Shown: in pieces, positions 1-64,000 of the stretch | Numbering within the stretch: position 1 is the stretch's first letter | How the letters are laid out: each line of letters opens with the position of its first letter | Assembly: GCA_949300325.1 (NCBI GenBank) | Contig: CASGDQ010000049.1 | Location: 1-64,000 of the forward strand | From: an uncultured Spirochaetales bacterium | GTDB taxonomy: Bacteria; Spirochaetota; Spirochaetia; Sphaerochaetales; Sphaerochaetaceae | Length of the DNA: 64,000 nucleotides | Direction: 5' to 3' | The notes under the pieces: generated by a model | Told to the model about the DNA's origin: nothing | Database searches by the model: none | Seen by the model: only the letters and a program-made list of their open reading frames with translations | Position numbers and translations under genes: made by a program

Positions 1-620
1 CCCTTCAGTGAATTTGAGCCCTTGAGAATTAAAATATCTGCCTTCGTTTTTCCAAGCATGGACAGCAGATTTGCATGAAGCCTTCCTTTTTTCCTGTAAT
101 CCGGACCTGCATAAAATAGCTTCTTCTTTGAAGAAAGGTCGGAGTTGACTGCCGCAAACGGCAATCCAGTCTGCTCAAGATACTCTGATATCTTCGGTGT
201 GTCCAACGTGGCTAGCACCAATGCATCCACATGCAGGTCGACAAGGCTTCTGATCCCTTCAAGATGTACGTTTTCATCGTACCCCTCTACCTCTTTTATG
301 ATTACTGAGATCCCTTGGTCTGCATAATCCTCTTTTGCCTTTTCTATTCCTTGTATAAGGCTGTTGAAAAAAGGATTTCCTATGCTGGGCAGAAGCACTC
401 CGATGAGCTTAGGCGCTTTGCATGCGGCAAGCATTCTTGCCGCACGGTTGGGCTTGTATCCCAGTTCTTCTGCTTTTGCCAGCACCCTGGCTCTTACCTC
501 ATCCTTGACACCTTTCCTTTGATGGATCGCCCTGTCGACAGTCCCTCTGGAGATGCCAAGCGACCTTGCTATTTCCGCAATGGTGGCGCCATCTTTAACA
601 GAAGGGGCATTCGGTTTCAT
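1..620 (-). CDS. LacI-family transcriptional regulator (3' end beyond window)
   Basis: Sugar-responsive repressor, partial: the start is inside the window and the reading frame stays open to the left edge (206 codons visible). The N-terminus reads MKPNAPSVKDGATIAEIARS, followed by a LacI helix-turn-helix (RGTVDRAIHQRKGV) and hinge (EELGYKPNRAARML), then the start of a periplasmic-binding-protein-like effector domain (IGVLLPSIGNPFFNSLIQG). The start ATG at 620-618 lies inside the 3' end of the upstream isomerase gene, which stops at 595, giving a 26-base overlap and probable translational coupling. It may control the isomerase gene or an operon to the left. The ligand cannot be told from sequence. 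Confidence 0.88.
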   Translation of the reverse strand, partial: MKPNAPSVKDGATIAEIARSLGISRGTVDRAIHQRKGVKDEVRARVLAKAEELGYKPNRAARMLAACKAPKLIGVLLPSIGNPFFNSLIQGIEKAKEDYADQGISVIIKEVEGYDENVHLEGIRSLVDLHVDALVLATLDTPKISEYLEQTGLPFAAVNSDLSSKKKLFYAGPDYRKKGRLHANLLSMLGKTKADILILKGSNSLK

Positions 621-2079
621 ACAGCATCCCTTTCGGCCTGTTGAATGAAATATCCTTCACTCCGAGATAGGAGAGGACCGCATACAGGCTTTTGCCTATG
701 TGGCTGAAGGCCACGGCTCCATGATGAGGAAAATGCTTATTGATCAGCACATGGCGGTAGAATCTTCCCATTTCCGGTATAGCGAATATTCCGATTCCTC
801 CGAAGCTTCTTGTCGCCACAGGCAGCACTTCGCCCTGGCATACATATGCCTGCAGGCTGGTATCGGCATTCGATTGAAGGCGGAAGAATGTTATGTTGCC
901 AGGTGCGATGTCCCCTTCAAGGGTTCCTCTGGTGAAATCGGGTTCGCCTCCGCTTTCAAGCAGCCTGTTTTGGATCATCTGGTATTTTACTGCTCCGGAA
1001 GAAAGACGGCAGAACGGGGTATTCCCGCAATGGAATCCCATGAACGTGTCGCTTAAGGCATAATCATATTTTCCTTTTATGTTTTTTCTCCACATGTCCT
1101 CTGGAACCGTATTGTTGATGTCAAGAAGAGTCACGCTTTCTTCTGTGATGCATGTCCCGATATATTCTGAAAGAGCTCCATAGATATCCACTTCGCAGGC
1201 TACCGGAATTCCTCTTGATGCGAGGCGGCTGTTAACATAGCACGGCTCGAATCCGAATTGTTCTGGGAATGCCGGCCAGCATTTATTGGCGAATACGACG
1301 TATTTCCTAGCTCCCTTGTGGGTTTCGGCCCAGTCGGAAAGCGTAAGTTCGAATTGGGCCATTCTTTCAAGCAGGTCGGGGTAGGTGTTTCCCGCCTGCC
1401 CAAGCTCCTGCTCCATTTCAGAGGCAATTCCTTTGATTCTTTCATCCCCGGCATGCGCCTTATATGATACGAGCAGATCCAGTTCGCTGTTTTCTTCTAT
1501 TTCGATCCCAAGGTCATATAACGCTTTGATCGGAGCGTTGCATGCGAAAAAGTCCTGCGGACGCGGACCGAAGGTTATTATCTTCAGGCCTTGCAAGCCT
1601 ATGAGCGTTCTTGCAACAGGTATGAATTCTTTCATCATCTCGGCACATTCTTTTGCAGTTCCTACAGGATATTGCGGAATGTATGCCGGTATTTTCCTCA
1701 GCCCCAGGTTATAGGAGCAGTTTAGCATTCCGCAATAGGCATCACCTCTTCCATTTAAAAGATTATCTCCTTTTTCCTCGGCTGCTGCGATATACATTAC
1801 AGGGCCGTCAAAGTATTTTGCAATCAGCGTTTCCGGAGTCTCCGGACCGAAATTCCCTAAAAACACGGCAAGCGCGTTGCATTTCTGGTCTTTTACTTCA
1901 GAAAGCGCCTTCAATGCATCCTTTTCATTTTCAACCACCGTTTTGCATTCATACAGATCCAGGCCGAGCTTGAGGGCTTCTTCTGAAATCTTTTTTCTTC
2001 TTCCTTCGCTTATTGAAATGACAAAGCAGTCGCGGCTGACTGCTACAAGGCCTAGTTTAACATGCGGGATGTTGTTCAT
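595..2079 (-). CDS. L-fucose/L-arabinose isomerase family protein (FucI-like)
   Basis: Cytosolic ketol isomerase of the fucose-isomerase-related family (COG2407 type), 494 aa. The start is placed at ATG 2079-2077 because AAAGGAGA lies 7-8 bases upstream; an upstream in-frame start would add 11 residues without a ribosome site. The N-terminal half has alternating beta/alpha segments (AVFLGNFGPETPETLIAKYF) and the C-terminal half carries family-typical stretches (YVNSRLASRGIPVACEVDIY, GFHCGNTPFC). The neighbours are a LacI regulator on each side and none of the other fucose genes, so the true substrate (fucose, arabinose or another deoxy/pentose sugar) is unsettled. The family call is firm; the substrate is inference. 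Confidence 0.8.
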   Translation of the reverse strand: MNNIPHVKLGLVAVSRDCFVISISEGRRKKISEEALKLGLDLYECKTVVENEKDALKALSEVKDQKCNALAVFLGNFGPETPETLIAKYFDGPVMYIAAAEEKGDNLLNGRGDAYCGMLNCSYNLGLRKIPAYIPQYPVGTAKECAEMMKEFIPVARTLIGLQGLKIITFGPRPQDFFACNAPIKALYDLGIEIEENSELDLLVSYKAHAGDERIKGIASEMEQELGQAGNTYPDLLERMAQFELTLSDWAETHKGARKYVVFANKCWPAFPEQFGFEPCYVNSRLASRGIPVACEVDIYGALSEYIGTCITEESVTLLDINNTVPEDMWRKNIKGKYDYALSDTFMGFHCGNTPFCRLSSGAVKYQMIQNRLLESGGEPDFTRGTLEGDIAPGNITFFRLQSNADTSLQAYVCQGEVLPVATRSFGGIGIFAIPEMGRFYRHVLINKHFPHHGAVAFSHIGKSLYAVLSYLGVKDISFNRPKGMLYETECPFC

Positions 2080-2164
2080 TAATTGTTCTCCTTTTGTTTC
2101 GTGCTCGAGCACGGTATAGTTTTAGTATTTTCCTACAATCTGTATTTGTCAATGTTTTAATTTT

Positions 2165-3157
2165 TTAAGGTAATAGGATCTTGCAAGAATTCCTAAATAT
2201 GATACTGGTGGACAATACGATTGTTTTAGGGGGCAGGTATGGGTCGTTTATTGTCGACATCAGCTGGAACATAGCACTTGTTCCCATTTCAATAAATGGT
2301 TGTTTCACTGTTGTAAGATCCCCATATTCTGCTGACGGTATGTTGTCGTATCCGATTATTGATACATCCTCCGGTATGCGTATCTTATTGCTTTGGAGCG
2401 CTTTTACGGCGCCTAGGGCCATGACATCGTTTGCTGCACATATTGCAGAAAAATTGAAACGGTTTTCTTTGAGCATTGCCTCGATAAGAGATTGGGCTGT
2501 ACAAAAATTGAAATCGGCATGTGTAATGAAATCATCGCGGATTTCAATCTCGTTATCCGACATTGCCGCGCGAAAACCGTTGCAACGTTCCACCTCGGTT
2601 GAGGTGTTCAATGTACCTCCCAGATAGAGAATCCTCTTATGCCCCAAGGTGATTAAGTATTTTGTTGCTTGGTAGAGTCCTTCAAAATTGCCTGTTGTGA
2701 CAAGATTGATATTATGTAGACCCGGATCCCTATCAAGAAATACGATCGGCACTATCTGTTCTTTGACTATTTGTTGCAATAATAGGCTGGCTTGTCCTGA
2801 GGGGATCATTATGATTCCGTCTACACCGATATCTATCAGCTTTTTTAGTATTTCATCTTCCCGTCTGGGAATGCCGTTGCTGTTGCAAAGCATTATAGTC
2901 ATTCCGTTGCCAGATGCAATATTATCTATTCCGGTCAACATAAGCGGGAAGAATTGGTTTGTAATATCTGGAACTACAAGCCCGATAGTCCCCGATGATT
3001 GCTTGCTTTTTTGATTCTTATACTCGCTGATTGCGTTTTCTATTTTTTTCCTTGTTGAGTATTTTACTTTTTCAGGGGAAGAAAGCGCCCTGGAGATTGT
3101 AGCCATGGAGACATTTGTCATTGCTGAAAGTTCTTTGAGCGTAGGTTTTACATCCAT
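2165..3157 (-). CDS. LacI-family transcriptional regulator
   Basis: 330 aa, full length for LacI/GalR repressors. Residues 6-50 hold the helix-turn-helix and hinge (LKELSAMTNVSMATISRALS), followed by the two-lobed sugar-binding domain (IGLVVPDITNQFFPLMLTGI, then VDGIIMIPSG and AAVNDVMALGAV-like CAANDVMALGA). It is divergent from the solute-binding gene at 3409, and the 251-base gap between them contains repeated TTTTGCA/TGCAAAA half-sites. The likely job is effector-relieved repression of the 3409-8787 operon, and perhaps of the isomerase gene 85 bases downstream on its own strand. The effector is unknown. Confidence 0.9.
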   Translation of the reverse strand: MDVKPTLKELSAMTNVSMATISRALSSPEKVKYSTRKKIENAISEYKNQKSKQSSGTIGLVVPDITNQFFPLMLTGIDNIASGNGMTIMLCNSNGIPRREDEILKKLIDIGVDGIIMIPSGQASLLLQQIVKEQIVPIVFLDRDPGLHNINLVTTGNFEGLYQATKYLITLGHKRILYLGGTLNTSTEVERCNGFRAAMSDNEIEIRDDFITHADFNFCTAQSLIEAMLKENRFNFSAICAANDVMALGAVKALQSNKIRIPEDVSIIGYDNIPSAEYGDLTTVKQPFIEMGTSAMFQLMSTINDPYLPPKTIVLSTSIIFRNSCKILLP

Positions 3158-3311
3158 ATGCTTATAATATGTTACTTCTTATTGAATTTCTAACTAATTA
3201 ATTTTCATTATATTTTCATAAAACCATATTTTATTTTTCATTTACTTAGTAGAGTTTTTTAATATTACCATTATAATTACTTATAATATAAAATTTAATT
3301 AAATAATATTG

Positions 3312-3342
3312 TTTTGCATTCTATTGCAAAATAATGCAAAAA
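3312..3342. promoter_or_regulatory. Candidate LacI-type operator
   Basis: Half-sites TTTTGCA (3312-3318), TTGCAAAA (3324-3331) and AATGCAAAA (3333-3341) form overlapping inverted repeats in the AT-rich gap between the LacI gene and the importer operon. The position and symmetry suit a repressor site. The assignment to the 2165-3157 regulator is inference. Confidence 0.45.
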
Positions 3343-3359
3343 TGAGTTTTCATTTTTAT

Positions 3360-3389
3360 TTGACATTTTGAAATGTAGAAAAAAATAAT
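3360..3389 (+). promoter_or_regulatory. Candidate sigma-70 promoter of the 3409-8787 operon
   Basis: TTGACA at 3360-3365 and AATAAT at 3384-3389, spacer 18. The predicted start falls almost on the ribosome site AAAGGAGA before ATG 3409, so the leader would be very short. The operator-like repeats lie just upstream of the -35. Confidence 0.4.
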
Positions 3390-3408
3390 GAAATAAAAGG
3401 AGAGAAAA

Positions 3409-4734
3409 ATGAAAAAGTGGTTTTCTTGTTTTTGTACTGTGATTTTAATTTGCGGTATCGCTTTTGCAGGTGGCTCTTCCGAAAGTGCTGGATCACAAAA
3501 AGATCAGCTTTTGTGGCTTTATGAAACAGCAACTCCGGAACATGAGGAGCACCTGAAAAAAGATTTGATAGAAGTTGTGAATGCAAATGCTTCCGACTAT
3601 GAATTCTCTATCAGATTTGATGCAAACTATGACCAGAATCTTCGTACTCAAATGCTTGCTGGCGCTGGCCCGGATCTTTGTCAGACAGCAGGTCCTTCTT
3701 ATGTACAGGAATTCGCAAAAGAAGGTTACTTATATCCTTTAGATGAATTTGCAGAAAAGTATGGCTGGTATGATATAGTTTTCCCGCTTATGATCGATCT
3801 CTGTTCGGTTAATGGTGATCTTTATGCTTTGCCGAAATCGTATGAGAGCATGATGATTTTTTATAACAAGACCCTGTTTGATGAGAATGGATGGGTTATC
3901 CCGGAGACTTGGGATGAATTTGAAGAGCTTTGTGCACAGATAAAAGCAAGCGGCGTTATTCCTATGGTTGGCGGAAATGCAAGCTGGAGACCGGCTACAG
4001 AACACCTTGTGACAATTTATCTTAATCATATTGCTGGACCGGACAATGTTCTCCGGGCACTCCGTGGTGAGATTCCTTGGACAGATCCTGTTTTCGTGGA
4101 AGCTATGACCCAGTTGAAGAGTGATATGGATAATTATTTCTCTCCGGATTATTTTTCTTACGCCGATGAGGATTGTCTTTCCGTTATTGCAGACAGGACA
4201 TGTGCTATGTATCCTTCCGGCTCTTGGAATTTCCAAAGGATGGATGAATATTTTGATGAGACTGGAGATGAATGGGATTGGGCTCCGCTGCCTTCTGCTG
4301 ATGGTGTGGAGTATCCTCTTTATTGTCTTGGCATTGGTGCGACTCTCTCAATCAATGCGAAGAGTGCACGCCCGGAAGCTGTTGCCGAATTGCTTAATAC
4401 CCTTTTTACAAACAAGGATGTTATTGTAAATCTGAATGTGGATTGGCCTGGAGAATGGAACCTTCCGATCAACACAATCTCCACCTCCGATTTTGCAGGT
4501 AAGATTGATGACAGATATGCTAGATGTATAGAGGTTATAGGTGATGCTGTTTATGCAGGCGGTTACGGATTCACCACTTGGACATTCTGGCCGGAAAAGA
4601 CGGATCAGTACATATGGGAAGAGGTTGAGAAGCTATTCTTGGGTACGATTACTCCCGAGCAGTACCTGGAAGGGCTTGATGAAGTGTTCCAAAATGATAT
4701 AAAGGCGGGAAATCTTCCGATTTTGCCGCAATAA
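3409..4734 (+). CDS. Sugar ABC transporter substrate-binding protein
   Basis: 441 aa family-1 extracellular solute-binding protein that captures a sugar or oligosaccharide outside the inner membrane and delivers it to the permeases encoded next. It has an N-terminal signal peptide (MKKWFSCFCTVILICGIAFA) with a mature end GGSSESAG; no Cys follows the cleavage site, so it looks like a signal-peptidase-I substrate rather than a lipoprotein. Typical blocks are visible: LAGAGPDL, YLYPLDEFAEKYGW, ALPKSYESMMIFYNKTLFDENGW, ETWDEFEELC. Ribosome site AAAGGAGA. It is the first gene of a five-gene operon with a hydrolase and a PfkB kinase. No ATPase gene is present. Confidence 0.9.
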   Translation: MKKWFSCFCTVILICGIAFAGGSSESAGSQKDQLLWLYETATPEHEEHLKKDLIEVVNANASDYEFSIRFDANYDQNLRTQMLAGAGPDLCQTAGPSYVQEFAKEGYLYPLDEFAEKYGWYDIVFPLMIDLCSVNGDLYALPKSYESMMIFYNKTLFDENGWVIPETWDEFEELCAQIKASGVIPMVGGNASWRPATEHLVTIYLNHIAGPDNVLRALRGEIPWTDPVFVEAMTQLKSDMDNYFSPDYFSYADEDCLSVIADRTCAMYPSGSWNFQRMDEYFDETGDEWDWAPLPSADGVEYPLYCLGIGATLSINAKSARPEAVAELLNTLFTNKDVIVNLNVDWPGEWNLPINTISTSDFAGKIDDRYARCIEVIGDAVYAGGYGFTTWTFWPEKTDQYIWEEVEKLFLGTITPEQYLEGLDEVFQNDIKAGNLPILPQ

Positions 4735-4749
4735 TCCGCAAAAAAGTTT

Positions 4750-4783
4750 ATGGCTGCGGAATATTCCGTAGCCATTATTTTTC
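4750..4783 (+). other. Intercistronic hairpin after the substrate-binding gene
   Basis: ATGGCTGCGGAA / TTCCGTAGCCAT forms a 12-pair stem (one G-T) with a 2-base loop, followed by TTATTTTTC. It may be a leaky terminator or an mRNA-end stabiliser that lets the binding-protein message exceed that of the permeases, as is common for binding-protein-dependent operons. Confidence 0.55.
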
Positions 4784-4823
4784 TATTTATTTTTAATTTC
4801 GAATCTGGACTAGGGAAAACATT

Positions 4824-5696
4824 GTGTCAAAAAAGAAAAATGTACATGGATGGATTTTTATCTTGCCTGCGTTGGCTATAAATATCATGGTGATTCTTGT
4901 TCCGGCTTTTGCAACCATATTGCTTTCATTCACCGAATGGAATGGGTTGGGGACGCCAAGTTTCAACGGATTGAATAATTTCATACAGCTGTTTCATAAT
5001 CCGAATTTCTATACAGCTGTAAAAAATAATATCAAGTGGACGATATTCTTTTTGATTGTCCCAATTTTCATATCATTGATCATAGCGGTCATACTTCTTT
5101 TCATGAAAAAAGGAAAGACACTATGCCAATCGATTTTCTTCATACCGAATATAATCAGCCCTGTTGTAATATGTTCAATATTCAGTTCAATGATATTCCA
5201 TCCCCGCAGCGGAATACTGGGATATATAAATGGTCTTGGAATTTTAGGACATAATCTTGTAAACCCGCTTACACAGACGGCAACTTCAATATGGGCATGT
5301 ATGGCTGTCGACTGCTGGCATTGGTGGGGATTTCTAGCTGTAATATTCCTTGCGGCAATGAGACAGGTTGATGAAAGCATTATTGAAGCCGCGGAAATAG
5401 ATGGTGCCGGATTTTGGAGGAAGTTTATCAGCGTCATACTGCCTTCAATAAGAAGCAATATCCTTTTTATGATGTTGATGACAATCATATGGTCTTTCTT
5501 GTCCTTTGATTATATTTGGATTCTTACCGGCGGTGGGCCGGCAAATAGCTCTGAAATGCTTTCAACTCTTTCCTATAGATCTTCGTTCTATACTCATGAG
5601 ATCGGGCTGGGCTCCGCCTCGGCTCTCATTATGAGCTTACTGGCTGGAATAGTGATTGTATTTTATGTGCGTATGCAGGTTAAGGAGGATGTATGA
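4824..5696 (+). CDS. Sugar ABC transporter permease (MalF/UgpA type)
   Basis: 290 aa inner-membrane permease with six predicted transmembrane helices and the EAA loop for ATPase docking (ESIIEAAEIDGAGFWRKFISVI). The N-terminus WIFILPALAINIMVILVPAF and the motif LSFTEWNGLG are typical of the first permease of sugar importers. It starts with GTG; the upstream AGGGAA is a weak ribosome site. Its stop overlaps the next gene by 4 bases (ATGA), so the two permeases are translationally coupled. It works with the 3409 binding protein; the ATPase must come from elsewhere. Confidence 0.9.
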   Translation: MSKKKNVHGWIFILPALAINIMVILVPAFATILLSFTEWNGLGTPSFNGLNNFIQLFHNPNFYTAVKNNIKWTIFFLIVPIFISLIIAVILLFMKKGKTLCQSIFFIPNIISPVVICSIFSSMIFHPRSGILGYINGLGILGHNLVNPLTQTATSIWACMAVDCWHWWGFLAVIFLAAMRQVDESIIEAAEIDGAGFWRKFISVILPSIRSNILFMMLMTIIWSFLSFDYIWILTGGGPANSSEMLSTLSYRSSFYTHEIGLGSASALIMSLLAGIVIVFYVRMQVKEDV

Positions 5697-6529
5697 TCAA
5701 CTCTAAACAGTCTGTTTCAGTCAAAGTTTTTTCTTGGTTGCTTTTGGTATTCATGTTGATTGTTACTCTCCTTCCATTATGCCTGATGCTGCTTAATAGC
5801 TTTAAAACAAGAGTGGAGATAACGACTAATCCCTTGGCTCTTCCTGAAACGTGGTCCATACAAAATTATGTAAAAGCTTGGCAGCAAGCTGAGATTCCTG
5901 TTGCGGCAAGAAATAGCATAATACTTGTGTTTGGAACGCTTTTGATAACTCTCGTCGTAAGTTGTATGGCTGCATATGGATTAGCACGTAAGACTGTACC
6001 TTGTTGGAAACAGCTTTCGGTCTATTTCCTGATTTGCAATACCATACCGAAGCAATTATTTATAATCCCGTTGTTCTTCATTCTTCAAAAAGCCGGATTG
6101 GTCAATAATCTGGTTGCGATGATGTTTATTTATTCTGCGATATACTCTCCATTCGCTATATTTCTTTTAAGAACATATTTCCAAGCAATAGATCAGGATA
6201 TCATAAATTCTGCCATGATTGACGGAGCCAGCCATTGGCAAACATTCTGGAAGATTGTCATGCCGTTGGTTCGGCCTGGTATTTTAACGGCATCCCTTAT
6301 TGTTGGATTATGGTGCTGGAATGAATTCCTATTTTCGGTAACATTCTTGCAAACGGATTCAGTTACAACGTTGGCTGTAAAATTTTATGGTTTTACCAGC
6401 CGGTATGTCACAGAATGGGGAAACATGATGGCCTTTGCCGTGCTTGTCACGCTTCCTGTAATTTTATTCTTTATTTTCCTGCAGAACAGATTCATTGACG
6501 GTATGACTGCAGGCGGTGTAAAAGGTTGA
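5693..6529 (+). CDS. Sugar ABC transporter permease (MalG/UgpE type)
   Basis: 278 aa second permease of the importer. It has six hydrophobic segments and the EAA-type loop QDIINSAMIDGASHWQTFWK, and it ends in the common RFIDGMTAGGVKG tail of carbohydrate permeases. Overlaps the previous gene by 4 bases. Together with 4824-5696 it should form the membrane channel. The linked hydrolase and kinase suggest that the cargo contains a ribosyl or similar glycosidic unit (inference). Confidence 0.9.
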   Translation: MINSKQSVSVKVFSWLLLVFMLIVTLLPLCLMLLNSFKTRVEITTNPLALPETWSIQNYVKAWQQAEIPVAARNSIILVFGTLLITLVVSCMAAYGLARKTVPCWKQLSVYFLICNTIPKQLFIIPLFFILQKAGLVNNLVAMMFIYSAIYSPFAIFLLRTYFQAIDQDIINSAMIDGASHWQTFWKIVMPLVRPGILTASLIVGLWCWNEFLFSVTFLQTDSVTTLAVKFYGFTSRYVTEWGNMMAFAVLVTLPVILFFIFLQNRFIDGMTAGGVKG

Positions 6530-6546
6530 TTTAAAGGAGGAAAAAA

Positions 6547-7887
6547 ATGATCAATTCCAAATGGCTTACACTTTCAGAGACTGTTATGATTGAGTATCAG
6601 CAGAGTTATGACGAGGGAAGAGATGTAGCGGTATATGAACAGGAGGCATTAGCCATAGACGAATGTTTTAATAATGGTTGTCTGATGGAAGAAAAAGCTG
6701 CTGAGTTGCTTGAGAAAATCAAGAATGCTCCTATGCGTGAAGGGTATGCTTATGTCGAGCCTTCTGATTTGGCTTCCATCAGGAAGATGAGGAAAAATCA
6801 TAAGCCGGCCATTTCTAAAACTGCCGATATGAACAAGATATATGGAGCTTGGCTTGGAAGATGTGTCGGATGTCTGCTCGGACAGCCGGTTGAAGGATGG
6901 TATAGGGAAAGGATACTGGGGCTCCTAAAGGATACTGGTAATTATCCGATAAAAAATTATATGTCTTCCGATATAGATAAGGCTATCCGCGAAAGGTACA
7001 AGGTTGTCGATGAAGGACGTGTATACGGTAGCAATCATATAAATTGGATAAATAATGTTTCGTTCATGCCGGAGGATGATGATACAAATTATACCGTTAT
7101 GAATATGAAAACTGTGGAAGAATATGGTTTGGATTTTACGCCGGTTGAGATGTCTCATAGTTGGATGATGAATATGCAATTCATGCATGCTTGTACTGCA
7201 GAAAGGGTTGCATACCGTAATTTTGTCAATATGATAGAGCCTCCGTATTCTGCACTATATAATAATGCTTATCGTGAATGGATAGGAGCTCAGATCAGGG
7301 CTGATCTTTTCGGCTATGTGTGTCCAGGCAATCCGGAGAGAGCTGCTGAGCTGGCTTGGAAAGATGGCTGTATAAGCCATACAAAGAATGGTGTGTATGG
7401 AGAAATGATGGTTGCCGCCATGTTGGCTAGAGCTGCAGTATCGGATGATATGGATGATATAATAGCCGCAGGCATTGGTGAGATACCTTCTTCTTCGAGG
7501 CTGTATGGAGCTGTGAAGACGGTTTTGGGGTGGTATGCGGATGGCATTTCAGCAGAAGATGCAATTTTGAGAATACATGAGGAATATGATGAAAAAAATC
7601 CTCATCATTGGTGTCATACCATTTCTAATGCTATGATATGCATAGTAGCATTATTGTGGGGTGGAAAAGATTTGGAAAAAACAGTAGGAATTGCAGTGGC
7701 TGCTGGCTTTGATACGGATTGCAACGGAGCAACCACAGGATCGATTGTAGGAATGATCGTCGGTGCAAAGGCTTTGCCTGCCAAATGGGTTGAACCACTG
7801 GATGACACAATCATAAGTGGAATAGATGGTTTTGGAAAAGTAAGGATTTCCGAGCTTGCGGCTAGGACGGTTGATTTGATAAGGTGA
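6547..7887 (+). CDS. ADP-ribosylglycohydrolase-family hydrolase
   Basis: 446 aa. The ADP-ribosylglycohydrolase (DraG/ARH) fold uses two Mg ions to cleave N- or O-glycosidic ribosyl bonds. Visible hallmarks are GAWLGRCVGCLLGQPVEGW (about 100-118), the first metal motif DDDTN (177-181) and the C-terminal metal motif DTDCNGA (D389, D391). About 95 residues precede the fold, an extension seen in sugar-operon members of the family rather than in DraG itself. Strong ribosome site AAAGGAGG. It sits between an importer and a PfkB kinase, so a role in cleaving an imported ribosyl compound is more likely than protein de-ADP-ribosylation; this is inferred from context. Confidence 0.85.
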   Translation: MINSKWLTLSETVMIEYQQSYDEGRDVAVYEQEALAIDECFNNGCLMEEKAAELLEKIKNAPMREGYAYVEPSDLASIRKMRKNHKPAISKTADMNKIYGAWLGRCVGCLLGQPVEGWYRERILGLLKDTGNYPIKNYMSSDIDKAIRERYKVVDEGRVYGSNHINWINNVSFMPEDDDTNYTVMNMKTVEEYGLDFTPVEMSHSWMMNMQFMHACTAERVAYRNFVNMIEPPYSALYNNAYREWIGAQIRADLFGYVCPGNPERAAELAWKDGCISHTKNGVYGEMMVAAMLARAAVSDDMDDIIAAGIGEIPSSSRLYGAVKTVLGWYADGISAEDAILRIHEEYDEKNPHHWCHTISNAMICIVALLWGGKDLEKTVGIAVAAGFDTDCNGATTGSIVGMIVGAKALPAKWVEPLDDTIISGIDGFGKVRISELAARTVDLIR

Positions 7888-7890
7888 TAT

Positions 7891-8787
7891 ATGCGTTTTC
7901 TTGTTATTGGTTCCCTTAATGTCGATATGTTATTCCTGGTGCCACATATAGTGAGAGCTGGGGAAACGATTCAAAGTGGAGGTCTCAAACTCTCTGCAGG
8001 AGGAAAGGGAGCGAATCAGGCCGCTTCGATGGGCAAGGCTGGCCTGCCTGTGTCTTTCGCAGGCAAGATAGGCAATGATGGGATATGGATACTTGAGCTT
8101 TTGAAAGGCTATGGAGTGGATGTTTCCCAAACGGTTGTTTCCATGGATGTCCATACGGGCCAAGCAATAATCCAGATAGATGAAGAAGGGCAGAATTCGA
8201 TCATACTGAATCCAGGTGGGAATATGGAATTCACTATCGAAGAAATCTCTTTTATCATGTCTTCCTTCGAAGAAGGGGATGTCCTGGTATTGCAGAACGA
8301 AATAAATCTGATTCCAGAGATTATTTTGAAAGCAAAGGATAAAGGGATGAGGATTGTTTTCAATCCTTCCCCGTTTGATGATGGCATATTGGATTACCCC
8401 CTAGATGGCATCGATCTGTTTTTTGTCAATGAGATTGAAGGCGCGGCCTTGGCCCAAACTGCAGTTCCTCATGATGAGGCGGGGTATGAGGCGGTTCTTG
8501 GGATATTGTCTGAAAAATATCCTAAGGCAGGCATTGTCCTTACCGCTGGAAAGCGCGGAGCATATTTCAAGGATCCTTCTGGAAGCTGTTATGCTCCCAT
8601 AGTGGATTTCCCGGTAGTCGACACGACAGGAGCAGGGGACACTTTCTGCGGTTATTTTCTTGCAGGAATATATATGGGCAGATCTCCTCAGAAGTCATTG
8701 GAGCTTGCTTCCCTTGCATCGGCTTATGCTGTTTCCCGGCCGGGAGCGATGCAAAGCATGCCGACAATCAGCGAAGTTGCCAAGTGA
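7891..8787 (+). CDS. PfkB-family carbohydrate kinase (ribokinase-like)
   Basis: 298 aa cytosolic sugar kinase. It has both PfkB signatures: the N-terminal GGKGANQAASMGKAG (about residues 37-51) and the C-terminal DTTGAGDTFCGYF with the catalytic Asp. The opening MRFLVIGSLNVDMLFLVPHI matches ribokinases. It begins 3 bases after the hydrolase stop and is the last gene of the operon. A simple reading is that the hydrolase frees a sugar (ribose?) from an imported compound and this kinase phosphorylates it. Phosphorylation of another pentose or of a nucleoside is also possible. Confidence 0.87.
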   Translation: MRFLVIGSLNVDMLFLVPHIVRAGETIQSGGLKLSAGGKGANQAASMGKAGLPVSFAGKIGNDGIWILELLKGYGVDVSQTVVSMDVHTGQAIIQIDEEGQNSIILNPGGNMEFTIEEISFIMSSFEEGDVLVLQNEINLIPEIILKAKDKGMRIVFNPSPFDDGILDYPLDGIDLFFVNEIEGAALAQTAVPHDEAGYEAVLGILSEKYPKAGIVLTAGKRGAYFKDPSGSCYAPIVDFPVVDTTGAGDTFCGYFLAGIYMGRSPQKSLELASLASAYAVSRPGAMQSMPTISEVAK

Positions 8788-8800
8788 AGGTTAAAAATAT

Positions 8801-8839
8801 GGCTGCAGCAGTTTTTCCAGTCTGTTGCAGCCGTTTTTC
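8801..8839 (+). terminator. Bidirectional rho-independent terminator
   Basis: GGCTGCAGCAG (8801-8811) pairs with CTGTTGCAGCC (8822-8832), 11 pairs with one G-T, followed by GTTTTT. On the minus strand the same stem is followed by ATATTTTT. It separates the importer operon from the convergent kinase-like gene that ends at 8839. Confidence 0.8.
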
Positions 8840-9426
8840 TAATAAAGCTTTGCTATTATCTCAGCACATTTTTCTATTCCTATGATACCGCTATCTATTG
8901 CGATATGGCAGTTTTTGATATCGCCCCATTCCTTATCGGTGTAGAACCTGTAATATGCGGCTCTTCTCTTATCCTTATCCTTCAGACGTTTCTCCTCCGC
9001 TTCATCGGTTTTGCCATAAAGTTTTAAAATCCTTTCCTTTCTTTTTTCCATATCGGCATGTATGAACACCTTCAGCAGATCGTGCTGCTTATCAAGAATA
9101 TGATCCGCGCATCGTCCGACCATTACACATGGCTCTTTCTCCGCAAGTTCCAATATTACGTTGCACTGTATTTGCCAAAGATAATCCTGCATTGATAATC
9201 CGCGGATTGAATCTCTTTGCGATAATACGTTTATGAGATGAGCCCTGCTAGCTGCATATTCTCCTTTTTCCTTTATGAATTCCTCAGAAAAACCGCTTCT
9301 TTCTGCGGATTTCTCTATGAGCTCCCGATCATAACACGGGATGCCGAGCTTTTCGGCAACCAGTTTGCCTATCGTCCGTCCTCCGCTTCCAAATTCGCGG
9401 CTTATCGTGATTATCCTGTTTCTCAT
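8839..9426 (-). CDS. Cytidylate-kinase-like family protein
   Basis: 195 aa P-loop protein of the cytidylate-kinase-like (AAA_26) family. It opens MRNRIITISREFGSGGRTIG with a variant P-loop (GSGGRTIGK), then KLGIPCYDRELIEKSAERSG and CVMVGRCADHIL, all typical of the family. The natural substrate is not known for most members; it is not the housekeeping Cmk. Its ATG overlaps the stop of the upstream MATE gene by 4 bases, so the two are co-transcribed and coupled. Confidence 0.85.
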   Translation of the reverse strand: MRNRIITISREFGSGGRTIGKLVAEKLGIPCYDRELIEKSAERSGFSEEFIKEKGEYAASRAHLINVLSQRDSIRGLSMQDYLWQIQCNVILELAEKEPCVMVGRCADHILDKQHDLLKVFIHADMEKRKERILKLYGKTDEAEEKRLKDKDKRRAAYYRFYTDKEWGDIKNCHIAIDSGIIGIEKCAEIIAKLY

Positions 9427-10826
9427 TTCTTATCCTCCGTTCTCAGCGACCTGTATGTCAGCCGTATCATTATGATCGCTATTGTGAATGTTGCCGCATC
9501 TGATACCGGCATTGAGAAGAGAACCCCGTCAAGACCTAGGAATTTCGGCAATAGAAGAGCAAAGCCTACGCCGAATACGATTTCTCTCAGCATTGAAAGG
9601 ATGGTGGAGGAAAGCGCCTTTCCCAGCGACTGCAGGTAAATGAAGGTCCCTTTATCGATGCATGCGGGTATCATCATGCATAAATATATTCTGAATGATC
9701 TTATTGCAAAATCCGTGTAATAGCTGCTCTCGTTGGCTGAACCGAATAATAAAATGAGCTTATGTGGAAAGGTTTTCACTATGACAAGAGCGATCGCTCC
9801 CGTCAAAGCTTCGGCAATCAGAAGCAGTGTGAACAGCTTTTTAGCCCGGTCTTTCCTTCCTGCTCCGATATTATATCCGACAACAGGGATGCATCCGGCA
9901 GCCAGTCCGACAGCTATGGAAATCACTATTTGGAAGAATTTCATGACAATGCCTACGACTGCCATAGGGATCTGCGCATATTCTTCCTGCTTGAAAACAG
10001 GATCTAATGCTCCATATTTTCTGATCATATTGTTTATTGCGGCCATGGCAAAAACAAGAGAGATCTGAGATAAGAGGCTGCATAACCCAAGCGGGATGAA
10101 CTTCCTTATAAGTTTTTTAGACAATCTAAAGCTGCTTCTTTTCAGGTTTGTTGATTTCAGATGGGCCAGGTACCAGATTGCAAGAGCTGCTGTGATTATC
10201 TGTCCAACGACTGTTGCCACAGCCGCACCCATCATGCCCCAGTGGAAGGCGAATATGAAGATCGGATCGAGAATGATGTTTGCTACAGCTCCGGCCAGAG
10301 TGGAGGCCATGGCGAATTTTGGACTTCCATCGGAGCGGATAATCGGATTCATTGCTTGTCCGAACATGTAAAATGGCAGACCGAGGGTGATTAAGAAGAA
10401 GTATTCTTTTGAATACCGGAAAGTCTCTTCATTTATTTTCCCACCAAAGAAAACAAGAATATTTTCCTGGAAAATAAGATATATTGCTGTGAGCATGAGG
10501 CTTGAGATTAAAGAAAGCAGAATTGCATTGCCTATGCTCTTGTTGGCTTGCTCTTTCTCATCTGCTCCTAGGCAGATGCTTGCAAAAGCGCAGCATCCGT
10601 CACCGATCAGGACCGAGATAGCCAGCGCTACGACAGTCAATGGGAAAACTACTGTATTTGCTGCATTGCCATAGGAGCCAAGATAACTTGCATTTGCAAT
10701 GAATATTTGGTCCACTATGTTATAAAGCGCTGCAACTAGGAGGGAGATTATGCATGGTATTGCATATTTCTCCATCAGGTGTCCAAGTGGTTCGGTCTCC
10801 AAGAAAGCATTCGACTTTTCTTTCAT
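9423..10826 (-). CDS. MATE-family efflux transporter
   Basis: 467 aa inner-membrane cation-coupled drug/metabolite exporter with about 12 hydrophobic segments. Family features include the opening PLGHLMEKYAIPCIISLLVAALYNIVDQIFIA, AMNPIIRSDGSPKFAM and AAGCIPVVGYNIGAGRKDRAK. Ribosome site AGGAG lies 8 bases before the ATG. The cargo is unknown. A leader of about 220 bases with several hairpins precedes it and may regulate it. It is coupled by a 4-base overlap to the cytidylate-kinase-like gene. Confidence 0.92.
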   Translation of the reverse strand: MKEKSNAFLETEPLGHLMEKYAIPCIISLLVAALYNIVDQIFIANASYLGSYGNAANTVVFPLTVVALAISVLIGDGCCAFASICLGADEKEQANKSIGNAILLSLISSLMLTAIYLIFQENILVFFGGKINEETFRYSKEYFFLITLGLPFYMFGQAMNPIIRSDGSPKFAMASTLAGAVANIILDPIFIFAFHWGMMGAAVATVVGQIITAALAIWYLAHLKSTNLKRSSFRLSKKLIRKFIPLGLCSLLSQISLVFAMAAINNMIRKYGALDPVFKQEEYAQIPMAVVGIVMKFFQIVISIAVGLAAGCIPVVGYNIGAGRKDRAKKLFTLLLIAEALTGAIALVIVKTFPHKLILLFGSANESSYYTDFAIRSFRIYLCMMIPACIDKGTFIYLQSLGKALSSTILSMLREIVFGVGFALLLPKFLGLDGVLFSMPVSDAATFTIAIIMIRLTYRSLRTEDKK

Positions 10827-11060
10827 TTTTTTCTCCTAAACTAGATACTTACCATATCCACAATTCCTATTTCCGGATTGCGGCTGATAAGTGATGATCA
10901 TTAATGATTTGGAATGAAAGCTTGCCAGCTCCTTTCTTTCAGGTGAAAGGAGGCCTTTGCCGGTTACTGAAAAGCATGTTTTCATCCTTTCCGGCAATAA
11001 AAAACGTGTAGCGATCAACTGGATTTACGCAGTTTTCCGCCACACGTTGTATTTATACAA
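10827..11060 (-). promoter_or_regulatory. Structured 5' leader of the MATE gene (candidate attenuator/riboswitch)
   Basis: No credible gene occupies 10827-11170. Read on the minus strand, a TATAAA box near 11055 is followed at once by hairpin 1 (10 pairs, 11047-11038 with 11013-11004, inner AACTG/CAGTT) and six T: a terminator shape. Then come hairpin 2 (GCCGG/CCGGC, 10995-10959, inner TGAAAA/TTTTCA), hairpin 3 (perfect 8 pairs CTCCTTTC/GAAAGGAG, 10952-10929), a weaker hairpin 4, and the ribosome site. It matches no riboswitch core that I recognise. Confidence 0.5.
10998..11047 (-). terminator. Terminator-like hairpin early in the MATE leader
   Basis: Minus-strand stem ACGTGTGGCG / CGCTACACGT (10 pairs, one G-T) with an inner 5-pair stem, followed by TTTTTT. 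It lies about 170 bases before the MATE start and about 120 bases after the lipocalin stop. It could simply end lipocalin transcripts or act as an attenuator. Confidence 0.6.
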
Positions 11061-11170
11061 TACTCTTTTTCAAGAAAAAAATCAAAGGCCTTTCCGATTT
11101 GATTATTTGAATCAGTCTTTTTAAAGTATGCTTTCTAAGGATAGAAAGGATATGTCTTTTGCCTTGTTGT

Positions 11171-11695
11171 TTAGTCTTGACGCACCCATATCAGGTTATC
11201 TGTGTCGACACCTATCTGTTTTGCTGTTGCCAGAAAATCGTCAAGCACATCTTTGGGAATTGTCTTTTCTCTGGAAAGAATCCATAGATAATCGGTGCTC
11301 TCTCCTGTGACCATTGCATAGGAATAATCCTCGCTGAGCCTTACGATGTTATATCCGGAATAATACGGCCCGAAGAAAGATACCTTCAGTTCCCCGACCG
11401 AATTATCACCTCTGAAAGAAGCTTTTCCTTCCACTGTCTTCCATTCTTTTGCAGACTCGTCATATCCCTTGTTCTCCACTTTGATTCCGCCGGTTTGCAG
11501 AGTGTATGTTGCGCTCACATTATCGAGATTCTTCTCATATTTGTTATCTGTACGGGCAATCTCATACCAGGTGCCGACATACCTGCTTAATCGGAAGTCT
11601 GTTACCGCCTGTGCATTTTTAGGTATGCTCGCACATCCTGCTAGAAGCAGTATTGCAGCAATTGTTGCCATGATCGGCAGAATTTTCCTTTTCAT
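11171..11695 (-). CDS. blc: Outer-membrane lipocalin lipoprotein (Blc-like)
   Basis: 174 aa. The start is set at ATG 11695-11693 because GGAGAAAAG precedes it. The lipoprotein signal MKRKILPIMATIAAILLLAGC has its lipobox Cys at residue 21. The lipocalin signature RYVGTWYEIAR (GxW) follows, with later strand motifs including YSGYNIVRLSEDYSYAMV and LWILSREKTIPKDVLDDFL. Bacterial lipocalins sit at the outer membrane and bind lysophospholipids or other hydrophobic molecules, often under envelope stress. It lies downstream of the leucine-rich lipoprotein gene on the same strand. Confidence 0.9.
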   Translation of the reverse strand: MKRKILPIMATIAAILLLAGCASIPKNAQAVTDFRLSRYVGTWYEIARTDNKYEKNLDNVSATYTLQTGGIKVENKGYDESAKEWKTVEGKASFRGDNSVGELKVSFFGPYYSGYNIVRLSEDYSYAMVTGESTDYLWILSREKTIPKDVLDDFLATAKQIGVDTDNLIWVRQD

Positions 11696-11980
11696 CTTTT
11701 CTCCATCGGGTTTAGTCCCTGTGGTAAAAAGATAATATGAGGTGCGGAAAAAAGGAGTTTTTTCCAGCAAAGTTCATGAAAACTATACATTTGTGGCCGA
11801 TGGCTGTGTGATCCTGATTTTGAGCCGCATCCCGTTTTCCTGCCAAAGCGGCGTGTATGATGCGGCCGGACCTTCCATATAAGATCCAATAGCCGCATCA
11901 ATGCATGATGTTTCCAAGAAAAGCCAGAACATATGCTTTCAGCCGCTGATTGCTTTTGCATCAGGGATTTCAGGGCTTCC
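11696..11980 (-). other. Gap between LRR and lipocalin genes with alternative stems and a possible 49-codon ORF
   Basis: Three copies of an 8-base element alternate in orientation: GCCGCATC at 11824-11831, GATGCGGC at 11859-11866, GCCGCATC at 11892-11899. The middle copy can pair with either flank. Further on, the minus strand has GGAAAAAA-CTCC-TTTTTTCC. An unbroken minus-strand frame from about 11931 to 11785 starts MFWLFLETSCIDAAIG and ends ITQPSATNV, but has no ribosome site. I cannot decide between an attenuator-like leader and a decayed coding fragment. Confidence 0.3.
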
Positions 11981-14035
11981 TCATGGGGTGTATGGGGACC
12001 CGTCGATTATGATATCAGTAGTGTTGGCCCCGGCGCTGCCTCCTTGGGTTTTCCAACTGGCAGTATGGGCTTCGCCGTTTATTGCCGTCCCCTCCGTAAG
12101 ATTTATGATCTCGCTTATGGTGAAGCTGCTCTGATTGAACTCATAATCATATGTGCCATAGAAAACGATGGAAACAGCGTCGTCCTCATAAACTGCTCCG
12201 TTCATTGTGATTGTGTATGGCCTGTTGTTCTGTATGCTGCTGATATCCACAGACACTCCTTCCGGCATGGATGCAGCGCCATATGCAGCCAGGTTCACCT
12301 GCTGGGTCAAGCCTGCAATCCCATTATCAAGATAATCGAAAACAAACCGCGGCTCGAGCCCTTCCGGCGTGTCAGGCTCTGTTCCCGGATCTGGATTGCC
12401 AGACGCTTCTTTATAGTGGATGACGCAGTTTTGAGGGAACAGGTTCCATTCCTGGCTCCATTTTTCTGGAATGTCGCCTTGCTCTCGTGCGACATATACA
12501 TCAGCAAGGCTGTTGCATTGGATGACAAAGGGGCCAAAAATTTCAGACACGCTGGCTGGAATGCGGATTGTCTTAAGATTCGAGCAGGAAAAAAAGGCCC
12601 AGGCCGCGATGGATCGTATGCCTTCCTGAATGATGATTTCTTCCAGGTTTTCAACGCTGTTCATGCATTCTTTCGGTATGACGACAGGAAGAGAATTGTG
12701 TATCGCTGGAATTTCAATCGATGCATGCTGCGTTTCTTTCGGCAGTCCGAGGCAATAATAATAGGATCTGTCGGTTGAAATGACGAACGAAAGCTCATCT
12801 GCGTTATTGCTGTAATGGATTGTGCATGTTTGCGGAATCCCGCCGCCCCAATCTCCCCATCCGCCAACGCTTCTTTGCGAGACCAGAGGAACTGTCAATG
12901 ATTCCAAATTCTCACATCCGTAAAATGGATCTTGTTTGACATAGGAGATGTTTTCTGACAACACCATCTCTTTGAGGCCGCTGCAGGAAAAAGCATACTT
13001 TCCAATGAATTCGAGCGAAGACGGCAGCTTTATGTATTCCAATGAAGTGCAGTTTTCGAACATGTTGTCGGGGATTGTTTTGAATCCTTCATATAGCTCG
13101 ACGCTATGCAAAGCCGTACAATCTTTAAAAGCGCATTCTTCAATTTCATCCACTGTTGATGGGATTGAAATTTCCTCGATGCCTGAAGCTTCGAATGCAT
13201 TGGAATGGATTTTCTTTATGGAGGATGGAATCACGACTTTTTTTATGCTGCTGCATCCTTTAAAGGCATTCGAGCCGATTATCGTTACCGGAAGCCCATT
13301 ATGCGTGGATGGGATTTCAAATTCTGATATGTCGGTCGTTTCAGAATCGAAGCCTGTGAATATGTAGGCAGTCCTGTCTTCCGTAATAACGAATGAAGGT
13401 TCGTTTGCTTCATGCTCATGCAGAATTTTGCAGCTGCTTGGCAGATAAGTCGTCCAATATTCCCAGCAGCTTGATTTGTCAAAGTGGATGTACGGGATAT
13501 AGACGGATTCCAGATTGGAGCAATAACGTAAGAATTTTATATAATAAGGGATTTTCGAGATGTTCTCTCCAAAACGGATGCTTGAATATCCTACGTAATC
13601 AAGAACGCTTATAGCCTCGATATGATCCGGTAAAAATAGAGAGCCTGTCAGTTTTGGCAATTTGTACAATCCTATCTCCCTTAAACTGTTTGGAATGTTG
13701 AAGCTCTCCAAGTCTGGGCAATTATTTATCTCCAGCTGTTCTATTCCTTCTGAGGCCTTTACCTTTACTGCGTTTGTATTGTTGATAAAAGCCATTTTTA
13801 CTGGAATTCCTTTGAAGCGTGCAGGAACCTCTATTGTGGAAGGATATTGCATGCCCTCCATTCCATTTGCATAAAATACCCAGTAATCGCAATCTTCATT
13901 CAAAGAATACCGGTATAAGCCATCATCAGTTATGATGATCTGCCCTGGATAGAAATCGCTCGGCTCAGAGCAGCCTGTGAAAAAAAACATTGCCGCAATA
14001 AGCACGGCCAGCAATGCTTTTGCTTTACTTTTCAT
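11981..14035 (-). CDS. BspA-type leucine-rich-repeat surface lipoprotein
   Basis: 684 aa. The start is placed at ATG 14035-14033, 4 bases after GAGGGGG. The lipoprotein signal MKSKAKALLAVLIAAMFFFTGC has its lipobox Cys at residue 22. The centre carries BspA/LRR_5 repeats of about 23 residues (PSSIKKIHSNAFEASGIEEI, PSSLEFIGKYAFSCSGLKEM and others) between about 80 and 530, then a Pro/Glu/Thr linker (PDPGTEPDTPEGLEP) and a C-terminal beta-rich domain of about 120 residues. Such proteins are cell-surface adhesins or host-contact proteins in oral and gut anaerobes. The binding partner is unknown. Confidence 0.88.
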   Translation of the reverse strand: MKSKAKALLAVLIAAMFFFTGCSEPSDFYPGQIIITDDGLYRYSLNEDCDYWVFYANGMEGMQYPSTIEVPARFKGIPVKMAFINNTNAVKVKASEGIEQLEINNCPDLESFNIPNSLREIGLYKLPKLTGSLFLPDHIEAISVLDYVGYSSIRFGENISKIPYYIKFLRYCSNLESVYIPYIHFDKSSCWEYWTTYLPSSCKILHEHEANEPSFVITEDRTAYIFTGFDSETTDISEFEIPSTHNGLPVTIIGSNAFKGCSSIKKVVIPSSIKKIHSNAFEASGIEEISIPSTVDEIEECAFKDCTALHSVELYEGFKTIPDNMFENCTSLEYIKLPSSLEFIGKYAFSCSGLKEMVLSENISYVKQDPFYGCENLESLTVPLVSQRSVGGWGDWGGGIPQTCTIHYSNNADELSFVISTDRSYYYCLGLPKETQHASIEIPAIHNSLPVVIPKECMNSVENLEEIIIQEGIRSIAAWAFFSCSNLKTIRIPASVSEIFGPFVIQCNSLADVYVAREQGDIPEKWSQEWNLFPQNCVIHYKEASGNPDPGTEPDTPEGLEPRFVFDYLDNGIAGLTQQVNLAAYGAASMPEGVSVDISSIQNNRPYTITMNGAVYEDDAVSIVFYGTYDYEFNQSSFTISEIINLTEGTAINGEAHTASWKTQGGSAGANTTDIIIDGSPYTP

Positions 14036-14315
14036 ATTGCCCCCTCGCATTTATTATTTTGAATAATTCTTCTAAAAACTTTATGAAATGCCCCAATCTG
14101 CGGTTAATTTTATCATAGTGCTTAAGCATTTATCAAGTTTTACAGACTAAAAGTTAGTATTTTTTATTTTAATCTATCTTAAAATGGTATAATGGTGGCA
14201 ATTTATCAGGACATTCTTCTGCTTGACGCAGAATGCCAGATCCTTCTCCGCGCCGTCAAGTCCTGCTATTGGACGCTATGAGCCTTAAATGTATTCTTCA
14301 TCCGATTTTGGTCAT
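14036..14315. other. Intergenic region with plus-strand TATAAT and paired inverted repeats
   Basis: A TATAAT near 14188 (plus) precedes a segment (about 14210-14275) in which CTTGACG and CGTCAAG can pair with outer CAGGA/TCCTG, or CATTCTTCTGC can instead fold onto GCAGAATG. There is no ORF. It could be a small RNA, or the 3' structure of the NYN gene read on the minus strand. Confidence 0.3.
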
Positions 14316-15113
14316 CTATCTGTCTTTGCATCTGTAGCTGAGTACGCTGGATCTGCCATTTCCTCCGGTCTTGCGTATTTCGTACAGCTCTGGGAAGCTT
14401 CGGATGATTTCAGACAATTTCGAGTATCCGTATACGTATGGATTGAATTCCGGCCTTACACGCTTGATATAAGCTCCGGCCGCACTGACGTTCACAAAAT
14501 CATCGTCATCTTCCTGGTATTTTTCATAGGCTATCCTGAGAAGGCTATGTATTTCATAGATATCAGGCAGCTTTTCCATCTCCTTCTCTTCATTTTCTTC
14601 CTGATCCAAGGTTTTTTTCTGGGGTGGATTCTGCACCTTCTGCTTTTCCTGATTCTTCTTCCCGTTTTTGTTGGACGAGGTCAGGTATTCAAGGTAGATA
14701 AAGTCGTCGCAGGCATTGCAGAACGCTTCAGGGGTTTTCTTTTCCCCGACGCCGATTACGTATATTCCGGATTCTTTAAGACGGACAGCCAACGGAGTAA
14801 AATCGCTGTCGCTCGAAACAAGCACGACCGCATCGTACATGCCTGTGTTCAGCAGGTCCATCGCATCGATCACCATCGCGATATCGGTTGTGTTTTTCCC
14901 CGCCACATAGTCGAACTGCTGTTCTGCTTTTATGGCCAGACGCTTTATCTGATCCTCCCATTTTGACAGGGTGGCCTTTTTCCAGTTCCCATAGGCTTTC
15001 TTTACGATGATCCGTCCATATGTCGATACCTCGTGAAGCACCTCCTCCAGCTTTGAAAGCTGGGTATTGTCCGCATCGATCAGCACGACCATCTTCTGAA
15101 AATAATCGTTCAT
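14316..15113 (-). CDS. NYN-domain (LabA/DUF88) RNase-like protein with OST-HTH/LOTUS domain
   Basis: 265 aa. Residues 8-150 form an NYN (PIN-like) nuclease domain with the expected acidic residues: VVLIDADN near the start, TTDIAMVIDAMDLL in the middle and VSSDSDFTPLAVRLKESG. A low-complexity Lys/Gln/Glu linker (about 155-180) leads to an OST-HTH/LOTUS RNA-binding domain (GAYIKRVRPEFNPYVYGYSK, LSEIIRSFPELYEIRK). NYN proteins are metal-dependent RNases; LOTUS domains bind RNA, including G-quadruplex RNA. The biological target is unknown. It stands alone between the LRR gene and the rha operon. Confidence 0.88.
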   Translation of the reverse strand: MNDYFQKMVVLIDADNTQLSKLEEVLHEVSTYGRIIVKKAYGNWKKATLSKWEDQIKRLAIKAEQQFDYVAGKNTTDIAMVIDAMDLLNTGMYDAVVLVSSDSDFTPLAVRLKESGIYVIGVGEKKTPEAFCNACDDFIYLEYLTSSNKNGKKNQEKQKVQNPPQKKTLDQEENEEKEMEKLPDIYEIHSLLRIAYEKYQEDDDDFVNVSAAGAYIKRVRPEFNPYVYGYSKLSEIIRSFPELYEIRKTGGNGRSSVLSYRCKDR

Positions 15114-15157
15114 ATCCTAGAATATGCCAAAAAAGGCTTTTCCCGTCAAATAATAGT

Positions 15158-15970
15158 TCACTTTGCCTCAAGAAAATCAGGATTCAGCTTGACACTGAAG
15201 GCTTCTGCAAGTTCGAGAAGCTGGCTATCAGTAATCGTCCTGACTATACCTGCCGATTTTGCCTTGAGATAGATTTCTGAAGCCTTTTCGATAGTATGGA
15301 TAAGTCCGAAAGTCTCGTCAAAATCGCATCCTGTTCCGAATATGCCATGAAAAGCCCATACTACTGCGCTGTATTTATTTATCAGCTTTGCAGTAGCCTT
15401 GGCAATTCCTACCTGTCCTGGAACCATCCAGTCGACTATTCCGACTCCATCGGGGAACACGACAGCGCATTCAGTCTCACTCTGCCAAAGGATGCGCGAA
15501 AGAATTTTTGAATCCGCTTGTATCGTATAAGACAATGCTGTTATGTTTGCCGGGTGTGCATGATATACAACTTTGCATTTTCCATCTGTGGCTTTATATC
15601 TGACCTGATGATTTAAAAGATGCGTTGGCAACTCACTTGTCGGTTTAGCGCCATCCTCAAGGCCCCAAAGTATGTCATAGCCATTTCCGTTGTCATCGAT
15701 TCTTATGATTCCGATGTTTTTCTGAGGTTCAAGAGGCACGTTGCGCATATACTTGCCAGAACCGGTTACAAGGAAGTATTTCCCTTTGAGATCTTCAAAT
15801 GCCATAGGCATCTCAAGGTGTCTTGTTTCTTTTACAAAAAGACTCTCTACCTCTTTTATCTCATCCTCATCAAGCCTGTAGCTGAGATTGCCGCCGTTTC
15901 TTTCGTGCCATCCTTGCAAAAAGCCGTCATAGCACATCCTTACAAATTTGTCGATTACAGTTTCTTTCAT
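15158..15970 (-). CDS. rhaD: Rhamnulose-1-phosphate aldolase
   Basis: 270 aa (E. coli RhaD 274). Splits L-rhamnulose 1-phosphate into dihydroxyacetone phosphate and L-lactaldehyde using zinc. Class II aldolase/adducin-fold motifs are visible: WHERNGGNLSYRL, VTGSGKYMRNV, the zinc motif YHAHPANITALSY and AFHGIFGTG. The start is chosen at ATG 15970-15968, one base after the rhaA stop and preceded by AGAGGA; the longer in-frame start would overlap rhaA. It is the last gene of the rhaBAD operon. Confidence 0.93.
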   Translation of the reverse strand: MKETVIDKFVRMCYDGFLQGWHERNGGNLSYRLDEDEIKEVESLFVKETRHLEMPMAFEDLKGKYFLVTGSGKYMRNVPLEPQKNIGIIRIDDNGNGYDILWGLEDGAKPTSELPTHLLNHQVRYKATDGKCKVVYHAHPANITALSYTIQADSKILSRILWQSETECAVVFPDGVGIVDWMVPGQVGIAKATAKLINKYSAVVWAFHGIFGTGCDFDETFGLIHTIEKASEIYLKAKSAGIVRTITDSQLLELAEAFSVKLNPDFLEAK

Positions 15971-15971
15971 G

Positions 15972-17213
15972 TCAGTCGTTCCTCTTTGAGAGTATATTCT
16001 TTTCATAATCCATTACTTCATTATACCATCCTAGGCCTGCATCAAGGCCTTGACGTGTAAGAAATTCATTCCATACGGCTTGCCAGGGAAGATCCTTAAT
16101 GCCTTCAGAAATGGCAAAAAGTGCGGTAAAGTCGCTTTCATCCTGCAACCTCCTCATTTTTTCAGATGGCTCCAAAAGTGCAATAAGAAGCGCTTTCTGC
16201 ATATTCCGTGTGCCGATCACCCATGCGGCTATCCTATTGATGGAAGCATCGAAATAATCAAGTCCGATCAGAACCTTTTCTATTGCATCGTTTCTGACTA
16301 TCTCTTTAGCTATTTCCTTTATCTCATCATCAAGGCGCACAACATGGTCGCTGTCCCATCTTACAGGGCGTGTCACATGAAGAGGGATCTTGTCGAAGGT
16401 GCAAAGCAGTGCGGATATCTTGTCGGATATGTATTCCATAGGATGATAATGCCCGGCATCGAGCAACAGATAAATATCCTTATGGCTGGCAGCATACCCC
16501 ATATAGAATTCGCTGCTGCCGACGGTGAAAGACTCTAAGCCTATGCCGAAAACCTTGCTTTCCAGGCAATCGATGACACCATTGAGCTTTCCGTCGTAAA
16601 TCTTGTCGAGACTGTCCTTGAGCCTCAGTCTGGGAGAGAGCCTGTCAGCTGGAGTGTCCTTATAACCATCTGGAATCCAAAGATTGCATACCGAATAGGT
16701 ATCAAGTTCCTTTGCAAAATAAGCGCTGATTCTTCTGCAAGCCTTTGCGTGTTCAATCCAAAACGAGCGTACATCATCATCTGGAGAGGACAGCGTGAGG
16801 TTGTCCTTCACCATAGGATGGGAAAAAAATGTCGGATTGAAATCCAGCCCCAGACCATTTTCTTTTGCAAAGCTTACCCATGCGGAGAAATCTCTTTCCT
16901 CTATAGTATTTCTGTCGCATTTTCTGTCTGTGATAAGATAGCTTGCATGCAGATTCAGTCTTTTCTTTCCTGGGATTAAGGAACAGGCTTTTTTGAAATC
17001 CGCCATGAGCTCTTCTGCATTCCTGGCCTTGCCAGGATAGTTTCCTGTGGCTTGTATGCCCCCTGTAAGCTTACCGGCGCCTTTTTCGAATCCGGTAACA
17101 TCATCTGCTTGCCAGCAATGGATGCTTATCGGAAGTTTTTCCAACGTCGAAATAGCTTTTTCCGTATCGACTCCGATTGCTTTGTATTCTTCTCTTGCTT
17201 CCTGGTAGTTCAT
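15972..17213 (-). CDS. rhaA: L-rhamnose isomerase
   Basis: 413 aa (E. coli 419). Converts L-rhamnose to L-rhamnulose; a TIM-barrel, Mn-dependent enzyme. The N-terminus [20 protein letters not shown], with [12 protein letters not shown] immediately after, is diagnostic. The metal-site region [20 protein letters not shown] and [20 protein letters not shown] is intact. Its ATG overlaps the rhaB stop by 4 bases, and rhaD starts 1 base after its stop: a tightly coupled operon. Confidence 0.95.
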
Positions 17214-18577
17214 ATATCCATCCTCCTTATGTATGTCATTTCCACCGAGTTCTTAAGTACCTCGTTTTTGTCTTCTTTCTTCAATTCTCCTGTCGTCATC
17301 ATCGAGAAAAGCAGGTTTCCTAAAGCAGTTCCCTCGCTCGGGCCTGCCGATACCTTCTTTCTTGTGTAAAATGCAGTAAGCATGTTTAGAAATCCGTCTT
17401 TCGATCCACCGCCGACGATTGCAATATGATCAAAGGATCTTCCCGATGCTTCTTGTATGGCGTTTGCGGCATTTGCATAAGCTTTTGCCAGGGAATGATA
17501 GATCACGGATGCCGTTTCCTGCCAGCTTCTGCAAGCCTTATTTCCTTCTTCAATTAGGGCATCATCAATTTCCTTTATCATGCTTTCTGGAGCCAGGAAC
17601 CGTCCATCTCCAGGGTCGATTAAGCCTCTAGCTTCTGTTTTTCTTGCCGCTTCTTCGATTTCATCAAAGCTCTTTCCACATTCTTTCTTGAGGCATTGGA
17701 GCATCCAGGTTCCCATTATGTTCTTTAAAAGCCTTATATCCCCTAATGCTCCGCCCTCGTTTGTAAGGTTCTCTGAAATAGTCTTTCTGTTTATTACGGG
17801 TTTTTCCTCAACGGATCCGATAAGCGACCATGTGCCCGAGGATAAGAAGAGGCTTGCTGAATAAAGCGGTGCGCCGATTACTGCACATGCCGTATCATGA
17901 CCTGGAGCAAGGATTACGGATGCGTTGCAGCCGGTTTCATTTTTGATGTCCTCCTTGAGCGGCCCTAAATTTTCTCCTGGCATGGATATCTTCATAAAAA
18001 GGCTTTCCTTAAGGCCGAGTTTTCTTATTATGTCCATCGACCATTCTTTCTTTTGAGCATCAAGCAGATTTGATGTGGATGCAAAAGTATACTCCTGACG
18101 CATCTTTCCCGTAAGCAGGTAATTGAAATAGTCCGGGATGAACAAAAGGTGTTCAGCTTTCTCAAAGGCCTTTGGATCTTCTTTTTTCAATGCCAGCAGC
18201 TGATAGATTGTGTTGAATTCCTGTTTCTGTATCCCTGTTGCCGCATACAGTTCTTCATGGCTTATAGGACATGCGATATTCTTTGTTCTTGCATCCCTGT
18301 AGCTGATGCTATCTGAAACCAATTTCCCATCCTTATCCAGAAGAACAAAATCAACACCCCAGGTGTCAATGGATATGTATGATGAATCCTTGACCCTCTT
18401 TAACCCTTCTAAAATGGAAGAGAAAAGCTTTTCCAGATTCCAGCATAAATGTCCGTTACGTTTTTCGAGATTGTTTTCAAACCTGTATACGACTTTTGTC
18501 TCAAGCCGTTTTCCTGTAAGATGGCCTTCAATGATCTTGCCGCTTGAGGCACCTATATCCACAGCAGAATACTTCAT
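17210..18577 (-). CDS. rhaB: Rhamnulokinase
   Basis: 455 aa FGGY-family kinase that phosphorylates L-rhamnulose at O1. It opens [20 protein letters not shown]; the substrate region is [11 protein letters not shown] with SYRDART; the catalytic base sits in GHDTACAV (D228); the phosphate loop SSGTWSLIG and the adenine-side GGGSKD motif are all present, so it should be active. It is the first gene of rhaBAD and is read divergently from the AraC-type regulator, which presumably activates it when rhamnose is present. No rhamnose transporter is encoded next to it. Confidence 0.94.
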
Positions 18578-18635
18578 GATTAAATCTTGTCCCGGAATAT
18601 GAAGCTTTGCAATTGACAGTTTTATATTTTATTTG

Positions 18636-19628
18636 ATGTTTTTTAATCAGAAGTCGAATAAAATTGTATTTATGGGCAAAAGATTTGAAGAATTTTATAC
18701 TTTGTCTCCTGAAGAATTGAAATATGAACAAGCCTATGCAAAAAAGGATATGAGCCTGCCTGACCTTCCAGGGCAGCTGGGGGAGAAGGTTATGTCCGAG
18801 CTGAGAGTGATGCTGCCATCAAAGTATTATCTAGAGGATCCCGGGGTGCCTGTAAAGGTTTTGAAGCATCCATGTTTCATGCCTGAATACCTGCATTCCC
18901 ATGAATTTGTCGAAATGGTCTATGTCCTTCGTGGAGAAGACGTCTCTCAAAGCGTGGAAGGGGAAAAACTTGTCATGAAAGAAGGCGATCTTCTGATTCT
19001 GAACCCAGGGTTTTATCATAAGATAGGCGTGTTTGACAAAACTTCCGTCGTATTGGATCTTCTCATTGATAATGCGGCTTTCATCCGATCCTGCAATTAT
19101 CTTTCGCTTTCTCCTTATATGGATATGAAGTTTTTGTATGCGAACGATTCTAATCATCTGCTTCCTCGCTATCTTAGCAGAATGTTTGAGGAACAGGAAA
19201 ATCCTGATTCATACTCTCAGAAAATGGAAGGGCTTTTGTTGGAAGAGCTGCTGATCGCCATCAGCCGCTCAACTTCGGTTATCCGCATACAAAGGCGGGA
19301 TGGGGAAGAATCAAAGGCATACCGTCTGCTTGAACATATCAGCCGGAATTACAAAAAAGCCGATCTTGCCGCTCTTGCTGAACACTTCGGATTTACAGAG
19401 CAGTATGCTTCGCGGCTGATAAAGCAGAAGCTTGGAGAAAATTATTCGATCATAGTAAGAAAATTCCGGATGGAGGAAGCCGCAAAACTATTGCTGCAAG
19501 GAAAAAAATCCTGCAAGCAGATAGCTTTTGAGGTAGGTTATTTTTCCCAAGAGCATTTCACCAGGACTTTTCGCTCTTATTTTCATATCAGCCCGGGGGA
19601 ATATAAAAAGGCTATTCAATCCATATGA
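18636..19628 (+). CDS. AraC-family regulator of rhamnose genes (RhaR/RhaS-like)
   Basis: About 330 aa. The N-terminal half is a cupin ligand-binding domain (PCFMPEYLHSHEFVEMVYVL, later LVMKEGDLLILNPGFYHKIG); the C-terminal 100 residues carry two helix-turn-helices (AALAEHFGFTEQYASRLIKQ; CKQIAFEVGYFSQEHFTRTF). It is divergent from rhaBAD, so it is most likely the rhamnose-responsive activator. The start is uncertain: ATG 18636 and ATG 18672 are both in frame and neither has a clear ribosome site. The 3' end overlaps the convergent rhaM by 13 bases. Confidence 0.85.
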   Translation: MFFNQKSNKIVFMGKRFEEFYTLSPEELKYEQAYAKKDMSLPDLPGQLGEKVMSELRVMLPSKYYLEDPGVPVKVLKHPCFMPEYLHSHEFVEMVYVLRGEDVSQSVEGEKLVMKEGDLLILNPGFYHKIGVFDKTSVVLDLLIDNAAFIRSCNYLSLSPYMDMKFLYANDSNHLLPRYLSRMFEEQENPDSYSQKMEGLLLEELLIAISRSTSVIRIQRRDGEESKAYRLLEHISRNYKKADLAALAEHFGFTEQYASRLIKQKLGENYSIIVRKFRMEEAAKLLLQGKKSCKQIAFEVGYFSQEHFTRTFRSYFHISPGEYKKAIQSI

Positions 19629-19933
19629 AACATTTCTTCAAGCGGGATTGAAACCGGAGATCCGTCTGGATTGGTTTCCATTATATCAGCCATATAAGCC
19701 CACCATCTCTTTATGATCTCTTCTGCTCCCAGATCCTGAGATCCTCCTTCTTTCCTGTTCTTTTGGAATGCGAAAAGCGTACAGGTTTCCCTGTCCAAAT
19801 ATATCGAGTAATCATAGACACCGCTTTCTGTTAAAAGTTTTTTAACCTCAGGCCATATATTGGAGTGCCTATACTCGTATTCCTTCTCGTTTCCCTTTTT
19901 CAGATACATTTTGAAAGCTTGGCGCCTTTCCAT
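19616..19933 (-). CDS. rhaM: L-rhamnose mutarotase
   Basis: 105 aa (E. coli RhaM 104). Interconverts the alpha and beta anomers of L-rhamnose, feeding RhaA. Family features include RRQAFKMYLKKGNEKEYEYRH with HSNIWPEVKKLLTESGVYDYSIY, and the C-terminal IIKRWWAYMADIMETNPDGSP. It is preceded by AAAAGGAGA. Transcribed convergently with the AraC regulator and from its own promoter in the 19934-20119 gap, where I see only AT-rich sequence. Confidence 0.94.
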   Translation of the reverse strand: MERRQAFKMYLKKGNEKEYEYRHSNIWPEVKKLLTESGVYDYSIYLDRETCTLFAFQKNRKEGGSQDLGAEEIIKRWWAYMADIMETNPDGSPVSIPLEEMFHMD

Positions 19934-20119
19934 TTTTAATCTCCTTTTGGGTAGAAGAGAATCTTTTCAGCTTTTTGCTTCAAGGATTAAAAAAGTTATT
20001 TTTAGAATATGCTATAAGATATATATAATATTTTATTCTGAATTCGGATTATAATACTTAGTTTAATTAAAAGGAACAGATAAGACGCAGATGCAAACAT
20101 ATCATTTCCCATCTTTTTC

Positions 20120-20788
20120 TTAAAAATCTTTTTTTGCGATGATGTGGTCCTTATCTTTGTAGATATGTCTTTCCATTACTGTTCCCCTTACTGAGGAAAG
20201 GGGATATACGGTGCTCTCCCGTCCTATTACCGTGCCGGGGTTGAGAACGCTGTTGCAACCAATTCCCGCCCTGTCTCCGATGAAGGCGCCGACCTTTAAA
20301 AGTCCGGTATCAGAAATGAGGCCATTTTCATCTCTGATGCATACAGTCTTCTTATCTGCTTTGACATTTGATGTTATGCTGCCTGCTCCCATATGCGCCA
20401 TGAAGCCTAGTATGCTGTCTCCGACATAGTTGAAATGCGGAACCTGTACATTATCGAAAAGGATTGCATTCTTAAGCTCACATGAATTGCCAATGATGCA
20501 TCCTTTTCCAATCAGTGCATTTTCCCTTATGAAAGCACAATGCCTGATCTCGGAATATTCACCGATTATGCAGGGCCCTGAAATTGATGCGGATTCTGCA
20601 ATTTTGGCTGTCTTATGAATCCAGATATCGTCATCATAAACAAAATAATCATCAAGCGTGAGAGTGTTTGCGATTGCTAGGATGGCATCCTTTATCCCTG
20701 CCAGCGCCTGGTAGGGATAAAGAAAACGCTCTAGATACTCATGTGCTGCCGTATGGCTCATATCGAACAGCTGCAGGGTAGTGTACAT
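20120..20788 (-). CDS. Left-handed beta-helix (hexapeptide) acyltransferase-like protein
   Basis: 222 aa. After a helical N-terminus of about 55 residues come hexapeptide turns (TAKIAESASISGPCIIGEYSEI, NALIGKGCIIGNSCELKNAI, FIGDRAGIGCNSVLNPGTVIG) forming a left-handed beta-helix like the acetyltransferase half of GlmU. No nucleotidyltransferase half is present. The stretch MGAGSITSNVKADKKTVCI resembles the UDP-GlcNAc pyrophosphorylase-related group. Its substrate is unknown; a sugar-nucleotide acetyltransferase is the default guess. Confidence 0.75.
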   Translation of the reverse strand: MYTTLQLFDMSHTAAHEYLERFLYPYQALAGIKDAILAIANTLTLDDYFVYDDDIWIHKTAKIAESASISGPCIIGEYSEIRHCAFIRENALIGKGCIIGNSCELKNAILFDNVQVPHFNYVGDSILGFMAHMGAGSITSNVKADKKTVCIRDENGLISDTGLLKVGAFIGDRAGIGCNSVLNPGTVIGRESTVYPLSSVRGTVMERHIYKDKDHIIAKKDF

Positions 20789-20822
20789 TCCTTTTTCTCC
20801 TCAAATATAGAGCATAAGACAT

Positions 20823-21464
20823 TCAATCAATGATGAATCCGAAGGTTGCGAAAAGCGCTATGTCAAAAACGAAGGAACTATAATTCAGCTCTTGTGCGAA
20901 TGCACACCCGAGTTTGAAATATGAATTCTCAGATTTCGCCAGAATCCCCATATCTGCAAAATATCCGTACTCCCCGAACGTCATATACTCGACCGGTCCT
21001 TTATGGTTTTTCTCGTTGGTTGTGGCGATCCTGTTTATGGAAAGATTCACACCGACATCTGAGAAGAAGCCGAACCTGGTGAATATCTTGTAGTAGGACA
21101 GGCCTAATTTCAGAGTGCTTCTCCTGTCGAAATTCCTTGAAAGATAACCGCCGTCGCCGCTGGTTGCGGAATATCCGACAGGAAATAGGAATTCTGCTGC
21201 AATATATGGTCCGATGCGAAAGTCAGGAGAAGGAAAGACAACCATCTCCAAATCCAGCCCGATCCTTCTTACGTACTTCATCTCTCCATCAATTGCGAGA
21301 TTGTCGAGCATCGGCTTATAATACTGCTGGCTGTCCGATGATAAAAAATTTCTGTTTCCCACAAAGGCTGCGCCATACCAGACCTCATAGGAAGAGTAGG
21401 CATTTGCGCAAATGATCAGAAAAACCAGTATGCAGAGTATTCTCTTTCTCACCTTATTCATCAT
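20823..21464 (-). CDS. Exported beta-rich protein, fourth gene of barrel cluster
   Basis: 213 aa with a signal peptide (RKRILCILVFLIICANAYSS). The rest alternates short hydrophobic/aromatic strands with Gly/Asn/Tyr turns (FRIGPYIAAEFLFPVGY, LKLGLSYYKIFTRFGFFSDVG), as in small outer-membrane beta-barrels. Function not recognised. Its start overlaps the stop of the upstream gene by 4 bases, so it is the last member of a coupled operon of four similar proteins. Confidence 0.7.
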   Translation of the reverse strand: MMNKVRKRILCILVFLIICANAYSSYEVWYGAAFVGNRNFLSSDSQQYYKPMLDNLAIDGEMKYVRRIGLDLEMVVFPSPDFRIGPYIAAEFLFPVGYSATSGDGGYLSRNFDRRSTLKLGLSYYKIFTRFGFFSDVGVNLSINRIATTNEKNHKGPVEYMTFGEYGYFADMGILAKSENSYFKLGCAFAQELNYSSFVFDIALFATFGFIID

Positions 21465-22150
21465 TGTCCTAATTTTATACCGAAACCGAGATATGGGTAT
21501 ACAGATAATGAAAAATAGTTTTCCTCATATTTTTCTGATATGCTGCTTATGAATTTCATCAGGTGCGCATCATAGCAGAGGCCGGCTGTAAAATAGTAGT
21601 TTTCTTCAAAAATAAGATTGATCGCTCCGTCCGCTTGCAGTCCCACTTCAAAGCTATTGAAAAGATCATAGGAATTTATTGCTGCCCTGATGGCCAGATT
21701 CAGTTCAACGATGTCGTTTATAGTGTAACGGAAAGCAGGCCCTACAGAAAAAGCTAAAAATGGAAGCTGAGAGCTTAGGCTGTCGTATTTTTTATAGCTC
21801 CAGTTTCCTGTCTCAGCTGCTTCCTTCCAGCTGCTTTCTCCTGTGGTCGGCTCATAGTTTCTGGCAAAAAGTGGGAATCTTGCGCTTGCAGATAATGAAA
21901 GGCCGACTCTGTCGCTGCTGAAAAACATATTTGATTTAATGCCGAAACCAAGATCAAAGCGATAGAAAAATGGATGCTCGCTTCGGTATATAAGATAACC
22001 GGCATCGGCGTTCTGCACTAATGGATAGGAAAATATATTGGTGTCCAAGCTGGATTGCATTTCCGTCTGCAGATAAAAGGAATTGGCAAAAAGCTTCGAA
22101 ATATTGATTGAAATTATCAAAATGGCCAGCAATAATCTCTTCATATTCAA
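21461..22150 (-). CDS. Exported beta-rich protein, third gene of barrel cluster
   Basis: 229 aa with an N-terminal signal (MKRLLLAILIISINISKLFA). Predicted strands include YRFDLGFGIKSNMFF, VGLSLSASARFPLFA and LPFLAFSVGPAFRYTI, and the C-terminus FSLSVYPYLGFGIKLGQ looks like a closing barrel strand. No known domain recognised. It overlaps both neighbours by 4 bases (ATGA at each end), implying strict co-translation with the genes before and after. Confidence 0.7.
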   Translation of the reverse strand: MNMKRLLLAILIISINISKLFANSFYLQTEMQSSLDTNIFSYPLVQNADAGYLIYRSEHPFFYRFDLGFGIKSNMFFSSDRVGLSLSASARFPLFARNYEPTTGESSWKEAAETGNWSYKKYDSLSSQLPFLAFSVGPAFRYTINDIVELNLAIRAAINSYDLFNSFEVGLQADGAINLIFEENYYFTAGLCYDAHLMKFISSISEKYEENYFSLSVYPYLGFGIKLGQ

Positions 22151-23319
22151 ATCCCAAAAGAAAATCCAAAGGACTGTATCATTCCCCTTTGTCCGTTCAA
22201 TACTGGAGCAACAACATATCCTATCTCATAATATAAGCTTGCGATATTGAATATCACAAATTCCGTTCTCATCCCGACTGCCGCGTAAAAATCCTTGAGG
22301 CTAACTTCTTTTGAACTGTTCAGCAGCTTGCCGAAGCTGTATCCGGCATCGAAGAACGCCATGACATAAGGATAGCAGTCATAGCTGTTTATCTGTGGTC
22401 CGTAAAGGGTTAATGAGCTTCGGTTTGTAATCACATGCTCCGTATTAGGCCCCCTTATTTCCCAAATGTCTCCAGCTTGTATGAAGTAGGGGACCATGCT
22501 TCCCTTGATATAGCTGTAGCTGGTGCTGTTGTCTAGCACCATGGAAATCCAAGTAGTGTCCCTTTTGCCTTGCTGTTTAACTGAAAACAGCGTATATGAT
22601 GCCTCCAAAGAGCCTTTTAGAGCAAAATAATCAGCAGAAACCCCGAATAGCTGCAATTGCTTTGGGCTATAGCGTGCAAGCATGGAGAGCTTCAAGCCAT
22701 CCCGTCTTGTGATCTTGTTTCTAAGAAAGTTCATCTCGAATCCAGCAGATAATGAAATCATGAACGCCGACCGGTCTCCTGAAAGCTCCGGTGCTCCGAT
22801 CCAGCTTGATGATGGAAAACGCTCCGCTCCCGGGCGGATGTTGAATGTCCCTTCCGTCTCTTCGGGGCTGCTCATCCAGCTGAAACGTTCAAAAGCGTTT
22901 TCGAATCTTCCATCAATAGAGAGTCTCAACGTAACAAGATCCTCGCCCGCAAATGCCGTATTGACAAAACCTTGTGCGAAAAACAGATTGAATTCATCGA
23001 ACTGAACCGTATAGTCTCTGGGAAAACTGCCTTTTCCCTGCGGATCCATCCCATAGGGCTCTCCTGTATCAGGATCCTGTTCAAGCCTCCGGTACTCCAG
23101 CCCGTTGTCCAGGCGGAATGCCAGTTCTGTCTTGCTTCCGGAAATGAGATCCGGGACAGGAAAATTGAACTGGTATATGAGCGAGGAGGGGAAGACTCCT
23201 TTTGAGAATTCCGGAGTGGTGCGTATTTCCAGTATGTGGTATCCGAAGCCAATTGGCAGAATTCCGTATAGCGGGAACATCAATAAAAGAAACATCAGGA
23301 ATGTCTTTTTACTTTTCAT
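22147..23319 (-). CDS. Exported beta-barrel-like protein, second gene of barrel cluster
   Basis: 390 aa with a signal peptide (KKTFLMFLLLMFPLYGILPI). It appears paralogous to the 397-aa product of 23335-24528: both have an ITLTGPQ/LTLYGPQ block followed by DCYxY and a barrel-like C-terminal third (this one ends IQSFGFSFGI). Likely an outer-membrane protein; function not recognised. Its ATG lies 15 bases after the stop of the upstream gene, and its own stop overlaps the next start. Confidence 0.72.
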   Translation of the reverse strand: MKSKKTFLMFLLLMFPLYGILPIGFGYHILEIRTTPEFSKGVFPSSLIYQFNFPVPDLISGSKTELAFRLDNGLEYRRLEQDPDTGEPYGMDPQGKGSFPRDYTVQFDEFNLFFAQGFVNTAFAGEDLVTLRLSIDGRFENAFERFSWMSSPEETEGTFNIRPGAERFPSSSWIGAPELSGDRSAFMISLSAGFEMNFLRNKITRRDGLKLSMLARYSPKQLQLFGVSADYFALKGSLEASYTLFSVKQQGKRDTTWISMVLDNSTSYSYIKGSMVPYFIQAGDIWEIRGPNTEHVITNRSSLTLYGPQINSYDCYPYVMAFFDAGYSFGKLLNSSKEVSLKDFYAAVGMRTEFVIFNIASLYYEIGYVVAPVLNGQRGMIQSFGFSFGI

Positions 23320-23334
23320 CCGATTCTGCTCCCC

Positions 23335-24528
23335 CTAAAGCGAAACGTAGAAGCTTATGCCGGCATTTTGCGTCCATGCCGGATATTTAGCCCAAATCCC
23401 ACGTATGAATTCATATCCGCAGGAATAATCGAAATTTATAAAGCCGAACAGCAGCAAATGGAATTTCATGTTTACATTGCTTTTCAGCTCTATTGCCTTT
23501 GTCTTTCCATCCGTCTCATTTGCAACGCCGCCCCAGCAGAGATTGTTGTTTAAGGAGACTGTGAAATATGTATAGCAGTCTCCGGAAATGAACTGCGGGC
23601 CGGTCAAAGTAATCCATATCTTGTCCGAAAACACCCCGCGGAGCCTATCGTCTGGAATCTTATTTTCCGGAATTATCCCTCCCCAGATATAGGATGCTGT
23701 ATTAGAGTGCCCAATGTACATGCTGTTCCAGTTCCATCCATTGTCCTGCTTCCATTCATAAAGGATCATTTTCTGTTCAAAGTATCCATGCAGGCGTATG
23801 AAATCGCTGGTCGGATATTTTGTTAACATGTCGTTGGCAAGCCAGGTTGGACCGTACTCCAGTCCCATATATCCGTAAAGCCCCTCGTATGTGTTCTCCA
23901 CATCCTCTATGTCCATGTTGAGGTATAGCGTGGCATAAATGTAGTTGTTTAAGCTGTTTCTTGACCCCTGCAGCCATGGATATGCTGCTATCTGGGATGA
24001 GAAAATAGGCCTCAAATACCCCTCTGAATCCACGAATGTAGGTTCAGCAGCAGCTCCTTTTGACAACCCGAGAGGTTCAAGCGCCATCGTGTAATAGGAG
24101 CATAATCCAAGCCTAAGGTCGATGAGGCTTGAGTCCTCATCCAAAGGATTCGTACCGAAGCCCTGTTCTAAGAATATGTTCCACCAGGCTGTGGGCTTGA
24201 AAAAGTTCCCTTCATAATTGTCGTTTAGAAATGTTTTTTCCGCCCATTGGGGTCTTCCTGTATAAAAGTCATAGCCTCCGAAGGATGAGTTTTTGAAGGA
24301 AAAGAAGAGATTCGATTCAAAGTAAGCCTTGTTTTTCAGGCTTGGGAAAATGGTGAAGTATTTGTAAAAGTCGAAATCCGTGCCAAGGGGGAACATGCCC
24401 AGGCCGAATGAATATTCTCCTCCTGAAATTCCATTTATGCTTGTGGATAATGATATGGAATCTGAAAAACATGGGCTCAGCAAGCATAATGCAAGCAATA
24501 ATATGGGCAGCAGCTTCTTTCTCATCAT
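23335..24528 (-). CDS. Exported beta-barrel-like protein, first gene of barrel cluster
   Basis: 397 aa with a signal peptide (RKKLLPILLLALCLLSPCFS), then a mature part rich in Tyr, Trp, Asn and Gly. Strand-like segments include YEGLYGYMGLEYGPTWLAND and FGFINFDYSCGYEFIRG. It shares the ITLTGPQ...DCYTY block with the next gene. It heads the four-gene operon 24528-20823. I find no similarity to a known porin or TonB-dependent receptor; a spirochaete-specific outer-membrane family is possible. Confidence 0.72.
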   Translation of the reverse strand: MMRKKLLPILLLALCLLSPCFSDSISLSTSINGISGGEYSFGLGMFPLGTDFDFYKYFTIFPSLKNKAYFESNLFFSFKNSSFGGYDFYTGRPQWAEKTFLNDNYEGNFFKPTAWWNIFLEQGFGTNPLDEDSSLIDLRLGLCSYYTMALEPLGLSKGAAAEPTFVDSEGYLRPIFSSQIAAYPWLQGSRNSLNNYIYATLYLNMDIEDVENTYEGLYGYMGLEYGPTWLANDMLTKYPTSDFIRLHGYFEQKMILYEWKQDNGWNWNSMYIGHSNTASYIWGGIIPENKIPDDRLRGVFSDKIWITLTGPQFISGDCYTYFTVSLNNNLCWGGVANETDGKTKAIELKSNVNMKFHLLLFGFINFDYSCGYEFIRGIWAKYPAWTQNAGISFYVSL

Positions 24529-24699
24529 CTTTCCAGCATCATCGTCTCAAAATCTTTTGTCCCGGCATATGCTAAAAATGCCATTAAATTATATCGGTCC
24601 TATATAATATCATAAATGCAAAAACTGATAAAGCCTTCATTTATTCGTTAAATTGACATGAATTATCTCATTTGATCGGATGCAAATTAAAATAAGTGC

Positions 24700-24727
24700 T
24701 TGATTTTCCTCTACGTTTCGTGATAAT
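24700..24727 (+). promoter_or_regulatory. Promoter of tRNA-Pro
   Basis: TTGATT (24700-24705) and GATAAT (24722-24727), spacer 16, end about 28 bases before the tRNA 5' end. Confidence 0.55.
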
Positions 24728-24755
24728 TTACTCATCGGTGTTGATGGCACCGTTT

Positions 24756-24828
24756 CGGGCAGTAGCGCAGGGGCTAGCGCACTTGGTTCGGGACCAAGGG
24801 GTCGGCGGTTCAAATCCGCCTTGCCCGA
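24756..24828 (+). tRNA. tRNA-Pro (anticodon CGG)
   Basis: Full cloverleaf: acceptor CGGGCAG/TTGCCCG, D-arm GCGC/GCGC, anticodon stem CTTGG/CCAAG with loop TTCGGGA (anticodon CGG, reads CCG), T-arm GGCGG-TTCAAAT-CCGCC, discriminator A. CCA is not encoded. It stands alone and is followed at once by a terminator. Confidence 0.96.
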
Positions 24829-24835
24829 TCATGAG

Positions 24836-24860
24836 AGGTATCCAGCGGATACCTTTTTTT
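24836..24860 (+). terminator. Rho-independent terminator of tRNA-Pro
   Basis: AGGTATCC (24836-24843), loop AGC, GGATACCT, then seven T. The T-run touches the stop of the convergent heparinase-family gene. Confidence 0.9.
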
Positions 24861-26796
24861 AATAGTAAAGCCCGGTCGGATATTTTTCCCCTTTTTCTTT
24901 CACAAGCATGCGGGCGTATCCTTCCAGATCTCCTGCTTTGATGATATCCACCTGATTTACGATTTCCTTAGGCCTTGAGACTATTGTCCAGTTCTTATTT
25001 TCCGCCTGAACACAGAAAGAAGATGCCTCTGTTTCATCTAAAATCCTCTTTGAATCGATCAAAAGGGTGTCGATCCTGCTGAAATCTGCATCAGGATCAC
25101 CTGAGATAAGAGTTGCTACCGTCTCATTGCCTTTTATTTTCTTTCTTCCAGTAATGCATCTGTTATCGGTAAGGATGTTGTATTGTAGGCTCATTTGGGA
25201 TTTCTCTATTTCTGTTTCCACCCTGTCATCAAAAAACATGGTTATTCCAATACCATCTTTTTCTATAGAGGCACGCCTTCTTTCCATTCCAATATTGCAG
25301 CCAGGAAATATATGCCAGAAAGATTTATAGGCAAAATCCTCTTTAGCAGGGGAAAGGACTTCGTCCAATACCAAGATGGTGCAGGAGCCCAGGCTTAGGA
25401 TTTTCCTTCTGCATACGGCTTTAAGGTCCAAGTATTCTAAATGGGCTGCCTGAATGAGACTATAGCCGTTTTCGTGTACTGCAGGTAAGCGCAGCATTTC
25501 ATAAATTCCCGTATAGCTCCAGGAGCCTGAGGCCTTGCAGTGGGAAGAGCCTTCCAATATGAACGTGTTGTGCGCTTCGAAATCCTTTAATGCGGTTCTT
25601 TCGGCGCAGTCGGTATAGGTGTATCTTCCGCTGTCTGTTAAAAAGGTTTTTCCATTGAAAGAGAAATCGACATGCAATGGATTCAGATGCCCATGCCCGG
25701 AGCCGAGGTTTCCTGCAAGCAGGCGGACATCCATTTTCTCTGTAACAAGCCGGAAGTTACCGCTTGGATCCAGATTCTGCACAGTGCTGTATCCTTTTAT
25801 TTCTGTTTTTTCCAAATCATCTGCAGAGTCCCAGAAATTCTCCTCTTTTTCAGTTGCACCAAAAGCTGAGAGCAGCGGGGAATCAAATAATCGGGATGCA
25901 AGGTATATCAAATCGGCGCATTCAATCTCATCGCTGTCGCCTGTTAATAACAACAGGCCGTCTTTTTTCATGAGTAATGCCAAAGCCTCCGACATCCTGA
26001 GCGTCTTTTTCAAAAATACATCATTAAGAGCTATGCCAACTCTTTTTGCTGCAAGCATTGTGTCCAATGCGCTATGAAGCACCTCGCAGTGATATAGCGG
26101 GCTCTGTTCCCAATCGACTCCATCCGGAAGGACCTGATGCACCATTTCCTCTTCAAGCCTGTCGAGGGCCATGGCCGCAGTATCCTGGTCGTTGGAATAT
26201 ATTGCAGATAAGAAAAGTCCATGGTCTTGGATGATTCCCCAATTGGAAAGCCTATGGAACGCCCTATGTGTTTCTGCAAGCTGCTTGCTATGGTCTTGAA
26301 GGCTTTTTGCCATCCTTTCTTCCAATTCTTTATCCAAAGGGGAGTCCAAGGCTTGGAAGATGGCAAGAGAACGCAACCAGTTCTCGACCCTTATACCGGT
26401 TTCCAAGCTCCTCCAGCTGCTGTTGAGGCATTCCTTTCTGTAACCGGTATTATCTAAAAAGGAATTCATCATCGAGGTGAAGGTATTCTTATAAATTCTG
26501 TTTTTGGTGAATGCATATGCTTTTGCAAGATTAAGAAGGATGCTGTGCCTATTGAAAGCATAAAGCCACTCGGGATCGCCATTGGTGATTTCCTTTGGAA
26601 CGCTGTTCCAGCTGCTTGGGCAAAAAGAGACTGGTATCGTGCATCTTTCCATTTCGTAATGAGCTCGATGGCATATTACGCCGCTTGCTGTCTCATCGGC
26701 CCATGAGATAATCTTCTCCACATCATTTGGACAATTTGTCCGGATTCCTTCTATTGTTTTTGCAATGTCTTTTATCCCGTATGGATTTTTATTCAT
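24859..26796 (-). CDS. Heparinase II/III-family polysaccharide lyase
   Basis: 645 aa. The start is set at ATG 26796-26794 after GAGGAGAA. The N-terminal 330 residues form the alpha/alpha toroid of heparinase-like lyases (PEWLYAFNRHSILLNLAKAY, WRSLETGIRVENWLRSL, LSNWGIIQDHGLFLSAIY); the C-terminal half is the beta-sandwich heparinase II/III domain with GHGHLNPLHVDFSFNGKTFL and TDSGRYTYTD. These enzymes cleave uronic-acid polysaccharides by beta-elimination, giving 4,5-unsaturated ends. No signal peptide is visible, so it would act on imported oligosaccharides. It overlaps the AraC sensor gene by 8 bases. Confidence 0.85.
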   Translation of the reverse strand: MNKNPYGIKDIAKTIEGIRTNCPNDVEKIISWADETASGVICHRAHYEMERCTIPVSFCPSSWNSVPKEITNGDPEWLYAFNRHSILLNLAKAYAFTKNRIYKNTFTSMMNSFLDNTGYRKECLNSSWRSLETGIRVENWLRSLAIFQALDSPLDKELEERMAKSLQDHSKQLAETHRAFHRLSNWGIIQDHGLFLSAIYSNDQDTAAMALDRLEEEMVHQVLPDGVDWEQSPLYHCEVLHSALDTMLAAKRVGIALNDVFLKKTLRMSEALALLMKKDGLLLLTGDSDEIECADLIYLASRLFDSPLLSAFGATEKEENFWDSADDLEKTEIKGYSTVQNLDPSGNFRLVTEKMDVRLLAGNLGSGHGHLNPLHVDFSFNGKTFLTDSGRYTYTDCAERTALKDFEAHNTFILEGSSHCKASGSWSYTGIYEMLRLPAVHENGYSLIQAAHLEYLDLKAVCRRKILSLGSCTILVLDEVLSPAKEDFAYKSFWHIFPGCNIGMERRRASIEKDGIGITMFFDDRVETEIEKSQMSLQYNILTDNRCITGRKKIKGNETVATLISGDPDADFSRIDTLLIDSKRILDETEASSFCVQAENKNWTIVSRPKEIVNQVDIIKAGDLEGYARMLVKEKGEKYPTGLYY

Positions 26797-28933
26797 TGTA
26801 TTCTCCTCTTTTTCTAATGATATCTGCAAAGCTTTTGGGGGTAGTGCCGACATACTTTGAAAATACACGTATGAATGTCGTTGAACTGGTAAACCCGACC
26901 TCGTTGGAAAGCTCGGAGATCTTTATGTCCGGGTTGGCTTGTATCTTTTTCCGAGCTTCGTCTATCCTGTATTGGTTGAGATAGTTCTTGAATGTGTCGT
27001 TGCTCAGTTTTTTGAATATCTGGCTGCAGTATTTTGGGGTGAGGTTGAATTCGTTGGACAGATCTATGAGCATTATGTTCTCACTGAAATGTTCGGCAAT
27101 ATAATCCTTCATCTTGTTTATGATATTGTCATAGTCCTCTTCTTCTTTCATCTTTCCTGAGATGCACGCTTTTTCAAGAATATCCCTGATTCTTTTCAAA
27201 GTGGCTTGGTAATCCGTGCTTTCATAAAGGCTGCTCCAATCTATCTTTTCTCCTATGAGCTCCTCCGGATCCTCTTTCAGCTCCTGGAAGAATCTCATGG
27301 CGCTGGAGGTCACCGAGAATGTGAACCTTTCAAGTTCCTCCCTTGGAAGATTCTTATCCGGACCGATGTTGTTCTCCATGATCGAATCGAATATGGCAAG
27401 TGCATCCATGTCGTTTGAAAGCAGGGCGTTCATAAGCCTGCCTTCTTCTGAAAGAGGGTAGTACATAAGCATCTTGCCATCATTCATATCGTTTGTTGTC
27501 AATATGATCTTGTTTCTTGTCTTATATCTATATCCGAGTATCTTTTGAGACTCCTTATACGCAGATGGTATATTCATATACCCTTTGACTGTATCGGCTA
27601 TGGCAAAGCAGATTCCTGCAGTGTTCTCAAAAAGCACAAGGGATTTTTTGATAAGTTCTACAAGCAGCGTGGAAGCCTGAGCCATCTCGTCCGCTTTCTG
27701 GATTATCACACATTCGCCAGGAGCAGTCCGTATGGTATGCAAATGCGGCTGTTCCTTGCACAGCATATCCATTCTTGCAAACAATGTGTCGATGTTGACA
27801 TCGTTTTCAGCCAGGCTTGCGGTGCATAGAGAGAAGAAGGATGAGCTGTCGTTTCCTGCTGTCTCTGTCGGCACTCCTCTCAAAAACGCCCTGTATTTCT
27901 GCTGTTCAGAAAGCATTCTCTGCTCGTTCCTGGCCTTTTCCAGATCTATGTTCAGCTGTTCGATCTTCCTGCAGTTGTCCAAAATGAGGTTGAATTCGTC
28001 TGTCACCGGCGCATTGTTGGTATTAAGCCGGTTCACAGCCTCCTTGACAGGTTTGTACAGATTGTTTGTCATGTGGTAGCTTGCCACCGACAGTGATGTT
28101 ATAGCTATTGCCAGCAATACGATGATCATTGCAGAAGCTTCCGTATACTTTGACTCAAAGCCGTATATCAGCGTGGCATTAATATCAGGAAACTGTGTAA
28201 CGGAGAAATTGCTCCTGCCTTCTTTGTAGTTTCCGGAGGCTTTTAAAAGATAAGGTGTTTTTAAAATCTTTTCTTTCAGCTTTGGGGAATCCGACAACAC
28301 TACGTTCCGGTTGCCATCTGCTATGGCCATGTCCAGATAATCCGTCTTTGAATATACGGATAATGCGGGAAACCGTGCAAATATGATGAAGATGTTCCCG
28401 TTCATCGATCTATTCAGGACCATGATAAAGTCTGAAATTGCGCCATTTTCATCATATACAGGATACATGCCCTGCATGAAGTCAGCAAATTGGGGATCCT
28501 GTACTCCGCTCTGTTTTATGAAAAGCTCCTTTGAGATCGTGCCTTCCGGGGTTATGACAAAGGAATCCTGGTCAGGCCGTGTAAGGGATATCTCATAGAC
28601 AAGATCGCCGATTGAGGGGCTTGCCGTTTTCATCTGCTTGTATAACAAAAGGGAGGATTGATAGTACTCCGGGCTGTTAGGCTCGGATTCCAGCCAATTT
28701 TGCAGCTGCCGGCTGGTAGACAATCTGTCGATTGCCGATCCGATGAACTCAAATGTAAGGCATGCATTGAAAGACTGCGCATCCGCACTGGATATTACCG
28801 CATGGTCGCGCGATACCGACAAGTTCCTTATCAACAGCATGGCGGATAGAAGCAGAATGACCGATATCGCTATGGTAGCGGCGGCGAAAGTGATCGCAAG
28901 CTTCTTTAAGTATATATTTTTCCCTCTTGCCAT
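26789..28933 (-). CDS. Membrane-anchored AraC-family sensor-regulator (YesN/YtdP-like)
   Basis: 714 aa from ATG 28933 (a GTG at 28951 would add 6 residues; neither has a good ribosome site). Transmembrane helix 1 is at about 14-35, an extracytoplasmic sensor region at 36-265, helix 2 at about 266-286, followed by a HAMP-like stretch, a long linker and a C-terminal pair of helix-turn-helices (LIDLSNEFNLTPKYCSQIFK; ISELSNEVGFTSSTTFIRVF). Such proteins sense extracellular sugars and switch on adjacent LplB/YtcP importers in one polypeptide. It is divergent from that importer and in an operon with the heparinase gene. Confidence 0.87.
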   Translation of the reverse strand: MARGKNIYLKKLAITFAAATIAISVILLLSAMLLIRNLSVSRDHAVISSADAQSFNACLTFEFIGSAIDRLSTSRQLQNWLESEPNSPEYYQSSLLLYKQMKTASPSIGDLVYEISLTRPDQDSFVITPEGTISKELFIKQSGVQDPQFADFMQGMYPVYDENGAISDFIMVLNRSMNGNIFIIFARFPALSVYSKTDYLDMAIADGNRNVVLSDSPKLKEKILKTPYLLKASGNYKEGRSNFSVTQFPDINATLIYGFESKYTEASAMIIVLLAIAITSLSVASYHMTNNLYKPVKEAVNRLNTNNAPVTDEFNLILDNCRKIEQLNIDLEKARNEQRMLSEQQKYRAFLRGVPTETAGNDSSSFFSLCTASLAENDVNIDTLFARMDMLCKEQPHLHTIRTAPGECVIIQKADEMAQASTLLVELIKKSLVLFENTAGICFAIADTVKGYMNIPSAYKESQKILGYRYKTRNKIILTTNDMNDGKMLMYYPLSEEGRLMNALLSNDMDALAIFDSIMENNIGPDKNLPREELERFTFSVTSSAMRFFQELKEDPEELIGEKIDWSSLYESTDYQATLKRIRDILEKACISGKMKEEEDYDNIINKMKDYIAEHFSENIMLIDLSNEFNLTPKYCSQIFKKLSNDTFKNYLNQYRIDEARKKIQANPDIKISELSNEVGFTSSTTFIRVFSKYVGTTPKSFADIIRKRGEYNE

Positions 28934-29086
28934 AATTTTGGATTTTACCACACCTATTTGAAAAAAAATCCGATAATTGTTATTTTTCCTGATTTCCGGC
29001 TTTTTGCTGATGAACGGAAAAAAGACGATTTACAACTGAAAAAACGGGAATTTAGACTGATTCTGGACTCAAAAGGAGGATTCAGG

Positions 29087-30022
29087 ATGGAAAATAAACT
29101 TAAAACGGTTTCCATAAATGCACCGTTAAAGAAACGTTTCCTGAAATGTTGGCAACTGCTTGTTCTGCTGCTTCCCGGATTTATCTGGTATCTTATGTTT
29201 TGCTACCGTCCCATGATCGGCCTCAGGATGGCATTTTATGATTACAATATCTTCAGGGGATTTAGCGGGAGCACGTTTGTCGGCCTAGATAATTTCAAGA
29301 CTTATATGCTCGGTCCGGATTTCATCCGCACTGTGAAGAATACGCTTTTTATCGCACTTTGGCAGATGGCTATCTGCTTCCCATTCCCGATAATCCTGGC
29401 AATCGCGATTACAGAAATGAAAAGCAAGGTGATAAAAAAGACTGTGCAGACCTCGTCTTTTCTGCCTTATTTCATTTCAACCGTCGTTGTCTGCGGCATG
29501 GTTGTGAATTTCCTTTCTCCGAGCACCGGCATCATAAACAAATTCATTGAGCGTCTGGGCGGGGAGGCAAAATACTTCATGGTTTATCCGCAGTATTTCC
29601 GCCCTGTCTACACCTTGATGACGCTTTGGCAGACTGCAGGTTTCAATGCAATCGTATATATTGCCGCATTGATGGGCATCGACCCGCAGCTTTATGAGGC
29701 GGCAATAGTCGATGGAGCCGGAAGATGGCAGAGGATAAGGCATATAACGATTCCTGGAATAATCCCGACTGTAGTCACGATGTTCATCATGAATATCGGA
29801 AAGATGGTCAAAGTAGGGTATGAAGCCATCCTTCTTCTTTACCAGCCGTCCACATATTCGACAGCGGATGTGATCAGCACATACAGCTTCCGCGTAGGAA
29901 TTCAGAATGGCGATTACGGAATTGCGACCGCCGCCGGCCTTTTTGAGGCTGTCATCGCATTGATACTGGTTGTATTCGCCAATAAGTTCAGCAAGCGTCT
30001 GACAGAGAATGCGCTGTGGTGA
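29087..30022 (+). CDS. Oligosaccharide ABC permease (LplB type)
   Basis: 311 aa. The start at ATG 29087 is fixed by AAGGAGG 7 bases upstream; a longer in-frame reading of 43 residues lacks one. LplB-type opening LLPGFIWYLMFCYRPMIGLR and LRMAFYDYNIFRGF, six membrane spans and the EAA loop YEAAIVDGAGRWQRIRHITI. LplABC/YtcP importers carry oligosaccharides made by extracellular depolymerases. It is divergent from the AraC sensor. No ATPase gene is nearby. Confidence 0.92.
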   Translation: MENKLKTVSINAPLKKRFLKCWQLLVLLLPGFIWYLMFCYRPMIGLRMAFYDYNIFRGFSGSTFVGLDNFKTYMLGPDFIRTVKNTLFIALWQMAICFPFPIILAIAITEMKSKVIKKTVQTSSFLPYFISTVVVCGMVVNFLSPSTGIINKFIERLGGEAKYFMVYPQYFRPVYTLMTLWQTAGFNAIVYIAALMGIDPQLYEAAIVDGAGRWQRIRHITIPGIIPTVVTMFIMNIGKMVKVGYEAILLLYQPSTYSTADVISTYSFRVGIQNGDYGIATAAGLFEAVIALILVVFANKFSKRLTENALW

Positions 30023-30033
30023 GGAGGTGTAAA

Positions 30034-30951
30034 ATGAAAGTGTTTTCAAGCAAGATAAAAGGTACGGGCTCCTCTGCCAGAATCGAGGGGACAGGAGAAA
30101 AGGTTTTCGATATCGTGCTCAACCTGATCGGCCTGATTCTCATAGCTGTATGCCTTTATCCGATATACTATGTCTTCATCGCTTCCATAAGCAGGCCGCT
30201 TTATGTAGAGAACGGACAGGTGATGTTCAAGGCAGTTTTGCCTACCTGGCAGAGCTATAGGGAAGCCTTCCAGACCCCGTATCTCTGGTCGAGCTACGGC
30301 AACAGCATCTTCTACACTCTGTTTGGAGTGCTGGTGAACATGATCTTCTCATCCACTATGGCCTATGCACTGAGCAAGCAGCGTCTTTTGGGACGCAAGG
30401 CGTTCACCCTCTTTACAGTGTTCACCATGTGGTTCAGCGCCGGAGTCATTCCTCTTTATATGACGTTCAGGGATTATGGATTGATCAATACCAGGACTGC
30501 GATTTTGTTCGGGTTTGCAATCAGCACATACAACATGATAATCCTCAAGAGCTTTTTCGAGCAGGTTCCGGGATCTTTGGAGGAGGCGGCTTTCATCGAT
30601 GGCGCAAGCGATTTCAGGATTTTTGCCCAGATCTATCTGCCGCTTTCCAAGCCAGCTCTTGCTACGGTCGGACTGTTTTATGCGGTGAACAGATGGAACG
30701 GCTACTTCTGGCCGATGAACCTTCTTACCGATGACAGCAAGGTTCCTTTGCAGGTGCTTATGAAAAAGCTTCTTGTGGATAGGACTGCAAACGAGATGGA
30801 GTCTGCAATAATAACAAGCGCGTCGCTGACAAGCCAGACCACTGTCATCTATGCGTTGATAATAATAGCGATCATTCCGATGGTGATAGCTTATCCGTTC
30901 GTACAGAAATACTTCAAGAGCGGATTGACCATCGGTGCAAATAAGGGTTGA
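30034..30951 (+). CDS. Oligosaccharide ABC permease (YtcP/LplC type)
   Basis: 305 aa. Start at ATG 30034 after GAGGAGGTG, 12 bases past the previous stop. YtcP-type features: LYPIYYVFIASISRP near the N-terminus, EAA loop SLEEAAFIDGASDFRIFAQI, and the C-terminal AYPFVQKYFKSGLTIGANKG. It pairs with the LplB-type permease and the large binding protein that follows. Confidence 0.92.
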   Translation: MKVFSSKIKGTGSSARIEGTGEKVFDIVLNLIGLILIAVCLYPIYYVFIASISRPLYVENGQVMFKAVLPTWQSYREAFQTPYLWSSYGNSIFYTLFGVLVNMIFSSTMAYALSKQRLLGRKAFTLFTVFTMWFSAGVIPLYMTFRDYGLINTRTAILFGFAISTYNMIILKSFFEQVPGSLEEAAFIDGASDFRIFAQIYLPLSKPALATVGLFYAVNRWNGYFWPMNLLTDDSKVPLQVLMKKLLVDRTANEMESAIITSASLTSQTTVIYALIIIAIIPMVIAYPFVQKYFKSGLTIGANKG

Positions 30952-30968
30952 TGAAGGAGGATTATATT

Positions 30969-32579
30969 ATGAAGAAAACCTTATTGGCAGTATTTTTATG
31001 CCTGCTGGTCATCATGCCGGTCATGGCTATGGGCGGAAGCGATTCGAAGAATTCCGCTTCTGCAGTGGCAGAGTCCACCCCGACCTTGAATGCCGATGGA
31101 ACTTTCCATCTGCCTATTGTGGACAAGCCCACCACGTTTACGATCTTTTTGAATTTCAACAACATGCCGTTCGATCCGAACTGGAGAGTCTGGCAGGAGC
31201 TCACAAAGCTTACTAATATCAGCTTCTCCAGCGTCATAAGCCAGTCCAACTCAAATGAGAGCGAGGCTTTCAATCTGATGCTTTCTTCCGGCAATCTTGC
31301 CGATGTCATCGGGTATGTAAGCACATCCGACCTTGAGAAGCTCGGAAGGGATGGGGGCCTTATCGCGCTTAACGATCTTATTGATCAGTATGCTCCGAAC
31401 ATCAAGAAGATGATGGATGAGGATCCGAAGTTCAAGCAATACGCGACCAGCACCGATGGAAATATCTACTTCATTCCTAAAAACCAGCAGCTCAAGGCTG
31501 CAGAGTATTGGTGGATCAGAAAGGACTGGCTCGATAAGCTTGGCCTTGAGATCCCGACGACTGTCGACGAGCTTTACACCGTCCTGACTGCATTCAGGAA
31601 CGAGGATCCGAACGGCAACGGGCTCAAGGATGAGATCCCTGTATTCGACCGTGCAGGATGGAAGATGCCAGATGAATACCTATATCTCTGGGATACATCC
31701 CTTGAGTTCTATGTCCGCGATGGCGTTGTTGAGTACGAGCCTATGGAAGAGAACTTCAAGATCGGTGTTAAAAACATGATCAAGTGGTATAAGGAAGGGC
31801 TTATAGACCCGGAAATCTTTACCCGCGGGCCGAAGGGAAGGGATACTCTTCTTGCTGCCAACCTCGGTGGTATGACGCATGACTGGGTGAGCGCCTCCGA
31901 TTATAACGGAAAGCTCAACAGCGAGATTCCTGATTTCGAGTTTGTCGTCATGGCGCCTCCTGCGGACCAGAACGGTGTCGTGAAGGAGAGGACGGAGCGC
32001 TTCCCTGGAGTAGGTTGGGGCATCTCAAGCACCTGCAAGGATCCTGTGACCGTAATCAAGTTCTTCGATTTCCTTTTCACAGAGGAGGGGTCTGCACTGA
32101 TGAACTGGGGAATCGAGGGCGAGTCCTACTATATCGATGAGAACGGAGATAAGCAGTTCTATGATGAGATCCTCAATGGAGATCAGACTGTAACCGGATA
32201 CTTAAGGAGCATCGGAGCCATCTATCGTGTAGGAATGAACCAGGATGGCGGATATGAGCTTGCAAGCATGAACGAATATGGAAAGGCTGCGTCTGATCTC
32301 TACGAATCGCATCCGGAGTGGTATCTCGAGGGCGTTCCCCCGTATGCGGATGGAAAGCTCGACATGAAATACTTCCCTGAGGATGAGACGAGGTATCAGA
32401 GGATAATGAGCTCCATAACACCGTATGTGGAGGAAAAGTTCCAGTCATGGATTCTTGGAACCAGCGATTTTGATGCCGATTATGACAAGTTCATCCAGGA
32501 GCTCAAGAACCGTGGCATCGAGGAAGCCATCGAGATCAATCAGAGAGCATTCGACTACTATATCGAAAGCGGAAAATGA
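30969..32579 (+). CDS. Oligosaccharide-binding protein (LplA type)
   Basis: 536 aa. Start at ATG 30969 after AAGGAGG. Signal peptide MKKTLLAVFLCLLVIMPVMA, mature end MGGSDSKNSAS, no lipobox Cys. The size and blocks such as FEFLFTEEG-like FFDFLFTEEGSALMNWGIEG and DGNIYFIPKNQQLKAAEYWW with RKDWLDKLGLEIPTTVDELY are typical of the LplA family, which binds oligosaccharides larger than those of family-1 proteins. The linked lyase, sulfatases and GH88 enzyme point to unsaturated, sulfated uronic-acid oligosaccharides as ligand (inference). Confidence 0.9.
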   Translation: MKKTLLAVFLCLLVIMPVMAMGGSDSKNSASAVAESTPTLNADGTFHLPIVDKPTTFTIFLNFNNMPFDPNWRVWQELTKLTNISFSSVISQSNSNESEAFNLMLSSGNLADVIGYVSTSDLEKLGRDGGLIALNDLIDQYAPNIKKMMDEDPKFKQYATSTDGNIYFIPKNQQLKAAEYWWIRKDWLDKLGLEIPTTVDELYTVLTAFRNEDPNGNGLKDEIPVFDRAGWKMPDEYLYLWDTSLEFYVRDGVVEYEPMEENFKIGVKNMIKWYKEGLIDPEIFTRGPKGRDTLLAANLGGMTHDWVSASDYNGKLNSEIPDFEFVVMAPPADQNGVVKERTERFPGVGWGISSTCKDPVTVIKFFDFLFTEEGSALMNWGIEGESYYIDENGDKQFYDEILNGDQTVTGYLRSIGAIYRVGMNQDGGYELASMNEYGKAASDLYESHPEWYLEGVPPYADGKLDMKYFPEDETRYQRIMSSITPYVEEKFQSWILGTSDFDADYDKFIQELKNRGIEEAIEINQRAFDYYIESGK

Positions 32580-32585
32580 TCCAAA

Positions 32586-32606
32586 GGGGGCTTCGGCCCC
32601 CTGTTT
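32586..32606 (+). other. Intercistronic GC hairpin with UUCG loop
   Basis: GGGGGC-TTCG-GCCCCC immediately after the binding-protein stop and before the first sulfatase, followed by only TGTTT. It probably protects the upstream message or partly terminates, keeping binding protein above enzymes. Confidence 0.7.
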
Positions 32607-32616
32607 CAGGCGGTAT

Positions 32617-33990
32617 ATGAAAAGAAAAAACCTTTTATACATTTTTGCCGACCAGTGGAGATACCATGCTGTCGGCTGTTCTCATGAAGATCCGGTGAAA
32701 ACTCCGAATATGGATGAATTTTCCGCCGAAAGCCTTATCTGTGACAATGCAATCAGCACATATCCCTTATGCTCCCCGCATAGAGCTGCGCTTTTGACCG
32801 GCAAGCATCCGCTTAACTGCAGGATGTGGACCAACTGCAAGATAGGATTGAAGGACATATTAATGCTTTTCCCGCAAGAAAAGCTGATCAGCGATGTCCT
32901 TTATGAAAACGGCTATGATACATCCTATATAGGGAAGTGGCATCTTGATGCAAGCGAGCTTAATTTCGATCCCGCTCCCGCATCCGGAGCTAAGAACTGG
33001 GATGCCTATACGCCTAGGGGAGAAAGGAGGCATCACTTTAATTTCTGGCATTCCTATGGAGCTATGGACGAGCATCTCGATCCTCATTATTGGGAGGATT
33101 GCCCAGCTCAGATAAAACCGGGCAAATGGTCTGTGGAGCATGAAACCGATGTTCTTTTATCGCATCTTGATGAGAGCAGAAATGATTCTCCTTTTTGTGC
33201 ATTCCTTTCATGGAATCCTCCGCACCCGCCATATGATCAGGTGCCTGAAAAGTATCTCGAGCTCTATCCTGAGGGCTGCCAGGATTTCAGGCCCAATGTT
33301 CCCCCTGAAATGGCAAATGATCCTTCCTACCGTTTGAAATGGCGCCAGTATTTTGCCGCTGTAAGCGGTTTGGATGAGCAATTCGGGCGCATCATTTCCT
33401 ATCTCAAGAGAAAAGGCCTTTATGATGATACTTTGATAATCCTTTCTGCAGATCATGGTGATTGCATGGGGTCCCACGGGCTTTATGGAAAGAATGTGTG
33501 GTATGAGGAATCCATAAGGATCCCGCTCATAATCCACGGCTGCGGGGTAAAAAGCGGAAGAAGCGATACGCTTTTGGTGAGCGCGGACCATATGCCTACG
33601 ATCTTGGAGCTGCTTGGCATTGAAATACCTGCAACTGTCGATGGAATAAGCCATGCCGATGTCCTCAGGGGAAATACTGAAGCAGCCATGCGCGACGATT
33701 GTTTCTTATGCATGGTTCCCGGAATGCCGGAGCTTGTAAAGCGTTATGAGCGCTTGGGCCTTAATAACAGGGCTTTTGGCTGGAGAGGTGTGCGCGATAA
33801 AAGATATACATATGTCGTCGATAATGGAACCGATCCCCAGGCAGAACAGAAGAGATACCTCTATGACAATCTCGAGGATCCTTATCAGATGGAGCCTAGA
33901 GTGTTGGAAAAGGATGATGAGGTATGCAGAAAGTATGATAAGCTTTTGTTGAAGCATATGGCTGAGAACAACGATCCGTTCGCTTTATAG
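32617..33990 (+). CDS. Sulfatase (Cys-type), first of three
   Basis: 457 aa. The start at ATG 32617 begins the fold directly (MKRKNLLYIFADQWRYHAVG); the upstream extension of the frame overlaps the binding-protein gene and is spurious. Catalytic motif CSPHR (C52) is followed by AALLTGK: the Cys must become formylglycine, which in anaerobes needs anSME, not encoded here. Metal ligands are seen in ADQ (D12) and SADHGDCMGSHGLYGKN. No signal peptide, so it acts on imported sulfated sugars. The exact sulfate position cannot be read. Confidence 0.9.
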   Translation: MKRKNLLYIFADQWRYHAVGCSHEDPVKTPNMDEFSAESLICDNAISTYPLCSPHRAALLTGKHPLNCRMWTNCKIGLKDILMLFPQEKLISDVLYENGYDTSYIGKWHLDASELNFDPAPASGAKNWDAYTPRGERRHHFNFWHSYGAMDEHLDPHYWEDCPAQIKPGKWSVEHETDVLLSHLDESRNDSPFCAFLSWNPPHPPYDQVPEKYLELYPEGCQDFRPNVPPEMANDPSYRLKWRQYFAAVSGLDEQFGRIISYLKRKGLYDDTLIILSADHGDCMGSHGLYGKNVWYEESIRIPLIIHGCGVKSGRSDTLLVSADHMPTILELLGIEIPATVDGISHADVLRGNTEAAMRDDCFLCMVPGMPELVKRYERLGLNNRAFGWRGVRDKRYTYVVDNGTDPQAEQKRYLYDNLEDPYQMEPRVLEKDDEVCRKYDKLLLKHMAENNDPFAL

Positions 33991-33998
33991 GAGGATTT

Positions 33999-35165
33999 AT
34001 GCTTGATTTGGAAAAACTTGCCGATCTCGATTCTGCAGCATTGAATGATGCTGAGAAATATGCGCTTATGCAGACAACTTCCTGTCTTGATAGGTTCACC
34101 AATTTTTTCAAGTATTCCCATGCTGAAAATGGATTCTATCCTCAAAGTGAGAATGTCGAATGGACTACGGGGTTCTGGACCGGGCAGTTATGGCTATGCT
34201 ATGAATTGAGCGGGGATGAGAAATTCCGGAAAGCAGCTGAATGCCAGGTGGATTCGTTTTATAAGAGGATAATCGAAAAAATTGATGTGGAGCATCATGA
34301 CATGGGCTTTCTTTATTCGCCTTCCTGTGTTGCTGCTTATAAGCTTACTGGAAATGAAACCGGCCGGAAGGCTGCTCTGCTGGCTGCTGACAACCTCGTT
34401 TCAAGATTCCAGCAAAAGGGTGGATTCATACAGGCCTGGGGACCGCTGGGAGCTGAAGACAATTATCGTCTCATAATAGATTGCCTGCTTAATCTTCCGC
34501 TTCTTTTCTGGGCCACAGAGGAAACAGGGGATGGCCATTATGCTGAAATTGCAAAAAAACATCTTGAAACAGCATTGAAGCTCGTTCTAAGAAGCGATGA
34601 TTCCACATACCATACCTATTATTTCGATAAAACTACAGGAGAACCGCTTCGGGGCGTCACTGCACAGGGAAACAGGGATGGTTCAGCTTGGGCAAGAGGA
34701 CAGGCGTGGGGCGTATATGGCTCCGCTTTGGCCTACAGATATCTTAAAAACGATAAGTCGATGGATGTTTTCAACCGGACAACCGGCTACTTCCTTTCCC
34801 ATCTTCCCGATGATGTTATTCCATATTGGGATTTTGATTTCACAAACCCCAGCACAGAGCCGCGCGATTCCTCAGCTCTTGCGATCACAATCTGCGGCAT
34901 GCTTGAAGCATCCAGATGGACAAACGGAGAAAAGTCTGTCTTGCTCAGGCAAGAGGCCGGAAAGCTTTTCAGGCAGCTTTATGAGAGATGTGCGGTTACA
35001 GATCCCCAGGTATCAGACGGCCTTCTGCTTCATGGAACCTACGCTAGAAAGAGCAAATGGAACACCTGCCGCAATCGCGGTGTGGATGAATGCAATATCT
35101 GGGGGGATTATTATTATCTGGAGGCCCTTGTCCGTCTGAAGAAGGATTGGGACCCATATTGGTGA
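33999..35165 (+). CDS. GH88 unsaturated glucuronyl hydrolase
   Basis: 388 aa (alpha/alpha)6-barrel enzyme that removes the 4,5-unsaturated uronic acid left by polysaccharide lyases. The two catalytic Asp are in place: D101 in EHHDMGFLYSP and D161 in LIIDCLLNLPLLFW, 60 residues apart as in characterised enzymes (D88/D149). WTTGFWTGQLWLCYEL and WARGQAWGVYGSAL are also family blocks. Ribosome site AGGAGG. It lies between sulfatases and acts after the heparinase-type lyase; it has no signal peptide, so it is cytosolic. Confidence 0.93.
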   Translation: MLDLEKLADLDSAALNDAEKYALMQTTSCLDRFTNFFKYSHAENGFYPQSENVEWTTGFWTGQLWLCYELSGDEKFRKAAECQVDSFYKRIIEKIDVEHHDMGFLYSPSCVAAYKLTGNETGRKAALLAADNLVSRFQQKGGFIQAWGPLGAEDNYRLIIDCLLNLPLLFWATEETGDGHYAEIAKKHLETALKLVLRSDDSTYHTYYFDKTTGEPLRGVTAQGNRDGSAWARGQAWGVYGSALAYRYLKNDKSMDVFNRTTGYFLSHLPDDVIPYWDFDFTNPSTEPRDSSALAITICGMLEASRWTNGEKSVLLRQEAGKLFRQLYERCAVTDPQVSDGLLLHGTYARKSKWNTCRNRGVDECNIWGDYYYLEALVRLKKDWDPYW

Positions 35166-35170
35166 TTGCA

Positions 35171-36577
35171 ATGGAAAAAAAGAACATACTCATATTCGTT
35201 TTGGATCAGCTTGCCTGGCGTGCCTTGGATATCCATGGCGGGTTTGCCGCTGCTCCGAACATCGCGAAACTGGCACAAGACGGGGTGGATGTGGATGAAT
35301 GCTATTGTCCCTATCCGCTATGCCAGCCGTCCAGGGCTTCGTTTTGGACCGGTAAATTCTCGCATCGCAACAGGGTGTGGTCAAATGGCCGCAAATGGAA
35401 AATAACGGAAATCGGCGAGGATGTGCCGACGCTAGGATCCGTATTTTCCGAGCATGGCTATCAAACCATGCATTTCGGAAAGAAGCATGATGGCGGTGCG
35501 CTCCGAGGTTTTTGGTGCGATGAGGAGAAGGAAAAATGGATTGCCGATGAAAATCCGGCCTTTCCTTTCAATATGGATACATATGCCGATGCGTATACTG
35601 TTGAAAGGAGCGTGGACTATCTTTCATCCTATTCGTATGAGAAACCTCTTATGATGGTGGTTGATTTGATCAATCCTCATAACATCTGCGGCTGGATCGG
35701 CAAAAACCGCGGGGTGCATGATGATGTGCCTTTTTCGGGAGCGCTGCCAGAATTGCCTCCGAATTACCATTTTGATGATATTGCCAACAGGCCTATTCCA
35801 GTCCAATATCTCTGCTGCTCTCATGTCAGGCAATCACAGACTGTCGGATGGACGGATATGAATTTCAGGCATTATCTTGCCGCTTATTCGTATTACCTTG
35901 GAATAGCGGACTCTTATATCGGAAGGGTTCTGGAGGCTTTGGATAAAAGCGGTGGCCGGGATGATACGCTTATCGTCCTTTTTTCCGATCATGGAGATAA
36001 TATCACGAGCCGGCAATCGGTAACCAAGCAGGTCACGCTCTATGAGGAGGTTGTGCGGGTGCCGCTGATTTTCTCCGGATGCAAAGTAGGACGGAAAGGG
36101 GTGCATGTCAAAGGGCTAGCTTCCCTTCTCGATCTTTTTCCCACTCTCTGCTCTTATGCCTCCATTCCTGTTCCAGAGGGCTTGGATGGCATGGATATCT
36201 CATCGATCTTCAGCTCTGGAGATATCCCAAAAAGGGAATATGTTGAAAGCGAATGGTTTACAGAATGGGGCTATACAATATCTCCCGGCCGCATGATCAG
36301 AAGCGGACAATGGAAGTATATCCGTTATCTTGAAGGAGATGGGGAGGAACTTTATGATCTGCAGCATGATCCTTATGAGATGAGAAACCTTGCCGGGGTA
36401 GCCGAATATTTTGCAAAAAAGGAAATGATGCGCGCCCTTCTTGCCAAGCATCTAGATAAGACGGATGACCCGTTTTTGTCTTTGAATTGGAAGGCTTCGC
36501 CCAAATGGCGCAGCCATGAGCTCGGCTACCAGTGCCACAGGGGCATAACAGCACCTGAAGATACGGAGGAACAGTAA
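35171..36577 (+). CDS. Sulfatase (Cys-type), second of three
   Basis: 468 aa. Start at ATG 35171, 5 bases after the GH88 stop; the frame upstream overlaps GH88 and is discarded. N-terminus MEKKNILIFVLDQLAWRALD; formylglycine motif CQPSR (C51) followed by ASFWTGK; distal metal motif VLFSDHGDNITSRQSVTKQV. The product is cytosolic and differs from its neighbours around the substrate loops, suggesting that each of the three removes a different sulfate. Its TAA overlaps the next ATG by one base. Confidence 0.9.
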   Translation: MEKKNILIFVLDQLAWRALDIHGGFAAAPNIAKLAQDGVDVDECYCPYPLCQPSRASFWTGKFSHRNRVWSNGRKWKITEIGEDVPTLGSVFSEHGYQTMHFGKKHDGGALRGFWCDEEKEKWIADENPAFPFNMDTYADAYTVERSVDYLSSYSYEKPLMMVVDLINPHNICGWIGKNRGVHDDVPFSGALPELPPNYHFDDIANRPIPVQYLCCSHVRQSQTVGWTDMNFRHYLAAYSYYLGIADSYIGRVLEALDKSGGRDDTLIVLFSDHGDNITSRQSVTKQVTLYEEVVRVPLIFSGCKVGRKGVHVKGLASLLDLFPTLCSYASIPVPEGLDGMDISSIFSSGDIPKREYVESEWFTEWGYTISPGRMIRSGQWKYIRYLEGDGEELYDLQHDPYEMRNLAGVAEYFAKKEMMRALLAKHLDKTDDPFLSLNWKASPKWRSHELGYQCHRGITAPEDTEEQ

Positions 36578-38094
36578 TGGAAAAAAAGAGACAGTTCGTT
36601 CTCATTATGACGGACACGACCAGAAAGGATATGCTGGGCTGTTATGGGGATGATAGGATGAAGACCCCGAATCTGGACCGTTTGGCTTTTCAGGGGCTCA
36701 GATATGAGAATGCCTATACCTGCCAGCCCGTATGCGGTCCTGCCAGATCCGCAATATTCAGCGGAACATTTCCTCATTCGAACGGGGTTTTCACCAACTG
36801 CGTACCATTCGGGGATAATGTCAAAACAATAGGGCAAAGGCTTCGTGATCACGGCATAAGGACTGCGTATGTCGGCAAGTGGCATCTTGATGGAGGGGAT
36901 TATTTCGGTCTTGGACGATGCCCTGACGGATGGGATGACGAGTACTGGTATGATATGCACCGCTATCTGGAAGAGCTTTCGGATGAGGATAGGATGCGCT
37001 CAAGGAAATCTGCTACCGCCTATGATCCTAGCTGGACGGAGGATATGTGCTATGCGCATAGATGTGCTGATCGTGCAAGAAGTTTTATTGAGCATCATCA
37101 CTGCGAGGATTTCTTTTTCACATTGAGCCTTGACGAGCCGCATGGCCCCTGTGTTTGTCCAGCTCCGTTCAATCATATGTATGACGGGTTCAGCTTTTCT
37201 GACGATCCTGTGTTCCATGACGATCTTGAAAACAAGCCTGCCATGCAGAGGCTCTGGGCGGGGGAGGCGATAAATGAGGATCCTGCCAAATTGCATAAGA
37301 GCTCTGATATGCTTTCCCTCTTTTTGGGTGCAAACAGTTTCGCCGATTATGAGATTGGGCGTTTTATCGAGAAGGTTGATGAGCTTTGCCCCGATGCGCT
37401 TGTGATGTTCACCTCCGATCATGGGGACATGCTTGGAGCCCATCGCCTTCAAGGCAAGAATGCAGCATTCTATAAAGAGATTACCAATATTCCTCTTATT
37501 ATCCGTAATGGAAAATCCGGATCAAGGGGAGTGGTGGAGCATCCTTCATCCCATATCGATATAGCACCGACTGTTTTGGACTACTTTGGAATTCCAGTGC
37601 CGAAGCTTTTTGAAGGAAAATCCATGCTTGAGCAGATAAAGGATCCCCAAAAGGCTGTAAACAGGCATGTCTTTACCGAGTTTACCAGGTATGAGGTGGA
37701 TCATGACGGCTTTGGAGGCTTGCAGATGATGAGGGCCGTAACCGATGGCAGATATAAGCTATCTATCAACCTCATGGACAGCGATGAGCTTTATGATATC
37801 AAGACTGATCCGTCGGAAACCGTTAACCTCATAGAGGATATTAGATATGAAGATATCAGAAACAGCCTGCATGATGTGTTGCTTAAGCATATGGACGAGA
37901 CTCGGGATCCTTTCAGGGGATATCAGTGGGCCGTCCGTCCTTGGCGTAAGGATTTGGTGCCGAAATGGAATAATTCAGGCTGCACAAGGCAGCGTGAGAA
38001 CGAGGAATACGAGCCTAGGCAATGGGATTACGATACAGGATTGCCAATGAAGGAAGCTGTTAGGGGCAAAAAACTCTACGATGAAAAGAAATAG
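36577..38094 (+). CDS. Sulfatase (Cys-type), third of three
   Basis: 505 aa. Starts at ATG 36577 (TAATG overlap). N-terminus MEKKRQFVLIMTDTTRKDML, formylglycine motif CGPAR (C53) then SAIFSGT, YVGKWHLDGGDYFGLG, and metal motif MFTSDHGDMLGAHRLQGKNA. The C-terminus RDPFRGYQWAVRPWRKDL resembles iduronate/N-acetylglucosamine sulfatase relatives, but I cannot fix the substrate. Last gene of the operon; no terminator with a clear T-run follows on this strand. Confidence 0.9.
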   Translation: MEKKRQFVLIMTDTTRKDMLGCYGDDRMKTPNLDRLAFQGLRYENAYTCQPVCGPARSAIFSGTFPHSNGVFTNCVPFGDNVKTIGQRLRDHGIRTAYVGKWHLDGGDYFGLGRCPDGWDDEYWYDMHRYLEELSDEDRMRSRKSATAYDPSWTEDMCYAHRCADRARSFIEHHHCEDFFFTLSLDEPHGPCVCPAPFNHMYDGFSFSDDPVFHDDLENKPAMQRLWAGEAINEDPAKLHKSSDMLSLFLGANSFADYEIGRFIEKVDELCPDALVMFTSDHGDMLGAHRLQGKNAAFYKEITNIPLIIRNGKSGSRGVVEHPSSHIDIAPTVLDYFGIPVPKLFEGKSMLEQIKDPQKAVNRHVFTEFTRYEVDHDGFGGLQMMRAVTDGRYKLSINLMDSDELYDIKTDPSETVNLIEDIRYEDIRNSLHDVLLKHMDETRDPFRGYQWAVRPWRKDLVPKWNNSGCTRQRENEEYEPRQWDYDTGLPMKEAVRGKKLYDEKK

Positions 38095-38114
38095 TTTTTA
38101 TCAACAGATATTTT

Positions 38115-38142
38115 TTGCTGATTCTGTTTTTTCTGATACAAT
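38115..38142 (+). promoter_or_regulatory. Candidate promoter of an intergenic RNA
   Basis: TTGCTG (38115-38120) and TACAAT (38137-38142), spacer 16, just before a strong hairpin that would sit at the RNA 5' end. Confidence 0.45.
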
Positions 38143-38148
38143 ATAAAA

Positions 38149-38262
38149 AGACCACGACGGCTGGGTCTCATCCATCGTGGTCATCCTGCATTACGCCTTA
38201 TAGGCAATAAGATTCAGGAGGGGTAATATAAGCTTGCTATCCTGTTTGCACTTATATTACAA
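38149..38262 (+). ncRNA. Candidate structured small RNA
   Basis: In the 328-base gap 38095-38422 with no convincing gene, a predicted start is followed by hairpin A (GACCACGACGG 38150-38160 with CCATCGTGGTC 38172-38182, one mismatch), a short GCCTTATAGGC fold, an AGGAGGGG tract, and hairpin B (GTAATATAAG 38223-38232 with CTTATATTAC 38251-38260). On the minus strand hairpin A is followed by TTTTTAT, so an antisense RNA could end there. It may be a free small RNA, a type I toxin-antitoxin remnant, or a leader. Confidence 0.4.
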
Positions 38263-38422
38263 TATATCGTTGTGTGTTTTATATGAAGAATTCGGGTAGT
38301 TTTTATCCGTATTCAAAAAAAAGTTGACAAATCCCTAAAGTCGCAAAATACTAATAATACTATTAATGATACCACTGATATTATCAGAGGTTGTTCTTAA
38401 GACATTATTCTGGAGGTTTGTC

Positions 38423-39385
38423 ATGACAAAAAAAGAACGGGTAGTATCTGCAATTAATAAAATGGATGTGGACTACGTTCCTTGCGGATTCTCACTTCAT
38501 TTTCCTTCCTGCTGCAACAGTGGCGATGCCGGCGTCAAGGCTCATGTGGATTTTTTCAAGGAATCGGAAGCCGATATCTATAAAATAATGAATGAGAACC
38601 TTGTTCCGACTCCCGGAAAGGGTGTGCATTTCCCTGAGGCTTACAAGCAGGTGAAGTCTTTTGATCTCAAGACTCCGTTCATTCGTGAGCAGGTGGATTT
38701 CACAAAGAAGATTCTGGATGCATGCGATGGCGAAGGCTTTACGATGGGTACGCTTCATGGAATCTGTGCCTCTGCGCTCCATCCGATTGAAAAGAGCGGT
38801 GTGGACTATGATACTGCCAGACAGCTTCAGCTTGACAGCCTCAGAACGGATGAAGCTGTGACATTGGATGCTTTCAAGCGTATTGCCGATGGCATGTGCG
38901 CGTTGGTGGAGGGCTATAAGGAAGCTGGGGTGGACTCAATTTATTATGCTGCACTCGGAGCCGAGCATAGATATCTGACGGCAGAGGAATTCGAGAAGTG
39001 GTTCAAGCCCTTCGATCTCCAGATCATGAAAGCCATCAAGGACAACGGCATGTATTGCTTCCTGCATATCTGCAAGGACGGCCTTGATATGGCTCGCTAT
39101 GCCGGATATGGAAAATATGCGGATGTCGTCAACTGGGGTGTCTACGAGGCTCCTTATTCCTTGGAAGAAGGAAGAAAGCTTTTTGAGGGATGCACGATAA
39201 TGGGCGGCCTTAAGAACAGAAGCGGAGTTCTTGTGGATGGTACAGATGAGGAGATCAGAAACGAGGTGCATTCCGTCATCTCTTCCTTTGGAAAGAAAGG
39301 ATTTATTCTTGGAGCCGACTGCACTCTCGCCACAGAGCAGGATATGCATAAGCTGAGGACGGCAGTCGAGGCCTGCAGAAGCTGA
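38423..39385 (+). CDS. Uroporphyrinogen-decarboxylase-superfamily protein, MtaA/CmuA-like methyltransferase
   Basis: 320 aa. Start at ATG 38423 after TGGAGG. Superfamily URO-D, but it carries the zinc site of corrinoid/thiol methyltransferases: H215-x-C217 (FLHICKDG) and C300 (GADCTLAT), ligands that true HemE lacks. It is therefore more likely a methyl-transfer enzyme than a haem-pathway decarboxylase. No corrinoid protein is encoded next to it. It heads an operon with a cysteine-desulfidase-family protein, a sugar importer and an FGGY kinase; its substrate is unknown. Confidence 0.78.
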   Translation: MTKKERVVSAINKMDVDYVPCGFSLHFPSCCNSGDAGVKAHVDFFKESEADIYKIMNENLVPTPGKGVHFPEAYKQVKSFDLKTPFIREQVDFTKKILDACDGEGFTMGTLHGICASALHPIEKSGVDYDTARQLQLDSLRTDEAVTLDAFKRIADGMCALVEGYKEAGVDSIYYAALGAEHRYLTAEEFEKWFKPFDLQIMKAIKDNGMYCFLHICKDGLDMARYAGYGKYADVVNWGVYEAPYSLEEGRKLFEGCTIMGGLKNRSGVLVDGTDEEIRNEVHSVISSFGKKGFILGADCTLATEQDMHKLRTAVEACRS

Positions 39386-39398
39386 AAAAGGTCTAACT

Positions 39399-40667
39399 AT
39401 GGTTAACGAAGAAAAATATATAAGCATCTTGAAAGAAGAACTTGTTCCCGCTTTGGGATGTACGGAGCCTATCGCACTGGCCCTGGCCGGAGCTAAATGC
39501 CGGCAGCTGCTGGGCTCAGAGGCCGAGAGGATAGAGGTGGGCTGCAGCGGAAACATCATAAAGAATGTCAAGGCTGTCGTCGTCCCGAACTGCGGAGGCC
39601 TGAAAGGTATCGAGGCTGCTGTGGCTGTTGGAATGCTTGCAGGAAATGCCGATGCCGATTTGGAAGTCCTTACTAAGGTGACAGAAGAGGATGTTGTCCG
39701 CGTGAAAGCTTATCTGAAAAAGAAGGCTGTGAAGGTCGAGCATATCGACACGGAAGCCAAGCTGGAGATAGCGGTGAGGATGTTTGCCGGCGGACATGAG
39801 GCTTATGTCCGCTTGTTGAACAAGCATACCAATTTCGTCGATATGAGCAAGGATGGCAAGGTGCTGTTTCATAAGGATGAGGCGCCGGCGCTCGAGAGCG
39901 CATCTTTGACAGACAGAAGTTTTTTGACTGTGGATGGAATTGTGGATTTTGCTGAGAATGTCGATATCAGCCTTATTGAACCCACCATTTCCGTTCAGAT
40001 CGAGAATAACATCCGTATCTGCAATGAAGGGCTGGAAAACGATTGGGGTGCATCTGTTGGAAAGACAGTGCTTTCCGGCGGCATGTACGGCTTCATGGGA
40101 CGTGCAGAGGCGCTGGCGGCAGCCGGTTCGGATGCCAGGATGAGCGGATGCAGCATGCCGGTTGTCATAAACAGCGGCAGCGGCAACCAGGGGATCACCG
40201 TATCCATTCCGGTAATAGAGTATGCCAGAGAGCATAATGTTCCGGAAGAAAAGCTTATCAGGGCTCTGGCGTTGAGCAACCTCCTTGCAATACATCAGAA
40301 AACCGAAATCGGAATTCTTTCCGCCTATTGCGGAGTAGTCTGCGCCGCCTGTGGAGCAGGGGCTGCGGTGACATGGCTTGCCGGAGGCAATAGAAAGCAG
40401 ATCGAGGAGACGGTTGTGAATACTTTGGCAACCATTTCAGGAATGGTCTGTGACGGTGCAAAACCATCATGTGCCGGAAAAATCGCCGTTGCTGTCAATG
40501 CCGCCATGATTGCCCATAAGATGGCAATGTCCAACAAGAGCTACCATTCCGGAGAGGGTCTTGTGAAGGATGACGTGGAAAAGACGATCTCCACGATCGG
40601 AACCCTTGCCAGCGTCGGGATGAAGGATACGGATAATGTGATCCTCAACCAGATGTTGGAGGACTGA
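39399..40667 (+). CDS. L-cysteine desulfidase / serine dehydratase-alpha family protein (CyuA-like)
   Basis: 422 aa member of the UPF0597/CyuA family (E. coli 436). These oxygen-sensitive [4Fe-4S] enzymes split cysteine to sulfide, ammonia and pyruvate, or deaminate serine. The signature ALGCTEPIALALAG (C21) and the C-terminal Cys set (SAYCGVVCAACGAG, MVCDGAKPSCAGKIA) are conserved. It begins 13 bases after the methyltransferase-like gene. Co-transcription with sugar transport genes is unusual; sulfide production or amino-sugar-acid deamination are possible reasons. Confidence 0.82.
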   Translation: MVNEEKYISILKEELVPALGCTEPIALALAGAKCRQLLGSEAERIEVGCSGNIIKNVKAVVVPNCGGLKGIEAAVAVGMLAGNADADLEVLTKVTEEDVVRVKAYLKKKAVKVEHIDTEAKLEIAVRMFAGGHEAYVRLLNKHTNFVDMSKDGKVLFHKDEAPALESASLTDRSFLTVDGIVDFAENVDISLIEPTISVQIENNIRICNEGLENDWGASVGKTVLSGGMYGFMGRAEALAAAGSDARMSGCSMPVVINSGSGNQGITVSIPVIEYAREHNVPEEKLIRALALSNLLAIHQKTEIGILSAYCGVVCAACGAGAAVTWLAGGNRKQIEETVVNTLATISGMVCDGAKPSCAGKIAVAVNAAMIAHKMAMSNKSYHSGEGLVKDDVEKTISTIGTLASVGMKDTDNVILNQMLED

Positions 40668-40720
40668 AATAGGTTAAAACCTTTTTTCCATATAGAGGGT
40701 GGAAGAGGGAAAAAAACTTA

Positions 40721-40757
40721 AAAGGAGAGCCGAGTCCTCTACTCGGGAAAAACTATG
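40721..40757 (+). promoter_or_regulatory. Ribosome site separated from the start codon by a hairpin
   Basis: AAAGGAG (40721-40727) is 27 bases before ATG 40755. Between them CCGAGT-CCTCT-ACTCGG folds into a 6-pair hairpin that would shorten the effective distance to about 10 bases. An alternative pairing AGGA/TCCT would hide the ribosome site. Confidence 0.45.
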
Positions 40758-42104
40758 AAGAAGTTTTTGACAATTTTATTGGTTTGCCTTCTGGCGTTTG
40801 CTCCGATTTTTGCAAACGGTTCCAAAGAGAGTGCGGCTGCCGACGATGGCACTTATCCTGCAGGAGATCTTGTTATCTGGTCTACTGGACAGCCTCAGTA
40901 CAGGCAGATGTATTATCAGGGATTCCTCGATAGGAATCAGGATATCGCTTCTGGTGTGAAGCTTTCTGTTGAAACGATTGCCACGATGGCTGACGGACAG
41001 CAGAAGATAGCAATGTATTCCATGTCCGGGGATCAGGATTCTCTTCCTGAAGTGATCATGCTTGATGCTGTCGGCATCATCGAGCTTGCAAATGCCGGAC
41101 TTCTGCTCGACTTGACCGACTACTATGCTCCTCAGGCAGATAAGTATGTTGATGGTGCAGTCAACGATTCGACTGTTAATGGAAAGGTTTATGGTCTTCC
41201 AGATGCAGTCCGCCCGCAGGTTCTGTTCTATAATGCAGAGATTTTCGAGAAGTATGATGTGGATCCTGCTATGATGAGCACTTTTGATGGATATCTCGAA
41301 GCAGGAAGGCTTTTGAAGGAGAGAAGCAACGGAGAGGTTTACCTTTCATGGATCGACCCGACAAGCTACACCTGGAGATATTGGGGCAGAAGAGGTCTTA
41401 TGCCGCAGGCTGGAGCAAGGATCTGGGATGAGGAAGGCAACGTCGTCATCGGTTCCGATGAAGGGACAAAGCTTGCTCTCGGATATCTTGATACTCTTTA
41501 TTCCGAAGGCCTTCTTTATAAGACCAACATGATGCAGCAGCCGATCTACGAGGCTACCGACGATGGCAAGATCGCCACATTCTACATCGGCGCATTCTGG
41601 GATGAATTCCTCAGGAAGAACCTTACCGCTACAGCTGGAGACTGGAGAGTCATGAATGCTCCTGTATTCGAGGGAATCGGCACTGGCGGAGCCCCTGTCA
41701 GCACATATTTCTGCCTTGTTGATACAGGCAGCAACGAGTATGTAGGACTTATCGAGGACCTCTGGTATGATTTCCAGAACAATGTCGAAGAGATCAATGC
41801 CTGGGTAACGGAAATGGAAGCTATCAACGGCGCATACAGCAACCCGGTCAGCAAGGCGACCCTCGCAGATCCGTTCTGGCAGGCACCAAGCGATTTCTAT
41901 GGCGGACAGTCCTTCAGAAAGGCTGAGAGCGACGGCTTGAACAATCCTTCAAAGAACATGACCGTTACTCCGCAGGATGCAGAGGCCGATCTCATCATCA
42001 GTGCAGAAATAGAGAAGTATGTTGCTGGTGAGCAGACCATGGATCAGGCGATTGCGAATATGGACAAGGAGCTTAAGCTTAAGATTGGCAAGGCTGATGT
42101 CTGA
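40755..42104 (+). CDS. Sugar ABC transporter substrate-binding protein
   Basis: 449 aa family-1 solute-binding protein. Signal peptide MKKFLTILLVCLLAFAPIFA with mature end NGSKESAA, no lipobox Cys. Binding-protein blocks include LPEVIMLDAVGIIELANAGL, GKVYGLPDAVRPQVLFYNAE and KYDVDPAMMSTFDGYLEAGR. It serves the two permeases that follow. The ligand is unknown; the context (FGGY-type protein, CyuA-like and MtaA-like enzymes) does not match a standard sugar pathway. Confidence 0.9.
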   Translation: MKKFLTILLVCLLAFAPIFANGSKESAAADDGTYPAGDLVIWSTGQPQYRQMYYQGFLDRNQDIASGVKLSVETIATMADGQQKIAMYSMSGDQDSLPEVIMLDAVGIIELANAGLLLDLTDYYAPQADKYVDGAVNDSTVNGKVYGLPDAVRPQVLFYNAEIFEKYDVDPAMMSTFDGYLEAGRLLKERSNGEVYLSWIDPTSYTWRYWGRRGLMPQAGARIWDEEGNVVIGSDEGTKLALGYLDTLYSEGLLYKTNMMQQPIYEATDDGKIATFYIGAFWDEFLRKNLTATAGDWRVMNAPVFEGIGTGGAPVSTYFCLVDTGSNEYVGLIEDLWYDFQNNVEEINAWVTEMEAINGAYSNPVSKATLADPFWQAPSDFYGGQSFRKAESDGLNNPSKNMTVTPQDAEADLIISAEIEKYVAGEQTMDQAIANMDKELKLKIGKADV

Positions 42105-42115
42105 TTGATTTTATT

Positions 42116-42137
42116 GCTCCCATCTTCGGATGGGAGC
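42116..42137 (+). other. Intercistronic hairpin with UUCG loop
   Basis: GCTCCCATC-TTCG-GATGGGAGC, 9 perfect pairs, between the binding-protein stop and the permease start, without a T-run. Same position and loop as at 32586, so probably an mRNA stabiliser. Confidence 0.7.
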
Positions 42138-42159
42138 TTGGAACGAGGGGAGGCAATGC

Positions 42160-43038
42160 ATGAAGAAATTTGTGAAAACTTTGAAAAAGTATAGGGCGCC
42201 ATATATTTTCATCTGCCCATTTTTCATCCTGTTCTTCATCTTCCAGTTGGTTCCGGTTATTTTTACCGGATATATCAGTTTCACCGAGTGGAACGGCTTG
42301 AAGACCCCGAAATGGGTCGGACTTAACAACTATAAGATAATGTTCCAGGATTACATGTTCAAAGATGCGTTTTGGAACAATGTTTTTTATTGGGTATGGG
42401 CTGTCGTAGGCATTTTGTTTTTTGCCCTTCTGATAGCTACATGCATAAATAGTCCCCATATTAAATGCAAAAGGACTTTTCAAACGATAACCTTCCTGCC
42501 TTATGTATGTGCAAGTGTTGCCATGGGCCTTATCTTCATGATGCTCTTTGATGAGAATGCGGGCCTGATCAATGAATTCATTGTGGCAATGGGAGGAAGC
42601 AGGATACCATGGCTATCGAGCAGCAAGTATGCAAAAATACCGGTTATAATCCTCTTTATCTGGAGGAGCATACCCTGGTTTACGATAATCATCTATTCCG
42701 GATTGCTCAACATCAGCAAGGAATATTATGAAGCGGCGACCGTTGACGGCGCATCGCCTTTCCAGCAGTTCAGGCTCATAACAATTCCGCTTTTGAAGAA
42801 CATCCTCTTTTTCTGTGCTCTCACAATTACTATCGACATTTGGAAGATGTTCAATGAATCCTATACATTGTCCGGACCTGGATCGAGCAACACCTCGCTT
42901 TTCCAGCTGGTATACGAATACGGATTCAAGACATTCAAGCTCGGCTATGCCTCCTCCATCAGCGTCGTACTTATCCTTGTTCTCCTCGTGATTTCAATGG
43001 TTCAGTACAGGATGAGAAGGAACGATGGCGAAGTATAA
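42160..43038 (+). CDS. Sugar ABC transporter permease
   Basis: 292 aa. Start at ATG 42160 after GGGGAGG. MalF/UgpA type: APYIFICPFFILFFIFQLVP, ISFTEWNGLKTP, six membrane spans, EAA loop YYEAATVDGASPFQQFRLIT. It is followed after 10 bases by the second permease. Works with the 40755 binding protein and an ATPase from elsewhere. Confidence 0.92.
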   Translation: MKKFVKTLKKYRAPYIFICPFFILFFIFQLVPVIFTGYISFTEWNGLKTPKWVGLNNYKIMFQDYMFKDAFWNNVFYWVWAVVGILFFALLIATCINSPHIKCKRTFQTITFLPYVCASVAMGLIFMMLFDENAGLINEFIVAMGGSRIPWLSSSKYAKIPVIILFIWRSIPWFTIIIYSGLLNISKEYYEAATVDGASPFQQFRLITIPLLKNILFFCALTITIDIWKMFNESYTLSGPGSSNTSLFQLVYEYGFKTFKLGYASSISVVLILVLLVISMVQYRMRRNDGEV

Positions 43039-43048
43039 GGGGGTAGGT

Positions 43049-43888
43049 ATGAAAATCAAGAAACAAGGTTTTGGACAGACGCTTGCGGTTAACATCTTCA
43101 TGATCATCGTAGTCCTCGTATGTCTTTTCCCGGTATTGTGGATGTGCATGATCTCCATAAAGAGCGTGGGCGAAAAGGTCTCTGGTTTCAATGCCCTTAC
43201 CGTTGCAAATCCGACGCTTAGCAATTTCTCCAGGCTCTTCGAGCTCATTCCTGTATGGCAGAACCTGTACAACAGCGCTTTCACGACAATTATCGGAACC
43301 ATCACAACGCTGTTCTTCTGTGCATTGGCTGGTTTTGCTTTTGCAAAATACAGATTCCCGGGCAGGAACAAGCTTTTCGCTTTCGTGATCGCAACGATGG
43401 CCATCAGCGCCGAAGCAGGTGCGATTCCGCTCTTTGTGATCATGAGAAAGCTCAATCTCATCAACAGCCTGTGGTCCCTGATAATCCCAAGGATTGCGAC
43501 TGCAGTCGGAATCTTTTATCTGCGCCAGTACATGCTTGACGTTCCCGATGAGCTTGTTGAGGCGGCAAGAATAGACGGATGCAAGGAATTTGGAATCTTC
43601 ATCCGCGTCATCTGTCCTGTCATCAAGCCGGCTCTGGCATCCTGGGCGTCTCTGACGATGATCGCAAGATGGAACGATTATTTCTGGCCGCTGCTTTTCT
43701 TGAACAAGAACAGCAAGTATACGTTGATGGTGTCGGTTTCGATGCTTCCTGTCAGCGATGGCCTTGCAACTCCGTGGCAGGTTATTCTTGCTGGATGTAC
43801 GCTCGTAATCGTGCCAGCCATAATTCTTTATCTCATCATGCAGCTCATGCAGAAATCCGGAAGTTTCGCCGGTGCTGTCAAGGGTTGA
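43049..43888 (+). CDS. Sugar ABC transporter permease
   Basis: 279 aa. I place the start at ATG 43049 (GGGGGTAGG just upstream); ATG 43025 would overlap the previous gene by 14 bases. MalG type: LVCLFPVLWMCMISIKSVGE, EAA loop ELVEAARIDGCKEFGIFIRV, C-terminal SGSFAGAVKG. Completes the importer of the 38.4-45.5 kb cluster. Confidence 0.92.
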   Translation: MKIKKQGFGQTLAVNIFMIIVVLVCLFPVLWMCMISIKSVGEKVSGFNALTVANPTLSNFSRLFELIPVWQNLYNSAFTTIIGTITTLFFCALAGFAFAKYRFPGRNKLFAFVIATMAISAEAGAIPLFVIMRKLNLINSLWSLIIPRIATAVGIFYLRQYMLDVPDELVEAARIDGCKEFGIFIRVICPVIKPALASWASLTMIARWNDYFWPLLFLNKNSKYTLMVSVSMLPVSDGLATPWQVILAGCTLVIVPAIILYLIMQLMQKSGSFAGAVKG

Positions 43889-43908
43889 TCCCAAAGCTGC
43901 ATATCCAG

Positions 43909-43940
43909 GCCTGCTCCTTGTTTGGATGCAGGCTTTTTTT
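43909..43940 (+). terminator. Rho-independent terminator after the importer
   Basis: GCCTGC (43909-43914) pairs with GCAGGC (43928-43933) across a 13-base loop, then seven T. It separates the importer from the kinase-like gene, which may have its own promoter or be reached by readthrough. Confidence 0.65.
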
Positions 43941-44074
43941 GTGATCTGAAAGATGGCAAGTCCATATTTTCCAGCTTTCCGTTTCCCTTATTGACCGGAG
44001 GCCATGCATGACCTTGCTTTGTTTTTAAAGTTTTTTTTATTGAAGTTTGCACATTTAGGGTGGACAATCAGTAT

Positions 44075-45454
44075 ATGAGATACTTATCAGTTGATTTAGG
44101 AGCATCCAACGGCAAGGTGCTTGCCGGAGAGCTTCGCAATGGCAAGCTATGCTATGAAACCGTTTATCGCTTTAAGAACAACATGGTCAGACAGGACGGA
44201 TGTCTATGTTGGAATCTGCCCGAGCTCTTTTCAAACATCCTTGAGGGGCTGAAGAGAGCCGGAAAGGCCGATTATGTCTCCCTTGAGTGCTGGGGTGCTG
44301 ATTTCGTTCTTCTGGATGATGGGGATCAGATCATAACCCCTGCGGTAAGCTATCTTGATGCACGTTCGGACAGGGTCGGCATACCTTATGACAAGAAGGA
44401 CCTTTATTTCAAGACGGGCTGCCATGACCAGAAATGGAATACCGTCAACCAGCTTTTGTCTATCGTTGAGGAGAGCCCGGAGGTCCTTGACAGGGCTGCA
44501 CGGCTGATGTTCATTCCAGATTATCTGAATTATCTGCTTACGGGAGTCAAGGCGACAGAAAAGAGCATTGCATATACTTCCGCCCTCATAGATTATAAGA
44601 CGGGAGAATGGGACTTCCGCTTTATAGATTCGCTAGGGATTCCTGTGCGTCTTTTTTCTGAGATATCCGAACCCGGAAGAGTTCTTGGAATAGTGACCGA
44701 TGCGGTTGCAAGGGAAATAGGGTATACCCCAGCAGTGCTCATGGCCTCTTCCTACGAGGGCTCTGCTTCCATCTACGCTTCCCCCTGCCAGGATGGGCCT
44801 GTTATGCTTTCGCTTGGCGGATTCTCGCGCTTGGCGATGCTGACCGATGATGCGATTGTTTCCGGCATGGGATATGAGGAAAACATCTCCAACTGCCCGA
44901 CGTATGCCGGCTGCAACGTGTTTTTCAAAAGGATACCTGCCTTGATCCTTCTGCAGCGGCTCAAAGATGAGTTCAAGGAAGGCACAAGCTATGATGAGAT
45001 CGAGAACCTTGCAAAGAAGGAGACGGCCTTTTCCGGCCTAATCGATATATTCGATTTGAGATTGATCCAGGGCGGAAAGATCAGCGCAGCAGTAGATACG
45101 CTTCTTTCTGAAGCCGGCCTCGAAGCCTGCAAGAGCTTGGAGGAGACTGCGGCTGTGATTTATTATTCGCTTGCATCCGCCTATGCCTCCCAGATTGCGA
45201 AGATGGAGGCTGTCACCGGAGCAGAAGTCAAGGAAATAAATATCACAGGCGGCGGAAGCAAGGATATGTTCCTCTGTTCTTTGATCGCCATGTATACCAA
45301 GAAGAAAGTTGTAGCCGGTCCGGTGGATGCGGTTGCGCTTGGAAATCTGATCATCTCCATGGCCGCTACGGGAAGCCTTAATCTTTCAGAGCGCCACGAG
45401 CTTCTTCTTTCCTCGTTCTGTTATACGACCTATCGAAGGAGCGAAGGCGTATAG
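44075..45454 (+). CDS. Rhamnulokinase homologue with altered catalytic residues
   Basis: 459 aa FGGY-family protein, colinear with RhaB at 17210-18577 (MRYLSVDLGASNGKVLAGEL; CWGADFVLLD; GGGSKDMFL; VALGN). The catalytic centre differs: RhaB GHDT (D228) is SYEG here, with Glu at 228, and the phosphate loop SSGTW is SLGGF (about 246-250); SYRDART is SYLDARS. It may be a pseudokinase, a sensor, or a kinase with changed chemistry. The start ATG 44075 has AGGGTGG upstream; GTG 44060 is an alternative. A strong terminator follows. Confidence 0.82.
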   Translation: MRYLSVDLGASNGKVLAGELRNGKLCYETVYRFKNNMVRQDGCLCWNLPELFSNILEGLKRAGKADYVSLECWGADFVLLDDGDQIITPAVSYLDARSDRVGIPYDKKDLYFKTGCHDQKWNTVNQLLSIVEESPEVLDRAARLMFIPDYLNYLLTGVKATEKSIAYTSALIDYKTGEWDFRFIDSLGIPVRLFSEISEPGRVLGIVTDAVAREIGYTPAVLMASSYEGSASIYASPCQDGPVMLSLGGFSRLAMLTDDAIVSGMGYEENISNCPTYAGCNVFFKRIPALILLQRLKDEFKEGTSYDEIENLAKKETAFSGLIDIFDLRLIQGGKISAAVDTLLSEAGLEACKSLEETAAVIYYSLASAYASQIAKMEAVTGAEVKEINITGGGSKDMFLCSLIAMYTKKKVVAGPVDAVALGNLIISMAATGSLNLSERHELLLSSFCYTTYRRSEGV

Positions 45455-45472
45455 CAGAAAAACTGTTTGCGA

Positions 45473-45498
45473 ATCCTCCGGCGACGGAGGATTTTTTT
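45473..45498 (+). terminator. Rho-independent terminator
   Basis: ATCCTCCG-GCGA-CGGAGGAT, 8 perfect pairs with a GNRA loop, followed by seven T; ends the 44075 gene. Confidence 0.9.
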
Positions 45499-45545
45499 AT
45501 GCTTTTGAACTTTTTTTCATAATTATATTGACCAATTTGAAAAAA

Positions 45546-45560
45546 TGGGAATAATTCCCA
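45546..45560. promoter_or_regulatory. Candidate Zur operator
   Basis: TGGGAAT-A-ATTCCCA is a perfect inverted repeat 4 bases before the GTG of the Fur-family gene. It overlaps a possible -10 (AATAAT, 45550-45555) with TTGACC 16 bases upstream. Position and symmetry suit autorepression by Zur in zinc-replete cells. Confidence 0.6.
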
Positions 45561-45564
45561 AATT

Positions 45565-45942
45565 GTGAAAAACTATAATACTCAGCAGAAGAATGCTCTT
45601 TTGGATTTTTTAAAGAAACGCAACGGAGCATATGTTTCAATAAATGAAATCAGCGGATGTTTGGATCTGTTGGCAAAAAGCACTCTCTACAGGCTGCTTG
45701 GCAGGTTGGAGGAGGAAGGAGTGCTGGAAAGCGCGATGGTGGGAGGAAACAAATGCTATGCATACCGTCCTGCCGAATGCCATGCTCATCTGCATATGAC
45801 ATGCTCTGTATGCGGAAGGTGCATACATCTGGATGAAAAGGAAAGCTTAAAGCTGAAAGACAGCCTTCTTGATGCTACGGGCTTTGAGCTGGACCTTTTT
45901 TCCTCAGTCCTTTTTGGCGTATGTAAGGAGTGCAGGACATGA
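45565..45942 (+). CDS. zur: Fur-family zinc regulator
   Basis: 125 aa. Winged-helix DNA-binding half (ISGCLDLLAKSTLYRLLGRL at about 29-48) and a dimer/metal half with two CxxC pairs (C80/C83 and C120/C123) for structural zinc and the HAHLH cluster (H73-H77) for sensing. Directly upstream of and overlapping znuA, so a zinc uptake repressor is the best reading. It starts with GTG and has no ribosome site; the predicted promoter would start transcripts almost at the GTG, so a leaderless message is possible. Confidence 0.85.
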   Translation: MKNYNTQQKNALLDFLKKRNGAYVSINEISGCLDLLAKSTLYRLLGRLEEEGVLESAMVGGNKCYAYRPAECHAHLHMTCSVCGRCIHLDEKESLKLKDSLLDATGFELDLFSSVLFGVCKECRT

Positions 45943-46871
45943 AAAGATTGGTTTTGATCCTTTTAGCTTCCATTCTGATCCTTTTTTCCTCCTGCAGCAG
46001 AAAAGAGCTTCTTGATGCCGACGGGCTTGTGATCACTGCTGTGAATTTTCCATGCTATGATGCAGCCCGGGCGATTGCCGGAGATAGGGCGGATATCCGC
46101 ATGCTCCTTCCTGCGGGGGCTGAAAGCCACAGCTATGAGCCGAGTCCTGAGGATATAGTACGGATACTGTCATCCGATCTGTTCATATATACAGGAGGAG
46201 AAAGCGACTATTGGGTTGAAAGCCTTTTGAGGGATCTGGATGGAAAAGTGAAGACATTTTCCCTTATCGAACATGCTCCGATGGTATTTTATGAGAGCGA
46301 GGTCGACTTTCTGCAGCAGGAGGAAGAAGAGCAGGAGGATGGAGTCTTTGATGAGCATGTATGGACATCCCTTTCTAATGAGATCGCCATAATCAAAGCC
46401 TTATGCGAAACCATGTGCGGCCTTGATAAGGATAATGCCTCCTTTTTTGAAGAGAATTGCAATGCCTATGTTGTTAAGCTTGAAGATCTGAAAGACGGGT
46501 TTTCAAGCCTGTTCAGCGAAGTAGGCCATCCTGAGATGGTGGTCGCTGACCGTTTCCCTCTGATCTATTTCGTCAGCGAGTTCGATCTTCCTTATCTTGC
46601 CGCATTTCCCGGCTGTGCCAATGAGAGCGAACCGGGGGCGAAAACCGTTGCTTTCATTATCGATAAGGTGAAGGATGAGAAAATCGGCTGCATTTTCCAT
46701 ATGGAGCTTGCCAATACCATGCTTGCCGAGCTGATAGCAGAAGAAACGGGGGCAAAAGTCTATCAGTTCAACAGCTGCCATAACGTATCCAAGCGGCAAT
46801 TCGATAAGGGGATCACCTATGTCGATTTGATGCAGGAAAACCTTGAGACTTTAAGGGAGGCCTATTTATGA
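45939..46871 (+). CDS. znuA: Zinc ABC transporter substrate-binding lipoprotein
   Basis: 310 aa cluster-A1 metal-binding protein. Lipobox LFSSC (C19). First ligand region AESHSYEPSPEDIV and second DEHVWTSLSNEIAI are present; the C-terminal half has FNSCHNVSKRQFDKGITYVD. The usual His-rich loop is replaced by an acidic run of Glu/Asp (QQEEEEQEDGVFDEH). Overlaps zur by 4 bases and znuC by 4 bases. Zinc is inferred from the Zur linkage; manganese cannot be excluded. Confidence 0.88.
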   Translation: MKRLVLILLASILILFSSCSRKELLDADGLVITAVNFPCYDAARAIAGDRADIRMLLPAGAESHSYEPSPEDIVRILSSDLFIYTGGESDYWVESLLRDLDGKVKTFSLIEHAPMVFYESEVDFLQQEEEEQEDGVFDEHVWTSLSNEIAIIKALCETMCGLDKDNASFFEENCNAYVVKLEDLKDGFSSLFSEVGHPEMVVADRFPLIYFVSEFDLPYLAAFPGCANESEPGAKTVAFIIDKVKDEKIGCIFHMELANTMLAELIAEETGAKVYQFNSCHNVSKRQFDKGITYVDLMQENLETLREAYL

Positions 46872-47578
46872 GCATTCTGATAAAGGGGGATGATCTCAGC
46901 CTCGGCTATGAGGGCAAAAGCGTTGCAGACGGGATTTCCTTTGAAATATCAGAAGGGGATTACCTTTGCATCCTCGGGGAAAACGGCGCCGGCAAAAGCA
47001 CTCTTGTAAAAGCCATTCTCGGCTTGCATGCTCCGCTTTCAGGAACGATTTCTTATGGAGCTGGTTTTTCCAACAGGGAAATAGGGTATTTGGCGCAGCA
47101 GACCATGGTGCAGCAAAGCTTTCCAGCCTCGGTGGAAGAGGTTGTTTTAAGCGGGATGGTGAATCGTCTTGGAAAGAGGTTTTATTATTCCAGGAGCCAG
47201 AAAAATGAAGCCTTTGGCAATCTTAGGAAGATGGGAGTGGAGGATTTGAGGAAAAAGTCCTTCCAGGAGCTTTCCGGCGGGCAGATGCAGAGGGTGCTTC
47301 TTGCACGGGCGTTGTGCGCCGCAGGCAAGGTGCTTCTTCTGGATGAGCCGGTTTCCGGCTTGGATCCGCATACCTCCAGCGGTCTTTATTCGATAGTGGA
47401 CAGGCTCAATAGCGAGGGCATGACAATAATCATGGTCACACATGACATACATCCCGCTTTGAACAGCGCGAGCCATGTACTATATCTTGGCAGAGGTTTT
47501 TTCTTTGGCAGGAAGGATGAATATTTTGCATCCGAGACGGGAAGAAGGTTTTTGAAGGAGGCGGGACATCATGATTGA
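46868..47578 (+). CDS. znuC: Zinc ABC transporter ATPase
   Basis: 236 aa cytosolic ATPase. Walker A GENGAGKST, signature LSGGQMQRVLLARAL, Walker B VLLLDEP, H-loop VTHDIH: all canonical. Overlaps znuA by 4 and znuB by 8 bases. Confidence 0.93.
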   Translation: MSILIKGDDLSLGYEGKSVADGISFEISEGDYLCILGENGAGKSTLVKAILGLHAPLSGTISYGAGFSNREIGYLAQQTMVQQSFPASVEEVVLSGMVNRLGKRFYYSRSQKNEAFGNLRKMGVEDLRKKSFQELSGGQMQRVLLARALCAAGKVLLLDEPVSGLDPHTSSGLYSIVDRLNSEGMTIIMVTHDIHPALNSASHVLYLGRGFFFGRKDEYFASETGRRFLKEAGHHD

Positions 47579-48383
47579 AATGCTTTCCTATCCGTTCATG
47601 CAGAGGGCGTTCGTGGTAGGCCTGCTTGTCTCTGTATGCGCATCCCTTCTAGGGGTGTCTTTAGTGCTCAGACGTTTTTCGATGATTGGCGACGGGCTTT
47701 CCCATGTAGGCTTCGGAGCTCTTTCCATAGCTTCTGTTTTGGGGCTTTCTCCTCTTGGGTTCACTATTCCGATTGTAGTATTTTCTGCCATCCTGCTTTT
47801 AAGGATGAATGGCAGGAAGGGAATATCCAGCGATAGCGCGATTGCATTGATAAGCGCATCTTCCCTGGCTTTGGGAGTGATGATGATATCCTTTGTAAAA
47901 GGAACGAATACGGATATAAACAATTTCCTTTTCGGCTCCCTGCTTGCCGTGGGCAAAAGCGATGCTGTCTTTTCCGTAATACTCTCTTTTGTGGTGATAT
48001 TATGCTACATATTGCTTTACCCGCGTCTTTTTGCAGTCACTTTTGATCCTGTCTTCTCCAGAGCAGGCGGATTGAAAAGCGAAAGGTATACGATGCTCTT
48101 GGCCATTCTTTCTGCTCTTACGATCGTTCTTGGGATGAGGATGCTGGGCTCCCTGCTCATCAGTGCTCTTATAATCTTTCCTCCTCTTACTTCAATGAGG
48201 GTGTTCAAGACATATAAGGCAGTGACTTTTTCAAGTGCTCTGACAGCTGCGCTTTCTTTTATTATCGGAATAAGCATCTCGTTTTTCGAAGGAACTCCCG
48301 TAGGGGCTTCCATAGTCATGGTGAATCTTGGCTTTTTCCTTCTCTTCTCACTTGCAGGATTCGTTTTGAAGAGGAACCGTTAA
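47571..48383 (+). CDS. znuB: Zinc ABC transporter permease
   Basis: 270 aa inner-membrane protein of the ABC-3 family with about eight hydrophobic segments; FMQRAFVVGLLVSVCASLLG, RRFSMIGDGLSHVGFGALSI and FPPLTSMRVFKTYKAVTFSS are family blocks. Last gene of zur-znuABC; ends overlapping the convergent yaaA by 4 bases. Confidence 0.92.
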   Translation: MIEMLSYPFMQRAFVVGLLVSVCASLLGVSLVLRRFSMIGDGLSHVGFGALSIASVLGLSPLGFTIPIVVFSAILLLRMNGRKGISSDSAIALISASSLALGVMMISFVKGTNTDINNFLFGSLLAVGKSDAVFSVILSFVVILCYILLYPRLFAVTFDPVFSRAGGLKSERYTMLLAILSALTIVLGMRMLGSLLISALIIFPPLTSMRVFKTYKAVTFSSALTAALSFIIGISISFFEGTPVGASIVMVNLGFFLLFSLAGFVLKRNR

Positions 48384-49129
48384 AGAGCATCCTTCTTGAT
48401 GAACACTATTTCTCTCTCCCTCTTTGCCCCATCTTCCAGGACAAAGCCGGGAGGAAGGAATTCCTTCACCCTCTCAACATCCGTAATCCTGTTTGAAGCG
48501 ATGAACCTTACAAGCATGCCTCTGAGCATTTTCACATGCACGCCCTTTTCAATCAGGCCGTTTCTTCCTTTTTCGTAGAATGATACCTTTATGACCTCTA
48601 TATCCTTTTTTAGGTGTGGAATCACTATCTTGGCATATTCGTCGCTGGCAAGGTTGAGAATCGGGCCGCAATCAAGTTTTTGGGCAACGCGGCCGGCCCA
48701 GTATTCATAAAGATCTGCATATTGGGCGAACTTGATCCTGCTTTTCATTTCCAGCCTGTATGGAAGAATCCCGTCCAGCGGGCGAAGTACGCCGTAAAGG
48801 GCTGATAGTATGAGCAGATGCTCCTGTAAAAACGAGTACTCCTCATCTGAAAAGACATCGCTTGCCATATAGCTGAATTGTATGCCCTTGAAAAGAGGCA
48901 ATGCGGCATAGCATAGGCCATTATCAAAGTCGATGTTCCTGTATAAAAGAAAACTTTCATCAAGAAGTCTTCCTCTTATATCCAGCACCCTTCCTAGCTC
49001 ATCTTTATCCAAGGAGGAAAGGAATTCTGCCAGTCTTCTTGCCTCGCTTTCAAAGATGGGCCTGCTCTGCGCACCGATATGTATCTCTTCATTCTTCATC
49101 TGCTTTGCAGGGGAGATGAGTATTTTCAT
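48380..49129 (-). CDS. yaaA: Peroxide-stress protein YaaA
   Basis: 249 aa DUF328/UPF0246 protein (E. coli 258). Signature stretches MKILISPAKQMK, GIQFSYMASDVFSDEEYSFL and LSALYGVLRPLDGILPYRLE with EMKSRI are present. E. coli YaaA lowers free iron and protects DNA during peroxide stress. It is convergent with the zinc operon and alone on its strand. Confidence 0.92.
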   Translation of the reverse strand: MKILISPAKQMKNEEIHIGAQSRPIFESEARRLAEFLSSLDKDELGRVLDIRGRLLDESFLLYRNIDFDNGLCYAALPLFKGIQFSYMASDVFSDEEYSFLQEHLLILSALYGVLRPLDGILPYRLEMKSRIKFAQYADLYEYWAGRVAQKLDCGPILNLASDEYAKIVIPHLKKDIEVIKVSFYEKGRNGLIEKGVHVKMLRGMLVRFIASNRITDVERVKEFLPPGFVLEDGAKREREIVFIKKDAL

Positions 49130-49196
49130 TTCTCCAGTTTACCATCTTGAGGCATTTCTGTCCCTTTTCTGTTGAAAACTGTGGAGAATTTGAAAA

Positions 49197-49252
49197 AACA
49201 TAATGCTTTGAAAGAAATTATGTTATTAACAAGTCCTAAGAAAATGTATAAT
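49197..49252 (+). promoter_or_regulatory. Promoter with upstream inverted repeat
   Basis: TATAAT at 49247-49252 with TTAACA at 49226-49231 (spacer 15), preceded by AACATAAT (49197-49204) / ATTATGTT (49217-49224), a perfect 8-base inverted repeat that could be an operator. AGGAGG follows directly, so the leader is very short. Confidence 0.4.
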
Positions 49253-49268
49253 GTTTTCAGGAGGCTGC

Positions 49269-49943
49269 ATGAAACTTTTTCTTGATACTGCCGATGTAAA
49301 TTTCATACGTTCAACCTATTCCATGGTCAATGCCGACGGGGTGATAACGAACCCGAGCCTGATAAGCAGAAGCCAGTCGAAATACGGGTCTGCCGTGCTT
49401 GATCTGAAAGTGATCGGAAAATTCATAAACGAGCATGGCGGAGAGCTGCATGTGCAGACCGTTGGCAAGAGCTATGAGGATATAACTAAGGATGCCTCCT
49501 TCATCTTGGAGGAATTCGGCAATGAGACGGTAGTCAGGATTCCTGTCAGCCGCGATGGCCTGGCCGCGATGTCCTCGTTATCCCAGGAGGGCGTAAAAGT
49601 CGCAGGCACTTCCATATATACCTTCTCACAGGCCCTTTTGGCTGTGAAGGCGGGAGCCTCGCAATTGACCGTTTACGCGGGAAGAATGGAAGAGAACGGC
49701 CTTGATTTTGAGGCTTTGGTGGAGCTTTTGAAAAAATCGGTCCCTGAGATCTTCGTGCTTGTTGCAAGCATCCGCTCGATGAGCATGGCGGAAAAAGCGG
49801 CCAAGGCAGGTGCCGACGGAATTGCCTATAAGCCTGAGCTTCTTTTCTCGGAAGTGGGATCGCTTTTGGTGAGCAAGACGATGGATGGTTTTGCAGAAAG
49901 CTGGAAAAATACCTATGAGATTGGAAAATTTGAAAAAATTTAA
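49269..49943 (+). CDS. Transaldolase/fructose-6-phosphate aldolase homologue lacking the Schiff-base lysine
   Basis: 224 aa, the size of FSA/TalC-type small transaldolases. Start at ATG 49269 after AGGAGG. Fold and phosphate-site blocks are clear: MKLFLDTADVNFIRSTY, VITNPSLISRS, TSIYTFSQALLAVKAGA, YAGRMEENG. The catalytic Lys of the family (VVKxP; K85 in E. coli FSA) is Arg here (VVRIPVS, R90), so normal Schiff-base chemistry is doubtful unless another Lys substitutes. It is followed 26 bases later by manA. Confidence 0.85.
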   Translation: MKLFLDTADVNFIRSTYSMVNADGVITNPSLISRSQSKYGSAVLDLKVIGKFINEHGGELHVQTVGKSYEDITKDASFILEEFGNETVVRIPVSRDGLAAMSSLSQEGVKVAGTSIYTFSQALLAVKAGASQLTVYAGRMEENGLDFEALVELLKKSVPEIFVLVASIRSMSMAEKAAKAGADGIAYKPELLFSEVGSLLVSKTMDGFAESWKNTYEIGKFEKI

Positions 49944-49969
49944 TTATATTTGCTTAGAGGAAGGTTGAA

Positions 49970-51133
49970 ATGGATATTCATAAGATAACAGGAGTGATCA
50001 AGGACTACCCTTGGGGGAACGATTATTTCATTCCAAAACTTTTGGGGATCCCCTCTAACGGACCGATGGGCGAGTATTGGATGGGCGCCCATCCATCGGG
50101 AGATGCCGAAATCGAAGGTATTGTCAGGCTTTCACGGGTCATAGAGGAGGAGGCTGATAAATATATAGGGCCATGCGCCAAGGAGAAATTCGGCTCTAAG
50201 CTTCCATTCCTGTTCAAGGTTCTCGCCATAAACAATCCTCTTTCCCTTCAATGCCACCCAAACAAGAGGCAGGCGGAGGAGGGCTGGCTCAAGGAAGAGG
50301 AGGCAAGAAAGAAAGGAGTGGCGTGCAATTACCAGGATGATAATGAGAAGGCAGAGGTAATTGAAGCTATAACCCCCATTACTGCGATGTGCGGATTTCT
50401 TCCTTTGGAGAGGATCAATGAGAATTTTAATTCCTTCATCCCCAAATCTTGCAAGAAGTTCGATCTGCTTAAGGGCAGCATAAAAGATATGTTCTTGGCC
50501 CTTTACCGCCTGGGGGAGGACCAGAGGACTGAAGTGCTTTGGGAATATAAAACCAATCTGATCCAAAAGGAAGATAAGGTGAAGGATGGGGATTTTCTTA
50601 CATATAAAGGTGTTGCCATGGAGGCGTTGGACGAGTATCCGGGAGATATAGGGGCTCTGGCTCCGATATTCATGAATATCGTTCATCTGAATCCCGGCGA
50701 AGCCCTGTACCTGGAGCCTGATACCTTGCATGCATATGTCTATGGCAATGGAGTGGAGCTTATGAGCGCTTCTGATAATGTATTGCGGGGCGGGCTTACC
50801 CATAAGAAGATAGATCTTGCCGAGCTTTCTTCCATAATGAGTTTTGAGCCGTCCATTCCTTCAAAGACGAAAATGGAGAAAGATGCTTATGGCAGAATCA
50901 GGGCGGTCACCCCTTCATCAGCTTTTTCGCTTCTTACCTGCAACAAGGGCTTTTACAGCATCGATAAACCGGAAACGGCCATACTGCTGTCCGTAGAGGG
51001 GGATGTGACGGTAAATCAAGGCAAGGAGAAGCTGTTGCTCAAAAAGGGACAGGCTTGTTTTATTCCGTATTGTGCAGCTCCTTATTCCATCGATGTGCCC
51101 GCATTGGCTTTCATGGCAAAAATTCCGGATTGA
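49970..51133 (+). CDS. manA: Mannose-6-phosphate isomerase, type I
   Basis: 387 aa (E. coli 391). Zinc enzyme interconverting mannose 6-phosphate and fructose 6-phosphate. The opening ITGVIKDYPWGNDYFIPKLL, the zinc motif QCHPNKRQAEEG and EPDTLHAYVYGNGVELMSAS with LRGGLTHKKID are intact. Ribosome site AGGAAGG. Co-directional with the transaldolase homologue. Confidence 0.93.
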   Translation: MDIHKITGVIKDYPWGNDYFIPKLLGIPSNGPMGEYWMGAHPSGDAEIEGIVRLSRVIEEEADKYIGPCAKEKFGSKLPFLFKVLAINNPLSLQCHPNKRQAEEGWLKEEEARKKGVACNYQDDNEKAEVIEAITPITAMCGFLPLERINENFNSFIPKSCKKFDLLKGSIKDMFLALYRLGEDQRTEVLWEYKTNLIQKEDKVKDGDFLTYKGVAMEALDEYPGDIGALAPIFMNIVHLNPGEALYLEPDTLHAYVYGNGVELMSASDNVLRGGLTHKKIDLAELSSIMSFEPSIPSKTKMEKDAYGRIRAVTPSSAFSLLTCNKGFYSIDKPETAILLSVEGDVTVNQGKEKLLLKKGQACFIPYCAAPYSIDVPALAFMAKIPD

Positions 51134-51146
51134 GTAAATTGAACGT

Positions 51147-51173
51147 GGCTTTTCCGTTTTATTCGGAAAAGCC
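51147..51173 (+). other. Hairpin after manA
   Basis: GGCTTTTCCG / CGGAAAAGCC, 10 pairs with a 7-base loop, no T-run. Likely 3' end processing or stabilising structure of the manA message. Confidence 0.55.
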
Positions 51174-51189
51174 GAATAGTCATCTGCTA

Positions 51190-51230
51190 TTGACCAGATT
51201 CCTATCAATCGTTACTTTGTAAAGTGGTTA
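51190..51230 (+). promoter_or_regulatory. Promoter and candidate MarR operator
   Basis: TTGACC, 17-base spacer and TACTTT, with ACTTT-GT-AAAGT (51214-51225) overlapping the -10. This arrangement suits autorepression by the MarR protein encoded at 51237. Confidence 0.4.
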
Positions 51231-51236
51231 ACATAT

Positions 51237-51653
51237 ATGAAAGAGCATATTGGTTGGAACCTTCGTAATCTTGATCAGCTTTTTGAGCGGACCATGGAGG
51301 AAAAGCTTGGCTATCCTGTTGCTCAGCTGAGAATTTTGGGGTTCGTCGCTGGACGGGGCGATGAAATCACATACCAAAAGGATATAGAGAGGATGTTCTT
51401 GATTTCCCGTGCTGCCGTTTCTACGACGATAGACAAGATGGAGAAGTCAGGATTGTTGAAACGATGTCTTTCTGAACGTGACAGAAGACAAAAATATGTT
51501 AAGGTGACGGAAAAAGGTCTCCAAGTCGCCGAACTTTGTTATAAAAACCTTATGGATATGGAAGACAGCCTTGTCGAGTATCTTGGAAAGGAGGATGTGG
51601 CCTCGTTCCTTGATATCTGTTCCAGGATAAGGGAAAGGCTGGAGGAGTTCTGA
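51237..51653 (+). CDS. MarR-family regulator
   Basis: 138 aa winged-helix repressor. Recognition region DIERMFLISRAAVSTTIDKM and wing LLKRCLSERDRRQKYVKVTE are typical. Its TGA overlaps the ATG of the first ABC exporter gene by one base, so it heads that operon and probably controls it in response to an exported compound. Confidence 0.88.
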   Translation: MKEHIGWNLRNLDQLFERTMEEKLGYPVAQLRILGFVAGRGDEITYQKDIERMFLISRAAVSTTIDKMEKSGLLKRCLSERDRRQKYVKVTEKGLQVAELCYKNLMDMEDSLVEYLGKEDVASFLDICSRIRERLEEF

Positions 51654-53377
51654 TGCTTAAGATTCTTTTCTCCCGTATAAGGGAATATAAGAAACAGACG
51701 ATACTCACGCCGCTTTTAATGGTTGGCGAGGTTTTGATGGAGGTTCTTATACCGGCCATCATGGCGCAGATCATAGATGTCGGGGTAACTCAAGGCGATC
51801 TGCCGTATACCTTCAAAATGAGTGCGTTGCTTATTCTTGCCGCATTCATGTCGATGTTCTTCGGTGTATTGGGCGCACGTACGGCAGCTGTCGCCAGTGC
51901 TGGTTTTGCGCGCAATATACGACACGACATCTATTACAAGCTGCAGGATTTCTCGTTCTCGAACATCGATAGGTTCAGCACATCAAGCCTGATTACCAGG
52001 CTGACTACAGACGTGCAGAATGTGCAGATGGCGTTTCAGATGATAATCAGGATGTTCGTCAGGTCTCCGATCATGTTCATCTTTGCCATTCTCATGGTTC
52101 TGCGCAATGGCGGCTCCCTTGTCTTTGTCTATGTCGTCGCGATCCCCGTCCTCGTATTTATGATCATCTTCATGATGAACAAGGCGCATCCGAATTTCGA
52201 GAAGGCGTTCAAAAGCTATGATGGCCTCAACAGGGTCGTGGGTGAGAACCTGACCGGCATCAGGACAGTCAAGGCATATGTCAGGGAAGAGTCGGAGATG
52301 AAGAGGTTTGACGAATCGGCAGGCCAGATTTATAAGAATTTTGTCAAAGCTCAGAAAATAATGGCGCTCAGCCAGCCTGTCATGATGTCTGTGATGTATC
52401 TGTGTACCATAGCCGTCTCTTATATAGGAGCCCGCCTAATAAATATTTCCCATATGAGCACAGGGCAGCTGATGAGCGTTTATACGTATAACGCACAGAT
52501 ATTGATGAGCCTTATCATGATAGGAATGTTCATGGTTATGGTTACCATTTCCAGGGCCAGCGCCGAACGTATAGTCGAGGTGCTTACCACGGTTCCGGAC
52601 ATGGATAAGAATGAAAACGGGTTGAAGGAAGTCTCAAATGGCGATATCGAATTCGATCATGTCGATTTCGCTTATAAAGAAGGATCTCCGGTTTTGGAGG
52701 ATATAAGCTTCAAAATTAAGAGCGGCCAGATGATCGGCATCCTCGGTCCGACCGGAAGCGGCAAAAGCACGTTAGTGTCGTTGATTGCACGCCTTTATGA
52801 TGTAACTGAAGGCTCTGTGAAGGTTGCCGGCCATGATGTTAGGGAGTACAACCTCAAGGCATTACGGGACGAGGTATCGGTGGTGCTTCAGAAGAATCAG
52901 CTGTTTTCTGGTACGATAGAGGAAAATCTGAGATGGGGCAACAAGGATGCAAGTGATGAAGAGGTGGTACGTGCTGCAAAGGTTGCCGCCGCCGATCCTT
53001 TTGTTTCTGCCATGAAAGATGGGTATAAGAGCCATGTCGAACAGGGAGGAAGCAATTTCTCCGGAGGACAGAAGCAAAGGCTCTGCATAGCCAGGGCTTT
53101 GCTTAAAAAGCCCAAGATCCTTATCATGGACGACAGCACCAGCGCTGTCGATACTGCTACAGACAGGCAGATCCGCCAGGCTCTGAAAAACGATGTCAAG
53201 GATCTGACTAAAATCATAATCGCCCAGCGCATTTCCTCAGTTGAGGATGCGGATGAGATCATAATGATGAACAATGGCCGTATAGAGGATATCGGCACAC
53301 ATTCCGAGCTATTGCTGCGCAACGAAAACTACCGGGGGCTGTATGAGACCCAGGTCAAAGGCAAGGAGGAGGACTGA
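51653..53377 (+). CDS. Heterodimeric ABC exporter, degenerate-NBD subunit (pair 1)
   Basis: 574 aa: six-helix exporter domain (about 1-310) fused to an ATPase domain. Walker A GPTGSGKST and signature NFSGGQKQRL are normal, but the catalytic Glu after Walker B is Asp (ILIMDDSTSAVD) and the H-loop His is Gln (IIAQRISSV). It would form the non-hydrolysing composite site with the 53379 product, as in BmrCD/TmrAB-type drug exporters. Substrate unknown. Confidence 0.92.
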   Translation: MLKILFSRIREYKKQTILTPLLMVGEVLMEVLIPAIMAQIIDVGVTQGDLPYTFKMSALLILAAFMSMFFGVLGARTAAVASAGFARNIRHDIYYKLQDFSFSNIDRFSTSSLITRLTTDVQNVQMAFQMIIRMFVRSPIMFIFAILMVLRNGGSLVFVYVVAIPVLVFMIIFMMNKAHPNFEKAFKSYDGLNRVVGENLTGIRTVKAYVREESEMKRFDESAGQIYKNFVKAQKIMALSQPVMMSVMYLCTIAVSYIGARLINISHMSTGQLMSVYTYNAQILMSLIMIGMFMVMVTISRASAERIVEVLTTVPDMDKNENGLKEVSNGDIEFDHVDFAYKEGSPVLEDISFKIKSGQMIGILGPTGSGKSTLVSLIARLYDVTEGSVKVAGHDVREYNLKALRDEVSVVLQKNQLFSGTIEENLRWGNKDASDEEVVRAAKVAAADPFVSAMKDGYKSHVEQGGSNFSGGQKQRLCIARALLKKPKILIMDDSTSAVDTATDRQIRQALKNDVKDLTKIIIAQRISSVEDADEIIMMNNGRIEDIGTHSELLLRNENYRGLYETQVKGKEED

Positions 53378-53378
53378 T

Positions 53379-55265
53379 ATGCTTAGAGCCAGAGGTTCAG
53401 CAAGGGCCAAAAACCCATCAAAGGTATTAAAGCGCCTCTTTAGTGTCGTTTTCAAAGGCCACCTGCCTGTTTTCATTTTTGTTATTTTCTGCATAATCTG
53501 CACCGCGCTTGCCACTGTGTATGCTTCTAATTTCATGGAAACGCTCATAGACGGGTATATAACTCCGCTTGTGAACAACCCCAATCCGGATTTCCAGCCC
53601 CTTGTTTTTGCGCTAGTTAGATATGCAATTGTGATTGCGGTTTTCCTGGTGCTTCCGTCCTATATGATACAAAGGACGATGATCAAGATATCTCAAGGAG
53701 CAATTCTCGATATACGCTGCAAGATGTTCAAGAAGCTTGAATCCCTTCCTCTCAGCTATTTCGACACCCATCCTCATGGAGAGATCATGAGCCGTTTCAG
53801 CAACGATACCGATACGCTCAACCAGATGCTCAGCCAGGCTCTTGTCCAGGTGATGAGCGCAACGCTTACCATCGCTTTCCTTTTGGGGTCCATGTTCCTC
53901 AATTCCTGGATTATGGCGCTTGTTGTCATCCTGTTCATTTTCCTCATGTTCAAGGTCACTGGTTCTGTCGCTTCAAAAAGCGGCAAACATTTCGTGCTTC
54001 AGCAGCGTGATCTCGGAGCTGTCAATGGATTCATAGAGGAGATGATCAACGGACAGAAGGTGATCAAGGTGTTTACTCATGAGGAGGAAAGCAAGGCCGA
54101 TTTTGATCGTTTGAACGACCAGCTCAACCAATCTGTTGCCCTTGCAAACGGATATGCGAATTCCATGGGTCCTGTAAGCGCGAATATGAGCAATCTGCAG
54201 TACGTGTGCCTTGTTCTTGTAGGCAGCGTGCTTACAATCCTTTCCCCTTCCTATACCGTTGGGGCCCTTGCCGCGTTCCTGCTGCTTTCAAGATCCCTGT
54301 CTAATTCTGTCAGCCAGATTGCCCAGCAGTCGAACAGCGTTCTTCTTGCTCTTGCTGGCGCCGAAAGGATTTTTGAGCTTCTTGACGAGGAGAGCGAGGT
54401 GGATAACGGATATGTTACTCTCGTGAATGCCAAGGTGGATAACGGTGTTATAACGGAGAGCGCTGAAAGGACGGGCGTTTGGGCTTGGAAGCATCCCCAT
54501 ACCGACGGCAGCGGCACCACATACACTCTTTTGAAGGGCGATATTGTGATGAAGGATGTGGACTTTGGATATGTTCCTGATAAAGTCGTCCTGCATGATA
54601 TCTCGCTTTATGCGAAGCCTGGACAGAAGATAGCCTTTGTAGGCTCTACTGGAGCTGGAAAAACCACGATAACAAACCTCCTTAACCGTTTTTATGATAT
54701 ACAGGATGGCAAGATCAGGTTTGATGGGATAAATATCAATAAGATCAAGAAGAGCGATCTGCGCAGGTCACTTGGCATGATTTTGCAGGATACCAACCTT
54801 TTTACAGGCACTATCCGGGAGAATATACGCTTTGGACGGCTCGATGCGACCGATGAGGAGATAGAGGAGGCCGCAAAGCTTGCTAACGCACATGATTTTA
54901 TCATGCGCATGCCAAATGGATATGAGACCCTCATCACTAACAACGGCGAAGGATTGTCACAGGGGCAGCGGCAGCTGCTTGCTATCGCCCGGGCTGCGGT
55001 TGCAGATCCTCCTGTAATGGTCATGGACGAGGCTACAAGCAGCATCGATACCCATACAGAGGCGCTTGTGCAGGCAGGCATGGACAGGATAATGGAGAAC
55101 CGCACCGTATTCGTCATAGCCCACCGCCTTTCCACCGTCCGCAACAGCAACGCTATCATGGTCCTTGAGCATGGACGCATAATCGAAAGGGGCGATCATG
55201 ACGATCTGATTGCTCAGCATGGCGTGTATTATAGATTGTATACCGGTGCTTTCGAGCTGGAGTAA
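53379..55265 (+). CDS. Heterodimeric ABC exporter, catalytic subunit (pair 1)
   Basis: 628 aa. Start at ATG 53379 after GGAGG, 1 base beyond the partner's stop. Exporter membrane domain, then NBD with Walker A GSTGAGKTT, Walker B VMVMDEATSSID (catalytic Glu present) and H-loop IAHRLSTV; the signature is the variant LSQGQ. About 60 extra residues between the membrane domain and Walker A (VDNGYVTLVNAKVDNGVITE and following) are not seen in the other pairs. Confidence 0.92.
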   Translation: MLRARGSARAKNPSKVLKRLFSVVFKGHLPVFIFVIFCIICTALATVYASNFMETLIDGYITPLVNNPNPDFQPLVFALVRYAIVIAVFLVLPSYMIQRTMIKISQGAILDIRCKMFKKLESLPLSYFDTHPHGEIMSRFSNDTDTLNQMLSQALVQVMSATLTIAFLLGSMFLNSWIMALVVILFIFLMFKVTGSVASKSGKHFVLQQRDLGAVNGFIEEMINGQKVIKVFTHEEESKADFDRLNDQLNQSVALANGYANSMGPVSANMSNLQYVCLVLVGSVLTILSPSYTVGALAAFLLLSRSLSNSVSQIAQQSNSVLLALAGAERIFELLDEESEVDNGYVTLVNAKVDNGVITESAERTGVWAWKHPHTDGSGTTYTLLKGDIVMKDVDFGYVPDKVVLHDISLYAKPGQKIAFVGSTGAGKTTITNLLNRFYDIQDGKIRFDGININKIKKSDLRRSLGMILQDTNLFTGTIRENIRFGRLDATDEEIEEAAKLANAHDFIMRMPNGYETLITNNGEGLSQGQRQLLAIARAAVADPPVMVMDEATSSIDTHTEALVQAGMDRIMENRTVFVIAHRLSTVRNSNAIMVLEHGRIIERGDHDDLIAQHGVYYRLYTGAFELE

Positions 55266-55279
55266 TGCAAATGTTTTTC

Positions 55280-55312
55280 ATGGCTATGGAGTCTTCATAG
55301 CCATATTTTTTT
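55280..55312 (+). terminator. Rho-independent terminator of exporter pair 1
   Basis: ATGGCTATG / CATAGCCAT, 9 pairs with a 7-base loop, followed by ATTTTTTT. Confidence 0.88.
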
Positions 55313-55438
55313 GCCCTCTTTTTTTTCTTTTCCCCAATAAAACCCCTTACAAAGCCATTTTTTTTTGGGCTTACAGGATGTTTTTATGAGCCAAAAGGTA
55401 AAAGATATGGTATTCTTTGACAGACAAGGAGGCTCCCC

Positions 55439-56140
55439 GTGAACTTTGATTGTGTGTTCCTATCCAAGGATTCCAGTTCGGACAATGGCCACGGACATGA
55501 GAAAAGGGGTTTGTGGGAAACCTATGCATTAACCGCATCTATAATCTATCCATCCTGTTCTTCTATTGAACCGGGTAAATTCAAAGAAATTCTTTATTCC
55601 TATCTTTGCGCCTCCAAGCTTGAATACACCACAATAAAAGGAGATGAAGAGGACGGGTTTCTTATTCTCAACACAAACTTCTTTGAAATGTACCTGCTTT
55701 GCTCGAAAATCCTTTTTTTGAACAGCTTCATCTTTGCCGAGCTTCTTGATAAGGGCATATATTTTTATAATATGAAATGGAGCCGTAAAGAAAGGCGTTT
55801 CAGGCAGGAAGAGGAGAAGGTATATTCTGATGCGCAGCTTGCAGATGGAAACTTAGAGCTTTTTTTGCAGAATTCCGGGTTTGCAATCAAGGCTAAGGAT
55901 CTAATTTCATCTGTTTCGGAGCTTTCCGACAGTTTCTATGAAAACTACGGATATCTTGAGCATGGGGTATTGAAAAAGATAGTCGAGGAATGCTGCCATT
56001 CGTCGATGGATCCGGAAACTTTGGTCACCTATAGACGCATACATCTAGTCAAAGAGTCCGAGATGGATGATGCGAACGAGCTGATGCGGGATCTCATTAG
56101 ACGGCACAGGCAGGAAAGGCGGACAAAGAAAAAGACTTGA
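55439..56140 (+). CDS. Hypothetical protein
   Basis: 233 aa, not recognised. Starts at GTG with AAGGAGG 7 bases upstream, so translation looks real. No signal peptide; one hydrophobic stretch (FFEMYLLCSKILFLNSFIFA, about 80-100) sits inside an otherwise charged helical protein with a basic C-terminus (RRHRQERRTKKKT). It lies alone between exporter pair 1 and the TetR gene, after a strong terminator. Confidence 0.65.
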   Translation: MNFDCVFLSKDSSSDNGHGHEKRGLWETYALTASIIYPSCSSIEPGKFKEILYSYLCASKLEYTTIKGDEEDGFLILNTNFFEMYLLCSKILFLNSFIFAELLDKGIYFYNMKWSRKERRFRQEEEKVYSDAQLADGNLELFLQNSGFAIKAKDLISSVSELSDSFYENYGYLEHGVLKKIVEECCHSSMDPETLVTYRRIHLVKESEMDDANELMRDLIRRHRQERRTKKKT

Positions 56141-56222
56141 GCATTCTTGCTTCTGACTCTTCTCTTGTTATTTGGTACGCAATAAATCAATCCTAAATCG
56201 GAATGAAATAAATTAGCTTTTA

Positions 56223-56795
56223 TTACTCATAAAGGTAGTTTACAAGCGCCTTTACCAAAATCTTGATCAGCTCCTCATAGTTTCTTATCGGCTCAATCCT
56301 GTTTTTCCTTCTCTGGTCCAAAATGATGGCGAACATGTTTTCGCAGGTTGATTTTTCCGCTTCCTTTCTTATTTTCAGCTTTCCTTCATACAGCGCTTTT
56401 GTGAATACTTTTGCCTCGTCAAAGAAAGCATCATCATCCTTCAATCTGGCAATTATAGTCATATCATCCTCGCTTAAATTGTCATGAAGGCTTTCCATTT
56501 CGAATATCATTTCACATAGGAGGTTTCTAAGCTCCTGTTTTTTTGTTACGGATGAGCTGGTGATTGCTTTGATCCTGTTTATGTTTTCTTCGCTGATGGT
56601 GGAGAGTATTTCATAAAAAAAGTCCTCTTTGCTCGAAAAGAAATTATAGAAAGTTCCCTTTGCAATGCCTGTCTTCGCTGTGATTTCCTCGACTGTGATC
56701 TTTCTATATGGCTTGCTCTGCAGCAGGAGCACTGCATTGGATTTAAGCCTGTTTCTGATTTCAATCCTGTCGTTTTCCGTAAAAATTTTAGGCAT
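56223..56795 (-). CDS. TetR-family regulator
   Basis: 190 aa. N-terminal helix-turn-helix ITVEEITAKTGIAKGTFYNF with FFSSKEDFFYEIL, then an all-helical ligand/dimer domain. Divergent from exporter pair 2, so probably its repressor, released by an exported compound. Confidence 0.88.
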   Translation of the reverse strand: MPKIFTENDRIEIRNRLKSNAVLLLQSKPYRKITVEEITAKTGIAKGTFYNFFSSKEDFFYEILSTISEENINRIKAITSSSVTKKQELRNLLCEMIFEMESLHDNLSEDDMTIIARLKDDDAFFDEAKVFTKALYEGKLKIRKEAEKSTCENMFAIILDQRRKNRIEPIRNYEELIKILVKALVNYLYE

Positions 56796-56939
56796 AAGAA
56801 TCCCTCCTGTGACTGGAATAGTGGATATCGGTCATTTTAAAATAGGCCCATTCATTTGTAAAGCATGATGTTTTCAAGTTGCGTTAATTGCCGGCTTATG
56901 ATATTCATAAAAGGTGTATATCAAAGAAAAGGGGGAACT

Positions 56940-56993
56940 ATGCATAAAGATATCTTTCACATCCTTTTTCTCTTCCCCATGCTTCCGGTTTGA
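56940..56993 (+). CDS. Candidate 17-residue leader peptide before exporter pair 2
   Basis: ATG 56940 to TGA 56993 encodes MHKDIFHILFLFPMLPV. A strong AAAGGGGGAA ribosome site precedes it. It ends where a terminator-like stem begins, 50 bases before the exporter gene. The layout resembles ribosome-mediated attenuation, as known for B. subtilis bmrB-bmrCD, also a heterodimeric exporter. This is inference from layout only. Confidence 0.5.
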   Translation: MHKDIFHILFLFPMLPV

Positions 56994-57031
56994 AAGCCTT
57001 TTGATTTTCCCGGCTTCAGACAAATTTTTTT
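56994..57031 (+). terminator. Terminator-like hairpin in the exporter leader
   Basis: AAGCC (56994-56998) pairs with GGCTT (57012-57016), with a T7 run at 57025-57031 just before the ribosome site of the exporter gene. The stem is short and the T-run is 8 bases away, so it is weak; it may be an attenuator. Confidence 0.4.
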
Positions 57032-57043
57032 AGGAGAAAATAC

Positions 57044-58753
57044 ATGCTAAGGCTTTTCAGATATGCATTGAAACGGAAAAGGCTCTACTTCTTTTCGTTT
57101 CTTGGACTTTTTTCTGCTGTGACTGCCGATGCCTTGCTGCCGAAGGTCACGCAGATAATCATAGATGATGTGTTTGTAGCCGGAGATTCCGGCATGCTTA
57201 TGCGTTATCTCTTCCTGATTTTTCTTCTGTCATCGGTAATGGCAGTTGGCTACTATGTGCAAGAGTATTGTTCCGATAAGATGAGTTCGTTTTCCCAAAA
57301 GGGTATGAGAAGGGATCTTTTTGCCCATATACAGAAAATGGATATGGGGTTTTTCAGTAAAAACAGCCCCGGTGAGCTGATGAGCAGGACGAAGCAGGAT
57401 GTTGAGAACGTTGGTCTTGTATTCGGCTTTGTCGGAGTGTTTACTGTCGAGATACTTTTCCATACGTTTATTTTCCTGTACATGCTCGTGAAAATAAACA
57501 TCTACGGAGTGATAGTCCCTGCCATCATAATGCCGATAATATTTTTTATAGCTTTTTTTGCTGAGAAAAAAGGGGATGCGGTATACGACGAAATAAGCGA
57601 TGAGACTGCAGATATGAACGAGGATGCCTCCGAGGTCCTCGGGGGGATAAGGACTGTCAAGGCTTTTGGCAGGGAAGAATACGAGCAGATCAGGTTCGAG
57701 CGCCATAACAGAAGGTTTTTCCGTCTGAATCTCAATGTGGATTTCTTATGGGCGGATACCATGAGCCCTATGAGTGCGCTTGCACGTGCCATGCAGATAC
57801 TTTCCGTGCTTTCATCCGGCATCTTGGTCATAAAAGGCAATATGAGTCTTGGAGAGGCTGCAGCGGTAACTCTTTATGTTTCCAACCTTGCTTGGCCAAT
57901 GATGGATCTCGGGTGGGTTTTGCAAGCTATAAGCACAGCGAATGCGTCGGCAAGAAAATTATTGGATATCTTTGATAAAGAAAGCTCAATCAAGGATGGA
58001 AGCCTATCCCAGATCGATTTGTCAGGACCGCTTATTTTCGATGATGTCTGTTTTGAAATAGAAGGCAAGAAGATACTTGATGGTATCTCCTTTACATTGG
58101 AAAAGGGACGGACGCTGGGCATAATGGGTGCTACAGGCAGCGGGAAAAGCACAATCTGCTCGCTTTTGACCCGTTTTGCAGATCCAACTTCAGGAGAGAT
58201 AACCTATTCTGGGATTCCAATTTCAAAAATGAGGCTTTCTGTGTTGAGAAAGCTTACGGCCATGGTTAGTCAGGACACCTTCCTTTTCTCAGACAGGATA
58301 GATGAGAATGTGAAGATAGGTGAAAAAGATATCATGAACAATGATGCGGTCCTCTCAGCTTTGAAAAGCGCTTGCGCCCTTGATTTCGTAAATCGTCTTT
58401 CTGAAAAGGAAGCGACGGTCATAGGCGAAAAGGGAGTCGGGCTTTCAGGGGGACAGAAGCAGCGGATCAGCATAGCGCGGGCTTTTGCAAGAAAAGCACC
58501 GCTTCTTGTATTGGATGATGCCACCAGCGCTCTTGATATGGAAACCGAGAAAGAAATCCAAAAGAGCGTCAAGGCCCTTTCCGCATGCAGCAAGATAATA
58601 ATCGCGCATAGGATAAGCGCAGTGCGCAATGCCGATGAAATCATATACCTGGAGAATGGCAGGATTGCAGAAAGGGGAAGCCATGAAAGCCTTATGAAAA
58701 AAAACGGGCTTTATCGAAGGACATATGAGGCTCAGTATGGGAGGATCATGTGA
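57044..58753 (+). CDS. Heterodimeric ABC exporter, degenerate-NBD subunit (pair 2)
   Basis: 569 aa membrane-ATPase fusion. Six spans, then Walker A GATGSGKST, signature LSGGQKQRI, and Asp in place of the catalytic Glu (LLVLDDATSALD); the H-loop His is kept (IAHRISAV), unlike pairs 1 and 3. Ribosome site TAGGAG. Coupled to the next gene, whose ATG is 1 base after this stop. Controlled, by position, by the divergent TetR and the leader at 56940. Confidence 0.92.
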   Translation: MLRLFRYALKRKRLYFFSFLGLFSAVTADALLPKVTQIIIDDVFVAGDSGMLMRYLFLIFLLSSVMAVGYYVQEYCSDKMSSFSQKGMRRDLFAHIQKMDMGFFSKNSPGELMSRTKQDVENVGLVFGFVGVFTVEILFHTFIFLYMLVKINIYGVIVPAIIMPIIFFIAFFAEKKGDAVYDEISDETADMNEDASEVLGGIRTVKAFGREEYEQIRFERHNRRFFRLNLNVDFLWADTMSPMSALARAMQILSVLSSGILVIKGNMSLGEAAAVTLYVSNLAWPMMDLGWVLQAISTANASARKLLDIFDKESSIKDGSLSQIDLSGPLIFDDVCFEIEGKKILDGISFTLEKGRTLGIMGATGSGKSTICSLLTRFADPTSGEITYSGIPISKMRLSVLRKLTAMVSQDTFLFSDRIDENVKIGEKDIMNNDAVLSALKSACALDFVNRLSEKEATVIGEKGVGLSGGQKQRISIARAFARKAPLLVLDDATSALDMETEKEIQKSVKALSACSKIIIAHRISAVRNADEIIYLENGRIAERGSHESLMKKNGLYRRTYEAQYGRIM

Positions 58754-58754
58754 T

Positions 58755-60533
58755 ATGGCTGTAGAAACATTCAGAACGGACGAAAAAAATGCCTCATCCG
58801 ATAAGAGACGGATTTTACAGCGGGTTTTCTCATATCTTAGCCAATACCGTAAGGACATCATATTGTCCATCATTCTTATGACGGTCTGTTCCCTTATAGT
58901 GATCATATTGCCGAGGATAGTGGAGCATGCAATCGATGTGGACATCATGAATAAGAATGTCTTTGCCTTGGTAAAAACTGTATCATTCGGTTTTTTCCTC
59001 TGTCTCATCTGGTGGCTTTGCAATACAGTGAGGATGCATAAGATGGCAAAGGTTGCAAACAGCATAGTATATGGCATAAGGCGCGATGCCTTTGCCCATC
59101 TGGGATCTTTGAGCCTTTTCTATTTCGATTCCCGCCCGACTGGCAAGATCCTTTCCAGGCTCATAAACGATATATCCGGAATGAAGGATATGATGAGCCA
59201 ATTGGTGACCAGCATACTTCCAAATATAATAATGATAGTCGGAATACTTATTGCAATGCTTATTTCGAATTGGATTCTAGCTTTAAGTGCTATCATCGTT
59301 GTCCCACTTTTCATTATAGCTACTTACTTTGTTACAATAAAAGGGTTTTCGAACTGGGAGAATTACAGGAAGAAGCAGTCCAACTTGAATGCATTCAGCC
59401 ATGAAAACTATTCAGGCATAAGGATCATACAGTCCTTTAATGCAGAAAAAGAAACTGAGGCAACTTTTGAAGACATCATAAACGATGTGGAAAAGGGTTG
59501 GAACAAGGCTGTACGAAGAAGCGATCTGATGAATATTGTGTGGTCCATGGCAAATGGCCTGGGACTGATTATGCTTTATTTTATCGGATACTTCATATTG
59601 GGTTCAGGAAAAAACGAAATAGGGGAATTGGTTGCGTTCTCCTCTTATCTGACTCTGTTCTGGATGCCGATAAGGCAGCTTGCCATGACTTATAACCAGC
59701 TTACAAACAACATCACGGCCGCAGGCAGGGTTTTTGAGCTTTTGGATACTCCTGCAAATCTTCTGGAAGCGCCGGATGCAAAGGCCTATGAGATCAAGGA
59801 TGGCTCTGTATGCTTTTCATCCGTTTCGTTTGCATATCCGGATGAGCCGGAAACGCTGATTCTAGAGGATCTTTCCTTCTTTGTTCCAAAAGGAAGGACT
59901 ATTGCATTAGTCGGAGCGACAGGGGCGGGGAAAACTACAGTGATAAACCTGATCGCCCGGTTCTATGACCCGGTCACCGGAGCAGTCCTCATAGATGGCA
60001 GGGATATACGTGATATGAGATTTTCGGATTTGAGGAAAGCCGTGTCCGTAATGACGCAGGAGCCGTTTCTTTTTTCTGGCACTATCAGGGAAAACCTTTT
60101 GTATGGTAATGAGGCCATTGAAGAGGAGAAAATGCGTACTGCATGCCAGATGATAGGTGTTGAGAAATTCATTTTATCGTTGCCGGATGGATATGACAGC
60201 AAAGTGGCCTCAGCCTCGTTTTCCCAAGGCCAGAGGCAGCTTCTTGCTCTTGCCCGCACTCTTATTTCAGATCCCCGCATATTGATTCTGGATGAGGCTA
60301 CAAGCGCAATAGATACGGAAAGCGAGATACTTGTGCAGAATGGCATGAAACTCATAATGAAGGGCCGTACGAGCTTTGTGGTGGCGCATCGCCTTTCGAC
60401 AATAAGGAATGCCGATGAGATTTTCGTCATCCAGGATAAGACGATTGCAGAAAGAGGGAATCATGAGGAGCTGATTAAAAAGAAGGATGGGATATACCGT
60501 GCTCTTTATGAGGCTCAGTTTTCCACAATATGA
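58755..60533 (+). CDS. Heterodimeric ABC exporter, catalytic subunit (pair 2)
   Basis: 592 aa. Start at ATG 58755 after GGGAGG; the upstream extension overlaps the partner gene. Membrane domain then NBD with Walker A GATGAGKTT, variant signature FSQGQRQLL, Walker B ILILDEATSAID with catalytic Glu, H-loop VAHRLSTI. Pairs with 57044-58753. Confidence 0.92.
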   Translation: MAVETFRTDEKNASSDKRRILQRVFSYLSQYRKDIILSIILMTVCSLIVIILPRIVEHAIDVDIMNKNVFALVKTVSFGFFLCLIWWLCNTVRMHKMAKVANSIVYGIRRDAFAHLGSLSLFYFDSRPTGKILSRLINDISGMKDMMSQLVTSILPNIIMIVGILIAMLISNWILALSAIIVVPLFIIATYFVTIKGFSNWENYRKKQSNLNAFSHENYSGIRIIQSFNAEKETEATFEDIINDVEKGWNKAVRRSDLMNIVWSMANGLGLIMLYFIGYFILGSGKNEIGELVAFSSYLTLFWMPIRQLAMTYNQLTNNITAAGRVFELLDTPANLLEAPDAKAYEIKDGSVCFSSVSFAYPDEPETLILEDLSFFVPKGRTIALVGATGAGKTTVINLIARFYDPVTGAVLIDGRDIRDMRFSDLRKAVSVMTQEPFLFSGTIRENLLYGNEAIEEEKMRTACQMIGVEKFILSLPDGYDSKVASASFSQGQRQLLALARTLISDPRILILDEATSAIDTESEILVQNGMKLIMKGRTSFVVAHRLSTIRNADEIFVIQDKTIAERGNHEELIKKKDGIYRALYEAQFSTI

Positions 60534-60639
60534 TTTTTGTGACCAAGTCACATATTCGATGTACACACCATGGAAGAAATGTATTATATTTATGCTAAGG
60601 TCATGGACTGGGAATCATTTTAAATAAGGAGAAAACGCT

Positions 60640-60756
60640 ATGAAATGGGTATGCACGCTTTGTGGTTATGAATATGAGGGTGACGAGCTTCCTGAGGATT
60701 TTGTATGTCCTCTTTGTGGAGCCGGCGCCGATGCTTTTGAAAAAGTGGAGGAGTGA
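60640..60756 (+). CDS. Small rubredoxin-like protein
   Basis: 38 aa iron protein: two CxxC pairs, [11 protein letters not shown] and [18 protein letters not shown], giving the four Fe ligands of a rubredoxin. It is shorter than usual rubredoxins (about 52 aa) because the loop between the knuckles is reduced, as in the C-terminal domain of rubrerythrin. Ribosome site AAGGAG. It is a single-gene unit with its own terminator, likely an electron carrier for oxygen or peroxide reduction in an anaerobe. Confidence 0.88.
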
Positions 60757-60781
60757 GCCTTAGGCCCGCACCATTTTTCAC

Positions 60782-60807
60782 CGCCAGGGTTTCCTGGCGA
60801 TTTTTTT
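60782..60807 (+). terminator. Rho-independent terminator of the rubredoxin gene
   Basis: CGCCAGG-GTTT-CCTGGCG, 7 pairs, followed by ATTTTTTT. Confidence 0.9.
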
Positions 60808-60878
60808 GCCTATAACCGTCATCTTCCTTTTTGCATACGGGTGGAAAAAAACTTTATAATGCGGTAATTTCGTAATGT

Positions 60879-62594
60879 ATGAAGAACGTCCTGTTTTCAC
60901 ATTTGAGACCGTATGCGAAGGAGTGTGTCCTTGCACCGCTTTTTAAGCTTTTGGAAGTGGTTTTGGAGCTCCTTGTTCCGCTGGTGGTCGCAGCAATAGT
61001 CGATGTCGGAATTGCCGGCTCGAACCTTCCTTATATCATCAAAATGGTTGTTTTGATGTTCTTGCTCGGCCTTGCCGGCCTTGCTGTGAGCATAACAGCC
61101 CAGTATTTTTCCGCCAAGGCCGCAACCTGTTTTGCACATGATGTCAAACGGGATCTATTTAAAAAGATACAGGCGCTGTCGGCAGGGGATGTTGACTCAA
61201 TAGGTCCGGCTACCTTGCTCGTAAGGATGACGAATGATATGAATTTCGTCCAAAGCGGATTGAATATGACGCTGCGCCTGCTTCTGAGGAGCCCGTTTGT
61301 AGTGCTTGGCGCTGCTGTGATGGCGTTCTTGGTCGATGTCCGCTGCGCGCTTGTCTTTGCTGTCGCCATACCGCTTTTAGCTCTGGCTGTATGGATTTTG
61401 ATGGCTCTTACCGTTCCTCGCTATAAGATGGTGCAGCGCAACATGGACAAGGTCCTTTCCAAAAGCAGGGAAAACCTTTATGGCTCCAGGGTAATAAGGG
61501 CTTTCTGCCTTGAAGAAGATGAGGATAAGGCGTTCCTTTCTGATAATTCCAGCCTGCTGAAATCCCAAATCGCCGCTTCCAGGATATCCAGCCTTACCAA
61601 TCCACTGACGAGCGTGATCATCAATTTTGCAATCATCATTCTTATATATTATGGCGCACTCAGGGTCGATTTGGGATATATCAGCCAGGGGGCCTTGATC
61701 GCTTTAGTGAATTATATGAGCCAGATACTTACGGAGCTCATCAAGCTTGCTAATCTTATTATCACTATAAGCAAGGCCATTGCCTCTGCAAGAAGGGTTG
61801 AGGCAGTATTCGAGACTCCTGAAAGCCAGAAGGATGGGGATGATGATGCTTTCCTGCAGCAGGGAGATGCAATCAGTTTTGATAATGTCTCCTTTAGGTA
61901 CTTTCCCAATGCAGGCCTTGCCTTGGACGGCATATCCTTTTCCATCGGCAGGGGAAAAACCTTGGGCATCATTGGGGGCACCGGCAGCGGCAAGAGCACC
62001 CTTGCTTGCCTTCTGATGAGGCTTTATGATCCTAGTGAAGGGAAAATAGAGATACATGGCAAAAATATCCTTTCGTATAAGATGTCCGCTCTGAGAAGCC
62101 ATGTGGCCATGGCATTGCAGAAGGCCAGATTGTTCTCCGGAACGATAGAAAGCAATCTCAGGTCGGCAAATCCTTGCTGCAGCGAGGACGAGATCAAGAA
62201 GGCCCTTGAAACCGCGCAGGCATGGGATTTCGTTCAGAAAAAAGGGCTTAGCTGCAAGGTCGAGAGCGGAGGAAAGAACTTTTCCGGCGGGCAGCGGCAA
62301 AGGCTGTCGGTAGCTCGTGCTGTTCTCAGAAATCCGGATATCCTTATTCTGGATGACAGCTCGTCTGCATTGGATTATGCCACAGAGGCCTCTTTGAGGA
62401 CCGCTCTTTCGAAACTCTCTTGTACGAAAGTCATCATAAGCCAGAGAGCTTCAAGCGTGATGGCCTCCGATCTTATCCTGGTCCTCGACCAAGGACGGCT
62501 TGTTGCTTCCGGCACCCATGACGAGCTTTTGAAAAGCTGTGAGATATACAGGCAGATCTACCATACCCAGTTCAAGGAGGCCTCGAATGTATAA
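60879..62594 (+). CDS. Heterodimeric ABC exporter, degenerate-NBD subunit (pair 3)
   Basis: 571 aa fusion. Walker A GGTGSGKST, signature NFSGGQRQRL, Asp for catalytic Glu (ILILDDSSSALD) and Gln for the H-loop His (IISQRASSV): the same degeneracy as pair 1, to which it looks closest. A TATAAT near 60855 precedes the ATG; no clear ribosome site. Overlaps the partner gene by 8 bases. Confidence 0.92.
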   Translation: MKNVLFSHLRPYAKECVLAPLFKLLEVVLELLVPLVVAAIVDVGIAGSNLPYIIKMVVLMFLLGLAGLAVSITAQYFSAKAATCFAHDVKRDLFKKIQALSAGDVDSIGPATLLVRMTNDMNFVQSGLNMTLRLLLRSPFVVLGAAVMAFLVDVRCALVFAVAIPLLALAVWILMALTVPRYKMVQRNMDKVLSKSRENLYGSRVIRAFCLEEDEDKAFLSDNSSLLKSQIAASRISSLTNPLTSVIINFAIIILIYYGALRVDLGYISQGALIALVNYMSQILTELIKLANLIITISKAIASARRVEAVFETPESQKDGDDDAFLQQGDAISFDNVSFRYFPNAGLALDGISFSIGRGKTLGIIGGTGSGKSTLACLLMRLYDPSEGKIEIHGKNILSYKMSALRSHVAMALQKARLFSGTIESNLRSANPCCSEDEIKKALETAQAWDFVQKKGLSCKVESGGKNFSGGQRQRLSVARAVLRNPDILILDDSSSALDYATEASLRTALSKLSCTKVIISQRASSVMASDLILVLDQGRLVASGTHDELLKSCEIYRQIYHTQFKEASNV

Positions 62595-64000
62595 GAATGC
62601 TTTGAAGAGATGTCTTGCCCTGGTTAGAAAGCATATGGTTCTTGTAGTCCTGACTGTCATATTCGCCTTGCTGTCGGTTGCCGCCTCCCTTTATATACCG
62701 TTGTTGATAGGCAGGGCGGTGGATCTTGTTGCAGGCATCGGACAGGTTGGATTCGATGAACTTTACAAAGTCCTGTTTATGATCCTTGTTTCCGCTCTTG
62801 TATTCTTTTTCTCACAGTATTTTGTGAGCCGCATAAGCAACGGGATTGCATATCGCATTGGAACGGAACTGAGGGAAAAAGCATTCTTGAAGATCAACCG
62901 TCTTCCTCTTTCGTACCTCGATACAAGAAAAGTTGGCGATATCGTATCCAGGATAGGAAATGATACCGATCAGTTCACAGATGGATTCCTGTTGGGCTTT
63001 GCTCAGATATTGACCGGCTTAGCCTCGATAATCGGAACGCTTTACTTCCTTTTGCGGGTGAATCTGATTCTCTCTTTGACTGTTCTCCTTCTTACTCCTT
63101 TCTCGCTTTTTGTAGCTTCCTTTATTGCAAAGAGGACGCACCGCATGTTCAGAAGCCAAGCGGAGAGGAGGGCAGAGCAGACGGAATATACGGACCAGTC
63201 GATAAACTCGGATAAGGAGATAAGGTGCATGTGCATGCAGGATGAGACGGAAAAGGATTTTGAGAGGATCAATTCCGAATGGGCATATTGCAGCATGAGG
63301 GCAACCTTTTATTCTTCCCTTACTAATCCGTGCACCAGATTTGTAAACAGCATGGTATATGCGGTGGTCGCGCTTGCCGGAGGAATACTTGCCTTGCGCG
63401 GGATGATCACTGTCGGAGCCCTCACCAGCAGCCTTGCATATGCCAAGGAATACTCGAAGCCTTTCAATGATATAACAGGAGTGGTCACCGAGCTCCAGAA
63501 CGCTCTTGTATGCCTGGATCGCGTGCTTGCTTTCATAGATGAGAAGGAGGAGGATGAGATTCCTTTTGATGGCAGGCTCCTTCATGGAGGGGTGTCGTTT
63601 GAGGATGTATGCTTTTCGTATAATCCAAACGAGCCTCTGATCGAGCATTTTTGCTTGGATGTGCCTGAAAAGAGCCATGTGGCGATAGTCGGTCCTACAG
63701 GCAGCGGAAAAACCACCATCATCAACCTTCTCATGAGGTTCTATGAGCCGGTATCGGGTGCTGTGAAGATCGGCAATGCAGACATTTCAAAGGTTTCCCG
63801 TAGAAGCCTGAGAGGCAATATCGGAATGGTTCTTCAAGATACCTGGATAAAGAATGCAAGTGTCAGGGAGAATATCACGATGGGACGTGAGAGTACCGAC
63901 GAACAGGTGGAGGAGGCTGCAAGGATGGCCCATGCCGATGGAATAATCAGACGGCTTGAGCATGGGTATGACACCATAATAAGCGATAGCGAATCATCCT
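62587..64000 (+). CDS. Heterodimeric ABC exporter, second subunit (pair 3; runs off the window)
   Basis: 471 codons visible, open at the right edge. Starts ATG 62587 (MYKNALKRCLALVRKHMVLV) inside the end of the partner gene. Exporter membrane domain, then NBD with Walker A GPTGSGKTT and Q-loop MVLQDTWIKN; signature, Walker B and H-loop lie beyond the edge. From pairs 1 and 2 it should be the catalytic subunit. Confidence 0.9.
   Translation, partial: MYKNALKRCLALVRKHMVLVVLTVIFALLSVAASLYIPLLIGRAVDLVAGIGQVGFDELYKVLFMILVSALVFFFSQYFVSRISNGIAYRIGTELREKAFLKINRLPLSYLDTRKVGDIVSRIGNDTDQFTDGFLLGFAQILTGLASIIGTLYFLLRVNLILSLTVLLLTPFSLFVASFIAKRTHRMFRSQAERRAEQTEYTDQSINSDKEIRCMCMQDETEKDFERINSEWAYCSMRATFYSSLTNPCTRFVNSMVYAVVALAGGILALRGMITVGALTSSLAYAKEYSKPFNDITGVVTELQNALVCLDRVLAFIDEKEEDEIPFDGRLLHGGVSFEDVCFSYNPNEPLIEHFCLDVPEKSHVAIVGPTGSGKTTIINLLMRFYEPVSGAVKIGNADISKVSRRSLRGNIGMVLQDTWIKNASVRENITMGRESTDEQVEEAARMAHADGIIRRLEHGYDTIISDSESS

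Follow-up and report, generated by a model that had tools for sequence, protein, structure and literature searches.

The five co-directional genes at positions 38423–43888 of the window (the whole stretch of 64,000 nucleotides analyzed) form a separate unit, equipped with a promoter-like site and a terminator of its own, and their co-regulation is well supported. Judged from sequence, this cassette is not a local oddity and recurs with a common palindrome in two phyla. Its probable role is the degradation of sulfur-bearing (cysteine-containing) molecules along an undescribed route, the chemistry of which we infer. No description of its leading gene pair, UroD and CyuA, was found in the literature searched.

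The initial annotation had described six genes running in the same direction between 38423 and 45454 as a single operon. All six are present on the + strand, but they fall into two units, genes 1–5 and gene 6. Gene 1 (38423..39385) encodes a zinc enzyme of the UroD superfamily (Pfam URO-D, 3.5e-16), and gene 2 (39399..40667) a [4Fe-4S] L-cysteine desulfidase of the CyuA type (PDB 9he0/9fsl, E 5e-22). Gene 3 (40755..42104) encodes an ABC importer binding protein (SBP_bac_1, Pfam 1.2e-14), and genes 4 (42160..43038) and 5 (43025..43888) encode permeases matching the MalF/UgpA and MalG/UgpE families, respectively, in agreement with the sugar importer initially proposed. No ATPase gene for the importer lies within the cassette. 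The unit ends between genes 5 and 6, as had been suggested, at an intrinsic terminator on the + strand recognized from sequence and fold, GGCCTGCTCC...GGATGCAGGC followed by seven T residues (about 43908..43940). A pattern scan did not list this terminator; its hairpin and T-run are also kept in locus L004.

Ahead of the cassette, a consensus scan placed a promoter-like site (TTGACA-17-AATACT, 38324..38352, + strand). Such sites show no excess over expectation across the whole region, and this one is weak alone; the TTGACAAAT hexamer region is kept upstream of UroD in L004–L006, L046–L048 and other loci. The operator-like palindrome TGATATTATCA (38376..38386, + strand) is matched exactly only once in the window, at 47 bp 5' of the UroD start. 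In 1.58 Mb of loci, with the counts covering loci and window, TGATAWTATCA has 32 exact copies against 2.6 expected. Most stand 5' of the module genes UroD, CyuA, OppB/PepT or FCD, and there is also an exact copy 5' of the paralogue UroD11. The palindrome lies upstream of UroD in 25 of 72 cases, compared with 41 of 1169 for other genes (Fisher P 3e-16). A conserved intergenic element at 38150–38260 reached the gathering score of no Rfam family.

Anaerobes have many UroD-superfamily proteins, for which the usual annotation is uroporphyrinogen decarboxylase or corrinoid methyltransferase. The assignment of gene 1 to this superfamily follows from Pfam PF01208 and from its predicted structure (pLDDT 90.8), which gives Z values of 29–30 to UroD and MtaA. 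The zinc motif initially noted is present as H215-x-C217...C300, and these three ligands are invariant in all 44 aligned sequences (37/37 close relatives and 7/7 paralogues). A His-Cys-Cys ligand set is associated with sulfur or selenium substrates (PMC10418091). We propose that gene 1 is probably a corrinoid-independent thiol or thioether enzyme with an MtaA-like fold. Within the order, just 29 of 139 genomes carry the gene; it is therefore not a core gene, and a general methionine synthase role was rejected.

The nearest solved structures to gene 2 are L-cysteine desulfidases, which bears out its initial placement in the cysteine desulfidase family. The catalytic residues C21 and E23 and the cluster ligands C311, C351 and C358, whose roles are known from earlier work (PMC12647591), are all found in gene 2 and are invariant in 55/55 sequences. 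Gene 2 is thus predicted to be a CyuA-type L-cysteine desulfidase.

A check of other genomes, which the initial annotation had proposed, found the neighborhood conserved far above chance, the kinase of gene 6 excepted. In Spirochaetota and Lachnospiraceae, a co-directional CyuA gene lies within 12 kb in 33 of 62 UroD loci, which were not chosen via CyuA but are related to each other, so that the pairing counts are not independent. CyuA is missing from the stretch read in the other 29, some of which are truncated at contig ends. Many CyuA genes occur without UroD, and genome G000 has two close UroD genes and a single CyuA. In Parablautia muri, a culturable member of the Lachnospiraceae, CyuA is encoded away from the UroD locus (L015). 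The partners of the pair vary among importers, peptidases and FCD-GntR regulators. The importers are of the oligopeptide, branched-chain amino-acid or sugar type, and the usual hydrolases are dipeptidases and tripeptidases, with PepT and Sapep/PepV scoring above their cut-offs. Opp importers and a hydantoinase/oxoprolinase-type pair also occur among the module loci. Locus L089 of G076 carries a 542-residue gene, placed between CyuA and the permeases, for which Pfam, NCBIfam and PDB sequence searches gave no match. The cassette's own binding protein is closely tied to UroD: a relative of at least 56% identity occurs in 14 genomes, each of which has the UroD gene too, next to it in the loci that were read, and UroD and SBP2 similarities correlate over 15 loci (rho 0.72). 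The initially suggested combination of importer, zinc-thiol chemistry and desulfuration stands as a conserved, apparently co-regulated gene set, but neither the kinase as a member nor a corrinoid methyltransferase is supported.

The initial annotation had likened gene 1 to MtaA, but a corrinoid methyltransferase function is not supported. Gene 1 scores 40.3 bits with the MtaA/CmuA model TIGR01463, below the cut-off of 235.4. The B12-binding domain PF02310 is absent from G000 and six further genomes of the genus (0/7), whereas 12 of 14 controls are positive; G000 is 86% complete, and G061, which carries the same locus, 96%. Methylene-THF reductase is absent from nine genomes of the genus, and MetE from the genus genomes, with no Meth_synt_2 match in the genome; controls were positive for both. 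MtaA-type corrinoid chemistry is unlikely because these partners are missing. Since a genome without methylene-THF reductase is not expected to supply a methyl-folate donor, methyl-folate was rejected as donor or acceptor. It is highly improbable that gene 1 carries out corrinoid-dependent demethylation as in MtaA or Mlp systems using free or imported cobalamin. Its fold and zinc site do match MtaA (4ay7, Z 29, 15% identity); however, the PF02310 result and the low model score speak against this, as does the lack of any corrinoid or Ram gene in the annotated loci.

Gene content, pairing, palindrome, invariant active sites and the absence of methyl carriers are sequence observations, from which we infer the substrate, the UroD reaction and the regulator. 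Our tentative reading is a mobile, co-regulated five-gene cassette for uptake and catabolism of a cysteine-derived compound; no direct repeats of 9 bases or longer were found at its ends. The ABC importer would take in this compound, and in sister loci peptidases would first trim an imported peptide. Needing neither a corrinoid nor a methyl-folate partner, the zinc UroD-superfamily enzyme would then act on the sulfur; in the likeliest case it would take off or transfer the S-substituent and leave free cysteine (thiol). CyuA would split this cysteine, yielding pyruvate, ammonia and sulfide. The TGATAWTATCA site is probably the target of an FCD-GntR regulator. With slightly more reserve, we suggest that a conserved regulon common to gut Spirochaetota and Lachnospiraceae encodes an anaerobic pathway that has not been described before: a zinc UroD enzyme independent of corrinoids would dealkylate or cleave S-substituted cysteine, supplied by imported peptides or conjugates, and so feed the [4Fe-4S] cysteine desulfidase. 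Corrinoid-free dealkylation of a neutral thioether is chemically demanding, which counts against this explanation, as do the UroD loci lacking CyuA, the many CyuA genes lacking UroD, the sugar-type importer of the window and the fact that the loci showed no acetyltransferase of the B. subtilis type.

Several known systems are similar in part. Type 1 mlp clusters (Kountz and Balskus, PMC10418091) also contain anaerobe UroD-superfamily proteins with a His-Cys-Cys zinc site, with two UroD paralogues in some loci; here, in contrast, CyuA and ABC importers replace the corrinoid and Ram proteins, and identity to MtaA is about 15%. Cysteine fermentation by CyuA/CyuP in E. coli (PMC9040844) and CyuA of M. 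maripaludis (PMC12647591) share the desulfidase with its dyad and cluster cysteines and an importer, whereas here the importer is an ABC system, a zinc UroD is added, and sister loci contain hydrolases. The B. subtilis loci for S-alkylcysteine and S-(2-succino)cysteine combine an importer, an M20 hydrolase and a C–S cleaving enzyme (CmoO/CmoJ, YxeK/2SL; PMC10863075, PMC9706529, PMC12757645), and by analogy our loci may follow the same logic of freeing cysteine from an S-substituent. However, these analogues are oxygen-dependent or lyase-based; here the M20 proteins are dipeptidases or tripeptidases, UroD would take the place of the C–S cleaving enzyme, and CyuA would destroy the cysteine. The acetyltransferase, flavin monooxygenase, 2SL lyase and N-acetylcysteine deacetylase of the S-alkylcysteine salvage loci (scm/yxe, ytn) were not seen among the annotated locus neighbors, which are part of the neighbor genes. 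MetE is likewise a corrinoid-free (beta/alpha)8 zinc thiol enzyme of the superfamily (Z about 19–21), but gene 1 is a single domain of 320 residues. The loci reveal a large UroD subgroup in organisms seemingly without corrinoid machinery; both its gene order and the palindrome it shares connect it with a cysteine desulfidase. If our reading is true, gut bacteria would have an oxygen-free route for degrading sulfur-bearing conjugates to sulfide, and the cassette would provide a testable enzyme with a short list of candidate substrates.

Other readings of the pair are less probable. It is unlikely, although several observations would fit, that the cassette scavenges methyl-sulfur or methyl-selenium. 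In this reading UroD would take the methyl group from S- or Se-methyl-cysteine, or from methylselenol, and pass it to a thiol (homocysteine, for example), and CyuA would release sulfide or selenide. In favor are the His-Cys-Cys site and a relationship to Mlp proteins that have been connected with the use of methyl-selenide (PMC10418091), and CyuA accepts selenocysteine (PMC12647591). SelD is found in 10 of 11 genomes tested, including G000, and in a genus without MetE and B12-binding MetH another methionine route would be useful. Conversely, G115 carries the module with no SelD match, the corrinoid carrier is missing, and several transport systems per genome and a promoter that looks regulated suggest catabolism and not the salvage of a trace element. 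CyuA can also pass sulfur to other enzymes (PMC12647591), and the two genes could be co-located for sulfur supply (sulfide or a [4Fe-5S] donor), with UroD methylating or alkylating sulfide or cysteine to detoxify it. This is as improbable as the cobalamin-dependent reaction and leaves the importers, the peptidases and their common palindrome unexplained.

A sugar-linked pathway is doubtful, a shade more so than methyl scavenging. Here a methylated or sulfur-containing sugar would enter through the importer and be processed by UroD and CyuA, by themselves or together with the neighboring sulfatases and kinase. The importer is indeed of a carbohydrate type, and the best PDB sequence matches of the binding protein are diverse sugar binders (2e-15); its predicted structure is poor (pLDDT 40) and gives no pointer to the ligand. 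In L005, L006 and L048 the same importer is followed by a cellobiose-2-epimerase-like gene and a GH130 gene, and in L046 and L047 by a sulfatase. The sugar substrate initially suggested is nevertheless weakened, because the UroD-CyuA pair is widespread with peptide and amino-acid importers, dipeptidases and tripeptidases, CyuA has the active site of a cysteine enzyme, and neither the kinase nor the sulfatases of the window belong to the cassette. On the other side, the importer of the window cassette is of the sugar type and no peptidase accompanies it; together with the GH130/epimerase or sulfatase neighbors of the same importer in relatives, this suits a sugar-bearing substrate more than a peptide.

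Gene 6 (44060..45454, + strand) is an FGGY rhamnulokinase/L-fuculokinase-like gene (PDB 4c23 FucK, 2.7e-52). From its sequence context, it is part of the upstream sulfatase/GH88 locus, not of the cassette. In G069, a gene 79% identical to gene 6 lies directly 3' of sulfatases (L088), with the cassette absent between them; a six-gene operon including the kinase was rejected on this adjacency. The initial description as an altered rhamnulokinase is apt: it is a kinase of the rhamnulokinase family scoring 284.8 bits with the RhaB model TIGR02627, under the cut-off of 527.95.

The six open reading frames proposed in the initial annotation are real and run in the same direction, in a genome of 2.3 Mb (86% complete) that is most closely related to gut spirochaete assemblies labelled uncultured Spirochaetales and Candidatus Ornithospirochaeta. 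Gene 1 (38423-39385) encodes a UroD-superfamily protein (PF01208, 3.5e-16). By family match, gene 2 (39399-40667) encodes an SDH_alpha/CyuA protein of the cysteine-desulfidase family, gene 3 a binding protein, and genes 4 and 5 a pair of MalFG/UgpAE-type permeases. Gene 6 (44060-45454) encodes a rhamnulokinase-family FGGY kinase whose score does not reach that family's cut-off. The single six-gene operon originally proposed divides into two units: a terminator follows gene 5, and a same-genus relative (G069) has a sulfatase 3-kinase arrangement without genes 1-5. The unit of genes 1-5 ends at this terminator, a hairpin followed by a T-run (about 43908-43940) that is conserved in a second locus, L004. 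The G069 locus (L088) reads binding protein, sulfatase 1, GH88, sulfatase 2, sulfatase 3, kinase; its kinase is 79% identical to the window's, and the 205 bp gap between sulfatase 3 and kinase holds no UroD-CyuA-importer genes. Homology between the window and G069 ends on the left at about 38313 and restarts within the kinase leader, near position 44033. From this order and these break points, the five genes are therefore a cassette set within another locus, and the kinase, judged by sequence, is a member of the sulfatase/GH88 locus outside it. Insertion at the window site appears favoured over loss from G069 because the cassette has unrelated surroundings elsewhere (L005, L006, L048, L046, L145-L148). 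No flanking repeats of at least 9 bases were found at the cassette.

The neighbourhood is conserved in other genomes, to which the initial annotation had tied its reading. Within the order, 29 of 139 genomes encode the UroD protein; a profile search (E 1e-60) also finds it in 27 of 397 sampled genomes from the family of a Lachnospiraceae carrier. Among the 62 UroD loci not picked via CyuA, 33 have a same-strand CyuA gene within 12 kb; chance predicts one or two, given that a 2-5 Mb genome has between one and a few CyuA genes, and the binomial figure of 1e-33 is only indicative because the loci share kinship. The UroD gene is present in each of the 14 genomes whose binding protein is at least 56% identical to the window's, the order UroD-SBP-permease-permease(-CyuA) is repeated in Lachnospiraceae (L145-L148), and UroD and SBP2 similarities between loci correlate (rho 0.72, n = 15 loci).

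The UroD genes also share an upstream palindrome. In the 1.58 Mb of loci there are 32 exact copies of TGATA-N-TATCA (2.6 expected), mostly directly 5' of UroD, UroD11 paralogue, OppB/PepT, CyuA or FCD genes. With one mismatch it precedes 25 of 72 UroD genes and 41 of 1169 others, many of the latter being module genes (Fisher P 3e-16, a test not fully independent because the palindrome was spotted on part of the same loci). The marked OppB/PepT and CyuA genes had no part in defining it. The window's one exact copy (38376-38386) lies between a promoter-like site and the UroD start; none precedes the kinase or sulfatases. The literature searched, confined to non-subscription papers, yielded no description of the UroD-CyuA pair or its palindrome.

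The zinc site attributed to gene 1 is borne out: H215, C217 and C300 do not vary among 37 close relatives and 7 paralogues, and the motif is matched by 73 of 76 sequences in a wider set. The AlphaFold model (pLDDT 90.8) resembles UroD structures (Z about 30) and MtaA 4ay7 (Z 29, rmsd 2.9 over 299 residues, 15% identity), followed by MetE (Z about 19-21); by residue number, conserved polar residues lie at the C-terminal ends of the barrel strands. Corrinoid methyl transfer of the MtaA type, as initially suggested, is nevertheless unlikely. Seven genomes of the genus (G000, which holds the window, G061, G047, G055, G065, G056 and G041) lack a B12-binding domain, found in 12 of 14 controls, and lack MetE; no methylene-THF reductase was found in nine genus genomes. 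On these gene contents, MtaA-type and methyl-folate chemistry would therefore be improbable in these genomes. SelD is present, so methyl-selenium chemistry is possible there.

A zinc thiol enzyme that uses neither corrinoid nor folate can act on sulfur within the substrate itself. In CyuA, C21, E23 and cluster cysteines C311, C351 and C358 occur in 55 of 55 sequences; cysteine desulfuration requires the counterparts of the Cys/Glu dyad, and the residues matching the three cysteines bind the cluster (PMC12647591).

Sister loci swap the importer and gain hydrolases. Those with an oligopeptide (Opp) importer also encode the PepT tripeptidase and a dipeptidase of the Sapep/PepV type, each scoring above its curated cut-off; L061-L069 have a different binding protein and an M20 dipeptidase-like protein. 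Other variants have branched-chain-type importers (L052, L054, L155), an amidohydrolase (L070, L155, L158), or, in L110, a Dpp importer and CyuA together with a hydantoinase/oxoprolinase-type pair. FCD-GntR regulators occur in 35 of 66 loci, and a divergent second UroD paralogue, its zinc site kept, often lies near UroD.

Given these peptidases and peptide importers, the corrinoid- and folate-free zinc thiol enzyme, and the free cysteine thiol that CyuA needs, the simplest reading is that the importer would take in a cysteine-derived compound, UroD would free or expose its cysteine sulfur (the reaction we infer), and CyuA would turn the cysteine into pyruvate, ammonia and sulfide. Counterparts are known from B. 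subtilis and from loci related to its yxe locus (PMC10863075, PMC9706529, PMC12757645), the likeness being one of general pathway logic. For the window's sugar-type importer, a sugar-bearing conjugate is a possible substrate, since relatives' neighbours include GH130/epimerase and sulfatase genes.

CyuA genes adjoin DhaK/DhaL (dihydroxyacetone-kinase) genes and branched-chain-type importers in L096, L103 and L054. A 542-aa protein in another genus (G076; L089:7222-8850), encoded between importer permeases and CyuA, has no Pfam, NCBIfam or PDB match and is a possible clue to the substrate.

Upstream of the cassette, 24859-38094 encodes a heparinase II/III-type lyase, an AraC regulator, an ABC importer, three sulfatases and a GH88 enzyme; this locus serves a sulfated uronic-acid polysaccharide, and the kinase at 44060 also belongs to it. 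A structured intergenic element, single-copy in the genome, lies 3' of sulfatase 3 (38150-38260; folding z-score -2.5). It matches no Rfam family at gathering score; its hairpin keeps its pairing despite base changes in G069, and the roughly 50 bases after the hairpin, nearly invariant, contain the inverted repeat TAATATAAG...CTTATATTA. Directly 3' of the six genes, 45565-48383 encodes a FUR-family regulator and a ZnuACB-type zinc importer, an ordinary operon, yet one near a zinc-enzyme cassette.
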